DNA from: an uncultured Lachnospiraceae bacterium
GTDB lineage: Bacteria; Bacillota; Clostridia; Lachnospirales; Lachnospiraceae
Direction of reading: 5' to 3'
Assembly: GCA_947652735.1 (NCBI GenBank)
Contig: CANTEG010000012.1
Location: forward strand, 19,440-83,439
Length of the DNA stretch: 64,000 nucleotides
The notes beneath the pieces are model-generated. The model was not told the origin of the DNA. It searched no databases and was given only the letters and a program-made list of their open reading frames with translations. Positions 1 to 64,000 of this stretch are shown here, piece after piece; within the stretch, counting starts at the first letter, position 1, and each line of letters opens with the position of its first letter. The position numbers and the translations under genes were made by a program.

Positions 1-365
1 CAGCAGTGGCACGTAATGCAACGATTATTGAAAAGCATTTTACACTTGACAGAAGTATGGAAGGACCTGATCATCTGGCAAGCACGGAACCGAATGATTT
101 TAAAAAGATGGTTGATTCAATTCGAAATATAGAAAAAGCGTTGGGAAGTGGAAGTAAACATCCAACAGATGAAGAAGTAGAAATATCACAGGTGGTATTA
201 AAGCGCATTGTAGCAAAACGGGAGATTCCGGAAGGAAAGATTATTGATGAGGAAGACCTGATTGTTAAGCGAAATGATTTAGGAATTCCTGCAAGGTTTT
301 GGGATTTGGTAGTAGGAACAACAGCGAGAAAAAATTATGAAATTGATGAGGCGGTAGAGTTTTGA
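1..365 (+). CDS. neuB: Nonulosonic acid synthase, C-terminal part (NeuB/LegI type)
   Basis: This is the 3' end of a gene that begins before the window; the frame is open to base 3. The enzyme condenses phosphoenolpyruvate with an N-acetylmannosamine-type sugar to give a nine-carbon sialic or legionaminic acid. The visible part starts at the conserved IEKHFTLDR segment that closes the TIM barrel of the NeuB family. A SAF (antifreeze-like) domain follows over the last 65 residues or so (VVLKRIVAKREIPEGKII). The stop overlaps the ATG of the neuC-type gene (TGATG), so translation is probably coupled. Whether the product is neuraminate or legionaminate cannot be decided from this fragment. Confidence 0.9.
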   Translation, partial: AVARNATIIEKHFTLDRSMEGPDHLASTEPNDFKKMVDSIRNIEKALGSGSKHPTDEEVEISQVVLKRIVAKREIPEGKIIDEEDLIVKRNDLGIPARFWDLVVGTTARKNYEIDEAVEF

Positions 366-1558
366 TGGCTGATGGGAATGAAAATAAATATCAGGTATGT
401 GTGATAACAGGAACGAGAGCAGAATATGGTTTGCTGAGAGAAGTGTTATTTAAGCTTCGTGACTATGATATGGTAACCCTTAAGCTTATCGTGACTGGAA
501 GTCATCTCAGTGAACAATTTGGAAATACACAAAAGGAGATAATTGAAGATGGTTTTGCGGACTATATTAAGGTTCCTATTCCATTGGAGGATGACAGTAA
601 GCTGGGGATGGCAAAGGCAGCAGGAATAGCAATGGAGCGGTTCGCTGAGTTTTTTGCAGGTTACAAGCCTGATATATGTATTGTTTTAGGGGACAGATTT
701 GAAATTTTTGCTGCGGCATCTGCCGCACATCTGATTGGAGTACCTGTAGCACATATATCTGGAGGCGATGTGACGGAGGGAGCAGTTGATGATGCCATGA
801 GGCACTGCATAACTAAGCTGAGTAGTCTGCATTTTCCGGGATGTGAACAGTCGGCAAAACGAATTATCCAAATGGGAGAATCGCCTGATAGAGTATTCAA
901 TGTCGGAGAACCCGGAGTGGAAAATTGCCTTAAGGTTAAATACTTATCACGTAACGAGCTTGCACAGGATATAAATTTTGATGCGATAATGGGTGATTAT
1001 GCGGTTGTAACATTCCATCCTGTTACGATGGAGAACAATACTGCAATTTCACAGTTGCATGAATTGATTCATGCGATGGATGAGTTTACTGATATGTCAT
1101 ACATCATTACAATGGCAAATGCAGACGCAGACGGAAGAAAAATAAATGATGTATGGGCAACCGAAAATGAAAACCGTAGCAATTGGAAGTTGGTTTCTTC
1201 ATTAGGCGTAGTGAGATATTTATCAGCAGTGAAGTATGCAAAAACAGTTATTGGTAACTCATCAAGTGGTATATATGAGGCACCACCAATGGGAACTCCA
1301 ACGGTAAATATTGGTGACCGTCAAAAGGGAAGAATGATGGCTGAAAGTGTGGTGTGCTGTCTGCCGGAAAGAGAAAGTATTATAAATGCCATTAGGACTG
1401 TTTTAAAGGATGACTTTCAAAGCAGAACCCAAAATGTTGTTTCACCATTTGGTGATGGGACAGCGTCTGAGCAGATTGTAGAACATGTTATAAAATATTT
1501 AAATCAAAATCATGAAACTATAAAAAAAGGCTTTTATGATGTTGATTTTGCTTTGTGA
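365..1558 (+). CDS. neuC: UDP-GlcNAc-type hydrolysing 2-epimerase (NeuC/LegG)
   Basis: A 397-residue protein of normal NeuC length. It should hydrolyse a UDP-HexNAc with inversion at C2 to give the free ManNAc-type sugar used by the synthase just upstream. Family signatures are visible: TGTRAEYGLLR near residues 15-25, VLGDRFE near 106-112, HISGGDVTEGAVDDAMRH near 128-145, and GNSSSGIYE near 297. I chose the ATG at 365, which overlaps the upstream stop; an in-frame TTG at 362 is less likely. A downstream cytidylyltransferase and a PglD/NeuD-like acetyltransferase fit either a neuraminate pathway (NeuC) or a legionaminate pathway (LegG, acting on a 2,4-diacetamido-6-deoxy sugar). Confidence 0.9.
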   Translation: MADGNENKYQVCVITGTRAEYGLLREVLFKLRDYDMVTLKLIVTGSHLSEQFGNTQKEIIEDGFADYIKVPIPLEDDSKLGMAKAAGIAMERFAEFFAGYKPDICIVLGDRFEIFAAASAAHLIGVPVAHISGGDVTEGAVDDAMRHCITKLSSLHFPGCEQSAKRIIQMGESPDRVFNVGEPGVENCLKVKYLSRNELAQDINFDAIMGDYAVVTFHPVTMENNTAISQLHELIHAMDEFTDMSYIITMANADADGRKINDVWATENENRSNWKLVSSLGVVRYLSAVKYAKTVIGNSSSGIYEAPPMGTPTVNIGDRQKGRMMAESVVCCLPERESIINAIRTVLKDDFQSRTQNVVSPFGDGTASEQIVEHVIKYLNQNHETIKKGFYDVDFAL

Positions 1559-1566
1559 GGTGGAAG

Positions 1567-2265
1567 ATGAAAAGTATTGCTGTTATTCCGGCAAGAAGTG
1601 GTTCGAAAGGACTTCCGGATAAAAATATTATGGATTTAAACGGAAAACCTTTGATGGCATATACCATTGATTCCGCATTGAAATCAGGGTGTTTTGATGA
1701 GGTGATGGTATCAACAGATTCTGATTACTACGCGGAAATTGCAAAGAATTGTGGAGCATCTGTTCCCTTTTTGAGAGGTGACGCTACTTCAGGTGATAAT
1801 GCCGGTTCATGGGATGTTGTAAGAGAGGTTCTTTCAAACTACATAAACAGTGGCAGGATGTATGACTATGTGGCATTACTGCAGCCCACATCGCCTCTTA
1901 GAAATGAGGAAGATATTTTAGGTGCTTTTGATATGCTGAAAAGTGAAGAAGTACATAATGTTGTAACGGTAACTGAGGTTGATCATCCTGTACAGCAGTG
2001 CTTTAAAATGCCACCAAATGGTTCAATGAAGGAAATGGCAGAGTCACCTTATAGCTACACCAGAAGGCAGGATTTAGAACCATACTATAGAGAAAATGGG
2101 GCAATCTATTTGGTTGACGCAAAAAAAATAATGGATAAGGATTATAATTTTTATGCAGATGCCTGCCACGGATATATTATGGCACGGGAAAAGTCGGTGG
2201 ATATAGACGCAAAAATAGATTTGGAGATAGCTGGGGTTGTACTGAAGTCATATACGAAAAGTTAA
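1567..2265 (+). CDS. neuA: CMP-nonulosonate (acylneuraminate) cytidylyltransferase
   Basis: Activates the nonulosonic acid with CTP to give the CMP-sugar donor. The 232-residue protein begins with the cytidylyltransferase signature ARSGSKGLPDKN (residues 9-20) and carries LLQPTSPLR near residue 105. Both are typical of the NeuA/LegF/PseF family. The chosen ATG has a GAGGTGG ribosome binding site 3-5 bases upstream; an in-frame GTG at 1555 lies inside the neuC gene and is less likely. It is the third gene of a tightly packed run (neuB, neuC, neuA, acetyltransferase). A second family member at 30359 belongs to the pseudaminate set, so the two CMP-sugars probably have separate activating enzymes. 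Confidence 0.9.
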   Translation: MKSIAVIPARSGSKGLPDKNIMDLNGKPLMAYTIDSALKSGCFDEVMVSTDSDYYAEIAKNCGASVPFLRGDATSGDNAGSWDVVREVLSNYINSGRMYDYVALLQPTSPLRNEEDILGAFDMLKSEEVHNVVTVTEVDHPVQQCFKMPPNGSMKEMAESPYSYTRRQDLEPYYRENGAIYLVDAKKIMDKDYNFYADACHGYIMAREKSVDIDAKIDLEIAGVVLKSYTKS

Positions 2266-2282
2266 AGAAAAGAGGGAAATTT

Positions 2283-2933
2283 ATGAGTAAGGAAAAAATT
2301 GTACTTGTAGGAAACGGTCAGCATGCCAGAGTTGTTTTATACAATTTAAAAATGCAGGGGTTGTATGATGTGGCTTGTTTTACAACACATGATCCTGAAT
2401 TGGTTGGTAGCATTTATGAAGGCTATGAAATAGGCGGCACGGATGATGATATAGATATCATACGGGAAAAATATCATACAAATAAGTTTTTCATTGCCTT
2501 TGGAGACATGAAAAAAAGAAAAAAGGTGTATGAATACTATGTTTCTAAGGGATGGGAAGCAGTAAATATTATTCATCCTGACGCTGTAGTGTCAGATGAG
2601 GCATCATTGGGAAAAGGTGTATTAATTGAATGTGGCTGTTTGATTACACCAAATCCTGTAATTGGAAATAATGTTGTAGTAAACACAGGTTCGCAGGTTA
2701 ATCATGATAACATAATAGAAGATCATGTGTATATAGCATCGGGGGTAATCCTGTCAGGGGGAGTAACCATAAAAGAAAATACTCTTTTGGACGACGGTGT
2801 CATAGTGACATTGGGACATACGGTAGAAAAAAATTGTTTGATTGGTGCAGGTGCTGTTGTTACTAAGGATATTCCTGAAAATGTGATAGCATATGGAAGT
2901 CCGGCAAAAATAATAAGAGATAATGACTATTAA
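2283..2933 (+). CDS. Sugar O/N-acetyltransferase, NeuD/PglD family
   Basis: A 216-residue left-handed beta-helix acyltransferase. The N-terminus has the Rossmann-like sugar-nucleotide part of NeuD/PglD proteins ([12 protein letters not shown], residues 6-17). From about residue 95 hexapeptide repeats follow, ending in the usual cap ([24 protein letters not shown]). The likely catalytic His is in [14 protein letters not shown] near residue 140. In legionaminate pathways this position is taken by LegH, which N-acetylates the 4-amino sugar; in sialate loci NeuD O-acetylates the product. The adjacent ammonia-lyase gene leaves open that the acyl donor is not acetyl-CoA. Spacing of 17 bases from neuA indicates the same operon. 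Confidence 0.85.
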
Positions 2934-2944
2934 GGAGGATAAAT

Positions 2945-3334
2945 ATGGAAAAAATAACTTCAACAATTAGATTAAGAATGTCTGCGAAGGATGCACATTA
3001 TGGCGGTAATTTGGTGGATGGAGCACACATGGTTCATTTGTTTGGAGATGTAGCGACGGAATTATTGATAAAAGCGGATGGTGATGAAGGACTATTTTGT
3101 GCATATGATGAAGTTACATTTTTGGCACCGGTGTATGCCGGAGATTACATAGAGGCGTATGGGGAAATCACAGAGTTTGGTAATACATCAAGGAAGATGA
3201 AATTTGTGGCAAAAAAGGTGATTGCTGCGAGACCCGACATAAGTCCGTCAGCGGCAGATTTTTTAGAGGAGCCTATTATTGTCTGTACTGCAAGCGGCAC
3301 TTGTGTTACGCCTAAGGATTGTAAGCGTAAATAA
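2945..3334 (+). CDS. Acyl-CoA ammonia-lyase (beta-alanyl/3-aminobutyryl-CoA type), hotdog fold
   Basis: A 129-residue single hotdog-domain protein. Residues 12-23 ([12 protein letters not shown]), the following GDVATEL and DGDEGLF, and [13 protein letters not shown] match the pattern I know from Clostridium propionicum beta-alanyl-CoA:ammonia lyase and from 3-aminobutyryl-CoA ammonia-lyase (Kal) of lysine fermentation. These enzymes add or remove ammonia (or water) across a 2-enoyl-CoA. None of the other lysine-fermentation genes is nearby. The gene sits 11 bases after an acyltransferase and before a methyltransferase in a nonulosonate operon, with AAGGAGG as ribosome binding site. I infer that it may make an amino-acyl-CoA for N-acylation of the sugar. 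A plain thioesterase or hydratase role is the alternative. Confidence 0.75.
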
Positions 3335-3361
3335 AGGCCGAAAAAAGGAGGATTTATACAC

Positions 3362-4018
3362 ATGAAATCTTTTGATGAAGGATGGGAGAAAATTCACGCA
3401 GAAAATGAATGGGGAAAGTACCCTTCGGAGCATGTTGTACGATTTGTGGCAAGAAATTATTATAAAAGGGATAGAAAAACTGTTAAGATATTGGATTTTG
3501 GCTGCGGTGTCGGGGCGCATACATGGTTTCTTTCCAGAGAAGGTTTTAATACATACGCATTTGATGGTTCAAAAAGCGCTGTGGAAAAGGCGAAAAAGTA
3601 CCTTGAAAACGAGGGCCTTAAGGCAGATTTTAAGGTAATGGATGCATTGGAACAGGGATATGACAATAATTTTTTTGATTGTGTAATCGATAACGTCACC
3701 ATATATGCCAATAAGCTTGATGCTATAAAGCAAATGTATCAAAATATATATAACATGTTAAAGGACGGCGGAAATATATTAACTGTTGTGTTTTCAAAAA
3801 ATACACAAGGGTACGGTGAAGGTGAGGAAATAGAAAAGGATACATTTGTCAGTGTTGAGTTAAGTAAGACTATGACGCCGATGGCACACTATTTTGATGA
3901 AAGTAGCCTTATCGATATACTTTCTAAAATTGGATTTAAAGATATCTGTACGGAGATGAGTCGTTACACAGATCGGGGAAATACGGTTGAGCATATCATT
4001 GTGTCGGCGAAGAAATAA
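3362..4018 (+). CDS. Class I SAM-dependent methyltransferase
   Basis: A 218-residue protein with a standard Rossmann methyltransferase core. Motif I is ILDFGCGVGAHT (about residues 43-54), followed by an acidic loop (AFDGSKSAVEKA) and motif-IV-like DNNFFDCVIDNVTIYANK. The substrate cannot be read from the sequence. Its place between the ammonia-lyase-like gene and the CDP-sugar genes suggests that it methylates a sugar hydroxyl or an acyl substituent of the glycan. AAAGGAGG lies about 10 bases before the ATG. Being small and soluble, without a membrane segment, it probably acts on a nucleotide sugar or acyl-CoA in the cytoplasm. Confidence 0.75.
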   Translation: MKSFDEGWEKIHAENEWGKYPSEHVVRFVARNYYKRDRKTVKILDFGCGVGAHTWFLSREGFNTYAFDGSKSAVEKAKKYLENEGLKADFKVMDALEQGYDNNFFDCVIDNVTIYANKLDAIKQMYQNIYNMLKDGGNILTVVFSKNTQGYGEGEEIEKDTFVSVELSKTMTPMAHYFDESSLIDILSKIGFKDICTEMSRYTDRGNTVEHIIVSAKK

Positions 4019-4075
4019 GGGAGTCAAAAGGTCAGGGATATCAGTATGATTTTAAACCAAGGAGGGCTGGACTAT

Positions 4076-4855
4076 ATGAAGGTCGTAATTTTAGCGGGCG
4101 GTTTTGGAACACGAATATCTGAGGAGTCAGAATATAAGCCAAAGCCTATGATTGAGATAGGCGGAATGCCCATTTTGTGGCATATTATGAAAGAGTATTC
4201 TGCATATGGTTTTCATGAATTTATAATATGTGCAGGGTATAAGCAGCATATGATTAAAAAATGGTTTGCAGATTATTTTCTTTATACATCAGATATGACC
4301 TTTGATTTCACTCAGGGAAACAAAATGACTATCCACAATCAAAAATCTGAGCCGTGGAAGGTAACAGTTGTAAATACAGGACTGCATACGATGACTGGAG
4401 GACGTATAAAACGAATCAGGTCTTATGTAGGGAATGAAACATTTCTTATGACATACGGAGATGGTGTGTGTGATGTTGATGTTTCTAAGCTGGTTGAATT
4501 TCATAAGAATCACGGAAAAATTGCAACCCTTACATCAGTTATGATGAAGCAGGAAAAAGGTGTGCTTGACATCGGTGGAGATAATGCTGTCCGTTCTTTC
4601 AGGGAGAAAAGTATAACTGACGGAGCGCCTATCAATGCAGGGTATATGGTTTTAAATCCGGAAATATTTGATTATATCAAGGATGATAATACTGTCTTTG
4701 AGCAGGAACCCTTAAGAAAGCTGGCAGAACAGGGAGAATTAATGTCATATTTACATAGGGGATATTGGCAGTGTATGGATACAAAACGTGAAATGGATAT
4801 ATTAGAACGACTATGGGAAAATAATCAGGCACCGTGGAAGAAATGGGAGGATTAA
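4076..4855 (+). CDS. rfbF: Glucose-1-phosphate cytidylyltransferase
   Basis: Makes CDP-glucose from CTP and glucose 1-phosphate, the entry step to CDP-3,6-dideoxyhexoses. The N-terminus VVILAGGFGTRISEESEYKP and the following KPMIEIGGMPILWHIM are the family signature, with the metal-binding TYGDGVCDVDV near residue 125. The 259-residue length matches RfbF/DdhA. I chose the ATG at 4076, which has AAGGAGGG about 10 bases upstream; an in-frame ATG at 4046 adds ten residues not found in the family. The partner genes rfbH (4 bases downstream) and rfbG (14676) are both in the window. Confidence 0.92.
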   Translation: MKVVILAGGFGTRISEESEYKPKPMIEIGGMPILWHIMKEYSAYGFHEFIICAGYKQHMIKKWFADYFLYTSDMTFDFTQGNKMTIHNQKSEPWKVTVVNTGLHTMTGGRIKRIRSYVGNETFLMTYGDGVCDVDVSKLVEFHKNHGKIATLTSVMMKQEKGVLDIGGDNAVRSFREKSITDGAPINAGYMVLNPEIFDYIKDDNTVFEQEPLRKLAEQGELMSYLHRGYWQCMDTKREMDILERLWENNQAPWKKWED

Positions 4856-4858
4856 AGT

Positions 4859-6196
4859 ATGTTTCAGGACAAGACAGAGCAGCAGGCAAAAAATGAAATA
4901 TTAAGCTTGGTAAAAGAATATTGTGATACGTTTCACAATCAAAGAAAGTCATTTGAGCCAGGGGACAGAATTGCATATGCGTCAAGAGTGTATGACTCGG
5001 ACGAAATGTGCAATTTGGTTGATTCTGCATTAGAGTTTTGGCTTACCTCCGGCAGATATACAAATGAATTTGAAAAACAACTTTCCGAATACTTAGGAGT
5101 AAAATACTGCTCCCTTGTAAATTCAGGCTCATCTGCCAATTTACTTGCGTTTATGGCACTTACATCACCTCTTCTGGGGGAAAGGCAGGTGCGTCCGGGT
5201 GATGAAATGATTACGGTAGCGGCAGGATTTCCGACTACGGTTACTCCAGCCATACAATATGGTGTGGTTCCTGTTTTTATTGATGTCACAATCCCGCAAT
5301 ATAACATGGATGTGAGCATGCTTGAGGCGGCATTGTCAGATAAGACAAAGGTTGTGATGGCGGCACATACGCTGGGAAATCCATTTGACCTAAAGGCAGT
5401 CAAAGCGTTTTGTGACAAGCATGGACTTTGGCTGATTGAGGACAACTGTGATGCACTTGGAACAACATATGAGATAGACGGGGAGGTTCGCTATACAGGA
5501 GCAATCGGTGACATTGGAACATCGTCATTTTATCCGCCGCACCATATGACAATGGGAGAGGGTGGTGCCGTGTACACGAATAATCCACTGCTCCATAAAT
5601 GTGTACGCTCTTTTCGGGACTGGGGCAGGGATTGTGTATGTAATCCGGGACAGGATAATATGTGCGGTCATCGGTTTGACGGCAAGTACGGTGAGCTCCC
5701 GTCTGGATATGACCATAAATATGTGTATTCCCACTTCGGCTACAATCTGAAAGCAACGGATATGCAGGCTGCTGTCGGATGTGCACAGCTTAAAAAGTTT
5801 CCGTCCTTTGTGGAGAAAAGAAAAAAGAATTTTGCACGTTTGATGGATGGATTAAAGGGCTGTGCGGATAAGCTGATTTTGCCTGAGGCATGTGAAAACT
5901 CTGACCCGAGCTGGTTTGGATTTTTGATTACCTGTAAGGAGGGTGTTGACCGTAATGTACTTGTCCCTTATCTTGAGGAACGGGGAATACAGACTCGTAT
6001 GTTATTCGCAGGCAATCTGATTAAACATCCTTGCTTTGATCAGATGAGAAAATCAGGAACCGGGTACCGCACAGTAGGTGAGTTAACAAATACAGACCGT
6101 ATTATGAAGGATTCTTTTTGGATAGGTGTATATCCGGGAATGACGGATCAGATGATAGATTATATGGCGGAAACTATAAAAGAGGCTATTAAGTAG
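4859..6196 (+). CDS. rfbH: CDP-4-keto-6-deoxyglucose 3-dehydrase (E1)
   Basis: A PLP- and [2Fe-2S]-dependent enzyme that starts removal of the C3 hydroxyl of CDP-4-keto-6-deoxyglucose. It is a 445-residue DegT-fold protein with the hallmark replacement of the PLP lysine by histidine in FYPPHHMTMGEGG (His near residues 228-229). Cysteines arranged C-x-C plus a third Cys (DCVCNPGQDNMCG, about residues 259-270) fit the family's iron-sulfur site. The normal electron donor, an E3 ferredoxin-reductase-like protein (RfbI/DdhD), is not encoded in the window, so it must be elsewhere or be replaced. The product, a CDP-3,6-dideoxy-4-ketohexose, is the expected acceptor for the TPP enzyme at 8306. Confidence 0.92.
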   Translation: MFQDKTEQQAKNEILSLVKEYCDTFHNQRKSFEPGDRIAYASRVYDSDEMCNLVDSALEFWLTSGRYTNEFEKQLSEYLGVKYCSLVNSGSSANLLAFMALTSPLLGERQVRPGDEMITVAAGFPTTVTPAIQYGVVPVFIDVTIPQYNMDVSMLEAALSDKTKVVMAAHTLGNPFDLKAVKAFCDKHGLWLIEDNCDALGTTYEIDGEVRYTGAIGDIGTSSFYPPHHMTMGEGGAVYTNNPLLHKCVRSFRDWGRDCVCNPGQDNMCGHRFDGKYGELPSGYDHKYVYSHFGYNLKATDMQAAVGCAQLKKFPSFVEKRKKNFARLMDGLKGCADKLILPEACENSDPSWFGFLITCKEGVDRNVLVPYLEERGIQTRMLFAGNLIKHPCFDQMRKSGTGYRTVGELTNTDRIMKDSFWIGVYPGMTDQMIDYMAETIKEAIK

Positions 6197-6286
6197 TGTC
6201 AGCCGTTTGTCATATTTTAATAGAAAGACATGCGAATATATGCTAAACTAGCTGTGTAGGGCAAAATAGAGTGAGGAGACGCCCAT

Positions 6287-6350
6287 ATGGACAACCTAAG
6301 TTTATGATGCGGTGATTGCTAACGGGATTGTAGCATGGAATAGGAAATAA
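6287..6350 (+). other. Possible gene remnant or leader peptide
   Basis: In the 156-base gap after rfbH, a GTGAGGAG motif precedes an ATG that encodes only six residues (MDNLSL) before a stop. Shifting by one base at the stop opens a second stretch, YDAVIANGIVAWNRK, that ends three bases before the next gene. The pair could be the frameshifted stub of a deleted gene or chance. No transposon trace was seen. Confidence 0.2.
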
Positions 6351-6352
6351 AT

Positions 6353-7231
6353 ATGAATAAGATAAAAGTTGGAATCATAGGGACGGGAAATATCGGGACA
6401 GATATTTTAATGAAATTAAAAAGATCAAGTATATTGGAATGTGGAATTTTTGCCGGTCGCAACCCTGATTCAAAGGGAATTCAGCTTGCAAAGAAGATGG
6501 GTGTGCCAACATCGACAGAATCAATTCGGGCAATTGAGGAAAATCCAGATTGTTGCGAAATAGTATTTGATGCAACTTCAGCAACAGTACACAAGCAAAA
6601 TGCACCCATTCTGAGAAGACTGAAAAAATTCGCAATTGATTTGACACCGGCACATGTGGGAAAAATGTGTGTTCCTGTATTGAATTTGGAAGATTGTCTT
6701 TTGTTAGATAATGTAAATCTGATTACTTGTGGTGGGCAGGCAACAATCCCTATTGCAAAGGTTATTAGTGATGTACATCCGGAAACAAAATATATTGAAA
6801 TTGTTGCAACCATTGCATCTAAGTCAGCAGGTCCGGGGACGAGAAATAATATTGATGAATTTACACAAGCAACAAGAGATGCCTTGTCAGAGTTTACAGG
6901 GATTGAACATACGAAGGCTATTATTGTGTTGAATCCGGCAGAGCCTCCTATTACGATGCATAATACGGTATATGCATTGATTGACAACCCGAATATGGAT
7001 GAAATCAGACGTCGTGTACGCGAGATGGAAGCAAAAATTAAGAAATATGTGCCTGGATATTCTATTTTGTTAGAACCAAGCTATGAAAATGGACGTGTCA
7101 CAACGACGCTTCAGGTTGTCGGATTGGGAGATTATTTGCCCAAATACTCGGGTAATTTGGATATTATTACTTGTGCTGCCATTGAGATTGCGGAGTATTA
7201 TGCACGGGAAAAGCTATTAAAGAGGGGATGA
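6353..7231 (+). CDS. mhpF: Acetaldehyde dehydrogenase (acylating), DmpF/MhpF type
   Basis: Interconverts acetyl-CoA and acetaldehyde with NAD. The 292-residue protein has an N-terminal Rossmann motif (GIIGTGNIGTD, residues 8-18), the catalytic-Cys segment ITCGGQATIP near residue 126, and SAGPGTRNNIDEFT, all characteristic of the short DmpF/BphJ family and not of long AdhE-type enzymes. In known systems it forms a channelling complex with 4-hydroxy-2-oxovalerate aldolase, which is encoded 4 bases downstream. No aromatic meta-cleavage gene is present. In this sugar locus the reductive direction (acetyl-CoA to acetaldehyde) is the likelier use. Confidence 0.9.
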   Translation: MNKIKVGIIGTGNIGTDILMKLKRSSILECGIFAGRNPDSKGIQLAKKMGVPTSTESIRAIEENPDCCEIVFDATSATVHKQNAPILRRLKKFAIDLTPAHVGKMCVPVLNLEDCLLLDNVNLITCGGQATIPIAKVISDVHPETKYIEIVATIASKSAGPGTRNNIDEFTQATRDALSEFTGIEHTKAIIVLNPAEPPITMHNTVYALIDNPNMDEIRRRVREMEAKIKKYVPGYSILLEPSYENGRVTTTLQVVGLGDYLPKYSGNLDIITCAAIEIAEYYAREKLLKRG

Positions 7232-7235
7232 TAGA

Positions 7236-8285
7236 ATGAGTAAAATCAAAATATTTGATTGTACACTGCGGGACGGAAATCATGCCTTGAAGCATCAATT
7301 GACGGAAGATAATATTGAAGACTATTGTCTTGCAATGGATGGAAGTGGCGTTTATACAATTATGGTAGGACATGGAAATGGATTAGGTGCTTCTTCTTTG
7401 CAGGTAGGACTGGCACTTTTAGATGAACGTACAATGCTGCAGACAGCAAAAAAAAATCTGGAAAGGACAAAGCTGGGAATATATATGATTCCTGGTTTTG
7501 GAACGATTAAAGATAATCTTGAGCCAGCTATACAAGACGGTGTGGAACTGTTTGAGATAGGATGCCACTGTACGGAGGCAGATACAACGAGAGAGCATAT
7601 AGAGTATTTGTGTAATCGTGGTCTTGAAACATATGGGGTTTTGATGATGTATCATATGGCATCTCCGGAAAAGATTCTTGAAGAAGCACAAAAGATGCAG
7701 TCATACGGAGCAAAGGGTGTAATTTTGATGGACTCAGCAGGTGCCTCGACACCAGAAATGGTTCAGCGTGTTATTGCTTTGTTGGTAGATAATTTACACG
7801 TTCAGGTTGGGTTTCATCCACATAATAATATGGGATTAGCCGTTGGTAATGCATATACAGCAGTTTGTGAAGGTGCCACAATTATTGACGGAACTTTGCG
7901 TGGATTTGGTGCAGGGGCGGGAAATTGTCAACTTGAAGATATTGTTGCGGTACTTGAGAAAACGGGGAAACGGACGGGCATTGACTTGTACAAAATGTTA
8001 GATGCCAGCGATCAGGTAATGCCTGATATCATGGGAACGGAATTTGGACAGGATTCCATTAGTATTGTCAGTGGGCAGGCAGGTGTATTTTCAGCATTTA
8101 AGCTCCATGTGTTGAATGCGGCAAAGGAATTTGGAGTAGACCCAAGAGATATATTTAAAGAACTTGGAAAAAGAAAAGCTGTTGGGGGACAGGAAGATAT
8201 GATTGTGGAGGTGGCAGAGAAACTCTCTTCTCCAATGGGTTCAAGAAATAGTAATGTAAATTATCAGTTGGAATCGTTATTATAG
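7236..8285 (+). CDS. mhpE: 4-hydroxy-2-oxovalerate aldolase, DmpG/MhpE type
   Basis: A metal-dependent aldolase that joins or splits pyruvate and acetaldehyde. It is a 349-residue HMGL-like TIM barrel. The start DCTLRDGNHALKHQ (residues 8-21) carries the catalytic Arg-Asp pair, and FHPHNNMGLAVGNA near residue 195 carries the two metal-binding histidines. A C-terminal communication domain (GSRNSNVNYQLESLL end) is present, as in full DmpG/BphI proteins. Paired with the acylating dehydrogenase upstream, it could make 4-hydroxy-2-oxovalerate from acetyl-CoA and pyruvate. The next gene encodes an enzyme class that decarboxylates 2-oxo acids. Confidence 0.9.
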   Translation: MSKIKIFDCTLRDGNHALKHQLTEDNIEDYCLAMDGSGVYTIMVGHGNGLGASSLQVGLALLDERTMLQTAKKNLERTKLGIYMIPGFGTIKDNLEPAIQDGVELFEIGCHCTEADTTREHIEYLCNRGLETYGVLMMYHMASPEKILEEAQKMQSYGAKGVILMDSAGASTPEMVQRVIALLVDNLHVQVGFHPHNNMGLAVGNAYTAVCEGATIIDGTLRGFGAGAGNCQLEDIVAVLEKTGKRTGIDLYKMLDASDQVMPDIMGTEFGQDSISIVSGQAGVFSAFKLHVLNAAKEFGVDPRDIFKELGKRKAVGGQEDMIVEVAEKLSSPMGSRNSNVNYQLESLL

Positions 8286-8305
8286 ATAAATAGGAGGTTA
8301 TATTA

Positions 8306-10096
8306 ATGAATGTTTCGGAATTTATTTTTGATTTTTTTTCAAAAAAAGGAATTGACACTGCATTTATGGTAACGGGTGGGCAAGCAATGTGGCTGAACGA
8401 TGCCATCGGAAAAAGTGGAAAGTATAATATTATTTGTACACATCACGAGCAGAGTGCAACTATGTCAGCAGATGCTTATGGAAGAATTAAGAATAAACCT
8501 GCATTGGCACTTGTGACGGCTGGTCCAGGTAGTGTGAATGCTATGAATGGAGTAGTAGGCGGATATACAGATTCATCACCAATGATAATTATTTCCGGGC
8601 AGGCTGCTCTTTCATTTGTCCAATATCAGGAGGAAACTAAAATACGTCAGCATGGAGTACAGGGAATAAATATCAAACCATTGGTAGAGAATGTTGTAAA
8701 ATATTTTATAACAATAGATGATGCACAAAAGACCGAATATTATTTGGAAAAGGCATATCAGGAAGCCACATCCGGACGTCCGGGACCGGTATGGGTGGAT
8801 GTTCCGTTGGATATTCAGAATACACAGGTTGACTTGAAATACATGGAAAAATATGATTCTGAAGAAGAGCCTGAAGGCAGAATTGGTTTATTGCAGGCGG
8901 TAAAACATGCATATAAACTTTTAGAGACAGCAAAAAGACCGGTTTTTCTGGTTGGTCAGGGAGTTAGTCTTGCAGGTGCCAGAGAATTATTTTATGAATA
9001 TGTTAACAAGGTTAGAATACCAGTAATTACGGCCAGGTTAGGTATTGATCTTATTGAATCAGATAATGATTTATATGTTGGCAGACCTGGCAACTACGGA
9101 GAGCGAGCAGCTAACTTAGCTATTCAAAATGCAGATGTTATTATTTCCGTAGGCTGTCGTTTGGCATCATCCTTGGTAGGTCATGCTCCGAAAGAATTTG
9201 GTAAGCATGCATATATTTATGTGGTTGACATTGATCAGAAGGAATTGGATAAACCAGGTGTGAAAATTGACTATAAGGTAAAACTTGATTGTAAGGCTTT
9301 CTTTGAAGGGATGAGTAGTAAACTGGCAGAATATTTTCTGCCATCATATGAAGAGTGGATTCAAGTGACTCAAAAATGGAAGAAGAATTATCCTGTATGT
9401 GACCCTGAATATAAGAATCAGAAACCCGTAAATTCATATTATTTTATTGATAAATTATCACAGCTTGCAAAGAATGATGCTGCGATTATGGTAGATACCG
9501 GTTCCTGTTTCCATGTAGCATGTCAAACATGGAAAATAAAAAAGGGACAAAAATATCTGACTACAGGCGGGCTTTCCTCTATGGGTTATTGGTGTGCAGG
9601 AATTGGGGCATGTATGGCAAATGATAGGAAGGAAACAATCGTAATTACAGGTGATGGCAGCCTTCAGATGAATCTGCAGGAATTTGCAGTTATCAAGCAT
9701 AATAATTTGCCAATTAAGACATTTGTACTTAATAACAATGGGTATTTGTTAATACGTCATACCCAACGTAATTTTATGGAGGATCGATTTGTTGGTGAGA
9801 GTCCTGCTTCAGGCGTTTGGTGTCCAGATACGTTAAGGATTGCTGAGGCATACGGAATTAAGGCAGTTCGTATAGAATCTGTTGATGAAATAGACCAAAA
9901 AATAAAGGAAGTATTAGAGTATAGAGGACCTGTGGTATGTGAGGTTATGACCCCGGAATGGCAATTATTGATTCCAAGAATTGCCTCAGATAAGCTTCCG
10001 GATGGAACACTTCGTTCCAGAGATTATGAGGATATGTTCCCTTACCTTGATCCGGAAGAATTGAAAGCTCAGATGGTGGCTGAGAATGAGAAATAA
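8306..10096 (+). CDS. Thiamine-diphosphate-dependent acetolactate-synthase-like enzyme
   Basis: A 596-residue three-domain TPP enzyme of the acetohydroxyacid synthase superfamily. The cofactor-activating Glu is in THHEQSATMSADAYGRI (about residue 49). The TPP/Mg motif runs from GDGSLQMN near residue 450 to NNNGY near 477. The family resembles YerE, which adds the two-carbon unit of pyruvate to C4 of a CDP-3,6-dideoxy-4-ketohexose in yersiniose synthesis (established for Yersinia). Here the gene is flanked by an aldolase pair and the rfbF/H/G genes, so a larger 2-oxo acid, 4-hydroxy-2-oxovalerate, is a plausible donor. Codons 9-14 contain a T8-C-A7 tract that could be prone to slippage. It overlaps the next gene by 11 bases. 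An ordinary acetolactate synthase is possible, but there is no ilv context. Confidence 0.85.
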   Translation: MNVSEFIFDFFSKKGIDTAFMVTGGQAMWLNDAIGKSGKYNIICTHHEQSATMSADAYGRIKNKPALALVTAGPGSVNAMNGVVGGYTDSSPMIIISGQAALSFVQYQEETKIRQHGVQGINIKPLVENVVKYFITIDDAQKTEYYLEKAYQEATSGRPGPVWVDVPLDIQNTQVDLKYMEKYDSEEEPEGRIGLLQAVKHAYKLLETAKRPVFLVGQGVSLAGARELFYEYVNKVRIPVITARLGIDLIESDNDLYVGRPGNYGERAANLAIQNADVIISVGCRLASSLVGHAPKEFGKHAYIYVVDIDQKELDKPGVKIDYKVKLDCKAFFEGMSSKLAEYFLPSYEEWIQVTQKWKKNYPVCDPEYKNQKPVNSYYFIDKLSQLAKNDAAIMVDTGSCFHVACQTWKIKKGQKYLTTGGLSSMGYWCAGIGACMANDRKETIVITGDGSLQMNLQEFAVIKHNNLPIKTFVLNNNGYLLIRHTQRNFMEDRFVGESPASGVWCPDTLRIAEAYGIKAVRIESVDEIDQKIKEVLEYRGPVVCEVMTPEWQLLIPRIASDKLPDGTLRSRDYEDMFPYLDPEELKAQMVAENEK

Positions 10097-11006
10097 GAAT
10101 ACAGGAGTGGTGGTGACGGGTGCAACCAGTATGATAGGGATTGCACTCATTGAAGAATGTGTAAAAAATAATATCCCTGTAGCTGCTATTATACGTCCAC
10201 ATACAAAACGTATCAGTAGATTACCTAAAACAAATTTAATAACAATATATGAGTCGGAACTATGTGAATTGTCAAAAGTTGATATACAATCCGGTTCATG
10301 GGATGTGTTTTATCACCTTGCATGGAGTGACACTGGAAAAGATACAAGAGATAATCCGAATTTGCAGGAAAAAAATATAAAGTATACATTAGATGCTGTG
10401 AATCTTGCAGAAAAGCTGGGCTGTACTACATTTATCGGAGCTGGTTCGCAGGCGGAATATGGACCGGTGGATGGGGTGATTTTTCCGGATACAAAGACAA
10501 ATCCTGTTATAGCATATGGAATGGCGAAGGAAGCTTCCCGTATGCTTAGTTCAAGACTGTGTGATATATATGGGATAAAACATATTTGGGGAAGGATATT
10601 CTCTGTTTATGGGCGCTATGATAATGAGGGAACAATGCTTGTGTATGCAATAAAAAAATTACTATCAGGGGAAATGGCTGAATTTTCCACAGGAAACCAG
10701 CCATGGGATTATCTCAATGAGTATGATGTGGGAAGAGCATTTTATCTGTTAGGCAAAAGTGAGAATGCAAGAGGAACCTATTGCATTGCCTTTGGCAAAA
10801 GCAGGCCTTTAAAGGAATATATTTTGGAATTGGGAGGACAGCTTGGGGCTATTGATAGATTAATATTTGCTGAGCAAGGGGAAAAAAAAGATGTGGGGAT
10901 TCAGGCAAATATTGATAAATTGAAAAGGGATACAGGTTTTGTACCAGAGATTTCTTTTTCGGTTGGAATTCAAAAAATGATTAGTGCTTATAAGGAAAAT
11001 ACATAA
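10086..11006 (+). CDS. Extended short-chain dehydrogenase (sugar-nucleotide reductase/epimerase)
   Basis: A 306-residue NAD(P)-dependent SDR of the epimerase/dehydratase family. It has GATSMIG near residue 11, GAGSQAEYG in the Ser position and the catalytic pair in YGMAKEA (about residues 151-155). It resembles CDP-abequose/paratose-synthase-like reductases. By context it would reduce a ketone on the CDP-dideoxysugar made by the preceding TPP enzyme, the role YerI plays in yersiniose synthesis. The ATG lies inside the end of the TPP gene (11-base overlap), so translation is probably coupled and the two products likely act in sequence. Confidence 0.8.
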   Translation: MRNKNTGVVVTGATSMIGIALIEECVKNNIPVAAIIRPHTKRISRLPKTNLITIYESELCELSKVDIQSGSWDVFYHLAWSDTGKDTRDNPNLQEKNIKYTLDAVNLAEKLGCTTFIGAGSQAEYGPVDGVIFPDTKTNPVIAYGMAKEASRMLSSRLCDIYGIKHIWGRIFSVYGRYDNEGTMLVYAIKKLLSGEMAEFSTGNQPWDYLNEYDVGRAFYLLGKSENARGTYCIAFGKSRPLKEYILELGGQLGAIDRLIFAEQGEKKDVGIQANIDKLKRDTGFVPEISFSVGIQKMISAYKENT

Positions 11007-11064
11007 AAAGATATGTATTTAATAAAGCTTGTATGACAAGAAATAATAAATATAGGAGTGCTTT

Positions 11065-14000
11065 ATGGATAATGGTGCAGCTTTAAAATATGAACAGGGA
11101 ATCGCTCTTTTTGAGGAAGGACACTATGAGGAGGCAGTTGCATGTTTTATTTGTGCATATGAGAGTGGCTATATGCAGGCTGAAATACTTCAGAACATTT
11201 ATAATTGTTTTGGCACCCCTAATATTCAGGAATTTCAGGATAATTATAATGTGACCGGTGTTGAACGATATGGTGTTAAATGTGAGGACACCGTTATTGA
11301 TTTTATTCCAGTTGCAGAATATACATTTTATATCTGGCATAGAAAACAGGAAAAATTTTTAGGACTGCTTGATGTCTCGGATATGAAAAAGCCTGTAAGT
11401 AAAAGCTTTCAAAGCTTATTTATAACTGATAGATGCAATATTGAAGATATGCTGGATTTGTTAACACAGAAAAACTGGAGTCATGTATATATATTGCTTC
11501 AGGGACAGGAGTCAGAGCTTCTTTCCTTTTGTAAGCTGCCACTTTTTTTCACACAGTATTTAAAGGATGCCGTATTTTTCAAATCGGAGGAAGAATTAAA
11601 GTCATATTTTAAAAATAGGGAAAATTATCTTCCGCATAAAATGTGCACTGATAATGAACAATATTATAATGCCTTATTTGATGAAATACATAATGAAAGA
11701 ATTAACGAAATAGGTGAGGAGAGAAATAATATATTCCTGTCTATTTGTGTTCCAACTTGGAACAGAGGTCTGCTGGCACTTGATGCGGTGAAAAATATAT
11801 TGTTATTGTCATATGATGCCGAAATTGAGGTTGTAGTGTCAAATAATGGTTCAGATAAGACAGAAGGTTACGATGAGCTGAAAAAAATCAAAGATTCACG
11901 ACTTCGCTATTACGAGCTTGACAGCAATAAGGGATTTGCTTATAACTTCAGAAATGTACTGGGCAAAGCGAAGGGAAAATTTGTGGTGATGTGCAGTGAT
12001 GAGGATTTATTAAAACTGGATGCATTTCCCCAATATTTAGATTTTCTTAAAGAAAATGACGATGTACGTTTTTTAACTACCAGTGGAGACGGACAAGGGT
12101 TTAAAAAAGATGAAAGCTGTATTTATGAAGAAGGAAGCTTATCTTATAGTGAAGCAATCAATGCAAACTATATTACAGGCGCTACATATAATAACGAATA
12201 TATGAGGAAAAATCAAATTTTAGAAGCGTATGATGAGATGAAGGAACAGGAATTTATTTTTCAGTATCCTCATTGTGCACTTGCTGTTATGGCAGTAAAG
12301 GGTGGAAAAGCAGGTTTTTGCAATATTAATTTATGGACAGCAAAGGAGCCTGAAGAAGCACAGGGTATGTTAGAATATATGAAGCTGGAACATCGTATTG
12401 AGCAACAAAATTATGCTATTTCTTTTTTTTCAAAGATTGTTACTGACCAATTAGAGATAATGGAGATGATATCTATATGGATGTACAAAACATATCATTT
12501 ATTGCGAGCAGGTTTTCAAGGTTCGCCTGAAGTGCACATAGAAAGGTACAACTGGTTGGATGTATGTTTATTGATTTATGATAGCCAGATAAAGCTGATA
12601 AAAGAATATTCGTGGATGCAGGAAGATATAAAAGAAGTGTTAAATGAATTAGCATATAATAATTTTATTGAATTTGCTATGGAAAATCCGGTAAGAAGTC
12701 TTCAGACAGAACAGGAAGCTCATATTCAGAAAACAATGTCCTTGATTATTCAAGAAAAGATAAAACAGGGTGTTTTGCCTAAGGATATTTCAACATTTAA
12801 AATTGAACAGACAATAAAAGAATGCATGTCTGAGAAAAGGGAGATTAGGAAAGATATTATGGATAATGGTGCAACTTTTAAATACGAACAGGGTATCGCT
12901 CTTTTTGAGGAAGGACGCTATGAGGAGGCAGTTGCATGTCTCATTGATGCATATGAGAGTGGCTATATGCAGACCGAAATTATTCAGGATGTTTATAGCT
13001 GTTTTGTCACCCCTAATATTCAGGAATTTCAGGATAATTATAATGTGACAAATGTTGAACAATATGGTGTTAAATGTGAGGACACCGTTATTGATTTTAT
13101 TCCTGTTGCGGAATATACATTTTATATTTGGCATAAAAAGCAGAAAAAATTTTTAGGTCTGATTGACGTAGCAGATATAAAAAAGCCTGTAAGCAAAAGC
13201 TTTCAAAGTTTGTTTATAGAAGATGGATGCAACATCGAAGACACCATAAAATTTCTGACACAGAAAAACTGGAGTAATGTCTATGTCCTGCTTAGTGGTG
13301 AGGACTCAGAGCTTCTTTCTTTTTGCAAGCTGCCACTGTTTTGGGGACAGTATTTAAAGGATGCTGTCTTTTTTAAATCGGAGGAAGAATTAAAGTCTTA
13401 CTTTCAAAACAGTGAAAATTATCTCCCGAAAGAAATATGTGCAGATGATGTACAATATTATAATGATTTATTTGAAGAAATACATAATGAAAGGATTAGA
13501 AAAGTAGGGGGGGATAGAAATAATATATTTCTGTCTATTTGTATTCCTACTTGGAACAGGGGATTGTCGGCGCTTAATGTGGTAAAACATATATTGGCTG
13601 TTTCCTATGATGCTGAGCTTGAGGTTGTTGTGTCAAATAACGGTTCCGACAAGACGGAAGGGTATGATGAGCTGAAACAAATCAAGGATTCCCGTCTGAA
13701 ATATTATGAGTTCGACAGCAACATGGGTTTTGCCTGTAATTTCAGAACTGTGCTTGGTAAGGCAAGAGGAAGATTTGCCGTTACGTGCAGTGATGAGGAT
13801 TTGTTAAATGTAAATGAATTGTCAAATTATCTGGATGTTCTTATTAATAACACAGATGTCAGATTTTTAACTACAAGTGGAGTTGGACCTAATTTTAATA
13901 GCGGGGAAAGTTGTATTTATGAATCGGGATTTGATTCATGCGTTCATGCAATCAATACAAATTATATTACAGGTGCAACATTTAATATTCAGTATATGAG

Positions 14001-14628
14001 AGAAAATAAAATATTTGAAAAATATGATGCGTTAAGTGGACTGGCATTTATCTACTGGTATGCACAGTGTGTTATGGCTGTTGTTACGACAATGGGAGGT
14101 AAAGCAGGATTTTCCAATATTGTATTATGGCAGGAGGGCGGAATAGATAATGAAACCGGAATGCTAAAATATATGAGGCTGGAAAATAGGATTGAGCAAC
14201 AAAATGACGCTGTTGAATTTTGTAATATGGTTTTTGGTAATGATATGAAACTGTTTTTATTAATGATGATTGAGCGCATGAGTAAAACATATTTTTTGTT
14301 AAATGTGGGATTTTACTGTTTACCGAAAGAATTTATGAGTGAATATAAATGGCTGGATGTATGTCTGGCTATTTATGAAAGTCAGTTAGAATTAATTGAT
14401 AAGTATTCAGGTGGGCAGGAAGCAATAATAAAAACATTAAAAGGAATCATTTTTGATGAATTTAGTGAGTATGTGCTGGATAACCCAGTGAAGGACTATC
14501 AGACGGAACAGGAAGGTCTGATACAGGAAAAGGCGGCACTTGTCGTACAGGAAAAAATAAAGGGTGGGCGAATGCCGAAGGATATTTCTACAAAAGAGAT
14601 AGAAGAAGCGATAAAAGCATGTTTATAA
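11065..14628 (+). CDS. Tandemly duplicated TPR plus GT2 glycosyltransferase
   Basis: A 1187-residue protein made of two near-copies of about 595 residues (1-598 and 599-1187). Each unit has a short TPR-like start (EQGIALFEEG-x-YEEAVAC), a linker domain of unknown fold, a family-2 glycosyltransferase domain (FLSICVPTWNRG / FLSICIPTWNRG, then VVSNNGSDKTEGYDEL, then CSDEDLL) and a helical tail (QTEQE...IKQG / IKGG). The second unit starts with its own ATG at 12859 behind GGGAG, so it may be a fusion of two former genes and could also be translated separately. No membrane segment is seen; it probably extends a glycan or modifies a surface protein in the cytoplasm. A G7 tract lies at 13507-13513. 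Confidence 0.8.
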   Translation: MDNGAALKYEQGIALFEEGHYEEAVACFICAYESGYMQAEILQNIYNCFGTPNIQEFQDNYNVTGVERYGVKCEDTVIDFIPVAEYTFYIWHRKQEKFLGLLDVSDMKKPVSKSFQSLFITDRCNIEDMLDLLTQKNWSHVYILLQGQESELLSFCKLPLFFTQYLKDAVFFKSEEELKSYFKNRENYLPHKMCTDNEQYYNALFDEIHNERINEIGEERNNIFLSICVPTWNRGLLALDAVKNILLLSYDAEIEVVVSNNGSDKTEGYDELKKIKDSRLRYYELDSNKGFAYNFRNVLGKAKGKFVVMCSDEDLLKLDAFPQYLDFLKENDDVRFLTTSGDGQGFKKDESCIYEEGSLSYSEAINANYITGATYNNEYMRKNQILEAYDEMKEQEFIFQYPHCALAVMAVKGGKAGFCNINLWTAKEPEEAQGMLEYMKLEHRIEQQNYAISFFSKIVTDQLEIMEMISIWMYKTYHLLRAGFQGSPEVHIERYNWLDVCLLIYDSQIKLIKEYSWMQEDIKEVLNELAYNNFIEFAMENPVRSLQTEQEAHIQKTMSLIIQEKIKQGVLPKDISTFKIEQTIKECMSEKREIRKDIMDNGATFKYEQGIALFEEGRYEEAVACLIDAYESGYMQTEIIQDVYSCFVTPNIQEFQDNYNVTNVEQYGVKCEDTVIDFIPVAEYTFYIWHKKQKKFLGLIDVADIKKPVSKSFQSLFIEDGCNIEDTIKFLTQKNWSNVYVLLSGEDSELLSFCKLPLFWGQYLKDAVFFKSEEELKSYFQNSENYLPKEICADDVQYYNDLFEEIHNERIRKVGGDRNNIFLSICIPTWNRGLSALNVVKHILAVSYDAELEVVVSNNGSDKTEGYDELKQIKDSRLKYYEFDSNMGFACNFRTVLGKARGRFAVTCSDEDLLNVNELSNYLDVLINNTDVRFLTTSGVGPNFNSGESCIYESGFDSCVHAINTNYITGATFNIQYMRENKIFEKYDALSGLAFIYWYAQCVMAVVTTMGGKAGFSNIVLWQEGGIDNETGMLKYMRLENRIEQQNDAVEFCNMVFGNDMKLFLLMMIERMSKTYFLLNVGFYCLPKEFMSEYKWLDVCLAIYESQLELIDKYSGGQEAIIKTLKGIIFDEFSEYVLDNPVKDYQTEQEGLIQEKAALVVQEKIKGGRMPKDISTKEIEEAIKACL

Positions 14629-14675
14629 ATAGTCATCCACATGGGCTGATATTCAATGGATTGTGAGGATAAGAA

Positions 14676-15740
14676 ATGGATAATAATTTTTATAAAAATA
14701 AAACTATATTGGTGACGGGGCATACAGGGTTTAAGGGTGCATGGATGTGTAAGCTGTTACAAATGCTTGGAGCAAATGTGATTGGTTATGCATTAAAGGC
14801 ACCAACGGAGCCTGCTATATTTGATTTGTGTAATATTGCAGACGGTATGGTTTCGGTTTTGGGAGATGTACGAAACAAAGAGCTGCTTCGTGAAGTGTTT
14901 CAACAGTATAAACCTGAAATTGTAATTCACATGGCAGCACAACCCATAGTGAGAGAGTCGTATGTCAATCCTGTATATACATATGAGACAAATATAATGG
15001 GAACCGTGAACGTTCTGGAAAATGTGCGAATGACACCATCCGTGAAGTCAGTTGTAAATGTTACAACGGACAAGGTATACAAAAACAGAGAATGGGCTTG
15101 GGGATACAGGGAAGACGATGAGTTAAATGGTTATGACCCATATTCAAACTCAAAATCCTGTTCTGAGCTTGTGACGGGCAGTTATATTAATTCGTTCTTT
15201 TTGGAGCGTGATATCGCAGTTTCCACTTGCAGGGCAGGTAATGTTATCGGTGGAGGCGATTTTGCAGTGGATAGAATTATTCCTGACTGTATACGTGCGG
15301 TAGAAAATAACAAAAACATAATCGTGCGAAACCCGTATTCAACACGTCCGTATCAACATGTGCTTGAACCTGTCGCGGCATATCTTATGGTTGCGAGAAA
15401 GCAGTATGACGACAAAAAGCTGGCAGGGAGTTATAATGTAGGACCATCTGATGAGGACTGCTATACAACAGGTGAGCTTGTTTCCTTATTTTGCGATGAA
15501 TGGGACAGACACACAGGTACAAAGCCTGTATGGGAAAACCGAAGTGAGGGCGGTCCACATGAGTCAAACTTCCTGAAGCTTGACTGCTCAAAAATAAGAA
15601 ATACGTTTGGCTGGAAACCGGTATGGGGTGTAAGACAAGCAATGGAAAAAATTGTTGAGTGGAATGTAAGTTACCTGAATAAGGGCGATGTAACGGGGTG
15701 TATGGAAAAGCAAATTGAGGAATATCTGGCAAATGTATAG
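14676..15740 (+). CDS. rfbG: CDP-glucose 4,6-dehydratase
   Basis: Converts CDP-glucose to CDP-4-keto-6-deoxyglucose, the substrate of RfbH. The 354-residue SDR protein has GHTGFKGAW (residues 15-23), HMAAQPIVRESY, NVTTDKVYKNREWAWGY and the catalytic YSNSK near residues 155-159, a combination specific to CDP-glucose dehydratases. It lies 8.5 kb downstream of rfbF and rfbH on the same strand. The usual rfbFGH order is broken by the aldolase/TPP block and a glycosyltransferase, which suggests that those genes were inserted into, and work with, the CDP-sugar pathway. Confidence 0.92.
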   Translation: MDNNFYKNKTILVTGHTGFKGAWMCKLLQMLGANVIGYALKAPTEPAIFDLCNIADGMVSVLGDVRNKELLREVFQQYKPEIVIHMAAQPIVRESYVNPVYTYETNIMGTVNVLENVRMTPSVKSVVNVTTDKVYKNREWAWGYREDDELNGYDPYSNSKSCSELVTGSYINSFFLERDIAVSTCRAGNVIGGGDFAVDRIIPDCIRAVENNKNIIVRNPYSTRPYQHVLEPVAAYLMVARKQYDDKKLAGSYNVGPSDEDCYTTGELVSLFCDEWDRHTGTKPVWENRSEGGPHESNFLKLDCSKIRNTFGWKPVWGVRQAMEKIVEWNVSYLNKGDVTGCMEKQIEEYLANV

Positions 15741-15755
15741 TTAAGGGAGAAATAT

Positions 15756-18041
15756 ATGAAACTGGACATTTTAATAGCTGTTGCCGAAAAAGGCGGCGTG
15801 GAAAATGTAATAAATGATACTGTACCATATTTGCAGCAACAAGGGGTCTTGGTTCGTATTGTCCAAATTATATGGGAGGGAACACCCTGGGCAGATTCAG
15901 GGATACCATTTTATCATCTTATAAATGGCAGGGATATAAGTACAAGCAGGGACATGATAAATTCATATAAGGAATTTCTTCAGGAGACATATGTTCCTGA
16001 TACGATTCTTGCCACAGTATGGCCGTTAATGAGTTATGTGGGGAAAAATGCGGTATCTGAGTTAGGGTGTCCGCATGTAAATATTATTTCGTGGCTGCAC
16101 CATGCACCAATTATCAATTATGAGATCTCAGGCTTTGGAGGATTTGAGGAGCTTAAGATGGCAGATGGTCATATAGCTATAAGTGAGATGATATATACTG
16201 AAATAAAAGAAAAGCTGCCTGATGTGCAGATATGCAGAGTGAATAATCCTGTTGATATCGAAAAGTATTCATGTAAGTGTGAAGCTGATATAAGCGATAT
16301 TCATAAGCTGTGTTATGTGGGTCGCATCAGTGCGCAAAAGCGGTTAGATATCATAATAAAGGCATTGGAGATATTGGGTTCCGCTTACGAACTTTCTATC
16401 ATTGGATCAGATTCATATGAATATGCGGAGGAGATAAAAAAGCTTGCATTGGATTTGGGTGTGGAAGACCGTATAACATGGCATGGCTGGCAGTCAGAAC
16501 CATGGTGTGTTGCAAAAGAGTCAGATATTATAATAATGTCATCCGATGTAGAAGGATTTCCGTTAGTTGCCATTGAGGCATTGGCAAATGGACTGCCTGT
16601 TGTGACAACACCTGCCAGTGGAATTGAAGAATTGGTACGTGACGGGGAGAATGGATATATATATCCTTTTGGTGATTACGAAAGTCTTGCGCGTATTATA
16701 AAGGATATAAATGATGGCAGGAAGCTTATGCCATCTGCGGATATGTGCCGCCAGAGTGTGCAAAAACATAATCGCAGCACAGCAGTGAAAGGCTTTTGGA
16801 ATGAATTAAGCAGGCTCGTTGATGAGATTGAACCACAAAAGGCGGTCAATCATGCAAGGAGGCAGAAAGAGGCGGTCATAGAATGGAATAAAAAATATTT
16901 GGAGGCAGAAAGGCAGTATTTAAGCAAGGCTGATAAGTTAATTAGGGAAGGAACCGCTGATGCATACGAAAAAATTTGCGGGATGTTTGAGGGAACCGAA
17001 GGAATGTCTGTTGATGAAATTATTGATGCCGGAAAAATTCCGATTAATATTTTTAAGGGAAGAACAGAGATTTCATATCTGATTCAGGCTGTAAACATAT
17101 ATTACAGAGAGCAGGAGGCGGGAGACTGCGTTACTGTTTTTGATCATGGCGAGAGTTTTTTGGATGTTATGGATGTTATTAACCAGGTGAGGTTTTTGTT
17201 GTGGGAGCTGGAATTTTTTAAAAGTGATGAGGCTCTTGTCGAATATTTAGGAAATAACAACATATCCGCCAGTATGTTGTCATATTTGGCAGAACCATGT
17301 ATTAAGGAGCTGCGTAAAACGGCATCAGTGAACCGTTATGAACAGGCTGATAAGGATTTAAAACGTCATGCAGGAAAAAAGGTTGCATTTATTATGTGTG
17401 TCAATAATGATGTTTATATGCAGGAGGCATTGTACTTTATAAATAATCTGGAGGTTCCTTATGGATGTGAGGTAGAGATTTTTACAATCGAGGATGCAAA
17501 AAGTATGACATCAGGATATAACGAGGGCATGAATGCGTCAAATGCAAAATATAAAGTGTATCTGCATCAGGATGTGTTTATAGTAAATCCGTATTTTATA
17601 TATGACATATTGGATATCTTTGAAAATCCTGATGTGGGAATGATAGGCGCTGTAGGTTTTGCTGAGCTGTGCGGCTTTGCAGAAAATCAGGTGTTGGGTT
17701 TTTGGAGGGAAACAGGTAAAATTTACAGTGCAAATGCTTATGGAACAGGCTTATGTAAATTTGGACAAATGTCTGCCGAATATGAAAGCGTGGAGGTTGT
17801 TGACGGGGTGTTGATGGCAACACAATATGATATACCGTGGCGTGAGGACCTGTTTGACAAATGGGACATGTATGACATGTCTCAAAGTATTGAATTTCAC
17901 AGAGCAGGCTATGATGTGGTAATTCCAAATGTGAAGCTGCCGTGGTGTCTGCATGATGAAGGGTTTGTGAATATGGTTCATTACTACGAAGAACTTGACA
18001 AGCTTAAAAAGGAATATTTTTCTGATGGCGTAGGTTGCTAA
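15756..18041 (+). CDS. Bifunctional glycosyltransferase (GT4 domain plus GT2-like domain)
   Basis: A 761-residue protein. Residues 1-360 form a GT-B, family-4 type transferase (YVGRISAQKRLDIIIKAL near 188; SDVEGFPLVAIEALANGLPVV near 265, including the EX7E-like motif). After a helical linker, the last 220 residues resemble a glycosyltransferase-like A-fold domain (VAFIMCVNNDVYMQEAL, then SGYNEGMNASNAKYKVYLHQDVFI with the HQD metal site). Two sugars may thus be added by one polypeptide. It starts 16 bases after rfbG behind GGGAG. Acceptor and donor are unknown; the island context points to a surface or flagellin glycan. Confidence 0.75.
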   Translation: MKLDILIAVAEKGGVENVINDTVPYLQQQGVLVRIVQIIWEGTPWADSGIPFYHLINGRDISTSRDMINSYKEFLQETYVPDTILATVWPLMSYVGKNAVSELGCPHVNIISWLHHAPIINYEISGFGGFEELKMADGHIAISEMIYTEIKEKLPDVQICRVNNPVDIEKYSCKCEADISDIHKLCYVGRISAQKRLDIIIKALEILGSAYELSIIGSDSYEYAEEIKKLALDLGVEDRITWHGWQSEPWCVAKESDIIIMSSDVEGFPLVAIEALANGLPVVTTPASGIEELVRDGENGYIYPFGDYESLARIIKDINDGRKLMPSADMCRQSVQKHNRSTAVKGFWNELSRLVDEIEPQKAVNHARRQKEAVIEWNKKYLEAERQYLSKADKLIREGTADAYEKICGMFEGTEGMSVDEIIDAGKIPINIFKGRTEISYLIQAVNIYYREQEAGDCVTVFDHGESFLDVMDVINQVRFLLWELEFFKSDEALVEYLGNNNISASMLSYLAEPCIKELRKTASVNRYEQADKDLKRHAGKKVAFIMCVNNDVYMQEALYFINNLEVPYGCEVEIFTIEDAKSMTSGYNEGMNASNAKYKVYLHQDVFIVNPYFIYDILDIFENPDVGMIGAVGFAELCGFAENQVLGFWRETGKIYSANAYGTGLCKFGQMSAEYESVEVVDGVLMATQYDIPWREDLFDKWDMYDMSQSIEFHRAGYDVVIPNVKLPWCLHDEGFVNMVHYYEELDKLKKEYFSDGVGC

Positions 18042-18107
18042 AAGCAATCATGGTGAAATTTTTCTTGGATATAGTATATATGAAAAGGCAAAAGGAGAAA
18101 TCAGGAT

Positions 18108-19280
18108 ATGGGTATTAATTTGTCTAAAGTAAGCAATAGTATTCGGGGATTGATAAACCGCAATGATTTATCTTTGCAGGACGTAGATAAAATCAATACA
18201 CTTATGCAGCAGGTGAATAATATTTTGTTTCACAATCCCACGCTTAAATTTCAGGTGTTCCATGATTGTACAATATTAGAAGGACTGGAGGCATTCCGCA
18301 GTGAGACAGAATGCATCTTAAAGATTTGGAATGATTTTGAAGTCTTAAGTGCAGGAAATTACGCTAATAAACAGTTTGCGGAGATATATGGTTTTTTTAA
18401 ATATGTAGACCCTGAAATAATTTATGAAAGAGTTGTTTCTCATTTTGAAAGCTTATCAATGGATATAAAGGAACAATTTGTGCGTGTGCGTAAAGGATAC
18501 CTTTTCATAAATGAGAAGCTTGATTATAGGGATAACGATTATTCATTAATCAAGCAGCATGTTGATGTTATGTGTAATAGGGTTGAGGATTATAAGTGGT
18601 TATACAACCGTTTGGGTGACTGGCGCTCTAGGGTTATTCTAAATGAAATTATTACCTATTGGTTCAGATTTGATTTGGATAGACTATGGAATTTGCAGGA
18701 AAATATTTTCCCGGAGTACTATGATGTGGATTTAATATCATGTAATTCGGAGGAGGTGTTTGTTGACCTGGGTGCATATATTGGGGACTCTACCATAAAT
18801 TTTATTGATGCATTTGGTACCTATAAAAGAATATACAGTTATGAGCTTGCTCCGGGAACTTATAAGCAATTGGAGGCAAATTTGTCAGGAATAGCTAATA
18901 TTACTTTGAAAAATAAGGGTGTGGGTGACAGAAACGAAACAATCTACATAGAGGATACGGAGCTTGAAGTAGGCAATAGCATTGCAAGGAAGGGGAATTG
19001 CCCTGTAGAGCTTGTAACCTTGGATGATGATATCGATGAGCCTGTTACATGTATTAAGATGGATATTGAGGGGGCAGAAAAAGAGGCTCTTTGTGGTGCC
19101 AGAAATCATATAATAAATGAAAAACCAAAACTGCTCATATGTGCATATCATATTCCGGAAGATATTTTTGATATTCCAAGAATTATTACGGATATGAGAG
19201 ATGATTATAAGTTGTATTTGAGATATGATGGGAAACCAGGTTTGATATGGCCATGTGATTATGTTTTATATGCGATATAA
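18108..19280 (+). CDS. FkbM-family methyltransferase, copy 1
   Basis: A 390-residue protein. The N-terminal 200 residues are helical and of no family I recognise. The C-terminal part is an FkbM methyltransferase: EVFVDLGAYIGDST (motif I, about residue 218), YELAPGTYKQLEANL, and IKMDIEGAEKEALCGA with the conserved DxEGAE. It is paralogous over its whole length with the next gene, including the first seven residues, so the pair arose by tandem duplication. FkbM enzymes O-methylate sugars and polyketides; in glycan islands they usually cap or decorate sugars. It probably acts in the cytoplasm. Confidence 0.8.
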   Translation: MGINLSKVSNSIRGLINRNDLSLQDVDKINTLMQQVNNILFHNPTLKFQVFHDCTILEGLEAFRSETECILKIWNDFEVLSAGNYANKQFAEIYGFFKYVDPEIIYERVVSHFESLSMDIKEQFVRVRKGYLFINEKLDYRDNDYSLIKQHVDVMCNRVEDYKWLYNRLGDWRSRVILNEIITYWFRFDLDRLWNLQENIFPEYYDVDLISCNSEEVFVDLGAYIGDSTINFIDAFGTYKRIYSYELAPGTYKQLEANLSGIANITLKNKGVGDRNETIYIEDTELEVGNSIARKGNCPVELVTLDDDIDEPVTCIKMDIEGAEKEALCGARNHIINEKPKLLICAYHIPEDIFDIPRIITDMRDDYKLYLRYDGKPGLIWPCDYVLYAI

Positions 19281-19305
19281 AACCTAAGAGAGGAGTATGC
19301 AGAAC

Positions 19306-20475
19306 ATGAATATTGATTTATCCAAGGTAAGCAGCATGATTCGCGATTTGATAAGCTGTAAGGAGTTGTCTTTACAGGATATAGATAAGATTCAGAATTT
19401 GATGCAGGAAGTGAATAAGGTTTTGTTTCACAATCCCACGCTTAAATTTCAGGCATCCCATGATTGTACAACCTTGGAAGGCTTGGAGGCATTCCGCAGT
19501 GAGACTGAGTATATTCTAAAGCTGTGGACTGACTATGAAAAATTTAGTGCAGAGAATTATGTAAACAAGCAGTCCGCGGAAATATATGGATTTTTTAAGT
19601 ATGTTGACCCTGAAATCATTTGTGAAAGGGTTATATTACATTTTGAAAGCCTGCCAATTGAGGTAAAAGAACATTTTGTGCGTCTGCTGAAAGGCTATCA
19701 TTTTATAAATACGAAATTGGATTATAAGGATAAGGATTATTCGCTAATTAAACAACATGTTGATGCTATGTGTAACAGAGTAGAAGATTATAAATGGTTA
19801 TATGACCGTTTGGGTGATTGGCGTTCTAAGGCAACATTAAATGAGATTATTATTTATTGGTTTCGGTTTGATTTGGACAGATTGTGGAGTTTGCAGGAAG
19901 GTATTTTCCCTGAGTATTATGACTTGGATTTGCTGACATGCAGCTCTGAGGAAGTGTTTGTTGACTGTGGTGCATATACAGGAGATTCTGCCATAGAGTT
20001 TATAAATGCGTATGATATGTATAAAAAAATATATTGTTATGAGCTGACCCCGGAAATTTATAAGCAGTTGGAGGCAAATTTGCAGGGGGCTGATAACATT
20101 AGTCTTAGAAATAAAGGTGTGAGTAACAAAAAAGAGACCATTTATATAGAGGATACCGTGGACGCAGGCAACAGTATTGTAAGGAAAGGGAGCTGTCCCG
20201 TAGAGCTTGTAACCTTGGATGATGATATTGATGAGCCTGTAACCTGTATTAAAATGGATGTTGAGGGTGCGGAAAAGGATGCACTTTGCGGTGCAAGAAA
20301 CCATATCGTGAATGAAAAACCAAAGCTGCTCATATCTGCATATCATATTCCGGAAGATATTTTTGATATTCCGAAACTGATTACAGATATGAGAGATGAT
20401 TATAAATTATATTTGCGATATGACGGAAAACCTGGATTAATTTGGCCTTGCGATTATGTTTTATATGCATTATGA
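19306..20475 (+). CDS. FkbM-family methyltransferase, copy 2
   Basis: About 389 residues, the tandem paralogue of the preceding gene. The motifs are the same: EVFVDCGAYTGDSA (motif I), YELTPEIYKQLEANL, IKMDVEGAEKDALCGA, and a nearly identical C-terminal segment. I chose the ATG at 19306 because it aligns with the first copy's start (M-x-I-x-LSKVSxxIR) and has GAGAGGAG 11 bases upstream; an ATG at 19297 sits too close to that site. Differences cluster in the middle, which could mean different acceptor sugars. The gene ends ten bases before the stop of the convergent gene downstream. Confidence 0.8.
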   Translation: MNIDLSKVSSMIRDLISCKELSLQDIDKIQNLMQEVNKVLFHNPTLKFQASHDCTTLEGLEAFRSETEYILKLWTDYEKFSAENYVNKQSAEIYGFFKYVDPEIICERVILHFESLPIEVKEHFVRLLKGYHFINTKLDYKDKDYSLIKQHVDAMCNRVEDYKWLYDRLGDWRSKATLNEIIIYWFRFDLDRLWSLQEGIFPEYYDLDLLTCSSEEVFVDCGAYTGDSAIEFINAYDMYKKIYCYELTPEIYKQLEANLQGADNISLRNKGVSNKKETIYIEDTVDAGNSIVRKGSCPVELVTLDDDIDEPVTCIKMDVEGAEKDALCGARNHIVNEKPKLLISAYHIPEDIFDIPKLITDMRDDYKLYLRYDGKPGLIWPCDYVLYAL

Positions 20476-20484
20476 GAATAGCAG

Positions 20485-22530
20485 TTACACGATTTTAGCA
20501 ATAATCTGGCTCTCATAAACAGGGTCAGAAATCTCTGCAACGATATTTCCGCCCGCCACCTCGTTATTATATTTTCCGGTTACTGTTGTTCTGCCCCCGG
20601 TTCCGTGGTGCATCCACTCGTATTCCATATCAATATGGCCGATATCAAGTGCATGAAAGCCCGATATGGCCAAGTCGTAGGCCAGCACAGTAGCCGTCAT
20701 GCCAAGGGAAATAAGCACCAGTCTGTCCTTGTCACATTGGAGGGCAAATGCCAGCAGGTCATCATACTTGTCAAAGGCATTTTCGGCAGGTGCCAGAATA
20801 CGTTTGATATCAAGTGCATTGTCAAACAAATCGTTCCCGATGCCCATGCGTGTCTGTTCGCCCTCAATGATGAGAAGCTTTTTCTTATCCCATATTCGGC
20901 GTAAATTGGCAAAACGTTTCCGCGGTGCATCGGTCATATTGTCCGCCCACATGGCATATGGTCTTGTCAGATATGTATTACAGTATGTACGGTTCATATC
21001 CAGCAATGCATAGTGTTCCTGACGGATTTCTTCTTTCAGATAAGTTCTGATTTCGGATTTACCCTGATTGTTGTATTTTGAAAGGTCGCCATAATTATCT
21101 GCAATACCGATTAAAATACGTTCATCCTCTGTCTGTAAAACCTCTTTGAGACGTATGGCGAGCCTTTCGTTAACAGATTGGAACTGCTGTCTGTAGCGCT
21201 TGGCAATCATGTCAAATTCGCCGTCCCCAAACCTGCACAAAGATTTTTTCTCATGGATTATCTTTTCTATGGTAACGTCAAACGGCTCGATTGTCGGGAA
21301 CGTGCCGTCCTTAAAGTCGCTGATTTCATATTTCAGGTTATTAACTGTGCAGTTCATAATATACTGGTCTGTCAAAATTTGATTGATTCTGTCAGCGATT
21401 TGTGTCATTGCATTTTCAAATACACCTTTGTCTGCATATGTATCCGTATGTGGCTGTCCCTTTGCGTTATGGTCTGACACCATGGTCCCTGTTTCAACTT
21501 TCTCAAAAATAGGAATTCCAAATCCTGATATTAGTTCCAGTCCGAACAGTGCTGCCATATCCATATAGGCTCTGTTTTCGCTGCTGTGAGTTGTAATATA
21601 TGCATCTGCCTGTGCGAACAGGCTGCGCATGTCAGCAGGTGCTCCCACATGGAGATTGATATAACAATCATATTCGTCATACTTTGAAAAAACTTCTTGG
21701 AGTCTGTCAAGTCTGCTTTTTGTATTTTCGTCCTCAGTCACATATATGAGAAGTTCGTAATTGGTATCGGAATATGATTTTGCAAAGGAGTCGATTATAG
21801 CTTCCCATATCGGATAATCCTGTTCAAAGTCGGGAATCAGTAAATATATTTTTTCTTCTCCTGTATGTTCTTTTGGTGTCGGGGTTATGTCAATTGGTTC
21901 AAGACTGCGGATTTCCTTTGCCGCAGCAGGTGCACATAAACGGATAAAGCTATCGGCATTACTGCAAAGAAGCTTTGTTTTTCCTGCAATCTTCTTGCTG
22001 CTCCAATTCCACCATTGAATAAGATTATACATCTCGATTTCTTCATTAGAAAATCGCCATCCTACCACCTTTGCCGGATTTCCTGCCACGATAGCATAGC
22101 TTGGTACATCCTCCGTTACAACAGAACCACATCTGACAAGTGCACCGTTGCCGATGGTTACCCCGCTTGAAATGATTACATGAGACTCTATGCAACAGTC
22201 GTTCATAATAATGACCTGTCTGTTTTGTCTTACATATACTGAATTTGGTTGCCAATTTGGGGCATATATCAGGTTTTGGGACGGACACCTGTAATTGGAA
22301 ACAGGCTCAATGCTTATATGCACATCCAAACCGATAGAAGTATATCTGCCAACTTGAAAAAGATATGGAAGTTCATTTGTCATGTCTACGGCGACAAAAA
22401 GGCTTTCTATATGACTGCCTCTGCCAATTGTATATATTGGGACCTGTTTGCTTTCATGTAATACATCCTCGTAGCAGATATAATCGTTATCATAGGAGCT
22501 GTTATTTATTTCAAATTTGAATTTATCCAT
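20485..22530 (-). CDS. Hexapeptide acetyltransferase fused to GT-D fold glycosyltransferase
   Basis: A 681-residue protein on the minus strand. Residues 1-180 are a CatB/LbetaH-like acetyltransferase (VGRYTSIG, VTIGNGALVRCGSVVTEDV, then IVAGNPAKVVGWRFS). Residues 210-370 look like half of a GT-B glycosyltransferase (YLLIPDFEQDYPIWEAII, then ADAYITTHSSENRAYMDMAA). The last 260 residues match the GT-D type fold once called DUF1792 (SLCRFGDGEFDMI and IGHIDMEYEWMH near the end). One chain may therefore both acetylate and glycosylate. The ATG at 22530 has GGAGG nine bases upstream; an in-frame TTG at 22554 is less likely. It is transcribed against its neighbours with the next gene. Confidence 0.75.
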   Translation of the reverse strand: MDKFKFEINNSSYDNDYICYEDVLHESKQVPIYTIGRGSHIESLFVAVDMTNELPYLFQVGRYTSIGLDVHISIEPVSNYRCPSQNLIYAPNWQPNSVYVRQNRQVIIMNDCCIESHVIISSGVTIGNGALVRCGSVVTEDVPSYAIVAGNPAKVVGWRFSNEEIEMYNLIQWWNWSSKKIAGKTKLLCSNADSFIRLCAPAAAKEIRSLEPIDITPTPKEHTGEEKIYLLIPDFEQDYPIWEAIIDSFAKSYSDTNYELLIYVTEDENTKSRLDRLQEVFSKYDEYDCYINLHVGAPADMRSLFAQADAYITTHSSENRAYMDMAALFGLELISGFGIPIFEKVETGTMVSDHNAKGQPHTDTYADKGVFENAMTQIADRINQILTDQYIMNCTVNNLKYEISDFKDGTFPTIEPFDVTIEKIIHEKKSLCRFGDGEFDMIAKRYRQQFQSVNERLAIRLKEVLQTEDERILIGIADNYGDLSKYNNQGKSEIRTYLKEEIRQEHYALLDMNRTYCNTYLTRPYAMWADNMTDAPRKRFANLRRIWDKKKLLIIEGEQTRMGIGNDLFDNALDIKRILAPAENAFDKYDDLLAFALQCDKDRLVLISLGMTATVLAYDLAISGFHALDIGHIDMEYEWMHHGTGGRTTVTGKYNNEVAGGNIVAEISDPVYESQIIAKIV

Positions 22531-22622
22531 GAATTCTTTCCTCCATATATCCAAGAACTAAGTTACATATGATGTTGCCTGATTTATCATTTATGTATTC
22601 TTTGAGATTCATTTTCAATGCC

Positions 22623-23579
22623 TCATTCATGTTTATCGGCTTCTGTCTGTTTTAAAAGCTCTGCATATTTAGCAGCAAGCGCTTCCACGTTATTGCAGTA
22701 ATTTTTCAGTGCATTGATTTCATCACGCTGTGTATATTTAAGCGTAAGGGACTCTTCTGGGAGTTTGACGGGATTTTTTATAACCTCTATTTCTGCATCA
22801 GGCATCAGATAAAGAGCACTTAATGTTTGAAGTAGGTCTGTTGTCAGGGGAGTACCCTCTTTCACCTGCTCATAAATAACACCCCAATGGAAGCCGTTGA
22901 CCTCGTATCTGCCAGGTATGGAAAGAAGATTTGTATATCCGATTAATGCTTTGGATTTTATTTGTTCTTCACTTCGTATAGGGAAATGGGCAAGCTTTAA
23001 ATCAGGGAATAAGAAATTGCCATGTTCTCTGGAGAATATGGCTGCGTGATTTCCGTCAAGCACATGAAAGCCTTCTTCCTGTGTTAATGCTGACGGAATA
23101 ATTACTTTATTATGTGTACTTACGGTGTCAGAAAAGCAAAATGACTGTCTTTTTGCAACATTGATTTCATTTTTGTCATCATAATCCGTTGGTATATATA
23201 CACGCCATGATACATAGTAAAGGGCATCCCTGCTTAAAGAGTAAAGTGATGATTTTGCATCGTCCATGCTGATGGTTTCATTTGTGGGAATAAAGATTTC
23301 ATCGTCGTCAAGAGGGACAATGAAATCAGACGGATATTTTTCATACACATAGGCACACAGATTATCCATTTTTTTAGCCTGTGCATGCTGTATTTCCGTA
23401 TCGTTTATAATTTCAATCTTAAATCCCTCTGTCTGCAAGGCGGTTAATATTTCAACTGTTCGGTCTGTGCTCATATTATCTAAGAAAACGAATTGGTCAA
23501 TTAACCAACTATTTCCCCGGATACATGCTTCAATAACATCGGCAGCATTTTTAATTACTCCAATGGCGGTTATTTTCAT
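22623..23579 (-). CDS. Family 2 glycosyltransferase
   Basis: A 318-residue GT-A protein. The N-terminus MKITAIGVIKNAADVIEACI and LDNMSTDRTVEIL give the donor-binding fold, and FIVPLDDDEIFIP near residue 95 holds the acidic metal-binding site. It belongs to the Glyco_tranf_2_4 type, often found with methyltransferase or DUF-type glycosyltransferases in surface loci. No transmembrane segment was seen. The tail from residue 250 is helical. AAAGGAG precedes the ATG. It lies upstream of the acetyltransferase/GT-D gene in a two-gene minus-strand unit and diverges from the next gene across a 235-base gap. Confidence 0.8.
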   Translation of the reverse strand: MKITAIGVIKNAADVIEACIRGNSWLIDQFVFLDNMSTDRTVEILTALQTEGFKIEIINDTEIQHAQAKKMDNLCAYVYEKYPSDFIVPLDDDEIFIPTNETISMDDAKSSLYSLSRDALYYVSWRVYIPTDYDDKNEINVAKRQSFCFSDTVSTHNKVIIPSALTQEEGFHVLDGNHAAIFSREHGNFLFPDLKLAHFPIRSEEQIKSKALIGYTNLLSIPGRYEVNGFHWGVIYEQVKEGTPLTTDLLQTLSALYLMPDAEIEVIKNPVKLPEESLTLKYTQRDEINALKNYCNNVEALAAKYAELLKQTEADKHE

Positions 23580-23653
23580 TGTGTTCTCCTTTTATTTTTT
23601 TAAAAAATCACGGGCATAATTTATCGTTAGATATATAAATATATTATATATTA

Positions 23654-23713
23654 ATTGCGGCAGCTTTGTCTACGTTCAAAGCCAATATTTCCAAGTGGGA
23701 AAAATGCCGCAAT
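23654..23713. ncRNA. Candidate three-way-junction structure in divergent intergenic region
   Basis: A 9-bp perfect outer stem (ATTGCGGCA 23654-23662 with TGCCGCAAT 23705-23713) encloses two hairpins. One is GCTTTG/CAAAGC (23663-23668 with 23677-23682); the other is TTTCC/GGAAA (23688-23692 with 23698-23702). No U-tract follows on either strand, so a simple terminator is unlikely. Which strand, if either, is transcribed is unknown. Confidence 0.4.
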
Positions 23714-23814
23714 AGAGCAAAATTGCGTTGATAAAACAATATAGGAATGATAATATAATGGTATGTAAATTGCCGTTGAAATGAAAACTGTTGTAAAATA
23801 TGAGGATGTTACAA

Positions 23815-25008
23815 ATGAAAATACTATATTTGTTTAACCGGGGACTTATGACTCCCGATTTGGCAATGTCGCTTATCATGGCAGGGCATCAGGTGGATAT
23901 GATTGAAAACTATGAGTGCTCTTATGTAATTGACGATGAGGTATGCAGAAATAAAATTGCAGAGGCGGTTTTGCGTGCGAAAAATGAAATGCCTTATGAT
24001 TTTGTCATATCCTATAATTATGTTCCCTCAGCGGCATATGTGTGCGATGCTATGGGTCTTTTGTACATTTCATGGATGTATGACAGTTGGCAGCCGACCC
24101 TTTATTCCGAGGCGATAAAGCTTTCCTGCAACAGAATTTTTGTTTTTGACAGTGCAGAGTTCAAATACATAAAGAATTTGGGCGTGGAGCATGTGTATTT
24201 GCTGCCTTTGGCGGTAAATTATGACAGGCTTGGTGAAATGGACTTGGCTGATGCGGATGCCATATATAGATGCGACATTTCTCTTTTGGGTAAGCTTTAT
24301 TGTGATGAGTCTGTTAACGGATATAATGCGATGAAGATGTACCTTGCCGAAAATGAACGCCAAAAGGTTGATACAATTATTTGGCAGACGGCAGGGAGCT
24401 GGCGTGACGGAGCTACATGGTTTGATGAGCTTAAGAGTCTGGATTACACTAAGCTGCCAAATGTTGACACTGCTGATGCAAGAAAGAACTGTCTCCTGAC
24501 GGATGATATCTATTATACATCCATTTGCTTTGCAAGGGCTATTACCCAAAGGGATAGAACGCTGGCATTAAATTCTTTGGCACAAAAATTCGACACACGG
24601 ATTTATACCTATGAAAAGCCCATAGGACTTACTCCTGCGGTTGCTATACATGATGGCGTAAGCTACATGGAAGAGATGCCTAAGGTATTCTTTCATAGCA
24701 GGATAAATCTTAATATTTCACTGAGAAGTATATTCACCGGGATTCCGCTGCGGGTATTTGACGTAATGGGCAGTGGTGGATTCCTTATGTCAAACAGGCA
24801 AAAGGATATGGACGGGTTGTTTATTGATGGTGTGGATTACGTTTCCTTTGATTCGATAGATGATTTGAATGATAAAGCGGAGTATTACTTAAATCATGAG
24901 GATGAGCGGATAAAAATATTGACGCATGGCTATAGAAAGGTGTGCAGTTATCACACATACCAGCATCGGATAAAAGAAATTATAAATATATGCGGATTTA
25001 ATAAGTAA
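23815..25008 (+). CDS. CgeB-like glycosyltransferase (DUF3880 type), copy 1
   Basis: A 397-residue GT-B protein of the CgeB/DUF3880 class. The N-terminal part (MKILYLFNRGL, then FVISYNYVPSAAYVCDAMGLLYISWMYD) matches DUF3880, and the C-terminal third (GIPLRVFDVMGSGGFLMSNRQKDM, then YYLNHEDERIKI) matches the Glyco_trans_1_2 domain. I chose the ATG at 23815 with GAGG at proper spacing; an ATG at 23800 is in frame but overlaps that site. It is paralogous with the gene at 26216, with a PLP aminotransferase between them. Donor and acceptor are unknown; such proteins occur in flagellin and spore-coat glycosylation loci. Confidence 0.78.
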   Translation: MKILYLFNRGLMTPDLAMSLIMAGHQVDMIENYECSYVIDDEVCRNKIAEAVLRAKNEMPYDFVISYNYVPSAAYVCDAMGLLYISWMYDSWQPTLYSEAIKLSCNRIFVFDSAEFKYIKNLGVEHVYLLPLAVNYDRLGEMDLADADAIYRCDISLLGKLYCDESVNGYNAMKMYLAENERQKVDTIIWQTAGSWRDGATWFDELKSLDYTKLPNVDTADARKNCLLTDDIYYTSICFARAITQRDRTLALNSLAQKFDTRIYTYEKPIGLTPAVAIHDGVSYMEEMPKVFFHSRINLNISLRSIFTGIPLRVFDVMGSGGFLMSNRQKDMDGLFIDGVDYVSFDSIDDLNDKAEYYLNHEDERIKILTHGYRKVCSYHTYQHRIKEIINICGFNK

Positions 25009-25039
25009 CCATATAAAAGCTGTGAAAGGATGCGGATAA

Positions 25040-26107
25040 ATGAGAGAGATAGGTTCGGATTTTTGGGAAATCAGGGAATGTGGCACATGTGATTTCTTGT
25101 CCTTTGTCGGCAAAACCGACAGTGACAATATAGCTTTGCTTAAGTCTGGCAGAAATGCACTTAAGGCGTTGTGTGACATAATGGGAGAGAAGAAAAAGGT
25201 ACTGCTCCCTGCTTTTACATGCAGTACAGTTGTTGAACCGTTTTATGGGAATGGGTTTAAAATAGCGTATTATGACATCAACGGAGATTTTACAATTGAC
25301 GGGAACAGCCTGACACACATGATAGAGCAGGAACAGCCAAATCTGATACTGGTTCATTCTTACTGGGGCTTTCATACATGTGGGAATGTCGATAAGATTT
25401 TGCAGGAGTTTAGAAGCAGTGGGGGGGTTTTGGTTGAGGATTTAACGCAATCATTATTTTCCGAAAATATAAGACTTGAAGCTGATTATTATGTGTCAAG
25501 CCTGCGGAAGTTTTTTGCCATACCAAACGGCGGCTTTATTATGAGTAAGCGCGCCTTAAATATAGAAACGGAAATTGATAAATCAGGCATAGATGAAATT
25601 GCAAGGGAAACGTTTATGCTTAAAAAGGATTATATAGCTTACAAGCATGACGCAAAAGCGGAATTTAAGGCGGGCTATAAAAAGATAAATGTTATTATGG
25701 AAGATAATTCTGCAATATATGGGATTTCTCCAATATCGCAGCATATTTTAAATACCCTTGATATCGAATATATAAAGGACCAGAGAATTAAAAATTATAA
25801 TTATCTTCACAATTATGTAGATAAAAATTGCAAAAAGCTTACTGTTGCCATGCCTCAGGCAGGAAATGGAATGGTGCCGTTATATTTTCCTGTGTTTGCA
25901 ATAAACAGGGATGAGTTTCAGTCATATATGTCAGAGCGGGATGTGTATTGTCCAATCATATGGCCGAAGTGTGAGTTGATAAAAGGGACGTTTCCAAACG
26001 CCGATAATATGTATGACAATCTTATCTGTATACCGATTGACCAACGATATACGGAGGAAGACATGAAGCATATAGGAGAGGTGCTGTCGGGCTACGAAAG
26101 CATTTAA
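25040..26107 (+). CDS. DegT/DnrJ-like PLP-dependent aminotransferase
   Basis: A 355-residue fold-type-I PLP enzyme. LLKSGRNALKAL and VLLPAFTCSTVVEPF give the cofactor phosphate and ring-stacking region, VLVEDLTQSLF holds the Asp that binds the pyridine nitrogen, and the Schiff-base Lys is probably in SSLRKFFAIPNGG near residue 157. It resembles sugar aminotransferases of the DegT family but lacks the usual GEGG after the lysine. It might serve as the 4-aminotransferase (PseC role) that the pseudaminate set lacks in this window, but the sequence is divergent and I would not assign that. A G7 tract lies at 25421-25427. Confidence 0.7.
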   Translation: MREIGSDFWEIRECGTCDFLSFVGKTDSDNIALLKSGRNALKALCDIMGEKKKVLLPAFTCSTVVEPFYGNGFKIAYYDINGDFTIDGNSLTHMIEQEQPNLILVHSYWGFHTCGNVDKILQEFRSSGGVLVEDLTQSLFSENIRLEADYYVSSLRKFFAIPNGGFIMSKRALNIETEIDKSGIDEIARETFMLKKDYIAYKHDAKAEFKAGYKKINVIMEDNSAIYGISPISQHILNTLDIEYIKDQRIKNYNYLHNYVDKNCKKLTVAMPQAGNGMVPLYFPVFAINRDEFQSYMSERDVYCPIIWPKCELIKGTFPNADNMYDNLICIPIDQRYTEEDMKHIGEVLSGYESI

Positions 26108-26215
26108 GTGGGATTGCATGGAGGGGAAAGATAAATTTAATTAATTACCAATATTAAATGCTGGTTTAAGGTTGGGACATAGCGGGCTGGTATTTAATGA
26201 CATGAGGTTAATAGT

Positions 26216-27397
26216 ATGAAACTGATATTTTGTTATTGGGGCAATATGATGGAGGATAAATTTACCGAGGCGTTCAGGCGTCTGGGGCATGAGGTGATAC
26301 CCTTTGAACAGGAATTTGTGGAAAAGGACTATGACACGGATTATTTAAAAAATCTTGTCAGTTTTGTGCACGCAAATGAAAATGTGTCTTTTGTACTTTC
26401 CATAAATTTTATTCCCATAATTTCAAGAGCGTGTAAGTTTCTCAATATGCCATATTTGTCATGGCTCTGTGACTGCCCGTGTTACTCGTGTTACTCCAAC
26501 ACATTTGCAGATGCCCATAACCACACGTTTTTCTTTGATAAAATGCACGCGGAGAGATTTAGAACTGTATATCCACAGACAAATATATACTATCTTCCGG
26601 GGGCATGCGACCCTGTACGGTTTGCAAACAATGTCATATCAGATATGGATTATGAAACATATGGCTGCGACGTTTCATTTGTAGGCTCCCTTTATTCTGA
26701 AAAGGGAACACACCAAAGGATAAGTGAGACTTTGCCGCCGTATCTTATGGGATATGTGGACGGAATCATTAATGCCCAGCTAAATGTATACGGCTACAAC
26801 TTTATGGAGGAGTCACTGGACGAGTCGTTTATAGAGGAATTTAAAAAGCATATGGAGTGGCAGGTTCCGCCTGATTACATGGATGATGCACGGAGTGTAA
26901 TTGCAGATTATTATTTTGGCTACAGGTGTACCATGCTTGACCGTATTGCAACATTAGATGCAGTAAGCCGAACCTTTAACACGGATTTGTATACCACAAG
27001 TGATACATCAATGCTTCCATATGTTAACAACCGGGGCATTGCTGACTCCAATATCATGCTGCCTAAAATATACAAATGCAGTAAGGTTAATTTGGAAATC
27101 GCAAGTAAAACTTTTAAATCAGGCATGACGTTACGGCTCTTTGAAATTATGTGTGCAGGCGGTTTTGTGATTGCAAATTATCAGACGGAAATACCTGACT
27201 ACTTTACGGTTGACAAGGATGTTGTTGTTTATGAAAGTATACCTGACCTGCTTAATAAAATTGACTATTATCTGACACATGAGGATGAGCGGATGGAGAT
27301 TGCAGCAAATGGGCAACAAAAGGTTCTCGAACACCATACATACGATGTCCGCGTGAGGCAGATGATTGATAAGGTTATCGGTGATTTTAATACATAG
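26216..27397 (+). CDS. CgeB-like glycosyltransferase (DUF3880 type), copy 2
   Basis: A 393-residue paralogue of the gene at 23815, with the same layout. The N-terminal GT-B half contains FVLSINFIPIISRACKFLNMPYLSW. The C-terminal half has SGMTLRLFEIMCAGGFVIANYQTEI and YYLTHEDERMEIAANGQQKVL. The Cys-rich stretch CDCPCYSCYSN near residue 85 is unusual and absent from the first copy. Spacing to the upstream aminotransferase is 108 bases with no clear signal; the FkbM gene follows 17 bases downstream and is probably cotranscribed. The likely role is transfer of a sugar in the assembly of the surface glycan. Confidence 0.78.
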   Translation: MKLIFCYWGNMMEDKFTEAFRRLGHEVIPFEQEFVEKDYDTDYLKNLVSFVHANENVSFVLSINFIPIISRACKFLNMPYLSWLCDCPCYSCYSNTFADAHNHTFFFDKMHAERFRTVYPQTNIYYLPGACDPVRFANNVISDMDYETYGCDVSFVGSLYSEKGTHQRISETLPPYLMGYVDGIINAQLNVYGYNFMEESLDESFIEEFKKHMEWQVPPDYMDDARSVIADYYFGYRCTMLDRIATLDAVSRTFNTDLYTTSDTSMLPYVNNRGIADSNIMLPKIYKCSKVNLEIASKTFKSGMTLRLFEIMCAGGFVIANYQTEIPDYFTVDKDVVVYESIPDLLNKIDYYLTHEDERMEIAANGQQKVLEHHTYDVRVRQMIDKVIGDFNT

Positions 27398-27414
27398 AAG
27401 GGAGTTTTATATTT

Positions 27415-28587
27415 ATGAAATTAAATATATGTATATGGGATAGCATTAATTTAGGCATTGATAAAATTAAAAATTATCTGAACATGGATAATGTTAATAT
27501 AGTTGCAGAGGTAAATAATACTGAGTCAGACCGATATGTAGAAATTCAACAAATGGGAACAGTTCCCAATGTGGATTATTATTTAGTGTTTGAATGGAAC
27601 TGTCACAGTAAGGTAAAAAGAGTAGTTGAATTGCTGAAACTGAATACAGACAAGGTTCTATATTATGATTTGTCAGCTCCCCGCACAACGTTATACGCCC
27701 TGTATGAAAATGTGGATTCATACTGTATCTTTCAAAAATCTGTAACAAGATATTTTGATGTATTTAATCAAAGTCTGACAAACAAATATTTGACCTGTAC
27801 TGTAGAGGGGGTGTCCTATATTGGTGATATCCATGACGCTACCATTATGCTCAGCATGTATGTTTCAGGAGAAAATTGGGCAGGTGATACAATGCGTCAA
27901 TTTTTTAGACTGGCACAAAAATTTTATTCTGTGGAATGCGGTAAAGAGGGAATCTTTTGTGATATAGGTGCAAATATAGGAACAACCTGTATATATTTTA
28001 AAAAGAAGCTTGACCCCAATGTTAAAATATTAGCGTTCGAGCCCTCAAAAGAAAACTTTAAGATGTTAAAAATGAATATGCTTTTGAATGACATAGGTGA
28101 CTCTGAGGCAACTCTTGTCCCTATGGGAGTGTCAGATGTTCATAGCCAATATCAGATTTCTTATGTTTCGTATAACCCGGGTGGGACATCCCTGCATGAG
28201 GCAGATGATGAGGGTGTGGAAAATGCTTCTACGGTAGAGGCAATTCCTTTTGATGATTATGTGGAAGAAAATAACATTGATATAAGCAGGATTAAATATA
28301 TATGGGTAGACACAGAGGGCTTTGAGGGAGCTTTTCTAAATGGTGCAAAAAAAACATTAAGTCAGCTTGATGTACCTGTTATCATGGAATTTACACCTAA
28401 GCTTTTATGCCAAAATGATGCCGAAGGTAAGTTCATGGATGCTGTAGAAGCTTTGTATGCATCGTATATCATAATGGAAGATGAAACGGAAACCATACAT
28501 CCTGTATCAGAACTAAGGGAATATTTTGGAAATGATAGTGAGATACAATTTGATATCTTTATGTTAAAAGGGGAGAAACACCATTGA
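27415..28587 (+). CDS. FkbM-family methyltransferase, divergent third copy
   Basis: A 390-residue protein. The N-terminal 170 residues begin MKLNICIWDSINLGI and have no family I recognise. The C-terminal half is an FkbM methyltransferase: GIFCDIGANIGTTCIYF (motif I near residue 183), ILAFEPSKENFKMLKMN, and IKYIWVDTEGFEGAFLNGA. It is clearly less similar to the 18108/19306 pair than these are to each other. Being downstream of a glycosyltransferase by 17 bases, it probably methylates a sugar in the same glycan. Confidence 0.78.
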   Translation: MKLNICIWDSINLGIDKIKNYLNMDNVNIVAEVNNTESDRYVEIQQMGTVPNVDYYLVFEWNCHSKVKRVVELLKLNTDKVLYYDLSAPRTTLYALYENVDSYCIFQKSVTRYFDVFNQSLTNKYLTCTVEGVSYIGDIHDATIMLSMYVSGENWAGDTMRQFFRLAQKFYSVECGKEGIFCDIGANIGTTCIYFKKKLDPNVKILAFEPSKENFKMLKMNMLLNDIGDSEATLVPMGVSDVHSQYQISYVSYNPGGTSLHEADDEGVENASTVEAIPFDDYVEENNIDISRIKYIWVDTEGFEGAFLNGAKKTLSQLDVPVIMEFTPKLLCQNDAEGKFMDAVEALYASYIIMEDETETIHPVSELREYFGNDSEIQFDIFMLKGEKHH

Positions 28588-28670
28588 ACTTCCCGTTGAT
28601 TAAAGAATAGTGAAATGATAAAATAATTACATGTTACATATATTTGAGATAACGGAGGAGGCAATAGGAA

Positions 28671-29879
28671 ATGTTTGACTTGAGCCAGTTTGTTGCTGAA
28701 AATGTTATAAAACGTGACACAAGCTTATTTGAAGAAGATATTAAAGCAAACAGGGATGTGCTTTCCCAAAAAATTGAAGGCAAATCTGTACTGGTTATCG
28801 GGGGAGCTGGCAGTATTGGAAGCTCATTTGTTAAAGCTGTGCTGCCATTTAAACCGGAAACAATGATAGTTGTGGATATTAACGAAAATGGTCTGGCGGA
28901 GCTTACGAGAGATTTGCGTTCCATGAGAGGTATGTTTGTTCCAGAAGATTACATACCATATCCAATGGATTTTGCATCTGCCGTATTTGAAAAAATGTTT
29001 CGGGCACGCGGCGGTTTTGATATTGTTGCAAATTTTTCCGCCCATAAGCATGTGCGTTCTGAAAAGGACATTTATTCCATTGAGGCAATGCTTCAAAATA
29101 ATGTACTTCATGCAAAAAAGCTTCTTGATTTATTGGCTGAGTTTCCACCTGAAGAATATTTTTGTGTATCTACCGACAAGGCTGCTAATCCCGTAAATAT
29201 TATGGGTGCAAGCAAGCGGGTTATGGAGGATGTTATTTTTAGCTATTCAGATAAGTTCCCTGTCAAAACGGCGCGATTTGCAAACGTCGTATTTTCAAAT
29301 GGCTCTTTACCAGCAGGATTTTTGGCACGTATTTCCAAGCTGCAGCCGTTGAGCGCACCGTATGACGTGAGGCGCTATTTTGTCTCCCTTGAGGAAAGTG
29401 GTCAAATATGTATGCTCGCGTGTATGCTGGGAAGTAACAGGGAGATATTTTTTCCAAAGCTGGAAGATGAGCAGATGATGACCTTTGATGTTATCGCTGA
29501 AAAGCTTTTGCAGGAACATGGCTTTGAGGTGCTTAAATGTAATTCTGATGATGAGGCAATAGAAAAAGCAGCAGAGTTAAAATCAGGCAGCAGGTTATAT
29601 CCTGTGCATTTTTCCATGTCTGATACATCGGGGGAAAAACCGTACGAGGAGTTTTTTACAGATGTAGAAACCGTTGATATGGACAGGTTCCGTTCATTGG
29701 GTGTGGTGATGGGGAAGGAAGCTCCGGAAAGACAAAGAATTGAAAAATTGTACACAGATTTGACTTATGTGTTTTCAGGCGATAATGCAACAAAAAGTGA
29801 TGTGGTCAGACTTCTTGAAGCATATCTTCCTGAGTTTAAGCATATAGAAGCAGGGAAGTCACTTGACAGTAAAATGTAA
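28671..29879 (+). CDS. UDP-HexNAc 4,6-dehydratase-like protein (FlaA1/PseB/CapD family)
   Basis: A 402-residue SDR protein. It has GGAGSIGSSFVKAVL (about residues 43-57), FSAHKHVRSEKD, and VSTDKAANPVNIMGASKRVME, in which Met replaces the usual catalytic Tyr, as is normal for the FlaA1/PseB/CapD subfamily. It should catalyse the 4,6-dehydration (with or without C5 inversion) of UDP-GlcNAc that opens pseudaminate or legionaminate synthesis. No membrane segments are present, so it is the soluble short form. It heads the run pseF-pseI-pseH-like-pseG, with one unknown small gene between. A matching C4-aminotransferase (PseC) is not adjacent. Confidence 0.82.
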   Translation: MFDLSQFVAENVIKRDTSLFEEDIKANRDVLSQKIEGKSVLVIGGAGSIGSSFVKAVLPFKPETMIVVDINENGLAELTRDLRSMRGMFVPEDYIPYPMDFASAVFEKMFRARGGFDIVANFSAHKHVRSEKDIYSIEAMLQNNVLHAKKLLDLLAEFPPEEYFCVSTDKAANPVNIMGASKRVMEDVIFSYSDKFPVKTARFANVVFSNGSLPAGFLARISKLQPLSAPYDVRRYFVSLEESGQICMLACMLGSNREIFFPKLEDEQMMTFDVIAEKLLQEHGFEVLKCNSDDEAIEKAAELKSGSRLYPVHFSMSDTSGEKPYEEFFTDVETVDMDRFRSLGVVMGKEAPERQRIEKLYTDLTYVFSGDNATKSDVVRLLEAYLPEFKHIEAGKSLDSKM

Positions 29880-29950
29880 AAATATATTAAATGGGTGTGG
29901 GCTATGCACGATAAATATAGATTGATGTTTACAGATTAGGAGGATTGGTT

Positions 29951-30322
29951 ATGGACAACAACAGAAGTGAACAGGTTGAGGCTTTAAAAGTATTACAGGA
30001 GTTTAACGGACGTTTAATCAGTAACATGAAAACTCTTGTAAATGAACTGTCGGGAAAACGTCTGGAGGATACTGACAAGCTTTTGAAGTCAGTGGTTGAC
30101 GCACTTAATTGGGAAATTCAGGTTGTTAACGGAACGCTGGATGTTTTAAATGAAGGAATAACAAGGGTTGATAAAGAGGTCTTTAACAAGACGATAAGCT
30201 TGTTGAGTGACGCCATTTCGTCAGGAGTTGACAGCAAAATGGCAGAGCAGTTTGGCAATGTAATTAATGTGTTTGAAGGCTTGGACTCGGCTGTTAAAGA
30301 GGTTGTTAGCGGTCAGGAATAA
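29951..30322 (+). CDS. Small helical protein of unknown function in the pseudaminate operon
   Basis: A 123-residue, almost wholly helical soluble protein beginning MDNNRSEQVEALKVLQEF. It has no cysteine, no signal peptide, and heptad-like spacing of hydrophobic residues (LKSVVDALNWEIQVVNGTLDVL) suggesting a coiled coil. I do not recognise the family. TAGGAGG stands eight bases before the ATG at 29951, and an upstream in-frame TTG is unlikely. It is placed between the dehydratase and pseF. A chaperone or scaffold function would fit, but nothing in the sequence shows it. Confidence 0.7.
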   Translation: MDNNRSEQVEALKVLQEFNGRLISNMKTLVNELSGKRLEDTDKLLKSVVDALNWEIQVVNGTLDVLNEGITRVDKEVFNKTISLLSDAISSGVDSKMAEQFGNVINVFEGLDSAVKEVVSGQE

Positions 30323-30358
30323 TATGGTTTAGATTAAGAGTGCTATAGGAGAACGTGA

Positions 30359-31060
30359 ATGGGACAGGCAATTGCAATTATAACGGCAAGGGGAGGAAGT
30401 AAAAGAATACCGCGCAAGAACATTAGGGAATTTTGCGGAAAGCCTATTATAGCATATTCCATTGAAGCGGCATTAGAAAGCAAGGCGTTTGACGAGGTGA
30501 TGGTGTCTACGGATGATGCGGAGATTGCTGAAATTGCAAAAAAATACGGAGCTGAGGTTCCTTTTTACCGAAGCAGTGCTGCTGCCAATGATTTTGCAAC
30601 TACGGCAGATGTATTGACAGAGGTACTGAATCAATATGAGAAACTGGGACGTTCCTTTGAGAGAGGGTGCTGCATTTATCCCACAGCTCCCTTTGTCACA
30701 GCGCAGAAGCTATATGATGCGATGAATAGATTAAGTGAAGATGTGGATACGGTGCTTCCTGTTACTGCGTATTCATTTCCGCCTTTGCGGGGTGTTGTTA
30801 TAGAAGATGGCATGGTAAGGCAGAGGTGGCCGGAGTATTTTAAGATGCGGTCACAGGACTTAGAACAGATTTACCACGATGTGGGGCAGTTTTACTGCTT
30901 TTGGGTTGATGCGTTTTTAAAGTCGGGCGTGTTAGTTGGGGAAAGAACGGCACCTTATGTTGTTTCAGGGTTAGAGGTTCAGGATATAGATAATGAGGAG
31001 GATTGGACTCTGGCAGAGCTTAAATACATGTATTTGAGACAGCGGCAGCCGGAAGTTTAA
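30359..31060 (+). CDS. pseF: Pseudaminic acid cytidylyltransferase
   Basis: Makes CMP-pseudaminate. The 233-residue protein starts with IAIITARGGSKRIPRKNI, the cytidylyltransferase signature, and has CCIYPTAPFVTAQKL near residue 103 and SQDLEQIYHDVGQFYCF. The YPTAPF and GQFY segments separate PseF from NeuA-type enzymes and differ from the paralogue at 1567. The gene order pseF-pseI-GNAT-pseG immediately downstream supports the assignment. TAGGAGA precedes the ATG. Confidence 0.9.
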   Translation: MGQAIAIITARGGSKRIPRKNIREFCGKPIIAYSIEAALESKAFDEVMVSTDDAEIAEIAKKYGAEVPFYRSSAAANDFATTADVLTEVLNQYEKLGRSFERGCCIYPTAPFVTAQKLYDAMNRLSEDVDTVLPVTAYSFPPLRGVVIEDGMVRQRWPEYFKMRSQDLEQIYHDVGQFYCFWVDAFLKSGVLVGERTAPYVVSGLEVQDIDNEEDWTLAELKYMYLRQRQPEV

Positions 31061-31068
31061 AGTAAAGG

Positions 31069-32091
31069 ATGATATTTGGCAAGGATACAAGCAAAGCATA
31101 TATTATTGCTGAAATGTCTGCAAATCATGCGGGGGATTATAAACGGGCAGAAGAAATTGTTTATGCCGCCAAGGAGGCAGGAGCAGACTGTATAAAGGTA
31201 CAGACATATACGGCAGATACGTTGACTATAGACTGCTCCAATGAATATTTTCATATTCAGGATGGTACATGGAAGGACGAAAACCTGTATCAACTATATC
31301 AAAAGGCATATACTCCGTGGGAGTGGCAGCCAAAGCTGAAGGAGCTGGCAGATAAATTGCAAATTGACTTTTTGTCTACTCCTTTTGACAAAACCTCTGT
31401 AGATTTTTTGGAGGAAATGGGACTGGAATTTTATAAAATTGCATCCTTTGAGTTAGTAGACATTCCTTTAATCAGATACATAGCTTCTAAGAATAAACCG
31501 ATAATTTTATCTACAGGAATGGGAACCATAGAGGAAGTTGGGGAAGCTGTGGATGCCATAAGGGAATACCATAATTGTATAACATTATTAAGATGTGCAA
31601 GTGCATATCCGGCAGTTACTGACGAGATGAATCTCCTGACAATTCGGGATATGAGAGAAAGGTTTGGCACGCAGGTGGGTTTGTCTGACCACTCAATGGG
31701 TTCTTTGGGGGCGGTTACTGCAGTGGCTTTAGGTGCATCTGTTATCGAAAAACATTTTTGTATGAGCCGTTCCATAGATAATCCTGACTCCTCCTTTTCC
31801 ATGGAGCCGGCGGAGTTTAGGCAAATGGTTTTGGATATCCGTGATGTGGAAAAGGCAATGGGGACGATAAGCTATGGACCTACTTCCCAGGAGAAGGGAA
31901 ATGTTATCTTTCGACGCTCCATATTTGCTGTAAGGGATATTCGTGAGGGAGAGCTATTGACAGAGGAAAATATTCGGGTTATCAGACCTGGATATGGACT
32001 TAAGCCTAAGTTTTATAATGAGGTTTTAGGTAAAAGGGTTAAGACAGATATTGCATTTGGAACACCTTTAAATTGGAATATGATGGAATAG
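31069..32091 (+). CDS. pseI: Pseudaminic acid synthase
   Basis: Condenses phosphoenolpyruvate with the 2,4-diacetamido-2,4,6-trideoxy-altrose freed by PseG. The 340-residue protein has the NeuB-family barrel (AYIIAEMSANHAGDYKRAEEIV, then KVQTYTADTLTID, then VIEKHFCMSRSIDNPDSSFSMEP) and a C-terminal SAF domain from about residue 285 (VRDIREGELLTEENI). The KVQTYTADT and SMEP elements are typical of PseI. AAAGG directly abuts the ATG, an unusually short spacing, so initiation may depend on coupling to pseF, whose stop is 9 bases upstream. Confidence 0.9.
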   Translation: MIFGKDTSKAYIIAEMSANHAGDYKRAEEIVYAAKEAGADCIKVQTYTADTLTIDCSNEYFHIQDGTWKDENLYQLYQKAYTPWEWQPKLKELADKLQIDFLSTPFDKTSVDFLEEMGLEFYKIASFELVDIPLIRYIASKNKPIILSTGMGTIEEVGEAVDAIREYHNCITLLRCASAYPAVTDEMNLLTIRDMRERFGTQVGLSDHSMGSLGAVTAVALGASVIEKHFCMSRSIDNPDSSFSMEPAEFRQMVLDIRDVEKAMGTISYGPTSQEKGNVIFRRSIFAVRDIREGELLTEENIRVIRPGYGLKPKFYNEVLGKRVKTDIAFGTPLNWNMME

Positions 32092-32106
32092 TAATGGGAG
32101 GCTTAT

Positions 32107-32568
32107 ATGAATAGCGGAGGGAAATTGCGTCCGGTAAACCAAGCAGATATAGAATTATTATTTGGCTGGGCCAATGACCCTGTTACGAGAAAGTATTCAT
32201 TTTCAACTGATTTTATTTCATGGGAACAGCATGTGAACTGGTTTGCAGGCATGATGGAAGATGCGGATACACTTCAGTACATATATGAATATCAGGGCAT
32301 AGCTTTGGGGCAAATACGACTTACAGTGAGTGGAGATATTGCCGAAGAAGGGTTCAGCGTAGCTCCTGAAGCAAGGGGAATGGGACATGGTGTTTCCATG
32401 TTACGTTTGTTGTATAATGAGGTTAAGGAACAGCATAAAAATATTAAAATGCTTTATGCCCGAGTTAAGCCAGAGAATATAGCATCAAAGAAATCATTTA
32501 TTAAAAGCGGGCATATGGAAAAAGAACGGACAACAGCTTATATTTTGTATGAGCTTACAATAGAGTGA
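32107..32568 (+). CDS. pseH: GNAT N-acetyltransferase, PseH-like
   Basis: A 153-residue GNAT protein, probably the acetyl-CoA-dependent N-acetyltransferase that acts on the 4-amino group of the UDP-altrosamine intermediate. The start LRPVNQADIELLFGWANDPVTRKYSF and the acetyl-CoA loop VAPEARGMGHGVSMLRL near residue 90 are visible, followed by YARVKPENIASKKSFIKSG. GGGAGG lies about eight bases before the ATG. Its place between pseI and pseG supports PseH rather than a ribosomal-protein acetyltransferase. Confidence 0.82.
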   Translation: MNSGGKLRPVNQADIELLFGWANDPVTRKYSFSTDFISWEQHVNWFAGMMEDADTLQYIYEYQGIALGQIRLTVSGDIAEEGFSVAPEARGMGHGVSMLRLLYNEVKEQHKNIKMLYARVKPENIASKKSFIKSGHMEKERTTAYILYELTIE

Positions 32569-32602
32569 GATTATATTGGAATTGAGCGGCAGGTACAAGG
32601 GC

Positions 32603-33637
32603 ATGTTAGGTATACGGGTGGATGCAGACAATAAAATAGGAACAGGTCATATGATGCGTTGTCTTGCCATAGCAGATGAAGCAAGAAGACAGGGACATGA
32701 AGTTTTATTCATCTGTTCCATAGATGGGGATTCCTATATGATAGAGCAGGCAGGCTTCAGGTTGGAGCTTATGTCTACAGGGCAAACTCAGTCTTTGGGG
32801 GAATGTGCACTTATAGGAGATGTACTAAGACGGTTTAATATATCGACGCTTTTGATAGACTCTTATTTTGTTACGCCAGAATATATGGAGTGCTGCCGTG
32901 CATACTGCAAGACAGTATATATTGATGATTTACATGAAAAAATCTGGCCATGTGATGTGCTTATCAATTATTCAAATTATTCAGAGTGTTTTCATTATCA
33001 GGAAGAATATCCAACAACAAAATTGCTCCTTGGATGCAGGTATGTTCCGTTAAAAAAAATATTTAGCCATGTAAATAGGGAAATACGAGAAAACATTTCA
33101 GAAATTCTTGTCCTGACAGGAGGCACGGATCCGTTTCATTTTGCAAGGGAGCTGATGGCTAGGATATTTTCGGAGAATGGAGCTGTGGTTCGAAATTCCT
33201 GTACAAAAAAGAAACATTATACAGTGGTATGCGGTGTTTATAATGAAGACAGATGGCTGCTTGAACAGATGGCAAGTGATAACTCACAGTTGGATGTTCT
33301 TTTTAATGTTCAGAATATGGGGCAACTGATGGAGCAGGCGGATATCGCAGTCACAGCAGGCGGAACGACAATGTATGAGTTGGCAGCATGTGGCACACCG
33401 TCTATATGTTATTCATTTGTAGATAATCAGTTACAAAATACAAAGAGCTTTGCTGATAGCGGATATATGCTTTATGCAGGCGATTTACGGAAACATGATG
33501 TTGTGCAGTCTGTTTTAGAGGACATTGATATTTTAGCAAATAGTCAGGAACTTAGAAAGGGGATGTCATCTCGTTTGCAGGATTTGGTAGATGGAAACGG
33601 AGCACAAAGGCTGGTAAAGGCGTTGATGGAAGAATGA
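32603..33637 (+). CDS. pseG: UDP-2,4-diacetamido-2,4,6-trideoxy-L-altrose hydrolase
   Basis: Cleaves UDP from the bacillosamine-like altrose sugar before condensation by PseI. It is a GT-B fold hydrolase of about 344 residues. The N-terminus IRVDADNKIGTGHMMRCLAIA (with the catalytic-type His of GxGHxMRC), LIDSY near residue 90, ILVLTGGTDPFH near 170, and VTAGGTTMYELAACGTPSICY near 250 are family signatures. I prefer the ATG at 32603 because PseG proteins start close to this motif; an in-frame TTG at 32576 adds nine residues. It is the last gene of the glycan island. Confidence 0.88.
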   Translation: MLGIRVDADNKIGTGHMMRCLAIADEARRQGHEVLFICSIDGDSYMIEQAGFRLELMSTGQTQSLGECALIGDVLRRFNISTLLIDSYFVTPEYMECCRAYCKTVYIDDLHEKIWPCDVLINYSNYSECFHYQEEYPTTKLLLGCRYVPLKKIFSHVNREIRENISEILVLTGGTDPFHFARELMARIFSENGAVVRNSCTKKKHYTVVCGVYNEDRWLLEQMASDNSQLDVLFNVQNMGQLMEQADIAVTAGGTTMYELAACGTPSICYSFVDNQLQNTKSFADSGYMLYAGDLRKHDVVQSVLEDIDILANSQELRKGMSSRLQDLVDGNGAQRLVKALMEE

Positions 33638-33748
33638 TTTAGTTGATTTAATGTGAAAGACAGACATTAACACATATTTGCCGAATTAGGATTTAAACCT
33701 TATTCTTCATGCATATATTATATTAACATGCCCTTTAAGGAGCACGAA

Positions 33749-34867
33749 ATGATTTATGTAGTAAGTTATGGAGATACGCTGTACAGCATTGCGCGTGCCT
33801 ACAATACCACACCGCAAGAGCTTGCCTATAATAACCAGATTGCGGAGGGGCAGCCGCTAGTTGTGGGTCAGGCACTTTATATTTTGCCCCAGAATGGTAA
33901 TCAGGTTCAGAACAATGGCAAACGGTATTTTGGCTATGCCTATCCATATATCAGGGAAGAAGTTTTAAGAGAGTGTTTGTTGTACATGCAGGCACTCTAT
34001 ATTTTTTCTTACGGGTTTACCACAAGCGGGGAGCTAATCGCTATAGATGATGAACGGCTGATTCGGACTGCGGAGGAGTTTGGAGCAGAGCCTGTGTTGG
34101 TTTTAACACCATTTTCCGAGGGCGGGACATTTAACAATCAGTTGGTAAATGCCCTGCTGCAAAATGAAAATGTACAGCAAAGGATAATTCAGAACCTGCT
34201 GACTGTCATGCGGCAGAAACGGTATGCAGGAGTTGATGTGGATTTTGAATATGTACTTGCGACGGACAGGGATGCGTATGTGGCATTTATTGAGCGTCTG
34301 ACCACGGAGATGAATGCCAATGGTTTTTACGTCACAATAGCGTTGCCGCCTAAGGTATCAGATGATCAGCCGGGGCTTCTGTACGAGGGCGTGGATTATG
34401 CAGGGCTTGGCGCGGCTGCCAATCAGGTGCTGCTTATGACGTATGAGTGGGGATACACCTATAGTACACCGCAGGCAGTAGCACCGATTCCAAGTGTGCG
34501 GCGGGTGTTGGATTATGGAGTTTCCCGAATTCCGGCAAATAAAATTTATATGGGTCTGCCAAACTATGGCTATGACTGGCCGCTGCCGCATGTACAGGGC
34601 GTGACAAGGGCAACCAGTATCGGAAATATACAGGCAGTGGAGATTGCAGCGGCAAATGGTGCGGTCATTCGGTACGATGATGTTGCCCAGTCACCGTTCT
34701 TTAATTACATGTCAGAAGGCATTTCCCATGAAGTGTGGTTTGAGGATGTAAGGAGCATGCAGGTGCGTTTTGAGATAATCGAAGAGTATGGATTTTTAGG
34801 CGGTGGCTACTGGAATCTGATGCGTCCGTTCAGACCGAACTGGCTGTTGCAGAGGTATGGTGCGTAA
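33749..34867 (+). CDS. LysM plus GH18 cortical-type peptidoglycan hydrolase (SleL/YaaH-like)
   Basis: A 372-residue protein with one N-terminal LysM domain (VVSYGDTLYSIARAYNTTPQEL, residues 4-46, ending YILP) and a GH18 barrel. The catalytic motif reads YAGVDVDFEY near residue 163, with the acid Glu intact, and YMGLPNYGYDW and GGGYWNL follow. This layout is that of spore-cortex-lytic N-acetylglucosaminidases such as SleL/YaaH, and it supports a spore-forming host. There is no signal peptide, which is usual for enzymes packed into the spore coat. The ATG at 33749 has AAGGAG six bases upstream; an ATG at 33728 is in frame but lacks one. Confidence 0.85.
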   Translation: MIYVVSYGDTLYSIARAYNTTPQELAYNNQIAEGQPLVVGQALYILPQNGNQVQNNGKRYFGYAYPYIREEVLRECLLYMQALYIFSYGFTTSGELIAIDDERLIRTAEEFGAEPVLVLTPFSEGGTFNNQLVNALLQNENVQQRIIQNLLTVMRQKRYAGVDVDFEYVLATDRDAYVAFIERLTTEMNANGFYVTIALPPKVSDDQPGLLYEGVDYAGLGAAANQVLLMTYEWGYTYSTPQAVAPIPSVRRVLDYGVSRIPANKIYMGLPNYGYDWPLPHVQGVTRATSIGNIQAVEIAAANGAVIRYDDVAQSPFFNYMSEGISHEVWFEDVRSMQVRFEIIEEYGFLGGGYWNLMRPFRPNWLLQRYGA

Positions 34868-34929
34868 TATTCCGTAATGTCGTATTTTCAACGCTTATAT
34901 TTTGGCATGAGAATTGGATGTGTGAAAAT

Positions 34930-34958
34930 GATGATGTGCTTGTTAAAAGCATGTCATC
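34930..34958 (+). terminator. Possible terminator hairpin after the GH18 gene
   Basis: A 12-bp stem with two G-T wobbles (GATGATGTGCTT with AAGCATGTCATC, loop GTTAA) lies in the gap between the GH18 and nitroreductase genes. The downstream T-tract is weak (ATATTTTGT, 12 bases later), so it may instead be an mRNA-stabilising or regulatory hairpin. Confidence 0.4.
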
Positions 34959-35006
34959 GTGGTACGATATTTTGTATAAAATTAAGATATAGCGGAGGGA
35001 TTAAGT

Positions 35007-35534
35007 ATGAGTGAACTGTTGGAACAAATTAAAACAAGAAGAAGCATTCGCAAGTATAAAGCGGATATGATACCACAGGATGTATTAGACCAAATTATCG
35101 AAGCAGGTCTTTATGCGGCAAATGGTATGGGGTATCAGAATACGATTATCATTCAAGTTACGAATAAGGAGCTGCGCGATGAAATCTCAAAGCTGAATTG
35201 TAAGATTGGCGGATGGGAAGATGGCTTTGATCCCTTTTATGGTGCTCCTGCGATGTTAATTGTCCTAGCAAAAAAGGATTGGGCAAATCGTGCGTACGAT
35301 GGAAGTCTTGTTATGGGTAACCTGATGCTTGCCGCCCATGAGCTCGGTATTGGCAGCTGCTGGATTAACAGGGCGAAAGAAGAATTTGAAACAGATTGGG
35401 GAAAGAATTTACTAAAATCACTTGGAATAGAGGAAGCGTATGAGGGAATCGGCCATTGTGCACTTGGCTATGTGGATGGAGACTATCCGCAGCCTCCAAA
35501 AATAAAGGAAAACAGAGTGTTTTATATTAAATAG
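35007..35534 (+). CDS. Nitroreductase-family FMN protein
   Basis: A 175-residue flavoprotein of the small nitroreductase type. The FMN-phosphate loop RRSIRKYKADMIP lies at residues 12-24, AGLYAANGMGYQN at about 33-45, and the C-terminal YEGIGHCALGYVDGDYPQPP closes the fold. LMLAAHELGIGSCWINRAKEEF is the dimer-interface helix region. Such enzymes reduce nitroaromatics or quinones in vitro; the physiological substrate cannot be read from sequence. It appears to be monocistronic, with GCGGAGGG nine bases upstream. Confidence 0.85.
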   Translation: MSELLEQIKTRRSIRKYKADMIPQDVLDQIIEAGLYAANGMGYQNTIIIQVTNKELRDEISKLNCKIGGWEDGFDPFYGAPAMLIVLAKKDWANRAYDGSLVMGNLMLAAHELGIGSCWINRAKEEFETDWGKNLLKSLGIEEAYEGIGHCALGYVDGDYPQPPKIKENRVFYIK

Positions 35535-35626
35535 GGTGAGATATATTTTCTTGCATTTAGTTTTAAATACCTATAAAATGTATAAGTATTTTGCAATTAC
35601 ACGAATTCTTTGATATGGAGGTAATT

Positions 35627-36010
35627 ATGACTGATATGTATGAATATTTCAAAAGTGTGATAGACATGGATACGGCTGCGGTGGTTATATGCAATTTGGA
35701 ACACAATATTATATATATTAATCCTGCCGCATGTGAAAGATATGCAAAATGGGGAGGGGCTTCCCTGCTTGGGAAGAATCTCCTTGCGTGCCATAATGCT
35801 AAGTCTCAGGAGATGATTAAAAAGGTTGTAGCGTGGTTTTGGGAAGCTGATACAAACAATATCATACATACGTTTTTTAATGAAAAAGAAAATAAGGATG
35901 TATATATGGTGGCTTTGAGGGATGAAAACCGAAAACTGATTGGCTACTATGAGAAGCACGAGTACCGTAACCGTGAGACGATGAAGCTATATGACGGAAT
36001 TAATGTTTAA
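35627..36010 (+). CDS. PAS-domain protein
   Basis: A 127-residue protein consisting of a single PAS domain. VIDMDTAAVVICNLEHNIIYINPAACERY is the N-terminal PAS strand/helix, and LLGKNLLACHNAKSQEMIKKVV and VYMVALRDENRKLIGYYEKH complete the fold. There is no output domain, so it may sense a small ligand or redox state and act by protein contact. Single-PAS proteins of this form occur widely in Lachnospiraceae. The chosen ATG has GGAGG six bases upstream. The next gene is a lipoprotein 17 bases downstream. Confidence 0.75.
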   Translation: MTDMYEYFKSVIDMDTAAVVICNLEHNIIYINPAACERYAKWGGASLLGKNLLACHNAKSQEMIKKVVAWFWEADTNNIIHTFFNEKENKDVYMVALRDENRKLIGYYEKHEYRNRETMKLYDGINV

Positions 36011-36027
36011 GAAAAGGAGGTGGGATG

Positions 36028-36390
36028 ATGTTAAAGAAAAAAATATATGTATTTTTGATTGTATGTGTTTGTTTTTTGTGCGGCTGCGGTTCGGGTAAAA
36101 AAGAAGTCAGCCAAGAGGATATGGCAAAGCTCTGTAATACCTGGCAGAAGGTCAGCGGTGACATGACAACAACATATACAATAAAATCAGATGGTACATA
36201 TACCGAGCAGTCATCTGCTACTGGCGATGTGCCTGTTAGTGTGACTATCTCAGGGACATATAAGTATGATGGAAAAACCATTACATTTGAAAGCAGTGAC
36301 GGATTATCATATTCTTTTGATGTGTCCTTTGACGGTGAAGACCTGATATTTGAACATAATGGATACCAAAACAGATATTCTAAAAGGTAG
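36028..36390 (+). CDS. Small lipoprotein with lipocalin-like repeat
   Basis: A 120-residue lipoprotein. The signal peptide LKKKIYVFLIVCVCFLCGCG ends in a lipobox (FLCGC), so the mature N-terminal Cys should be lipid-anchored on the outer face of the membrane. The mature part has beta-rich segments (TTTYTIKSDGTYTEQSS, then GTYKYDGKTITFES, then FDGEDLIFEHNGY) of the kind seen in lipocalin-like DUF proteins of Firmicutes. Function is unknown. ATGs at 36025 and 36028 are both usable; the second gives better spacing to AGGAGG. Confidence 0.7.
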   Translation: MLKKKIYVFLIVCVCFLCGCGSGKKEVSQEDMAKLCNTWQKVSGDMTTTYTIKSDGTYTEQSSATGDVPVSVTISGTYKYDGKTITFESSDGLSYSFDVSFDGEDLIFEHNGYQNRYSKR

Positions 36391-36474
36391 AAGTAAAAGA
36401 GTATCAGGCATTAAAAACATATAAATCTTGGAAAAATGAAATTGAATTATACTTGAGAAAGGGGAGCATTCATT

Positions 36475-38307
36475 ATGATGTTAAGAGGTAATTCAAGAAC
36501 GACGGCATTGGTCGGTGGTATCTGTGCATTAAGGGAAAGTATCCATATGTACGAGCAGGTACAGGCAACAATTGTATTTAGGGATGGAATCATTATTGAA
36601 ATTAAACGAATGGGTGACAGTAGTGACATCAACGAACATATTAAAGGGTTAAAAAGCAAATATGACAATCTCCTGGTTGTCCGTTTGGACAACCAGGGAG
36701 AACCCTGTCATATCTTTCCAGGTTTAGTTGACATACATAATCATATTGATTATAATATGATGCCGATTTGGAACCGCCCCGTGGAGGAGCCTTGGGATAA
36801 CAGGCACGAGTGGCGAAATTGTACGGAATATCTGGAGGAGGTAAAGGGACTATACCAGTTTATATTTGAAAATTGGAAACAATATTCGGTTCCGGGTAAG
36901 AAGGATGGTTCGTACAATGAAGACCCATATGCAGTTATTCAGTTTTTTGCAGAGCTTCAGGCAATCGCAGGTGGTACCACAGCTTTGCAGGAGTCTACGG
37001 AGATTAGTTATCCGTCTGATAATCATGGTAATTTCGTTAATAAACAAAAACTCCACCGTAAAAGCGGACATATTTTATTGCGGAGCACAGGTGTGCCAAC
37101 GGATTTGGGATTGATGCAAACCCAAAACATCAATAGTGTCATTGATTTTTTTAAGCCTGATGTGACTGTTAAACCGAAAGAAAATATTTCATTTTATCTG
37201 CCAATAGACACAGGTAACTGGCAGGTTACAGAGATTGGTGAAACAGGTGCAAAGAGGACTTATTTTCAGGAATATATTGATTTATTAAAAAATAAAAGTG
37301 TTGGTCAGATAGCAAGTGAAACTGGGGGCTACATCGTTCATCTTGCCGAGGGCAGGTCCGGAAATTTAAGATTGAAAACCGGGGCAGGTAAGAGTGTTGA
37401 TGCTTACTCAAAAAAGGAATTTGAATATTTCAGGGATAAAATACTGGAAATTGACAATTACAGGGAAAAGGTTGTTGTGTCGAGGCTGACACTGATTCAT
37501 GGATGTGGAATTGATTTGGACGATGAGAAAAACATTAGGTTTATCAATGACTGCTGCATAAAGGTTGTGTGGTCACCTGTATCGAACCTGCTTTTATATG
37601 ATGATACACCAAGATATCTTTTGAGCGGAATCAGAACAGATCTTGTATGCATAGGTTCTGACTGGGCACCAAGTGGTTCCAAGCATGTGTGGGATGAGGC
37701 AAAATTTGCACAAAAGCTTGCCATGAGATGGTTTTACTGGAAGCCGTATCCTGACAATATAAATGATATTTTTTTGGATATGATAACCAGCGTTCCGGCA
37801 AGTGCTGTCGGTGCCACAAAAATTGGGCAAATTGCAGAGGGTATGTACGCAGACTTCTATATTGTTTCAAAGGGGCGCAGATTTTCACAGATGGATAATA
37901 TAGGAGAGGCATTTGAAACATTTTCCGATTATGACACACTGGCTACAATCATAAATGGTAATCTGGTGTTTGGAACAAAAGAAATATTTGAGGCATTTGA
38001 TATTGATGATGACAGGGTGGTGTCGATTGAAGCAGATATGCGGGGCATTGCTGAGGAGGACATAACAGACGATAAAGCAAGGAACTTACGTGTCTATATT
38101 CCTGATATAAGAATAAGCCTTGAAAATGGAGATAAGGATATTCATATAGATTTTGATGCAGCTATAGGGACATTGGACAGGCTGTTTGAGGAATTTAATA
38201 AAAGGTATGGCAAGCAGTTTGTCAGAAGTAAGTTACTTGGCTCATATGATATCGGATACCAAAAGCAGATAGGCAGACTGATGGAAAAGTTTGATTTATC
38301 AAACTAG
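36475..38307 (+). CDS. Amidohydrolase-family protein (metal-dependent deaminase-like)
   Basis: A 610-residue member of the amidohydrolase superfamily. FPGLVDIHNHIDYNM (about residue 80) gives the first metal-binding HxH, LIHGCGIDLDDE near residue 342 another metal His, and LVCIGSDWAPSGSKHVWDEAKFAQ near 390 the catalytic Asp. VPASAVGATKIGQIAEGMYADFYIV closes the barrel as in ATZ/TRZ and guanine-deaminase-like enzymes. It is longer than these by about 150 residues, with inserts around residues 95-150 and a C-terminal tail. The substrate is unknown. The coding sequence holds a strong 11-bp hairpin at 36672-36697. Confidence 0.7.
   Translation: MMLRGNSRTTALVGGICALRESIHMYEQVQATIVFRDGIIIEIKRMGDSSDINEHIKGLKSKYDNLLVVRLDNQGEPCHIFPGLVDIHNHIDYNMMPIWNRPVEEPWDNRHEWRNCTEYLEEVKGLYQFIFENWKQYSVPGKKDGSYNEDPYAVIQFFAELQAIAGGTTALQESTEISYPSDNHGNFVNKQKLHRKSGHILLRSTGVPTDLGLMQTQNINSVIDFFKPDVTVKPKENISFYLPIDTGNWQVTEIGETGAKRTYFQEYIDLLKNKSVGQIASETGGYIVHLAEGRSGNLRLKTGAGKSVDAYSKKEFEYFRDKILEIDNYREKVVVSRLTLIHGCGIDLDDEKNIRFINDCCIKVVWSPVSNLLLYDDTPRYLLSGIRTDLVCIGSDWAPSGSKHVWDEAKFAQKLAMRWFYWKPYPDNINDIFLDMITSVPASAVGATKIGQIAEGMYADFYIVSKGRRFSQMDNIGEAFETFSDYDTLATIINGNLVFGTKEIFEAFDIDDDRVVSIEADMRGIAEEDITDDKARNLRVYIPDIRISLENGDKDIHIDFDAAIGTLDRLFEEFNKRYGKQFVRSKLLGSYDIGYQKQIGRLMEKFDLSN
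36670..36700 (+). repeat. Perfect hairpin inside the amidohydrolase gene
   Basis: CCTGGTTGTCC (36672-36682) and GGACAACCAGG (36687-36697) form an 11-bp perfect stem with a four-base GTTT loop. The pairing extends to CT/AG on both sides across a one-base bulge. It encodes the ordinary residues LLVVRLDNQGE, so it is not visibly a remnant of an insertion. Confidence 0.6.
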
Positions 38308-38393
38308 AATTACATTTGCGGATTGAAAAATGGTAGTATGTGTGGTTAAATTCTAAATAACTACGACTAGAATGGCGAGGAGATGAAACAGAT

Positions 38394-38837
38394 ATGTCAG
38401 ATACGAAACAGTATAATTTTTACGGATGGGAGCAGGCAGATGCGACAGCAGTAAGTCAGCAGTACAGTAAAATTAAGACACCGTGGGATTTATATGATGC
38501 ATTGTCAGAAATATGGTGTGCCGATACATGTGCACCGAGAATGCGGCATGAGTGGAGCAGCGAAAATAAGACGCTTGGACAGTGCTCAATAACTGCATTT
38601 TTGGCTCAGGATATTTTTGGCGGTAAGGTGTTTGGGATACTGAGGCCGGGTGGAAATTACCATTGTTATAATGTGGTTGGTGACAGAGTGTTTGACCTGA
38701 CAAGCGAACAATTTGGAGATGAGATACTTGACTATAAGGAAAATCCTGAACAATTTCGGGAAGTCCACTTTTCCAAGGAAGAAAAACGTCTCAGATATGA
38801 GTACCTGAAGGAGGAGCTTGCACGGCGTTTTAGCTGA
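38394..38837 (+). CDS. YunG-like protein
   Basis: A 147-residue cytoplasmic protein resembling the YunG family of Firmicutes. It has WCADTCAPRMRHEWSSENKTLGQCSITAFLAQDIFGG, then GNYHCYNVVGDRVFDLTSEQFG, with a conserved Cys, His and Asp that together look like a papain/NlpC-type arrangement. No catalytic activity is established for YunG to my knowledge. The gene appears monocistronic; GCGAGGAG stands 15 bases before the ATG. Confidence 0.55.
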   Translation: MSDTKQYNFYGWEQADATAVSQQYSKIKTPWDLYDALSEIWCADTCAPRMRHEWSSENKTLGQCSITAFLAQDIFGGKVFGILRPGGNYHCYNVVGDRVFDLTSEQFGDEILDYKENPEQFREVHFSKEEKRLRYEYLKEELARRFS

Positions 38838-38945
38838 TGATTAAATTAGTCAAAGATAACACGGAAGACTGAACGGCAAAAGAAGTGTCAAGAATACTTA
38901 TGTGACTAAAAAATATGGATTGCAGAATGAGAGGATTAAAACATT

Positions 38946-39287
38946 TTGGAATATTTGAATAATCTTTTAGAGTATATTGTTGAAGTTGGAATTTTGCTCT
39001 TTGAGTTTGTGGGAGTAGGGTTCATTATCATAACGTGCATTGTAAGCTTATACAAGTGCATTGTGAGAAAACCTGACACGAGAATTTATCTTGCCAAGGG
39101 TTTTGCAATGGGACTTGAATTTAAGCTGGGAAGTGAAATTTTGCGAACCGTGGTTGTACGGGAGTGGAAGGAAATTGCTATTGTCGCAGGTATCATTGCA
39201 CTCAGGGCTGCATTGACATTTTTAATCCATTGGGAAATCAAGCAGGAGGAGAGTCTGGCGGACAAGGTGATTCAAAAGAAAAAATAA
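38946..39287 (+). CDS. DUF1622-family membrane protein
   Basis: A 113-residue inner-membrane protein with three hydrophobic segments, about residues 12-38 (VGILLFEFVGVGFIIITCIV), 50-58 and 78-94 (IAIVAGIIALRAALTFLI). GLEFKLGSEILRTVVVREWKEI in the middle loop is the DUF1622 signature. Function is unknown. Translation probably begins at a TTG behind GAGAGG; no ATG is available upstream in frame. A strong terminator follows at 39351. Confidence 0.7.
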   Translation: MEYLNNLLEYIVEVGILLFEFVGVGFIIITCIVSLYKCIVRKPDTRIYLAKGFAMGLEFKLGSEILRTVVVREWKEIAIVAGIIALRAALTFLIHWEIKQEESLADKVIQKKK

Positions 39288-39350
39288 TCATGTCGGGATG
39301 CATTGCTGTAGACATTAAGTCATTATAGGGATGTTGGCATTTAAATTGCT

Positions 39351-39396
39351 GGTTTAAGATAATACGACGTAAGTATATCTTAGACCGGTATTTTTT
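39351..39396 (+). terminator. Rho-independent terminator after the DUF1622 gene
   Basis: An 11-bp stem with one G-T pair (GGTTTAAGATA 39351-39361 with TATCTTAGACC 39376-39386) is followed by a T6 run at 39391-39396. It separates the DUF1622 gene from the response-regulator operon. Confidence 0.75.
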
Positions 39397-39447
39397 AATG
39401 CAGTGATGCATGGAACAGGAAACCAATGGAAGCAGGTAAAATTAAGG

Positions 39448-39476
39448 TTCCATTTTTCGATATTATGTAATATAAT
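39448..39476 (+). promoter_or_regulatory. Candidate promoter for the HD-GYP regulator operon
   Basis: TATAAT at 39471-39476 lies 62 bases before the start codon, with a weak -35 match (TTCCAT, 39448-39453) at 17-base spacing. The terminator just upstream indicates that a new transcript must begin in this gap. Confidence 0.45.
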
Positions 39477-39537
39477 GTAACGTGCAATATGCTTTTTTGA
39501 CAGAAACAAAATTGGTTTTACTCAGAGGAGGGAAAAT

Positions 39538-40608
39538 ATGAGGAAATCAATTCTTATTGTAGATGACGATGAGTTAAACAGAGAATTGCTGAAACAAATA
39601 TTTGAGGATGAGTTTGTTATACTTATGGCTCAGAATGGAAAAGAAGCAATCGAACAATTGGATGAGCATATGAACGATATTGCAGTTATTTTGCTGGATT
39701 TGATAATGCCTGTGTTTAACGGATTTCAGGTTTTAAAATTATTAAATTCAAGAAAAATTCTTGTTGAGATACCAGTTGTACTTATCACAGCAAAAAATGA
39801 TGAACAGACAGAGTTTGAATGCTATTCACTTGGTGCATCAGCGGTTATAACAAAGCCATTTGTTGCACAGACCGTAAAGCAGAGGGTAAATAACATAATT
39901 GAAATCCATAGAAATGCAGATATGCTTGAAAAAAAGATTGAGCAGCAACGGGAACGGCTTGATGAGCAGCGGCGTAAAATGGAAATCTTTAATGAGAAGC
40001 TTGTGGATGTTGTCAGTAATATTGTTGAGTTTCGGGATTTAGAGTCGGGGGCACATGTAAAACGTGTCAAGGGGCTTACAAAAATTATGGCGGAAACGTA
40101 CATGATGCTTTATCCTGAAGCAGGTCTTACCAAAGAAAAAATAAATGTCATAGTAAGGGCATCTGCACTTCACGATATAGGAAAGATTTCAATACCTGAC
40201 AGCATACTTTTAAAACCAGGGCGTCTTACCGATGAGGAAAGAGAAGTAATGATGAGCCACACAACAAAAGGCTGTGAAATACTAAAGCTTATGGATGTAG
40301 TCCAGGATGATGAACAAATGAAAGCGTCCTATGAAATATGCAGACATCACCATGAAAGATATGACGGAAGAGGTTACCCTGATAAGTTGGAGGGTGATGA
40401 TATTCCGCTTTCAGCACAGCTTGTGTCTATCGTTGATGTTTATGATGCACTTGTATGTGAGAGAGTTTACAAAAAAGCGTTTGATAAGGATACTGCATAC
40501 AACATGATTCAGAATGGAGAATGTGGTACATTTTCACCTAAGCTGCTTAAATGTTTTGAACATGCCAGAAAAGACATGGAAGAATTTTCAGACAGTCAGA
40601 AGGATTAA
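39538..40608 (+). CDS. Response regulator with HD-GYP cyclic-di-GMP phosphodiesterase domain
   Basis: A 356-residue protein. Residues 1-120 form a receiver domain (ILIVDDDELNREL; phospho-acceptor Asp in VILLDLIMP near residue 54; Lys in VITKPF). A coiled coil follows (residues 128-155), then an HD-GYP domain with the metal pair HDIGK near residue 212 and HHERYDGRGYPDKL near 275. HD-GYP domains degrade cyclic di-GMP. The next gene encodes a lone Hpt protein, so the receiver may be fed through a phosphorelay. Cyclic di-GMP signalling fits a motile host. Confidence 0.9.
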   Translation: MRKSILIVDDDELNRELLKQIFEDEFVILMAQNGKEAIEQLDEHMNDIAVILLDLIMPVFNGFQVLKLLNSRKILVEIPVVLITAKNDEQTEFECYSLGASAVITKPFVAQTVKQRVNNIIEIHRNADMLEKKIEQQRERLDEQRRKMEIFNEKLVDVVSNIVEFRDLESGAHVKRVKGLTKIMAETYMMLYPEAGLTKEKINVIVRASALHDIGKISIPDSILLKPGRLTDEEREVMMSHTTKGCEILKLMDVVQDDEQMKASYEICRHHHERYDGRGYPDKLEGDDIPLSAQLVSIVDVYDALVCERVYKKAFDKDTAYNMIQNGECGTFSPKLLKCFEHARKDMEEFSDSQKD

Positions 40609-40635
40609 TAATAAATTTATTAGGGAGGAAAAAAG

Positions 40636-40992
40636 ATGACAGAGGAATTTAAAAATAAACTGATTGCTGCTAACGTTGATCTTGAGGGTGCAATGGAGCG
40701 GTTTATGAACAACGAGGGAATGTATGAAAGGTTTCTCAAGAAGTTTGCAAACGAGACAATATACGACCAGTTAGCCAGTGCTGTTGAAGAACAGGATGCG
40801 GATAAGGCTTTTGCAGCGGCACATACATTAAAAGGCGTATGCGGAAATCTGTCCCTACAGGGGCTTTTTGAGGTTGTAAACAAGCAGGTAGAGTTCTTCC
40901 GGGCAAAGGACATGGAAGCGGGAGCTGCTATGATGCCGCAGGTTACGGCTGAATACGATAAAGTCATGGAACTCATTAAGGAAATATTATAA
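40636..40992 (+). CDS. Hpt-domain phosphotransfer protein
   Basis: A 118-residue helical-bundle protein. The phospho-accepting His is in AAAHTLKGVCGN near residue 62, the standard Hpt motif (HxLKG). RFLKKFANETIYDQLASAVEEQDADKA precedes it. It lies 27 bases after the HD-GYP regulator behind GGGAGG. The pair probably forms a relay in which the Hpt protein passes phosphate to or from the receiver. No sensor kinase is adjacent. Confidence 0.85.
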   Translation: MTEEFKNKLIAANVDLEGAMERFMNNEGMYERFLKKFANETIYDQLASAVEEQDADKAFAAAHTLKGVCGNLSLQGLFEVVNKQVEFFRAKDMEAGAAMMPQVTAEYDKVMELIKEIL

Positions 40993-41024
40993 TTACATTA
41001 GATTGAGAAAGGAAAGTATACAAA

Positions 41025-42764
41025 GTGGCAGATAAAAAAATTATGCTTGGAAATGAGGCAATTGCCAGAGGCGCTTATGAGGCAGGCGTGAAGGTTTCAG
41101 CCGCATATCCAGGCACACCAAGTACAGAGATTAGTGAAAACATAGTGAAATATCCTGAGATTTATGCGGAATGGTCACCAAATGAAAAGGTAGCCATGGA
41201 GGTAGCGATAGGAGCATCCATAAGCGGAGTCCGTGCTATGGCTTCCATGAAGCATGTAGGCGTGAATGTTGCCAGTGACCCACTCTACACAATATCATAC
41301 GGTGGAGTAAACGGCGGATTGGTACTCGTTGCGGCTGACGACCCGGGCTTGTACAGTTCACAGAATGAACAGGACAGCAGAGCGGTTGCGAGGGCGGCGA
41401 TTGTTCCTGTTTTGGAGCCGTCAGACAGTCAGGAGGCAAAAGAGTTTACCAAGTATGCATTTGAGCTTAGTGAAAAATATGATACTCCTGTTATGGTTAG
41501 GACAACCACAAGACTATCACATTCCCAGGGACCTGTGGAGCTTCTCGACAGGGTGGAGGTTTCGGATAAAACCTATGAGAGGAACCCTGCTAAATTTGTT
41601 ATGATGCCGGTTAATGCTAAGGGACGTCATGTGTATGTTGAAAAGCGTATGAAGCAGCTTGCAGAGGATGGCTGTACAATGCCAATCAATAAGGTATACT
41701 ACGGAGACACATCCATAGGATTTATTACAAGTGGTATTCCGTATCAGTACGTAAAAGAAGTATTTCCTGAGGCATCCGTGCTTAAGCTTGGAATGGTTCA
41801 TCCGTTGCCGAAAAAGCTCATAGAAGAATTTGCCTCAAAGGTTGACAAGCTATATATATTTGAGGAACTTGAACCTGTTATAGAGGAACAGGTGCTTTCA
41901 TGGGGCATAAAGGCACAGGGCAAAGAATTATTTACCGTTCAGGGTGAGTACAGTGCAAACATGCTCAGAAAGGCTCTTAAGGGCGAGGATATTTCAGTAA
42001 ATGAATATGATAATGTGCCAGTGAGACCTCCTATTTTATGTCCGGGATGTCCGCACAGGAGTGTATTTTCCGTTTTAAATAAGTTGAAAATACATGCGGC
42101 AGGTGATATCGGATGTTATACGCTAGGAGCAGTTGCACCTTTGAATGTTATAGATACAACTGTTTGTATGGGTGCAAGTATTTCTACCCTTCATGGAATG
42201 GAAAAGGCAAAGGGCAAGGAATACATCAAAAACTGGGTAGCGGTTATCGGTGATTCCACGTTTATGCATACAGGAATAAATTCCCTTATGAATATGGTAT
42301 ATAATCAGGGAACAGGAACGGTTATTATTCTTGATAATTCAACGACAGGCATGACAGGACACCAGGATCATGCGGCAACAGGAAAGACACTTCAGGGGGA
42401 GACGGTTCCTGCAATCAATATATTTAAGCTGTGTCAGTCGCTTGGAATTAAAAATGTAGTTGAAGTAAATGCATTTGACCTTGAAGCTCTGGAAAAGATT
42501 GTCAAGGAAGAAGTTGCAAGGGATGAGGTATCTGTTATTATAACAAAGTCACCATGTGTGCTTTTAAAGGGAAATGTATTCCCGAATGTATGTAAGCCAA
42601 TTTCTGAGAAATGCAAAAAATGCGGAATGTGCTTAAAGCCGGGATGTCCTGCACTTACCAAGCAGGAGGATGGAACGATAGCAATTGACACGACTATGTG
42701 TAATGGATGTGGACTTTGTAAGTCACTTTGTAAATTTGATGCCATTGAAATTTGTGAGAAATAG
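41025..42764 (+). CDS. iorA: Indolepyruvate:ferredoxin oxidoreductase, alpha subunit
   Basis: Oxidatively decarboxylates aryl-2-oxo acids to acyl-CoA, passing electrons to ferredoxin. The 579-residue chain has the pyrimidine-binding domain at the N-terminus (EAGVKVSAAYPGTPSTEI, then EKVAMEVAIGASISGVRAM), a TPP-binding domain (CPGCPHRSVF near 340, GDIGCYTLG near 362, GDSTFMHTG) and a C-terminal 2x[4Fe-4S] module (CKKCGMCLKPGCP and CNGCGLCKSLCKFDAI). Translation starts at GTG behind GAAAGG. iorB follows 12 bases downstream. The enzyme works in amino acid fermentation. Confidence 0.95.
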   Translation: MADKKIMLGNEAIARGAYEAGVKVSAAYPGTPSTEISENIVKYPEIYAEWSPNEKVAMEVAIGASISGVRAMASMKHVGVNVASDPLYTISYGGVNGGLVLVAADDPGLYSSQNEQDSRAVARAAIVPVLEPSDSQEAKEFTKYAFELSEKYDTPVMVRTTTRLSHSQGPVELLDRVEVSDKTYERNPAKFVMMPVNAKGRHVYVEKRMKQLAEDGCTMPINKVYYGDTSIGFITSGIPYQYVKEVFPEASVLKLGMVHPLPKKLIEEFASKVDKLYIFEELEPVIEEQVLSWGIKAQGKELFTVQGEYSANMLRKALKGEDISVNEYDNVPVRPPILCPGCPHRSVFSVLNKLKIHAAGDIGCYTLGAVAPLNVIDTTVCMGASISTLHGMEKAKGKEYIKNWVAVIGDSTFMHTGINSLMNMVYNQGTGTVIILDNSTTGMTGHQDHAATGKTLQGETVPAINIFKLCQSLGIKNVVEVNAFDLEALEKIVKEEVARDEVSVIITKSPCVLLKGNVFPNVCKPISEKCKKCGMCLKPGCPALTKQEDGTIAIDTTMCNGCGLCKSLCKFDAIEICEK

Positions 42765-42776
42765 GAGGGAGTACCA

Positions 42777-43355
42777 GTGGAAACTAAAAATATTATGATA
42801 GTAGGTGTTGGTGGACAGGGTACTCTGCTTACCAGTCGTATACTCGGTGGAATAACTGTTGATGCAGGATATGATGTTAAACTTTCTGAGGTCCATGGGA
42901 TGGCACAGAGAGGCGGAAGCGTTGTTACGTTTGTCAGATACGGCGATACTGTTGCAGAACCAATCGTTGAGGAAGGTCAGGCTGATGTCTTGATTGCATT
43001 TGAAAGACTTGAAGCTATGAGGTATGCACATTTTCTTAAACCGAATGGAGTTATTGTCGTAAATGACTGGCGTATAGATCCTATCACTGTTGTAACAGGA
43101 GTGGCAAAGTATCCTGACAACATTATTGATGAGCTTAAGAAGTCCCATACAGTATACTCAATCAATGCTATGGAAGAAGCAGGAAAGCTGGGAAATGTGA
43201 AAGCATTTAATGTTATCGTGTTGGGGCTTGCAGCACGTCATATGGATTTTCCTGAAGAGGCGTGGCTTAAAGTGATAGAAAACACAGTGCCTCCAAAGAC
43301 TGTGGAAATAAACCAAAAAGCATTTCTTCTCGGATACAAAAATGATAAGGAATAA
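42777..43355 (+). CDS. iorB: Indolepyruvate:ferredoxin oxidoreductase, beta subunit
   Basis: The gamma-domain partner of IorA. This 192-residue protein starts NIMIVGVGGQGTLLTSRILGGI, the signature of the gamma-type domain of 2-oxoacid:ferredoxin oxidoreductases, with EVHGMAQRGGSVVTFVRYG near residues 42-60. The start is a GTG behind AGGAGGG. It has no iron-sulfur site, as expected, since the clusters are on IorA. Confidence 0.94.
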   Translation: METKNIMIVGVGGQGTLLTSRILGGITVDAGYDVKLSEVHGMAQRGGSVVTFVRYGDTVAEPIVEEGQADVLIAFERLEAMRYAHFLKPNGVIVVNDWRIDPITVVTGVAKYPDNIIDELKKSHTVYSINAMEEAGKLGNVKAFNVIVLGLAARHMDFPEEAWLKVIENTVPPKTVEINQKAFLLGYKNDKE

Positions 43356-43385
43356 ATTCGATATTTTGTAAGGAGTGTAAGAAAA

Positions 43386-44183
43386 GTGGTTATAGACTTT
43401 CACACACATGTTTTTCCTGAGAAAATGGTGGAAGCGGCAGTTGGGTCTTTGGAAAAAAAGTCAGGTGTTCCTGCAAATACAAACGGATGTATTGACGGAT
43501 TGCTTGCCTCCATGGCAGAAGCGGGAGTGAACCGTTCAGTTATACTTCCCGTTGTCACGGCACCAAAGCAGTTTTCAGGAATAAACAGGTTTGCAGCATC
43601 GATAAATGAAGAATTTTCAGACCGGCTGATGTCCTTTGGCGGAATTCATCCCGATAGTGAAGATTATAAGGGGCAGTTGCGGTTTTTGAAAGACGCAGGC
43701 TTTGTGGGAATAAAGCTGCATCCTGATTATCAGGGTGTGGAATTTAACGATATCAGATATAAAAGGATAGTGAGTTATGCTTCTGAGCTTGGTATGATTA
43801 TTCAGGTGCACGCAGGAGTGGATATTGGTCTTCCTGACCCTGTCCACTGTACCCCTGCAATGTCCCTTGAGGTAATTCACGAGACAGGGGCGGATAAGCT
43901 TGTCCTTGCCCATTTTGGCGGATGGAAGATGTGGGACGAGGTTGAGGAGCTTCTTGTAGGCGAAGCAGTATATTTTGATACTTCCTTTATACAGGATTAC
44001 ATAAATAAGGCTCAGTTTGAACGCATGGTTTTAGCTCATGGGGCTGACAGAATCCTGTTTGCCACAGATAGTCCGTGGTCAGGACAAAGGGCATCCGTCG
44101 ACTGGATACAGTCCTGTGATTTAGATGATGATACAAAAGAGAAAATATTTCATATCAATGCCGAGAAGCTGTTGGGTATCTGA
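43386..44183 (+). CDS. Amidohydrolase_2-family metal-dependent hydrolase
   Basis: A 265-residue TIM-barrel protein. It has IDFHTHVFPEK (HxH, residues 3-13), IKLHPDYQGVEF near 110, IIQVHAGVDIG near 138, LVLAHFGGWKMWDEV near 175 and LFATDSPWSGQ near 222, so all metal and catalytic positions of the family are present. Members decarboxylate or hydrolyse diverse substrates; the substrate here is unknown. It starts at GTG, 30 bases after iorB, and may be part of the same operon. Confidence 0.78.
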   Translation: MVIDFHTHVFPEKMVEAAVGSLEKKSGVPANTNGCIDGLLASMAEAGVNRSVILPVVTAPKQFSGINRFAASINEEFSDRLMSFGGIHPDSEDYKGQLRFLKDAGFVGIKLHPDYQGVEFNDIRYKRIVSYASELGMIIQVHAGVDIGLPDPVHCTPAMSLEVIHETGADKLVLAHFGGWKMWDEVEELLVGEAVYFDTSFIQDYINKAQFERMVLAHGADRILFATDSPWSGQRASVDWIQSCDLDDDTKEKIFHINAEKLLGI

Positions 44184-44275
44184 AATAATGGACAGGTCAT
44201 GTCTGGTATAATTGTTTATTGTGCCGGGGATGTACAATATTGGAATCGTTTATTATAAAAAAATGTATTTTATTG

Positions 44276-44303
44276 TTGCTATATACGGGTACTGTGATAT
44301 AAT
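44276..44303 (+). promoter_or_regulatory. Promoter with extended -10 before the symporter gene
   Basis: TTGCTA (44276-44281) and TATAAT (44298-44303) are 16 bases apart, with TG at 44295-44296 forming an extended -10. It lies 187 bases before the symporter start, leaving a long leader. Confidence 0.6.
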
Positions 44304-44332
44304 GTGGCAGGGATGAAGTGTGCACATCTTGC

Positions 44333-44346
44333 TTTAACGCGTTAAA
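44333..44346 (+). promoter_or_regulatory. Palindromic operator-like site, LacI type
   Basis: TTTAACGCGTTAAA is a perfect 14-base palindrome with a central CG, the form typical of LacI-family operators. It lies about 30 bases after the -10 box, where a bound repressor would block transcription. The rest of the 306-base gap holds a TGACATG/CATGTCA hairpin (44389-44419) and a GCAGG/CCTGC hairpin (44461-44474) just before the ribosome binding site. Confidence 0.5.
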
Positions 44347-44489
44347 CCGTAGCGGTGTAAAGTGAAAGATTAAAAGGAATATATAAATTGACATGGCAAA
44401 ATTGATAATGAACATGTCATTATATATAAAGGAACAAGGTTTCATATTAAGTAAGTAATGGCAGGGAAGCCTGCAGAAAGAGGAGAGAA

Positions 44490-45980
44490 ATGGTAGTAAA
44501 GGTATTAATGTTAGTTGTATTTTTTGCTGTTATGGTCGCTGTGGGGTTATACTGTAGAAAACATGCAACAAACGTAAATGGTTTTGTTCTGGGAGGCAGA
44601 AATGTAGGTCCGTGGCTTACGGCATTTGCTTACGGAACATCCTATTTTTCGGCAGTTATTTTTGTCGGTTATGCAGGACAATTTGGATGGAAATTTGGTA
44701 TTGCATCCACATGGATAGGCTTGGGTAATGCATTTTTGGGGTCGCTTCTGGCATGGGTGGTACTTGGAAGAAGAACCAGAATCATGACACAGCGCCTTGA
44801 CAGTAAGACAATGCCTGAATTTTTTGGAACAAGATTTGATTCAACAATGCTTAAGGTTGTAGCATCCCTTATCGTATTTATTTTCCTGATTCCATATACG
44901 GCATCACTTTATAATGGTCTTTCCAGACTGTTTGCTATGGCGTTTAATCTTGATTACACTGTATGTATCGTTGTTATGGCGATTCTTACGGGAATATACG
45001 TTATAGCAGGAGGCTACATGGCGACTGCCATAAATGATTTTATTCAGGGCCTTATCATGATAGCAGGTATCATTGCTGTTATTGCATCTGTACTTAAGAC
45101 AAACGGTGGATTTATCAATGCATTAGACAGCCTGTCAAAGGTTCAGGATACAGCAGCATCAACCTCACCGGGTGCATTTGCATCATTTTTCGGACCAGAC
45201 CCGTTTGGACTTTTGTGTGTCATAATCCTCACATCATTAGGTACATGGGGGCTGCCTCAGATGGTTCAGAAGTTTTATGCCATTAAGGATGAGAAGGCGA
45301 TACAAAAGGGAACAATTATTTCAACAATTTTTGCCATAATTGTAGCCGGAGGATGCTATTTCCTTGGCGGATTCGGAAGACTTTACGATATTGATGTTGC
45401 TTCTGTAGGATTTGATGCGATTATTCCTGCAATGATTGAGAAACTGTCTCCATTCCTGATTGCGGTAGTTGTAATTCTTGTTTTGTCAGCTTCAATGTCA
45501 ACACTTTCATCACTTGTTTTAGCATCAAGTTCAACCCTTACCATAGACTTGATAAAGGGCACAATTGTTAAGAAGATGGATGAGAAAAAGCAGGTTCTCA
45601 TAATGAGAATATTTATAGTAGTATTTATAGCAATATCTGCAATTATAGCAGTTATACAGTACAAGAATAATGTTACATTTATTGCACAGCTTATGGGTGT
45701 TTCATGGGGAGCACTTGCAGGTTCATTCCTTGCTCCGTTTATTTACAGCCTGTACTGGAAAAAGGTAACAAAGCTTTCCGTCATCGTAAACTTTATATTC
45801 GGTTCAGGAATCATGATTGCAAATATGTTGTTTAGAACATCGTTCCCTGTTAATCTTCAGTCACCGATTAACTGTGGTGCATTTGCAATGCTTGCAGGTC
45901 TTGTTATCGTTCCTGTTGTGAGTCTTATCACACCGAAGCCTGACAAGGAACAGGTCGAGAAAATGTTTGCGGAGGAGTAG
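44490..45980 (+). CDS. Sodium:solute symporter (SSS family)
   Basis: A 496-residue integral membrane protein with about 13 hydrophobic segments. It belongs to the PutP-like SSS family: NGFVLGGRNVGPWLTAFAYGTSYFSAV near residue 30 is the family start, VLVLSASMSTLSSLVLASSSTLTIDLI near 330 is the conserved sodium-site helix, and ITPKPDKEQVEKMFAEE is the tail. The substrate (an amino acid, a pantothenate-like acid or a sugar) is not decided by the sequence. The gene appears monocistronic, bounded by its own promoter and the terminator at 46038, with AGAGGAGA before the ATG. Confidence 0.9.
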   Translation: MVVKVLMLVVFFAVMVAVGLYCRKHATNVNGFVLGGRNVGPWLTAFAYGTSYFSAVIFVGYAGQFGWKFGIASTWIGLGNAFLGSLLAWVVLGRRTRIMTQRLDSKTMPEFFGTRFDSTMLKVVASLIVFIFLIPYTASLYNGLSRLFAMAFNLDYTVCIVVMAILTGIYVIAGGYMATAINDFIQGLIMIAGIIAVIASVLKTNGGFINALDSLSKVQDTAASTSPGAFASFFGPDPFGLLCVIILTSLGTWGLPQMVQKFYAIKDEKAIQKGTIISTIFAIIVAGGCYFLGGFGRLYDIDVASVGFDAIIPAMIEKLSPFLIAVVVILVLSASMSTLSSLVLASSSTLTIDLIKGTIVKKMDEKKQVLIMRIFIVVFIAISAIIAVIQYKNNVTFIAQLMGVSWGALAGSFLAPFIYSLYWKKVTKLSVIVNFIFGSGIMIANMLFRTSFPVNLQSPINCGAFAMLAGLVIVPVVSLITPKPDKEQVEKMFAEE

Positions 45981-46037
45981 TCGTAAATGTACTACTCCCA
46001 TTCCTGAAAGTCGTAAGGATGAAATTTTAGAATGTAT

Positions 46038-46093
46038 AAAAATACAGAGGTAGATTCAAGAACAATGTACTTGGGGTTTATCTCTGTATTTTT
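46038..46093 (+). terminator. Rho-independent terminator after the symporter gene
   Basis: AAAAATACAGAG (46038-46049) pairs with CTCTGTATTTTT (46082-46093), a 12-bp perfect stem ending in T5, with a 32-base apical region. The A-run on the 5' side also makes it usable from the opposite strand. Confidence 0.7.
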
Positions 46094-46234
46094 ATGTCAT
46101 ATATTCCATTAAGTAAAGATGTTTTCATTACCAGAATGTCTAAATGCAACATATCGGATATCATTATTCAAGCGGTATTTGGACTTATGCATTGCGACTA
46201 TCAGTAACGCTACGGTTTGAATTATTATAAATTC

Positions 46235-46315
46235 TTGCATTTTTCTATACATATGGTAGTATGATTCAAAAGCATTTTTTAATCTGATTTTAATCTAACT
46301 AACATTTTAGATTAA
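46235..46315 (+). promoter_or_regulatory. Promoter region with 11-bp direct repeats before the two-component operon
   Basis: TTGCAT (46235-46240) and TAGTAT (46257-46262), 16 bases apart, form a possible promoter. Downstream are two abutting 11-base direct repeats, TTTTAATCTGA (46277-46287) and TTTTAATCTAA (46288-46298), and a partial inverted third copy TTAGATTAA (46307-46315). Eleven-base direct repeats are the usual binding pattern of OmpR/PhoB-family regulators, and such a regulator is encoded in this operon. The remainder of the 409-base gap holds nothing else I can identify. Confidence 0.5.
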
Positions 46316-46389
46316 TCCTTGCAGTGTATGATAAACACCATAAGGAACAAAAAATGTTGCTGATTAAAATTAGAAAGGATGTATGAGTT

Positions 46390-46938
46390 ATGGATAATTT
46401 TGAAAAGGTTGAAAAAATCAGGGAGAAAACAGGGGTTACGTATCAGGAGGCCAAGGCGGCACTTGAAGCAACAGAATACGATATGCTTGACGCAATGGTA
46501 TATTTGGAAAAGCTTGGCAAGGTGCCTGCACCTGACATGAACAGCTTTAAGACAGATGGAGGTTCTGCAAGCTCGTCGGAGTTTGACAAGGCACAGGCAT
46601 CATATGAAAATGCATGTAAAAAGCAAACCTTTGGGGATGTATGTGCAAAGTTTTTTAACTGGTTTAAGAAGATAGTCAAGAAAGGCTGCGACACTACATT
46701 TGTAGTGGATAGAAACGATGAAAATGTATTTAAGATGCCTGTACTTGTACTGGCGCTTGCACTGATTTTCCTGTTCCCGGTAACGGTAATATTGCTTGTA
46801 GTAGGAATGTTTTGTGATTGCAGATATTCATTTTTGGGATTTGAATCGACATCTGTTGATATAAACGAAATGTGCGAAAGGGCATCGGATGCATGCAAGG
46901 ATTTAAAGAACGATTTATCAAATAAGCAGGAGGACTAA
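46390..46938 (+). CDS. UBA-like/DUF4342 membrane protein
   Basis: A 182-residue protein. The first 45 residues (FEKVEKIREKTGVTYQEAKAALEATEYDMLDAMVYLEK) form a UBA/TS-N-like three-helix unit as found in DUF4342 proteins. A linker follows, then a transmembrane segment near residues 117-140 (MPVLVLALALIFLFPVTVILLVVGMF), and a short acidic tail. It is the first gene of an operon with a response regulator (starting 2 bases after its stop) and a kinase, so it may modulate or report to that system. Function is unknown. GAAAGGATG lies upstream of the ATG. Confidence 0.7.
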   Translation: MDNFEKVEKIREKTGVTYQEAKAALEATEYDMLDAMVYLEKLGKVPAPDMNSFKTDGGSASSSEFDKAQASYENACKKQTFGDVCAKFFNWFKKIVKKGCDTTFVVDRNDENVFKMPVLVLALALIFLFPVTVILLVVGMFCDCRYSFLGFESTSVDINEMCERASDACKDLKNDLSNKQED

Positions 46939-46940
46939 AG

Positions 46941-47621
46941 TTGGCAAGGATACTTATCATAGAGGATGAAGCAAAAATAGCTAGATTTGTGGAACTGGAG
47001 CTTGTACATGAGGGTAATGAGGTGGCTAAGGCTGCTGATGGCAGAATGGGTCTCGACATGGCTCTTGGAGAGGAGTTTGATCTTATACTTTTGGACGTTA
47101 TGCTGCCACAGCTAAATGGATTAGAGGTATTAAGGAGGCTGCGTCAAAAAAAGGACACTCCTGTTATCATGCTCACCGCAAGAGATGCGGTTATGGATAA
47201 GGTATCAGGTCTTGATGCAGGAGCAGATGACTACATTACGAAGCCGTTTGCCATAGAGGAACTGCTTGCACGAATCAGGGTGGCGCTGAAAAAACACAGT
47301 GGCACCCTTGGCGTTGCCACAAACCATATGGAAATCAATGGTGTAATTCTTGATGAGGACAGACATGAGGTGACTGTAAACGGAGAGCCCGTAGAGCTTA
47401 CCAACAGGGAATTTGAGTTGCTTTATGCCCTGATGAAAAATAAAAATATTGTCATGGACAGGGAAAAGCTTATGAATACTGTCTGCGGATATGATTATGT
47501 CGGTGAGACGAATATCATTGATGTATATGTTAGGTATTTAAGAACAAAAATAGATGACAGGTTTGGTATAAAGCTTATAACTACTGTCCGTGGCGTAGGC
47601 TATGTTATAAGGGAAAATTGA
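46941..47621 (+). CDS. OmpR-family response regulator
   Basis: A 226-residue protein with a receiver domain (ILIIEDEAKIARFVELEL, phospho-acceptor Asp in ILLDVMLPQLNG near residue 52, Lys in ITKPF near 101) and a winged-helix DNA-binding domain (VELTNREFELLYALMKN, then VDVYVRYLRTKID-like ending GVGYVIREN). Translation starts at TTG behind AGGAGG. It overlaps or abuts the kinase gene. It probably binds the 11-base repeats at 46277 and so regulates its own operon. Confidence 0.92.
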   Translation: MARILIIEDEAKIARFVELELVHEGNEVAKAADGRMGLDMALGEEFDLILLDVMLPQLNGLEVLRRLRQKKDTPVIMLTARDAVMDKVSGLDAGADDYITKPFAIEELLARIRVALKKHSGTLGVATNHMEINGVILDEDRHEVTVNGEPVELTNREFELLYALMKNKNIVMDREKLMNTVCGYDYVGETNIIDVYVRYLRTKIDDRFGIKLITTVRGVGYVIREN

Positions 47622-47623
47622 TT

Positions 47624-48913
47624 ATGAATGAAAATAAGAGGATGACCTCAATTGCACGAAAAATTAATATGACCTTCTGGTTGAAGCGTCTGGGGGATGC
47701 GATTGCAATTGATTTGCTGCTTATTTGCATCGCCGCAGGCTTTTTTTTCTATGATGCGGAAAAACAAGTTCCTGACAATACAGGGGTTTGGCATAGAGAT
47801 TTTGAGGTGGATAAGGCAGCAAAGGATGTTGACTACGTTATTACACTGTCAGATAAAACAGAGCTTAAATACAGTATTGCTGACTATGTAGCCCCTCTTA
47901 GGGAAGCTGCTTATGTCATACTCATAATGCAAGGAATACATCTGTTTTTTGCCCTGTTTAATACAAACATTATAAGAAAGAAAATGCGGCCTTTGAATGA
48001 CCTTGCGGTCAAGGCACAACAGATAAGCTATGCGGCATATGACACGTCCAAGTTTGAAAGTCTGGAACAGGCCATTGCAAATGCACATGCGGAATCTCCT
48101 GACGTGCATATTTCAACGGGTGACAAGGATTTACAGAGTATAGAAATTGCACTTAATAATTTGCTCCTTAAAATGAAAGAGAGCGAGCGGCAGCAGGCAA
48201 GATTTGTGTCAGATGCGTCACACGAGCTTCGTACACCTATCTCCGTGATTCAGGGCTATGTAAATATGCTGGACCGTTGGGGCAAGGAGGATGAGGAAGT
48301 ATTAACCGAATCAATTGAGGCGTTAAAAAATGAATCTGAGCATATGAAAGAGCTCATAGAGCAGCTTCTTTTTCTGGCAAGGGGAGACAGTGGCAGAAAC
48401 TCGCTTCATGTTACTGAGTTTAATTTAGGTGAGGTTATGAAAGAGGTGTGGGAGGAATCCTGCATGATAGATGATAGGCATGAGTATAAGTTTTCTATTA
48501 TGGAACATGTAGTATCGGAGGAAGAACAGCAAATTGATAATGTATATATTATGTCAGGCGATTTGGCAATGATTAAGCAATCTGTACGGATTTTTGTTCA
48601 AAATGCGGCAAAATATTCCGAGGAGGGAAGCTGCGTCAGTTTGGGAATTAAAAGAGATGGAAATGTTTTGAGCTATACTGTTCAAGATGATGGAGTCGGA
48701 ATGAATTCCGCTGACGTCGTGCACATTTTCGAGCGATTTTTCCGTTCTGATGAGGCAAGAAACAGTGAGACGGGAGGCTCGGGCTTGGGGCTGTCCATCG
48801 CCAAATGGATTGTAGATGCCCACGATGGGACGATAGATGTTTTGTCCCGTGCTGATATAGGAACAAGGTTTACGGTAAGCTTTAAGGCTGTAAGATGCAA
48901 TACAGACATTTAA
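47624..48913 (+). CDS. Sensor histidine kinase
   Basis: A 429-residue membrane kinase. Transmembrane segments lie near residues 24-43 (AIAIDLLLICIAAGFFFY) and 105-122 (AAYVILIMQGIHLFFALF), enclosing an extracytoplasmic loop of about 60 residues. The dimerisation helix carries the phospho-accepting His in FVSDASHELRTPISVIQGY near residue 203. The ATPase domain has VQNAAKYS (N box), DDGVGM (G1) and GGSGLGLSIAKWIV (G2). I prefer the ATG at 47624 to the overlapping TTG at 47618. Its end overlaps the convergent gene by 4 bases. Confidence 0.92.
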   Translation: MNENKRMTSIARKINMTFWLKRLGDAIAIDLLLICIAAGFFFYDAEKQVPDNTGVWHRDFEVDKAAKDVDYVITLSDKTELKYSIADYVAPLREAAYVILIMQGIHLFFALFNTNIIRKKMRPLNDLAVKAQQISYAAYDTSKFESLEQAIANAHAESPDVHISTGDKDLQSIEIALNNLLLKMKESERQQARFVSDASHELRTPISVIQGYVNMLDRWGKEDEEVLTESIEALKNESEHMKELIEQLLFLARGDSGRNSLHVTEFNLGEVMKEVWEESCMIDDRHEYKFSIMEHVVSEEEQQIDNVYIMSGDLAMIKQSVRIFVQNAAKYSEEGSCVSLGIKRDGNVLSYTVQDDGVGMNSADVVHIFERFFRSDEARNSETGGSGLGLSIAKWIVDAHDGTIDVLSRADIGTRFTVSFKAVRCNTDI

Positions 48914-49998
48914 TCAATGTCTACGCTGATACTTCCCAAATCACATGAAATGTTAATGATTGGGGAACCGCTTGCATGATATTCTTTCCCGTGGTCAGTG
49001 TTGTTTAAGCGGACACTTCCTATGTCACAGGAAAGGTCAAGACCGTAATAACCGCGGTTTTGACCTTTTGATATAAGCTCTATATCTGCGCTGCCCATAT
49101 CGAGGTCGGCTGTCATACTACCAGATATGTATGTGGCGGTCATATCAAGATTGCCCATGTCAAGCTCAAAATCTGCATTACCTATTGTACAATCCATAAT
49201 AATTGCACTGCCCATATCGAGGTTTGAGGATAGGTTGTCTACGCTGCAGTTGTCAATAGAAAGGCTGCCCATATCCATGTCAAGGTCTAAGCTTTGGATA
49301 GCTATGTCAGCGATATATATGCTGCCCATGTCAAGCTCGGCAGTAATCATTTCAAAAGAAGCATTTTTCGGGTAGTAGATTGTTATATATTCATCTTTTT
49401 TATTATCATTAAAATTAAAGTTAATACCAAAATGGGTGTTATCGCTAAAATATAACGTTCCATCTTTAATAAAATAAGGAGTGTCCGAGTCTGCTGAGAC
49501 ATCGTATTCTATGTAGTAGTCATCGGACGGAGAAAATATCACGGTGGCATAATGGGAATCTATTTCAATTCTGTCAAAGCGTTCGATTTTGGTTTTTTCC
49601 AAGGTACAATGTGTTAAATCGGATGTTAAAATAAAGTGGTGGCTATCCTTATCCCAATAAATGGTACGGCCGGTGCTCTTGATAAATATAGCAAATAAAA
49701 GAAAAACGGTAAATACGATAGAGAGCAATACAAATATTATAACAAGTGGTTTGAGGGGATTTCTCTTTTTTTTCTTTTTTGGTATGTCATAATTTGAGTG
49801 GGAGCCTTGGTTAAACTCTAAATCCAGTATATTGTCAGCAAGCTCCCGTGGTGTTCCAAGTTTGTCAACAAGGTCTTCTCCCTCGGCTTCAAGACGGGAG
49901 GTATATTCACTGTAAAAATCCAAAATTTTCGTTTTTAGCTCCTGTGGTAAAACAGAAAGATAACCGCCCAGCTCTGTTAAATATTTATCTCTGCTCAT
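48910..49998 (-). CDS. DUF1700 plus DUF4097-type membrane protein
   Basis: A 362-residue protein. Residues 1-65 match DUF1700 (YLTELGGYLSVLPQELKTKILDFY, then LGTPRELADNIL). A KKKKKRNPLKP stretch and one transmembrane segment (about residues 84-106) follow. The outer part is a beta-rich domain resembling DUF4097, with seven strand repeats of the form LDMGS (two of them LDMGN and CDIGS variants). Such proteins are linked to PspC/LiaG-like envelope-stress systems. The stop overlaps the end of the kinase gene. I prefer ATG at 49998; an in-frame GTG at 50025 has no ribosome binding site. Confidence 0.75.
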   Translation of the reverse strand: MSRDKYLTELGGYLSVLPQELKTKILDFYSEYTSRLEAEGEDLVDKLGTPRELADNILDLEFNQGSHSNYDIPKKKKKRNPLKPLVIIFVLLSIVFTVFLLFAIFIKSTGRTIYWDKDSHHFILTSDLTHCTLEKTKIERFDRIEIDSHYATVIFSPSDDYYIEYDVSADSDTPYFIKDGTLYFSDNTHFGINFNFNDNKKDEYITIYYPKNASFEMITAELDMGSIYIADIAIQSLDLDMDMGSLSIDNCSVDNLSSNLDMGSAIIMDCTIGNADFELDMGNLDMTATYISGSMTADLDMGSADIELISKGQNRGYYGLDLSCDIGSVRLNNTDHGKEYHASGSPIINISCDLGSISVDID

Positions 49999-50227
49999 GA
50001 TTTGCAACGTGCCTTTCAATCTCACATATTATATTTTTATCTGACAGGGGCTTTGTTACATATTGGAACCTTATTAACAAAAGGTATTGCAAAATCTGTT
50101 AAATAGCTTCGGGAATTTGTGCTGCAACATAACCGATGTCATTACTTTTTGATTATATAAAATTATGTGAGTATTTACAAGCTGTATATTTGCATGATAA
50201 ATCAGGTATTAAAAAATAAAACCACAA

Positions 50228-50257
50228 TTGTCCTTGCATAAAGGGTTCCCTTATAAT
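50228..50257 (+). promoter_or_regulatory. Promoter with palindrome in the spacer, before the purine genes
   Basis: TTGTCC (50228-50233) and TATAAT (50252-50257) are 18 bases apart. The spacer contains the palindrome AAGGGTTCCCTT (50241-50252), a possible repressor site. The 380-base gap also holds a TGTCAG/CTGACA hairpin further downstream. No purine riboswitch consensus was found. Confidence 0.45.
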
Positions 50258-50378
50258 AAAATAAAAGTGGTTTAATGTACTAATACTAGTCGTGTCAGTT
50301 TTATAAAATCTGACATGCAGCGTCAACGCATTTGCTAAGGGCAAATTTTGAATGGGTTGATGTTTAAAGGAGGAAAAT

Positions 50379-51092
50379 ATGAAAATAAAATCTTTGGCAT
50401 CGGAGCTTAGTGCTACATCTTATCCGGGACGTGGTATCATTATAGGAAGAACTCCGGACGGGAAAAAAGCGGCAATGGCATACTTTATTATGGGAAGAAG
50501 CGTCAACAGCAGAAACCGCATATTTGTGGAAGCGGGAGAGGGCATAAGAACAGAGGCATTTGACCCATCAAAGCTTGAGGATCCGAGCCTTATTATATAT
50601 GCACCGGTCAGAGTTCTCGGCAACAAGACAATTGTCACAAACGGAGACCAGACAGATACCATATATGAGCTTATGGATAAACAGTTTACATTTGAGCAGG
50701 CACTCAGAACAAGAGAATTTGAGCCTGATGCACCAAATTATACTCCGAGAATTTCAGGAATTCTTCATCTTGATGACGGCGAATATAATTATGCAATGTC
50801 CATCTTAAAGAGCAACAACGGAAATCCTGATGCCTGCAACAGGTATACGTTTGCATACTCTAATCCTGTAGCGGGAGAGGGACATTTTATCCATACATAT
50901 ATGGGAGACGGAAATCCGCTTCCAAGCTTTGAGGGGGAACCTGTGCTCGTGGATATACCAAATGATATGAATGCGTTTGCTGATACTGTATGGAATAGCT
51001 TGGATGATGACAACAAGGTATCCCTATTTGTCAGATACATAAACATTGAAGATGGAACTTACGAGTCAAAAATAATAAACAAGAACGTATAA
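50379..51092 (+). CDS. purO: IMP cyclohydrolase, PurO-like
   Basis: Closes the ring of FAICAR to give IMP, the last purine step. The 237-residue protein starts IKSLASELSATSYPGRGIIIGRTPDGKKAAMAYFIMGRS, the pattern of the archaeal-type PurO cyclohydrolase fold, with NRYTFAYSNPVAGEGHFIHTYMGDGNPLPSF near residue 145. It replaces the N-terminal domain of ordinary bacterial PurH. The AICAR-formyltransferase gene follows 20 bases downstream. TTTAAAGGAGG precedes the ATG. Confidence 0.85.
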   Translation: MKIKSLASELSATSYPGRGIIIGRTPDGKKAAMAYFIMGRSVNSRNRIFVEAGEGIRTEAFDPSKLEDPSLIIYAPVRVLGNKTIVTNGDQTDTIYELMDKQFTFEQALRTREFEPDAPNYTPRISGILHLDDGEYNYAMSILKSNNGNPDACNRYTFAYSNPVAGEGHFIHTYMGDGNPLPSFEGEPVLVDIPNDMNAFADTVWNSLDDDNKVSLFVRYINIEDGTYESKIINKNV

Positions 51093-51111
51093 TAAAAAGG
51101 AAGGAACAAAA

Positions 51112-52290
51112 ATGAACGAAATAGAATTAAAATACGGATGTAATCCAAACCAGAAACCATCAAGAGTATACATGAAGGAGGGAAAACAGCTCCCGATTGA
51201 AATATTGAACGGAAAGCCTGGATATATCAATCTGCTTGATGCATTTAACGGATGGCAGTTGGTGAAAGAGTTAAAGAAAGCAACGGGACTTCCTGCGGCT
51301 ACATCCTTTAAGCATGTGTCGCCTGCAGGTGCTGCTGTGGGACTTCCACTTACAGAGGTTGAAAGAAAAATTTACTGGGTGGATGATATGGGCGAACTGT
51401 CACCACTTGCAAATGCATATGCAAGAGCAAGAGGTGCAGACAGAATGTCTTCCTTTGGAGACTTTATTTCGCTTTCGGATGTTTGTGATGTTGCAACAGC
51501 AAAGCTGATAAAGAGAGAGGTTTCGGACGGAGTCATTGCTCCGGGTTATGAGCCTGAGGCGCTTGACATACTTGCTGCAAAGAAAAAAGGAAATTATTGT
51601 GTTATAAAAATAGATGAGTCATATACCCCTGCTGCTGTTGAGACGAAGGATGTATTTGGCGTTACATTTGAGCAGGGAAGAAATGAGCTTGTAATTGATG
51701 ATGCACTTTTTGCCAACGTTGTTACCAAAAACAAAGCTATGCCAGAACAGGCAAAAATAGATTTGGCAATTGCAATGATTACACTCAAGTATACACAGTC
51801 AAATTCAGTGTGCTATGCAAAGGGTGGTCAGGCGATAGGCATAGGTGCAGGACAGCAATCAAGAATTCACTGTACAAGGCTTGCGGGTCAGAAAGCCGAC
51901 AACTGGTTCTTACGCCAGTCGCCAAAGGTGCTTAACCTTCCGTTTAAGGACGGTATAGGCCGTGCAGACAGGGACAATACAATTGATGTATATATGAGCG
52001 ATGATTATATGGATGTTCTTGCTGACGGCATTTGGGAAAATTTCTTTACGGAAAAGCCGGAGGTATTTACAAGGGAGGAGAAGCGTGCATGGCTTGATAA
52101 GATGCAGGATGTTGCACTTGGCTCTGATGCATTTTTCCCATTTGGGGACAATATAGAGCGTGCATCAAAGAGCGGTGTGAAATATATTGCACAGCCTGGA
52201 GGCTCCATCCGTGACGACAATGTTATCGAGACCTGTGATAAATATGACATGGTAATGTGCTTTACGGGAATTCGTTTATTCCATCACTAG
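51112..52290 (+). CDS. purH: AICAR formyltransferase (PurH C-terminal-domain-type, stand-alone)
   Basis: Formylates AICAR with 10-formyl-THF. The 392-residue protein covers only the formyltransferase half of PurH: ELKYGCNPNQKPSRVY at the start, ATSFKHVSPAGAAVG near residue 63 (the catalytic Lys-His pair), KYTQSNSVCYAKGGQAIGIGAGQQSRIHCTRLA near 235, and SDAFFPFGDNIERA near 345. The IMP cyclohydrolase half is replaced by the preceding gene. The two-gene arrangement is known in Lachnospiraceae-type Clostridia. AAGGAAGG lies upstream. Confidence 0.9.
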   Translation: MNEIELKYGCNPNQKPSRVYMKEGKQLPIEILNGKPGYINLLDAFNGWQLVKELKKATGLPAATSFKHVSPAGAAVGLPLTEVERKIYWVDDMGELSPLANAYARARGADRMSSFGDFISLSDVCDVATAKLIKREVSDGVIAPGYEPEALDILAAKKKGNYCVIKIDESYTPAAVETKDVFGVTFEQGRNELVIDDALFANVVTKNKAMPEQAKIDLAIAMITLKYTQSNSVCYAKGGQAIGIGAGQQSRIHCTRLAGQKADNWFLRQSPKVLNLPFKDGIGRADRDNTIDVYMSDDYMDVLADGIWENFFTEKPEVFTREEKRAWLDKMQDVALGSDAFFPFGDNIERASKSGVKYIAQPGGSIRDDNVIETCDKYDMVMCFTGIRLFHH

Positions 52291-52324
52291 TAACACGGAT
52301 GTTCAATAAAAAGGAGGCGGACCA

Positions 52325-55300
52325 ATGAATAAAATAAAACGGCTTATTGCATATATGCTTGTTTTTACCATGACAATCGGTTGCATTTTTGTCAGCAATC
52401 CCAATGTGGCATATGCAACAGATAATGACTGGAAAGCATTGGCGGATATTCAAGGTTCAGCCGTAGAAGTCGAGCTTGGCGATGATAAGACCGCTTCCTT
52501 TGGCATGTCTGCATTTTACACCAATGTATACATACCTGTCAGTAACGATGAAGCCATTCAGGAGTGTAGTAAAATAGGGCTGTATCATTTGACCATTGGA
52601 GCAAATGAAAGCTACAGGGTTAAGCTTTCCTATGACAGTGCGGATACCGTGGTTTCGGATACGGAGGGAGGTATACTTTATGTATATGAGGGAAATGGTA
52701 AAAATGCCCTTTCCAAGACCTACACGTATGCAGCTGCCCTTTTTAATGCAGAAGATACAGGGGAGTGCCTTGTGACAAATGCATATGAAACGACAATGGA
52801 CTGCTATTTGGTGTATTCAGGTGCCAATGCGGCAGTATGTGATATTGAGCCGATTTTATCCGTGGAGACCATAGCTGAGCCCGATAATACATTGACTGTG
52901 GGGGAAAGTGTCAGGGGAGTAATCAGCGACACGGTGTACAGCTATGTAGTGTCCCCTGAAAGTGGAAGCCGTACTGTAAAGACAGGAACAGGAGCATTGT
53001 TAAGACTGGATATTCCTGAAAACACAAATTTGATTGTAGATGTGGGAGCGCTTAACAGCTTATACATTTACGGGACGGATGCCTTGGGTAAAGGTATATA
53101 TCAGGGCTTAAATATAAGCATGGTATCAGCAGGCAGGTATTCCATAGGCAATTGGCAGGATGCGGAAATACCTGTATATGTATGGGTTGTAGCTGCTGCT
53201 GGAGAATACAACGTTTCGTCTGAGATTGCCGAGGGCATGACTTTGGAAGAAGCAAAGCCGCTTCATACAGTATCAAGACCTACACAAATCGAGGATTTGA
53301 TTTATAACATCAAGGAACGGGAAAACTATGTGGCGGGAAATTTTGCAGGAACTTATATGGAGGGATTGGCATACACACTTGAGTCAGGGACTTACGACTT
53401 TAATTTCTCCTATGAGGATGCAGGCGGCATATTGGACTATGAGTTCAATAACAGCCATCTTTATATCATCAATCCTGCGGACGGAAGCTACGAAATTGAA
53501 ACTGTCCAGTCGAAAAGTGGAAAAACGTCATACCGTCTTGTGATACCTGAGGGAGAAACAAGGTATATCATATTTACGCCGGGTGCGGAAGGAAATTACT
53601 ACGGCGGTGCATGGATAATGGAGCTTGGCGGCTTTGAGGATGCTTCGGGCACATTTAAGGTTCCGGCAAATCCCAAGGATGTTTATATTTATGGTTGGGA
53701 TAATGATATTGAAGACAAGTTAAATTATTTTTATGAGGAATATCCGCAGTATAAAGACAAGGTGCATTTTATAAATCTAGATGCAAAGGGACAGGCGAAT
53801 AAATATAAAAGCTTACTGAATGAGGCGGCAAAAGGAAGCGAAAAACCGACCCTCCTTGTGGCTGACATGTCAGTGATGGATGAAATGAAATCATTGATGG
53901 TACCTGTAAGCAGTCTTGGAATTACAAAAAAAATGTACAATTCCTATTTGTATGAGGAGCTTTTGGGAAGCGATGCCCAAGGCTTAAAGGGGCTTGCGGG
54001 CAGCGTACAGCCAGGATGCTTTATTTATAGAACGGATATAGCGGAAGCGGTTTTGGGAACATCCCAGCCTGAGGAGGTTGAGGCAAAACTGGCTGATTGG
54101 GAGAGCTTTCTTGCCACGGCGGCTGACATGAAAGCGGCAGGGTATTTTATGACGTCGGGGTCAGACCAGTTAAATGAACTGGCAAAGGGTTTCGACGCTG
54201 AGGTTGATTACTATGGACAGCTCACCACAAATGGATATGATACAGGGAATTCACTTGGCTCCGAGGAATGGAAGACTGACTTATCAAGTGATACCTTCGG
54301 ATTTTTTGGTTCGGTTTCCATGATGACCGGGCTTAATGCAGATGTTTCCTACAATATGTGTGTGGGACCGTTAAGCTTCAGCTTTGGCGGAACATACATA
54401 GGCGGAACAAGTGAGGCTGTAGGAAACCCTTTGGCGGGTCTGGTTCTCTATACTCTTTGCTGTGATCCTTATGTGATGTATAACATGGCGGAGGGCAAGG
54501 AAGTCATTCCAAATAATCAGACAGTTGTAGAAAAGCTTATCAATGACAACAAGCATGGCTTCACAAATATGGGTGGACAAAATCCGTTGAAGGTACTCGA
54601 CAGTGCAGAGCAAAAAAGAGGTGTTGGCATAGGACCTTACAATATAACCTATGTTCTCAATTCAGGAAAAAACAATGGGGCTAACCCTGCGACATACAGC
54701 AGATATACAGGTGATATTATATTAGCGGCACCGACAAGAACAGGATATACATTTGGCGGCTGGTACAAGGATGCCGCATTTAAGACAAAGGTAACAAAGA
54801 TACCCAAGGGCAATTCAGGTGCGGTTACGCTTTATGCAAAATGGACGGCAAACAAATATACCATAACATTTCTTCCGAATGGTGCAACCAAGGGAACCAT
54901 GAAGAAAGTTAGTGCAACATATGATGTGAGCAGAAATTTAAGCAGCAATGCATTCAAGCGGACAGGATATACATTTGTGGGCTGGAATACAAGGGCTGAC
55001 GGAACAGGAAAAACATACAAAAATAAGGCGGCAGTTAAGAATCTTACAGCTACCGCTAACGGGACGGTTAAGCTTTATGCAAAGTGGAAAGCAACAAAGT
55101 ATACCGTCAAATATTATCTGCGGGGCGGCAAAAACCATAGCAAAAATCCTGCAAGCTACTATGTGACTTCATCCACAAAAACACTTAAAAATCCCAAAAG
55201 GACAGGATACACATTTGCAGGCTGGTACAGTGATGCAAAGTACACGAAGAAAGTTAAGTACATCAAGAAAGGAAGTACGGGAAATAAAAAGCTTTATGCA

Positions 55301-55561
55301 AAATGGAAACCGAACAGATACAAGATTGTATTTAAGGGTAATGGTGCAACAGGTGGGAAAATGTCCTCGCTTCTTTCAAGAAAGTATGGAACAACATATC
55401 GGTTGCCGACAAATAAATTTGTGCGTGAGGGCTATAAATTTGTAGGATGGAGCTTGAAGCCAAGAGCAAAGAAAATATACAAAAACAGGTCTAAGATAAA
55501 GAATTTAACTTCCAAATCATGCGGAACGGTAACGCTATATGCACGTTGGAAGAAAAAATAA
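52325..55561 (+). CDS. Secreted protein with binding-protein-like core and InlB repeats
   Basis: A 1078-residue exported protein. A signal peptide (MNKIKRLIAYMLVFTMTIGC...AYA, cleaved near residue 33) is followed by beta-rich, PPC-like domains to residue 440. Residues 450-755 look like a solute-binding-protein fold (DVYIYGWDNDIEDKLNYFYEEYPQYKDKV; then NKYKSLLNEAA, DWESFLATAADMKAAGY). Four InlB/Listeria-Bacteroides repeats follow from about 775 to the end, each closing with LYAKW or LYARW and containing RTGYTFxGW. The basic tail has no LPXTG motif, so attachment is presumably non-covalent or the protein is released. No ABC permease is nearby. AAGGAGG precedes the ATG. Confidence 0.8.
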   Translation: MNKIKRLIAYMLVFTMTIGCIFVSNPNVAYATDNDWKALADIQGSAVEVELGDDKTASFGMSAFYTNVYIPVSNDEAIQECSKIGLYHLTIGANESYRVKLSYDSADTVVSDTEGGILYVYEGNGKNALSKTYTYAAALFNAEDTGECLVTNAYETTMDCYLVYSGANAAVCDIEPILSVETIAEPDNTLTVGESVRGVISDTVYSYVVSPESGSRTVKTGTGALLRLDIPENTNLIVDVGALNSLYIYGTDALGKGIYQGLNISMVSAGRYSIGNWQDAEIPVYVWVVAAAGEYNVSSEIAEGMTLEEAKPLHTVSRPTQIEDLIYNIKERENYVAGNFAGTYMEGLAYTLESGTYDFNFSYEDAGGILDYEFNNSHLYIINPADGSYEIETVQSKSGKTSYRLVIPEGETRYIIFTPGAEGNYYGGAWIMELGGFEDASGTFKVPANPKDVYIYGWDNDIEDKLNYFYEEYPQYKDKVHFINLDAKGQANKYKSLLNEAAKGSEKPTLLVADMSVMDEMKSLMVPVSSLGITKKMYNSYLYEELLGSDAQGLKGLAGSVQPGCFIYRTDIAEAVLGTSQPEEVEAKLADWESFLATAADMKAAGYFMTSGSDQLNELAKGFDAEVDYYGQLTTNGYDTGNSLGSEEWKTDLSSDTFGFFGSVSMMTGLNADVSYNMCVGPLSFSFGGTYIGGTSEAVGNPLAGLVLYTLCCDPYVMYNMAEGKEVIPNNQTVVEKLINDNKHGFTNMGGQNPLKVLDSAEQKRGVGIGPYNITYVLNSGKNNGANPATYSRYTGDIILAAPTRTGYTFGGWYKDAAFKTKVTKIPKGNSGAVTLYAKWTANKYTITFLPNGATKGTMKKVSATYDVSRNLSSNAFKRTGYTFVGWNTRADGTGKTYKNKAAVKNLTATANGTVKLYAKWKATKYTVKYYLRGGKNHSKNPASYYVTSSTKTLKNPKRTGYTFAGWYSDAKYTKKVKYIKKGSTGNKKLYAKWKPNRYKIVFKGNGATGGKMSSLLSRKYGTTYRLPTNKFVREGYKFVGWSLKPRAKKIYKNRSKIKNLTSKSCGTVTLYARWKKK

Positions 55562-55604
55562 TTTTTGTTTATTAAACTATGTCAATCATATGACGATATA
55601 TAAT

Positions 55605-55721
55605 ACGAGGTGTTGTCTTGCCTGCTATGGAGAGCAGGCGGGCAAGCCTTGGGTGAAAGGATTTGCCCGTAACTGAAGTGTGCATATGCACGGGAATTAT
55701 GGTTAGAAAGGATGCGATACC
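55605..55721 (+). ncRNA. Candidate structured 5' leader (possible riboswitch) of the EF-hand gene
   Basis: A TATAAT at 55599 places the transcript start near 55611. Three stems follow: CCTGCT/AGCAGG (55621-55638), CGGGCAA/TTGCCCG (55639-55669, with inner CCTT/AAGG) and GTGC/GCAC (55680-55691). CCCGT (55666-55670) can instead pair with ACGGG (55690-55694), and CTTGCC (55617-55622) with GGCAAG, so exclusive folds exist. The AAAGG of the ribosome binding site repeats the AAGG of the inner stem and could also pair with CCTT. I cannot match it to a known class. Confidence 0.4.
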
Positions 55722-56876
55722 ATGATTATTAGTTCCAGTAGTGTAGCTATGTCTTCAAACAGAAGCTACAGTAGTATCAGGCAGGAGGAGAGCGTATCTG
55801 TCCAGGAAAAGTTAGGCTCAGCTTCTGTCACACTCCAGATTTCTGAAGAATCCCAAAACAAAATGGAGCAAATTAAAGAGTACAAAGAATCTCTTAAAGA
55901 CAAGCAGCAGGATAAGCAAAATCAGATTAATCATCTGCGGGATACGGCACGCAAACATGCGGGAACTGTCGATGACAGATTTGGCAGATTTGATTTTGGT
56001 AAAGACCCGAAGCTGCAAATGCTTCGGAGGCTTTTAGACTCATTTCAGAGAGCATTTGGGCAGAAAAGCTCAAACAAGTGGCTTGACGAATATTTAGGCA
56101 GGTCCTATTCGCGTAGGTCACAGTTTTCTGAAAGCTTTTCAGCTTCTTCCAGTCAATTTTTAGAGATTGAAGGCTCCGTGGGAACACGTTCATCAGGCAA
56201 TGTTACAACGATGAAGCGTACCACTGTTACCTCAGGCTTTTTTGCTGAGACTGAACATACGGCTTATGAGGCAACCGGTATAGCAAAAACTGCGGATGGA
56301 CGGGAAATAAACTTTGGAGTAACGGTTGAAATGTCAAGAGGTTTTTGTGAGAGGTATGAGAAGCTCACACAGGAAAATGTAATTTTGTGTGACCCTCTTG
56401 TGATTAATCTTGACAGTGATGTGGCAAGTGTTTCTGACATGAAATTTCTGTTTGACCTGGACGCAGACGGAAAAGAAGAGGAAGTATCATTTGCAGGACA
56501 GGGAAGTGGATTTCTTGCTCTTGACAGAAACGGTGACGGCAAGATAAACGATGGTTCGGAGCTGTTTGGAACAAAGAGCGGCGATGGATTTGGCGACCTT
56601 GCCGCTTACGATGAAGATGGCAATGGTTGGATTGATGAGGCAGACAGTATTTTCAAGGACCTTAAAGTCTGGACAAAGGACAAGGATGGAAAAGATGTAC
56701 TGCTTGATTTAAAATCCGCAAATGTCGGAGCAATTTATTTAAATAGTGCTTCCACTGAGTTTTCACTGAATAACATGGAAACGAATAAGACAAACGGAGT
56801 TATCAGAAGTACAGGTATTTACTTAAAGGAAAATGGTGGAGTAGGTACTGTACAGCACGTTGATTTGGCTATTTAA
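55722..56876 (+). CDS. EF-hand-like calcium-binding protein of unknown function
   Basis: A 384-residue protein without a signal peptide. The first 70 residues are Ser- and Gln-rich, then a coiled coil (about 40-75). Two EF-hand-like loops lie at DLDADGKEE (about 248) and DRNGDGKINDGSELFG (about 267), with a further DEDGNGWIDEADSIF near 292, all with acidic residues at ligand positions 1, 3, 5 and 12. The SELFG and DLKVWTKDKDG pattern is seen in uncharacterised clostridial and cyanobacterial proteins. It may be exported by a non-Sec route or act inside the cell. It stands alone behind a structured leader, with GAAAGGA before the ATG. Confidence 0.7.
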   Translation: MIISSSSVAMSSNRSYSSIRQEESVSVQEKLGSASVTLQISEESQNKMEQIKEYKESLKDKQQDKQNQINHLRDTARKHAGTVDDRFGRFDFGKDPKLQMLRRLLDSFQRAFGQKSSNKWLDEYLGRSYSRRSQFSESFSASSSQFLEIEGSVGTRSSGNVTTMKRTTVTSGFFAETEHTAYEATGIAKTADGREINFGVTVEMSRGFCERYEKLTQENVILCDPLVINLDSDVASVSDMKFLFDLDADGKEEEVSFAGQGSGFLALDRNGDGKINDGSELFGTKSGDGFGDLAAYDEDGNGWIDEADSIFKDLKVWTKDKDGKDVLLDLKSANVGAIYLNSASTEFSLNNMETNKTNGVIRSTGIYLKENGGVGTVQHVDLAI

Positions 56877-56935
56877 GTTTGTCGGACTCTATCAAATGGG
56901 GCTGTTGTTTAAGTCATTTTATACTATAATAAGGG

Positions 56936-56962
56936 AAACATATACATTTACATATGTTTTTT
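56936..56962 (+). terminator. AT-rich terminator after the EF-hand gene
   Basis: An 8-bp AT-rich stem (AAACATAT with ATATGTTT, loop ACATTTAC) is followed by three more T residues. It is weak but well placed, 60 bases after the stop codon. Confidence 0.45.
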
Positions 56963-57105
56963 GTTATCGTAGAAAAAATGTCTTAGATGGCAGCCTGTTT
57001 GAATTAAATATTGTGATGACATAGAGGTACATCTTGGTGTACAATTATAAAGCAGTTTCATGTGATTATAAAACTGTAAACTGATAAAGAAAGCAAAAGA
57101 TAGGT

Positions 57106-57303
57106 AATTGCGAAATGACATATCATTAAAAAGTAGTTGTACAATATAGACAATATCATAAGCAGGTGCTTTGGAGCCATCGGTGCTTAGTGAGGTATTT
57201 TCGAGCTTAGCACCGTTATGAGTGACAAGCAGCGAAAGCGTGCCTGTAGTGATTTGTCTATATTGTACAACGGACGTTTGGAAAGAAGTTGTATTTCGCA
57301 ATT
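57106..57303 (+). ncRNA. Long nested inverted-repeat element before nadA (candidate structured RNA)
   Basis: An outer stem pairs AATTGCGAAAT (57106-57116) with ATTTCGCAATT (57293-57303), extended by ACA/TGT. After loops of 15 and 18 bases, GTTGTACAATATAGACAA (57136-57153) pairs perfectly over 18 bp with 57254-57271. The roughly 100-base centre holds CGGTGCT/AGCACCG (57181-57215) and a hairpin with a GAAA tetraloop (57229-57243). It ends 34 bases before the nadA start. The remaining gap (56963-57105) shows a CAGTTT/AAACTG hairpin and no gene. Confidence 0.5.
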
Positions 57304-57336
57304 GTCTGGCAAAAAAATATTGGTAGGAGAAACAAT

Positions 57337-58251
57337 ATGAAAATACGGGAAATGCAGGATGAGATACAACGGTTAAAAAAGGAGAAGGATGTATGCATCC
57401 TCGTACATGCATATCAGAGTCACGACCTTTGGGAGATTGCTGATTACATTGGGGATTCCTTTGGTCTTGCCCAACAGGCGGTAAATGCGCCGCAAAAAAA
57501 TATTATTATGTGCGGTGTAAGATTTATGGCTGAGACTGTCAAGCTTTTATCACCTGATAAAACTGTTATACTGCCGAAGAGTGGTGCAGGTTGTCCAATG
57601 GCAGAGCAGTTTTGTGTTGCGGATATCGAAAAGCTTAAGGCAGAAAATCCCGGGTACAGCGTTGTCGCATATATAAACACAACTGCAAGCCTTAAGACAG
57701 TGTGTGATGTGTGTGTTACGTCAGCGTCAGCAGTGAAAATTGTCAGAGCAATGGACGCCGAAAAGATAATATTTATACCAGATTGCAATCTAGGCGGCTG
57801 GGTGAGCAAACAGGTTCCCGAAAAAACAATAAAGGTATTACAGGGCGGCTGTCCGAGACATGCTGCTGTGACAGCGGAGGATGTTGAAAAGGCAAAGCGT
57901 ACGCATCCAAATGCACTCCTTCTCGTTCATCCTGAATGTAAGCCTGATGTGGTTGGTAAGGCGGATTATGTGGGAAGCACAACAGGCATTATGAGCTACG
58001 CAAAGGAAAGTGAGGCAAAGGAGTTTATTATCGGAACGGAAAACAGTATTGTACAGCACTTGCAACTTGAAGTTCCCGATAAACAGTTCTATGAACTTTC
58101 TAAGGATTTGATATGTAATGATATGAAACTGACAACACTGGGAGATGTTTATCAGTGTCTTGCAGGCAAAGCAGGAGAACAAATTGTCCTGCCTGATGAA
58201 GTAATGAAAAAGGCAAAAACCTGCATAGATGAAATGCTCCGATTAGGATAA
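57337..58251 (+). CDS. nadA: Quinolinate synthase
   Basis: Makes quinolinate from iminoaspartate and dihydroxyacetone phosphate in NAD synthesis, using a [4Fe-4S] cluster. The 304-residue protein has MCGVRFMAETVKLL near residue 58 (first cluster Cys), VCVTSASAVKIV near 127, FIPDCNLGGWV, LVHPECKPDVV near 200 and VGSTTGIMSYAKES. The family's normal PDKNLG is PDCNLG here. I chose the ATG at 57337, behind TAGGAGA; upstream in-frame codons run into the inverted-repeat element. No nadB or nadC is adjacent, so nadA is unlinked here. Confidence 0.93.
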   Translation: MKIREMQDEIQRLKKEKDVCILVHAYQSHDLWEIADYIGDSFGLAQQAVNAPQKNIIMCGVRFMAETVKLLSPDKTVILPKSGAGCPMAEQFCVADIEKLKAENPGYSVVAYINTTASLKTVCDVCVTSASAVKIVRAMDAEKIIFIPDCNLGGWVSKQVPEKTIKVLQGGCPRHAAVTAEDVEKAKRTHPNALLLVHPECKPDVVGKADYVGSTTGIMSYAKESEAKEFIIGTENSIVQHLQLEVPDKQFYELSKDLICNDMKLTTLGDVYQCLAGKAGEQIVLPDEVMKKAKTCIDEMLRLG

Positions 58252-58271
58252 AATTGTAAGTTTACTTTATG

Positions 58272-58300
58272 TTGAAAAATGAAATATTTTGGAGTAATAT
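58272..58300 (+). promoter_or_regulatory. Sigma-A-type promoter for trkA
   Basis: TTGAAA (58272-58277) and TAATAT (58295-58300) are separated by exactly 17 bases, 42 bases before the trkA start codon. Confidence 0.6.
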
Positions 58301-58341
58301 AGGTTGATAAGGCTGATGTTCAAAAGGAGAGAGTACATATT

Positions 58342-59733
58342 ATGAAAAGTCCGTTTGATAAGAGGAGTCAGGGATTTAACATTATAATAGTCGGCTGTGG
58401 TAAAGTCGGAACGACACTTGTAGAGAAGCTGAGACAGGCGAACCATGACATAACCATCATAGACCAGGATGCAGAGGTTGTACAAAAGGTTACCAACATG
58501 TATGATGTCATGGGCATAACAGGAAACGGTTCCAGTTATAAGGTACAGCTTGAAGCAGGTATTGAAAAGGCAAACATAATTATTGCGGTTACTGAGTCGG
58601 ATGAGTTAAATCTGTTGTGCTGTACAATAGCAAAAAAGGTTAGTGAGTGTGTTGCTGTGGCAAGGGTGAGAAATCCTGATTACAGTGAGGAATTAAGTTA
58701 TCTTCGCGATCAACTTGGCATATCTCTTATTATAAACCCGGAGCTGGAGATTGCACAGGAAATGGCAAGATTACTTCGACTTCCAACCGCCCTTGATATA
58801 AATTCATTTGCAAAGGGACATGTAGAGCTTGTAAAATTCAGGATACCTGAAAACAGCATTTTGCATGACCGTAAAATAGCAAATATCAACAAAGACTTCA
58901 AGAGCGATATTCTGATTTGTGGTGTTGAACGTGGAGAAAACCTTGTTATTCCTGATGGAAATTATATGCTTGCGGAAAGGGATGTGGTTTCATTTATAGC
59001 CACACCGAAAAATACCCAGATGTTTTTCAAGCAGATAGGTGTTGAGACGCATCAGGTCAGAAACTGTATGATAGTGGGGGGCGGAAAAACTTCTTATTAT
59101 CTTGCAAAACAGCTTACTGAAATGAATATAGATGTAAAGATAATAGAAACAAATCCGAAAAGATGTGAGGAGCTTTCTGTGCTTCTTCCTAAGGCACTTG
59201 TCATATACGGAGACGGTGGTGACGAAGAATTGCTTAAGGAGGAGGGCATCATGAAGTCGGAAGCGTTTGTGCCGCTTACCGGTCTTGATGAGGAAAACAT
59301 ACTTCTTACATTGTTCGCAAAGAGGATATCAAATGCAAAGGTTATTACAAAAATAAACAGAACTACATTTATTGATGTCATAGAAAATTTGGACATGGGA
59401 AGCGTTATATATCCAAGATACATGACCTCGGAAAATATTTTGCGGTATGTCAGGGCTATGAAAAATTCCATGGGCAGCAGCAATATAGAAACGCTTTATA
59501 ACATATTTGATAATAGGGCTGAGGCATTGGAATTTTTGGTTGAGGACAGTTCTCCTGTTGTAGGAAGACAGATTATGGATTTGCCGCTTAAGGAAGAACT
59601 TTTGCTTGCATGCTTAAGCAGAAACGGCAAGGTGATTATTCCACGTGGTAATGATGTCATCATGGGCGGAGACAGAGTTGTAATTGTCACAAAGCATACA
59701 GGCTTTTACGATATAGCAGATATTTTGAAGTAG
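58342..59733 (+). CDS. trkA: Trk potassium uptake regulatory subunit TrkA
   Basis: A peripheral membrane NAD-binding subunit that gates the TrkH channel. The 463-residue protein has two RCK halves. The first starts NIIIVGCGKVGTTLVEKLRQANHDITIID (about residues 14-42), with TGNGSSYKVQLEAGIEKA following. The second starts CMIVGGGKTSYYLAKQLTEMN near residue 240. TrkA-C modules end each half (IMDLPLKEELLLACLSRNGKVIIPRGNDVI). It is followed at 98 bases by trkH. The start has AAAGGAGAGAG upstream. Confidence 0.94.
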   Translation: MKSPFDKRSQGFNIIIVGCGKVGTTLVEKLRQANHDITIIDQDAEVVQKVTNMYDVMGITGNGSSYKVQLEAGIEKANIIIAVTESDELNLLCCTIAKKVSECVAVARVRNPDYSEELSYLRDQLGISLIINPELEIAQEMARLLRLPTALDINSFAKGHVELVKFRIPENSILHDRKIANINKDFKSDILICGVERGENLVIPDGNYMLAERDVVSFIATPKNTQMFFKQIGVETHQVRNCMIVGGGKTSYYLAKQLTEMNIDVKIIETNPKRCEELSVLLPKALVIYGDGGDEELLKEEGIMKSEAFVPLTGLDEENILLTLFAKRISNAKVITKINRTTFIDVIENLDMGSVIYPRYMTSENILRYVRAMKNSMGSSNIETLYNIFDNRAEALEFLVEDSSPVVGRQIMDLPLKEELLLACLSRNGKVIIPRGNDVIMGGDRVVIVTKHTGFYDIADILK

Positions 59734-59830
59734 GGCATATTAGTTTTTTTGTGAAAAGCTGATACATGGTGTCTATTTGCTGACAATAAATTTAATATAA
59801 ATTGAGGTTCAAAGGGTACAGAGGGTTAAA

Positions 59831-61279
59831 ATGAATTACGGAATTGTTGTATATATTTTAGGCTGGATAATGAATTTTGAGGCGGCATTTATGACGATGC
59901 CATGTCTCGTTGCTGCAATCAAGGGTGAAAGGCAGGGACTGGCATTTCTTTGGGTTATGCTTGCCTGTGTTTTTGTAGGTGTGATGATTGTAACACATAA
60001 GCCGAAAAATATGACTTTCTATGTAAAAGAAGGTTTTGTGACGGTAGCATTAAGCTGGATTGTTATGTCGGTAATCGGTTGTCTTCCTTTTGTCATGAAC
60101 GGGGATATTCCGAATTTTGTCGATGCACTTTTCGAGACAATATCAGGCTTTACAACTACAGGTGCAAGTATATTGAGCAATATTGAGGGGCTGTCAAGGT
60201 GCAGTCTGTTTTGGAGGAGCTTTACCCACTGGATTGGTGGAATGGGAGTTCTTGTTTTCATACTTGCCATTTTGCCGCTTACAGGCGGTTCAAACATGAA
60301 TCTTATGAAAGCGGAAAGCCCGGGGCCATCTGTTGGAAAGCTGGTTCCTAAAGTGAGACAGACGGCGATTTATCTGTATGGTATTTACATTGTACTCACT
60401 ATTATTGAGGTTATATTTCTTCTTTTTGGTAAAATGAAATTTTTTGAGGCGGTTACTACAGCCATGTCGACCGCAGGAACAGGTGGATTTGGAATAAGAA
60501 ATGACAGCCTTATGAGTGCAAGTCCTTACATACAATGGGTAGTCACTATTTTTATGATATTGTTTGGCATTAATTTCAGTGTATATTTCCTGATTCTGAT
60601 GAAGAAATTTGGTATGGCAATCAGGCATGAGGAGGCAAGAGTCTATTTGCTTATTATGCTGTCTGCCATTATTATGATATTTATTAATGTGAGGGACCTG
60701 TGGGAGTCTGCGGCAGATGCCATAAGACATGTCTCGTTTCAGGTTGCATCTGTTATGACAACGACAGGCTTTTGTACTGCGGATTTTGATTTGTGGCCCC
60801 AGACATCACAGACAATTCTTATACTGATTATGTTTATCGGTGCCTGCGCAGGAAGCACGGGTGGTGGAATTAAGGTTTCGAGAATCATGATACTTTTTAA
60901 ATCCGTGGGCAAGGAAATTGTTTCCTATGTACATCCGAGAAGTGTAAAGAAAGTGAAGATGGAGGGCAAGGTTGTTGAGCATGATGTGCTACGTGCAACA
61001 AATGTATATTTTATAACCTTCGCAATTTTGTTTGCCCTGTCTGTGTTTTTACTTTCGTTTGACGGAAAAGGCCTTGTCACAAATTTTACTGCGGTTGTGG
61101 CATCTATCAATAACATTGGTCCGGGACTGGAAGCAGTAGGCCCAACACAAAACTTTGCGGGCTTTAGTGCATTCTCAAAATTTGTTTTGATGTTTGACAT
61201 GCTGGCAGGAAGGCTGGAGTTGTTCCCGCTGCTGTTGTTGATGAGCCCATCTATTTGGATTAAAGGAAAAAGTGCTTAG
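59831..61279 (+). CDS. trkH: Trk/Ktr-type potassium channel subunit TrkH
   Basis: A 482-residue integral membrane protein with about ten transmembrane helices and four P-loops (FETISGFTTTGASIL near residue 105; TTAMSTAGTGGFGIRN near 212; TTTGFCTADF near 310; NNIGPGLEAVGP near 430), the selectivity-filter pattern of TrkH. It imports potassium under the control of TrkA, encoded just upstream. The 97-base gap may hold a second weak promoter, but the two genes are most likely cotranscribed. Confidence 0.94.
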   Translation: MNYGIVVYILGWIMNFEAAFMTMPCLVAAIKGERQGLAFLWVMLACVFVGVMIVTHKPKNMTFYVKEGFVTVALSWIVMSVIGCLPFVMNGDIPNFVDALFETISGFTTTGASILSNIEGLSRCSLFWRSFTHWIGGMGVLVFILAILPLTGGSNMNLMKAESPGPSVGKLVPKVRQTAIYLYGIYIVLTIIEVIFLLFGKMKFFEAVTTAMSTAGTGGFGIRNDSLMSASPYIQWVVTIFMILFGINFSVYFLILMKKFGMAIRHEEARVYLLIMLSAIIMIFINVRDLWESAADAIRHVSFQVASVMTTTGFCTADFDLWPQTSQTILILIMFIGACAGSTGGGIKVSRIMILFKSVGKEIVSYVHPRSVKKVKMEGKVVEHDVLRATNVYFITFAILFALSVFLLSFDGKGLVTNFTAVVASINNIGPGLEAVGPTQNFAGFSAFSKFVLMFDMLAGRLELFPLLLLMSPSIWIKGKSA

Positions 61280-61302
61280 AAAGTTGTTCGGAGGATTGTT
61301 GG

Positions 61303-63171
61303 ATGAAGTTTCCGTTTGGGTCTGGAGGCTCTGACACAATTAAAAAGGGATTGGATTTTTTAAAGGGGAACAGTCTGGATGATGTTATATCAAATGTAAG
61401 ATATAAAATGTCAGGCTCTGCTTCTGCGTATAATAATTGGTATAAAACGGTACATGAGGCGGACGAGGAGGAGCTTGCAGAACAGAGGAAGCATAGCTTT
61501 GCATATGAACCGTTTATAAGCATTATCGTGCTTGCATATATGACGCCAGAGTTTTATCTGCGTTCCATGATTGAGTCGGTTCAGGCTCAAACTTACGAAA
61601 AATGGCAATTATGTATAGTTGATGTCAGTCAGGTGGATATGTCGGAGGAGGATGTTTCCCAGAGCACAGCCTACGACCGGACATATAGCATGGAGACGGA
61701 AAAAATAGTCAGACAGTATGCAAATTTAGATGACAGAATCAGCTACAAGCTGTTAGACAAAGATTTGGGTATGAGTGAAAATGCTAATGTGGCAATCAGA
61801 ATGGCAATTGGAGATTATATTTCAGTGATAGGACAAACCGATTTGCTCTCAGAAGATGCACTGTATAACGTGGTAAGTGCCATAAATGAAAAGAGATACG
61901 ATATTGTATATTCTGACGAGGACAGGGTTTCCACTGACGGGATGAAACATCAGGATCCTGTTTTTAAGCCTGATTTCAGCATAGATTTACTTAGAAGCTG
62001 CAATTATATGCAGCATCTTTTTGTAGTGAAACGCGGGATTGCAATGGAATGCGGTGGTGTCAGAAGCGGATACGAGGGGGCGTGGCTGTACGACCTTATT
62101 TTGCGTTGCTGTGAAAGGGCAAAGAGTATAAAGCATATACCTCGTGTTTTGTATCATTGGAGAGTTGATAAAAAAGCCACAGAGAATGACGATAGGCGTG
62201 AGATTATAAATGAAACGGGAAGAAGGGCAGTGTCATCCCATATAAAGAGATGTAAGTATTATGCAACGGTGGCAAAAACAGAGATTGAAGGTATGTACAA
62301 GGTATCGTATGAAACCCCGGGAAACCCACTTGTGTCAATTGTAATTCCAGGGGAAGCATCACCTGTGCTTATGGAAAAATGTTTAAAACCCTTGTATGAA
62401 TTCAGCAGGTACAGTAATTTTGAACTCATAATCATAGACTGTTACGGTGACAATCAGGATATGATTAATTTTTATCAGCGTATACAGCGGAAACGCAGAA
62501 ATATAAGAGTAATTGCAAGGACGGAATTTAAAACCTTAGGGGAAGTGAGAAACTATGGTGCAGGATTGGCAAATGGTGACTACATACTTTTTCTTGACGG
62601 AAGTACGGAATTGATAGAGGCTACATCCATAAGGGCGATGCTTGGATTTTGTATGCGTGATAATGTAGGTATTGCAGGTGCTACCTTATACAATGATAAT
62701 GGCACAATGAACAGTGCAGGGTTTATTATTGGGCTGAACGGAGTGGCAGATGGTATCCATGCAGGAACAAGAAAGGGTGAGCCGGGTTATCTGATGTATA
62801 ACAGGGCGAATAATAACTGTAGTGCAGTAAGTGCGTCCTGTATGATGGTAAAGAAAAGTATATTTGAACAATTGCGGGGATTTTCCACGGAGTATATGTC
62901 AAATTTGGCAGATATAGATTTTTGTTTAAGATGCAGGGATATGGATTATCTGATTGTAAGCGTGGCAGATGCATCATGGTATCTTCATCCTGCCGGTAAG
63001 GATTTGGTTGCTTTTTTGTCTGATATGCCTGCGGATAAGCTCGAGCGTAAGCTTCGGTCAGAGAAAAATATATTCAGAAATTTATGGAGTGAAATAATAG
63101 AAAACGGAGACCCTTATTACAACATAAATTATGCGAGGGAAGGGAGTCCGTTTTCACTGAAAAAGGCATAG
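61303..63171 (+). CDS. Two-domain family 2 glycosyltransferase
   Basis: A 622-residue protein. The first GT2-like domain spans about residues 65-285 (FISIIVLAYMTPEFYLRSMIESV, then YDIVYSDEDRVSTDG with the acidic metal site, then HIPRVLYHWRVDKKA). The second spans about 340-570 (PLVSIVIPGEASPVLMEKCL, then GDYILFLDGSTELIE). It resembles O-antigen/flagellin GT2 proteins and ends DPYYNINYAREGSPFSL, a tail seen in that group. A role in the glycan of region 1 is possible, but it sits after the trk genes, 28 kb away. CGGAGG precedes the ATG. Confidence 0.8.
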   Translation: MKFPFGSGGSDTIKKGLDFLKGNSLDDVISNVRYKMSGSASAYNNWYKTVHEADEEELAEQRKHSFAYEPFISIIVLAYMTPEFYLRSMIESVQAQTYEKWQLCIVDVSQVDMSEEDVSQSTAYDRTYSMETEKIVRQYANLDDRISYKLLDKDLGMSENANVAIRMAIGDYISVIGQTDLLSEDALYNVVSAINEKRYDIVYSDEDRVSTDGMKHQDPVFKPDFSIDLLRSCNYMQHLFVVKRGIAMECGGVRSGYEGAWLYDLILRCCERAKSIKHIPRVLYHWRVDKKATENDDRREIINETGRRAVSSHIKRCKYYATVAKTEIEGMYKVSYETPGNPLVSIVIPGEASPVLMEKCLKPLYEFSRYSNFELIIIDCYGDNQDMINFYQRIQRKRRNIRVIARTEFKTLGEVRNYGAGLANGDYILFLDGSTELIEATSIRAMLGFCMRDNVGIAGATLYNDNGTMNSAGFIIGLNGVADGIHAGTRKGEPGYLMYNRANNNCSAVSASCMMVKKSIFEQLRGFSTEYMSNLADIDFCLRCRDMDYLIVSVADASWYLHPAGKDLVAFLSDMPADKLERKLRSEKNIFRNLWSEIIENGDPYYNINYAREGSPFSLKKA

Positions 63172-63173
63172 CC

Positions 63174-64000
63174 TTATTGTTCTTCTAAATCAGATTTGGT
63201 GAGTGTCCGAAGCTGTTTGTCTGATATGTTTTCAATTTCGACAACGCGTGATGCCTGCCGTGCTATGGCGCGTTCTATGTAGTTTCGCACCTCGCGGGCA
63301 TTGGCAAAATTTTCGTCGTGGGAAACAGCTTTTGCTGCGAAATATTCCCTGACATACTTTTTACCTGCATCATTTGGAATATAATCCTGCTTTTTGCACA
63401 TGGATATGAAAATATCAAAGAGCTGGTCGCCCGTATAATCCTCAAAAAATACATATTTGTTGAAACGTGACTTGAGTCCCGGATTTGAGTTTATAAATTC
63501 TTCCATCAGTGTTGTGTAGCCTGCAACGATTACGATAAGGTCGTCACGGTTATCTTCCATCAGCTTAAGAAGTGTATCTACAGCTTCCTGCCCGAAGTCC
63601 TTTCCGTCCTTGCCAGCTGTGAGCGTGTATGCTTCATCTATAAACAGCACACCGCCAAGTGCAGTTTCTACAACCGCTTTAGTTTTTGTGGCAGTTTGAC
63701 CGATATATCCCTCCACAAGACCAGAACGGTCAACCTCTACAAGCTGTCCCGTTCTTGCAACACCCAGACATTTATATATTTTGGCGAGAAGCCTTGCAAC
63801 AGTTGTTTTTCCTGTTCCCGGATTACCTGAAAACACCATATGAAGTGACATGGCAGGAAGTTTCATGCCTCGTTCTTCTCGTAGTTTTTTAACCTTAAGC
63901 AGGTTAATCAGGCTCTTGATTTCTTTTTTTACCTCATCCAGCCCCGTAAGCTGATTAAGCTCTTCTAACAAATCCTCAAGCTTAAGTTCTTCCTCCGGCA
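63174..64000 (-). CDS. CbxX/SpoVK-type AAA ATPase, C-terminal part
   Basis: A minus-strand gene that runs off the right end; its 5' part is outside the window. The visible 275 residues form an AAA+ module: LHMVFSGNPGTGKTTVARLLAKIY (Walker A), VLFIDEAYTLTAGKDGKDFGQEAVDTLL (Walker B), VIVAGYTTLMEEFINSNPGLKSRF (sensor 1 and arginine finger) and a C-terminal lid with ANAREVRNYIERAI. This matches CbbX/CfxQ and SpoVK. In sporulating Firmicutes SpoVK has a sporulation role, but clostridial copies are often in unrelated contexts. A short AAGGC/GCCTT hairpin with a T-tract on the minus strand (63160-63175) may end it. Confidence 0.85.
   Translation of the reverse strand, partial: PEEELKLEDLLEELNQLTGLDEVKKEIKSLINLLKVKKLREERGMKLPAMSLHMVFSGNPGTGKTTVARLLAKIYKCLGVARTGQLVEVDRSGLVEGYIGQTATKTKAVVETALGGVLFIDEAYTLTAGKDGKDFGQEAVDTLLKLMEDNRDDLIVIVAGYTTLMEEFINSNPGLKSRFNKYVFFEDYTGDQLFDIFISMCKKQDYIPNDAGKKYVREYFAAKAVSHDENFANAREVRNYIERAIARQASRVVEIENISDKQLRTLTKSDLEEQ

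Follow-up and report, generated by a model that had tools for sequence, protein, structure and literature searches.

The window, a stretch of 64,000 nucleotides from an uncultured Lachnospiraceae bacterium, contains a gene cluster at 4076..15740 whose members all lie on the + strand. Three of them belong to CDP-3,6-dideoxyhexose synthesis: rfbF/ddhA (4076..4855; TIGR02623, 371 bits against a cut-off of 300) for the glucose-1-phosphate cytidylyltransferase of CDP-glucose formation, rfbH/ddhC (4859..6196; NF011936, 725 bits, cut-off 423) for the CDP-6-deoxy-4-keto-hexose 3-dehydratase that removes O3, and rfbG/ddhB (14676..15740; TIGR02622, 441 bits, cut-off 278) for the CDP-glucose 4,6-dehydratase. 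The RfbH product carries the motif HHMTMGEGG, with a histidine at what we take to be the usual position of the Schiff-base lysine. Between rfbH and rfbG lie genes for an acylating acetaldehyde dehydrogenase of the MhpF/DmpF type (AcDH; 6353..7231; TIGR03215, 392 bits, cut-off 282; PF09290), predicted to convert acetyl-CoA to acetaldehyde, and for a 4-hydroxy-2-oxovalerate (HOA) aldolase of the MhpE/DmpG type (7236..8285; TIGR03217, 364 bits, cut-off 286), which retains the DmpG communication domain and is of a sugar-linked form. If its reactions run in the predicted direction, this pair (6353-8285) would be a source of 4-hydroxy-2-oxopentanoate within the cluster. The aldolase gene stands directly upstream of that for a YerE-like ThDP carboligase (8306..10096), a neighbour of the rfb genes assigned from its best solved relative, 8rph, from trees and from motifs. 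The next gene, whose start overlaps the end of the ThDP gene, encodes an extended SDR (10086..11006; PF01370), predicted to reduce the new ketone in a YerF-like role; a homologous SDR occurs in 32 of the 58 stretches of Lachnospiraceae DNA retrieved around YerE-like genes. The first-pass annotation had likewise placed rfbF, rfbH and rfbG around these four genes, and all of them are indeed present. Also inside the span, and absent from that annotation, is a gene for a 1187-residue glycosyltransferase with two GT2 copies (11065..14628; two PF00535 stretches), a candidate transferase for the sugar. A further glycosyltransferase with GT1 and GT2-like domains (15756..18041, + strand; PF00534, PF13712) adjoins the cluster and may belong to the pathway.

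The ThDP enzyme has a GDGS motif at residue 449 and a glutamate at position 48. Among solved structures it scored best with 8rph (JanthE, 403 bits), against 237 for yeast acetohydroxyacid synthase and 246 for 5ahk, presumably PpYerE and used as outgroup in one ThDP tree; the low score with 5ahk speaks against the YerE-like assignment. Phylogenetic analysis, proposed in the first-pass annotation as a means of telling YerE from acetolactate synthases, grouped the window's enzyme with the YerE-like proteins, which split from acetolactate synthases with full support in two careful trees. An identity as acetolactate synthase was rejected on these trees and on profile scores, TIGR00118 giving 363.7 bits against a cut-off of 538.35 and the other listed acetolactate synthase models also falling below theirs. 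A tblastn search of plasmids with the enzyme returned 1570 records, all below 60% identity; the 10 listed comprised 7 annotated as acetolactate synthase and 3 without a feature. Within the YerE-like group the window's enzyme falls in a well-supported clade of 10 rows, all 10 adjoined by the aldolase and 8 with AcDH on the same contig. A single clade uniting all aldolase-linked ThDP enzymes appeared in none of the 200 bootstrap trees of either careful analysis, though it was not rejected by an AU test restricted to six rows (p 0.224). The window's clade joined the set holding ErwE, the erwiniose enzyme, at 93/78, a set that includes three rows without the aldolase. The window's enzyme and that of Pectobacterium atrosepticum share 37% identity, and most positions that distinguish the window's clade are not common to the latter. 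Given this identity and the lack of a single bootstrap clade, the donor preferences of the two enzymes may therefore differ. From its family and context, the window's enzyme is predicted to be a carboligase that transfers a four-carbon donor onto a keto sugar.

AcDH has a cysteine at residue 126, which we take to be the nucleophile, kept in all 7 sugar-linked rows and in all 33 others. In DmpG numbering the aldolase keeps R17, D18, H21, H200 and H202, which we assume to be the catalytic residues, and carries the substitutions Y291 to F and L88 to Y. Phenylalanine at 291 together with Y, H or F at 88 defines the sugar-type aldolases, a signature that may serve for finding such clusters; position 139 changes from F to smaller residues in the sugar-linked enzymes and position 90 (BphI L89) stays I or L. 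A single branch (SH-aLRT 99) parted 17 sugar-type aldolases from 48 others, and a smaller tree split 7 from 33 at 100/100 after removal, by rule, of 1 partial and 8 redundant rows, plus six duplicate or partial loci; L200, a locus of genome G718 from the phylum search, lies outside both trees and the signature count. Passages of the BphI literature describe the aldehyde chain as extending towards L89 and report an engineered switch from 4S to 4R product through active-site changes. The two active-site changes of the sugar-type aldolases resemble that switch, of which these enzymes may be a natural counterpart, and their product is probably the 4R acid.

We then considered how often these genes keep company. 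Of 250 Lachnospiraceae genomes, 2 carry PF09290; the host is one of them, and its single copy is the one in the operon. Because AcDH is so rare there, with the host's sole copy in the operon, and because its neighbours recur in distant relatives, the co-location goes beyond chance. AcDH, the rfb genes and the YerE-like gene were found near the sugar-type aldolase in 15 of the 16 genomes that have it; in one of these 15, G253, the set is spread over two contigs. Part of the 16 had been found through the ThDP gene and 9 independently of it, by searching with the aldolase only, and 9/9 of these new genomes had matches to AcDH, rfbF, rfbG, rfbH and the YerE-like gene in the same stretch. In a class sample of Y291-type aldolases, none of 23 copies had that gene set in the short flank, 7 of them being read with 20 kb as well. 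The meta-cleavage hydratase DmpE (TIGR03220, 2-oxopent-4-enoate hydratase) matched in 0 of 7 genomes, host included, and in 1 of 14 control genomes. The first-pass annotation had suggested looking for this pattern, rfbFGH with mhpF and mhpE homologues and no meta-cleavage genes. Gene order varies among the relatives, being rfbF-rfbH-AcDH-aldolase-ThDP-rfbG at one locus (L093; ThDP enzyme at 73% identity) and rfbF-rfbG-rfbH-AcDH-aldolase-ThDP-SDR at another (L182); the set is also kept on two contigs of one genome (L094 and L181) that are among the nearest ThDP relatives. Megablast of locus L244 against phages gave no match.

The closest parallel among characterised systems is the potato pathogen P. 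atrosepticum, whose exopolysaccharide contains erwiniose. We identified genome G381 as this species, the first 20,000 bases of one contig matching plasmid CP036162.1 at 100%; megablast of its locus L183 in plasmids gave no match. At L183, rfbF-rfbG-rfbH, a YerE-like gene, an SDR gene, AcDH and the aldolase lie together, as in the window, and the aldolase shares the F291 change. The only YerE-like gene found in G381 sits between rfbFGH and the AcDH/aldolase pair, and its product is, by elimination, ErwE, which belongs to another sub-lineage than the window's ThDP enzyme. The P. atrosepticum cluster differs from the Lachnospiraceae one in gene order and in having extra genes for an NAD/FAD oxidoreductase-domain protein, presumably DdhD-like, and an HpcH-type aldolase. 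No relative of DdhD, the P. atrosepticum RfbH reductase, was found in the host genome, in a search run without a positive control. Owing to the HpcH-type gene, the AcDH/aldolase pair is a candidate source of the donor in P. atrosepticum.

Other YerE-like systems share part of this chemistry. In the yersiniose A pathway branching takes place at C4 and is followed by reduction; we know of no AcDH/aldolase module there. The branch of caryophyllose has six carbons. For YerE, passages of a 2025 review describe ThDP carboligation onto the acceptor proposed here, CDP-4-keto-3,6-dideoxyhexose, with pyruvate as donor in contrast to the acid proposed here and chain transfer limited to short donors; in the same passages, MMAR_2332 of the caryophyllose pathway is a YerE-like enzyme tied to a long hydroxylated branch, with an ErwE-like donor preference. 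JanthE (Janthinobacterium sp. HH01), the best solved relative, takes 4-hydroxy-2-oxovalerate with benzaldehyde, and its nearest tree rows (L282/L283) adjoin the same AcDH/aldolase pair, although it has a CDG rather than a GDG ThDP motif and lies on another YerE-like branch.

We consider it highly likely that the operon makes a CDP-linked, C4-branched ten-carbon sugar with the erwiniose skeleton, destined for a surface glycan. CDP-glucose would come from RfbF; its dehydration by RfbG would give the 4-keto-6-deoxy sugar, from which RfbH would take off the oxygen at C3. In parallel, AcDH would reduce acetyl-CoA, and the paired aldolase would join the resulting acetaldehyde to pyruvate, giving 4-hydroxy-2-oxopentanoate, probably 4R. 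The YerE-like enzyme would decarboxylate this acid and transfer the four-carbon acyl group to C4 of CDP-4-keto-3,6-dideoxyhexose, and the SDR would reduce the ketone to yield a 4-C-(1,3-dihydroxybutyl)-3,6-dideoxyhexose. Observed here were the genes present, their order, families, phylogeny and co-occurrence, and the occurrence of this set in P. atrosepticum, while acceptance of the proposed donor by ErwE and JanthE and erwiniose production by P. atrosepticum come from the literature; from these we infer the substrates, the 4R stereochemistry, the SDR role and the final product in the Lachnospiraceae host. The ThDP phylogeny, the co-occurrence, the P. atrosepticum set and the donor use of two characterised relatives support the chemistry that the first-pass annotation had put forward for such a sugar. 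Its further statement that no biosynthesis of the skeleton had been described does not hold, since passages of the 2025 review, citing Steitz et al. 2022 for ErwE, report that this enzyme forms erwiniose from a hydroxy-2-oxo acid. As judged from its genes, the cluster very probably builds a rare erwiniose-type surface sugar, either erwiniose or a stereoisomer; the literature searched, including passages of PMC9912281 and PMC9671505, gave no configuration for erwiniose. No paper among the matches listed named an HOA aldolase together with O-antigen or rfbH. By prediction, erwiniose-type sugars would extend from a plant pathogen to Lachnospiraceae, to the phylum of the Elusimicrobiota carrier and to small gammaproteobacterial genomes.

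A simpler product would result if the ThDP enzyme added a two-carbon branch from pyruvate, as in yersiniose, with AcDH and the aldolase serving something else. YerE does prefer pyruvate, according to passages of the 2025 review, and AcDH had no match in 58 of 58 stretches around YerE-like genes (L032-L089) and, among the matches listed, in 79 of 80 further YerE-like loci (L093-L172). This is nevertheless very unlikely, as the aldolase gene directly precedes the ThDP gene, the pair accompanies the window's ThDP clade in Bacillota, Elusimicrobiota and Gammaproteobacteria alike, the aldolase is of a separate form with altered active-site residues, and ErwE, in the same passages, prefers 4-hydroxy-2-oxo acids and leaves pyruvate unused. 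We give slightly less credence still to the pair making a different 4-hydroxy-2-oxo acid, such as one built from propionaldehyde, and so a longer or different branch. ErwE is reported also to take 4-hydroxy-2-oxobutanoate and -hexanoate and BphI also to use propionaldehyde, and in the sugar-linked aldolases position 139 is smaller and L88 replaced; against this, position 90 remains I or L and the dehydrogenase scores as an acetaldehyde dehydrogenase.

Aromatic degradation is the best-known setting of AcDH and HOA aldolase. That the pair is a catabolic meta-cleavage remnant which came to lie in a glycan operon by accident, or that the ThDP enzyme is an acetolactate synthase, strikes us as extremely improbable. 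Automatic models do name the enzyme after acetolactate synthase, albeit under their cut-offs, but none of those listed reaches its threshold and the trees keep the groups apart with full support; the remnant was rejected on the DmpE result, which includes the host, and one branch separates the sugar-type aldolases from the 48 others.

The proposed role of the pair as donor source for an erwiniose-type sugar raises a broader idea, on which we are evenly divided: that AcDH and HOA aldolase form a sugar-dedicated, exchangeable donor cartridge of single origin, 4R-specific through a natural Y290F change with an aromatic residue or histidine at L87 (BphI numbering), and paired with no fewer than three YerE-like lineages and, at L092 in one Lachnospiraceae genome, with a ThDP enzyme of the two-subunit, alpha-keto acid dehydrogenase type. 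Passages of the 2025 review present that two-subunit class as seemingly dedicated to two-carbon branches, and the combination seen at L092, which points to long C-branches on GDP-sugars, is not described in them. Beside the two-subunit enzyme, L092 carries two GDP-mannose dehydratase-type genes and a ColD/RfbH-like 3-dehydratase gene. It is likely a GDP-sugar cluster and, if the cartridge idea is true, would yield a GDP-sugar bearing a four-carbon branch.

The first-pass annotation proposed that an acylating acetaldehyde dehydrogenase (AcDH) and a 4-hydroxy-2-oxovalerate (HOA) aldolase supply a YerE-like ThDP carboligase which, together with a predicted reductase (SDR), builds an erwiniose-type ten-carbon, C4-branched sugar on a CDP-3,6-dideoxyhexose. 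This chemistry is very probably right. All seven genes it named were found as open reading frames on the + strand of the window, whose genome (G000) measures 2.77 Mb, and rfbF, rfbH, AcDH, HOA aldolase and rfbG have curated-model support. The ThDP enzyme contains all three ThDP domains, a GDGS motif and Glu48 and, among the matches listed (25 of 53 families), does not reach the cut-off for any acetolactate synthase model. Four bases separate the AcDH and aldolase genes, 20 bases separate the aldolase gene from the ThDP gene, and the SDR start overlaps the stop of the latter, as expected for one operon. A 1187-aa glycosyltransferase, absent from the original list, is encoded between the SDR and rfbG.

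A pathway of this type has a known precedent in Pectobacterium atrosepticum, the exopolysaccharide side chains of which bear the ten-carbon branched sugar erwiniose, according to the available part of PMC8657720. In the portion of a 2025 review available (PMC12247030), its enzyme ErwE is reported to form erwiniose from a hydroxy-2-oxo acid, the acceptor in the in-vitro test being a substrate analogue; the earlier remark that no biosynthesis had been described for this skeleton is therefore outdated. JanthE, a characterised YerE-like enzyme (PDB 8rph), takes 4-hydroxy-2-oxovalerate with benzaldehyde, as stated in the accessible text of PMC12188165. New relative to the literature covered here are the Lachnospiraceae carrier, the spread of the gene set over several phyla, a separate aldolase form with a stereochemical prediction, and a variant cluster, L092.

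A ThDP search of 394 genomes from the order of an Aeromonadales MAG (E up to 1e-75) gave matches in five, among them G381, where the first 20,000 bases of a 112,252-base contig are 100% identical to P. atrosepticum plasmid CP036162.1 (112,252 bases). Its locus L183 reads ddhD-like reductase, rfbF, rfbG, rfbH, HpcH-type aldolase, ThDP enzyme, SDR, AcDH, HOA aldolase and SDR. Since G381 has two matches to the L183 enzyme (E up to 1e-75), itself and one at 33% belonging to a type that most genomes in the genus carry, one example of which (L190) falls with acetolactate synthases, we take the L183 enzyme to be ErwE by elimination rather than from the published sequence; a YerE-like gene beyond E 1e-75 would be missed. 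Among 25 genomes of this genus, two have an L183-type enzyme (100% and 96%), while G649 has another YerE-like enzyme (33%) without the AcDH/aldolase pair. Among loci L032 to L243, matches to the DdhD-like reductase, the presumed electron donor of RfbH, come only from P. atrosepticum and its relative (n=2), and a search of G000, run without a positive control, found no relative of it.

We examined how closely the pair is tied to this type of sugar pathway from both directions. YerE-like genes were found in 55 of 250 family genomes (E up to 1e-85) and PF09290 (AcDH) in only 2. In 58 further stretches around YerE-like hits, 39 held an rfbF, rfbG or rfbH cluster member and 32 a homologous SDR; none had a match to AcDH or a close one to HOA aldolase. 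Among the best 80 loci of a named-genome scan, the ThDP enzymes closest to the window's were those of L093 (73%) and L094 (56%), and only there did this aldolase lie directly upstream of the ThDP gene, weak 25-26% aldolase-superfamily hits at L168 and L172 being set aside from that count. The L094 contig begins inside the aldolase; another contig of the same genome carries rfbF, rfbG and rfbH and ends in AcDH.

Searching with the aldolase alone gave 26 copies at E up to 1e-50 in 25 of 360 genomes of a class sample built around G400 (presumably Gammaproteobacteria) and 11 copies in 8 of 255 genomes from the phylum of the Endomicrobiellum carrier. The sugar-type form, with F at DmpG position 291, was present in 3 of the 25 and all 8 of the latter. 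Two of these 11 genomes had been met in ThDP searches; in all nine new ones, the stretch that contains the aldolase also has matches to AcDH, rfbF, rfbG, rfbH and a YerE-like gene, and the weak matches include rfbH at 32% (L282, L283) and rfbG at 31-34% (L284, L285, L290). In the remaining 22 class-sample genomes all 23 copies show Y291, with no ThDP or rfb match above 80 bits in the short flanks of any of the 23 or around the seven with 20-kb stretches. PF09290 occurs in 43 of 398 genomes of the window's phylum sample, its own included; of the places inspected (30 short flanks and 15 longer, two of these only ~3 kb, the sets partly overlapping), one (L233) has a ThDP gene, which groups on the acetolactate synthase side. 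Sugar-type aldolases were found in 16 genomes in all, 15 together with YerE-like and rfb genes, which in G253 are split between two contigs; the sixteenth, G029, has a different ThDP enzyme.

The window's ThDP enzyme belongs to a 10-row set representing 9 genomes (support 100/98), every row lying directly or closely beside a sugar-type aldolase; eight have AcDH on the same contig, and both G253 rows start in the aldolase at a contig end. The set holding the L183 enzyme, which contains three rows without the pair, joins it at 93/78, and the L282 and L283 enzymes join JanthE at 100/100 (both loci come from small genomes of the class sample, G1240 and G1346, of 1.5-1.6 Mb). Aldolase linkage requires three changes on this tree, and a single clade of all aldolase-linked enzymes appeared in 0 of 200 bootstrap trees, whereas a six-row AU test on a smaller tree did not reject it, so one aldolase/ThDP pairing or several may lie behind this pattern. 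In two of the three aldolase-linked lineages, a member enzyme is reported to accept 4-hydroxy-2-oxo acids.

A branch with 100/100 support divides the seven sugar-linked rows from the rest of a 40-aldolase tree, in agreement with the AcDH tree (SH-aLRT 99), and the split was kept after adding 25 rows (17 sugar-type versus 48 others; SH-aLRT 99); rooting is at the midpoint, and the sugar-type side counts as a clade only provided that the true root does not fall within it. The enlarged tree took in 15 of the 23 Y291 class-sample copies, and L200 (G718) is missing from both trees and the signature count. Catalytic residues are kept in the sugar-linked enzymes, whereas position 291 is F in 7/7 against Y in 33/33 others, and at position 88 they show Y or H where 33/33 others have L. 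Newly found sugar-type aldolases combine F291 with Y, H or F at position 88, where these columns are present, and new Y291 copies have L, once I. The characterised aldolase BphI, numbered here as DmpG minus one (Tyr-290 = Y291), is restricted to the 4S acid as product or substrate, loses stereocontrol as Y290F, and as L87N/Y290F or L87W/Y290F is active on the 4R but not the 4S acid, according to the available part of PMC3962088. With F291 and a changed position 88, the natural sugar-type enzymes are thus similar to these engineered 4R variants. Because none of them has Asn or Trp at position 88 (BphI 87), we infer 4R specificity by analogy only. By our own CIP assignment, erwiniose, which we take to be 3,6,8-trideoxy-4-C-[(R)-1-hydroxyethyl]-D-gulo-octose, has R at C7, the position expected to derive from donor C4, and this would fit a 4R donor; the literature searched yielded no source for its configuration.

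The G029 pair, whose proteins share 67% and 64% identity with those of the window, belongs to an arrangement spanning L092:3768-12858, in which it is preceded by two GDP-mannose dehydratase-type genes, an NAD-dependent epimerase and a DegT-family enzyme and followed by E1 alpha- and beta-like ThDP subunits, with reading frames overlapping or touching. Its aldolase nests within the sugar-type set next to the window's (support 97), and G029 has no YerE-like match at E up to 1e-85. The DegT enzyme best matches the structure of perosamine synthetase (213 bits, versus 195 for RfbH-type and about 170-175 for ColD, over nearly full length) and has His in place of the Lys of the aligned perosamine synthetase; we regard it as a ColD/RfbH-like dehydratase. 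Matches of the E1 subunits to pyruvate dehydrogenase are weak; these subunits, judged by gene position, would add the branch, making L092 a candidate for a long C-branch on a GDP-sugar. In the part of PMC12247030 available, this two-subunit class appears specialised for two-carbon branches, so a four-carbon donor would be new.

Other genes accompany YerE-like enzymes elsewhere. A 540-aa HMGL-like aldolase lies beside one at L042:6730-9001, the same clusters recurring in 21 of 58 Lachnospiraceae stretches, 11 with a phosphoglycolate-phosphatase-like HAD protein; from pyruvate and a phosphorylated aldehyde, this set may supply longer polyhydroxy donors. At L067:5152-7721 and other loci, a recurring trio adjoins YerE-like genes, comprising an AMP-ligase-like protein, a ~406-aa protein that matched neither Pfam nor NCBIfam within the limits set, and another member of the AMP-ligase-like cluster. 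G104 has three YerE-like genes within about 35 kb (L055, L083, L084), a hint that a single organism may make several branched sugars. In the window, a 3-aminobutyryl-CoA ammonia lyase family protein (2945-3334; NF052388, 194 bits, cut-off 160) adjoins nonulosonate-type genes for an epimerase (362-1558) and a hexapeptide acyltransferase (2283-2933) and is a possible source of an unusual N-acyl group. Two similar neighbouring genes at 18108-20475 (390 and 392 aa), presumably FkbM-type methyltransferases, look like a tandem duplication.
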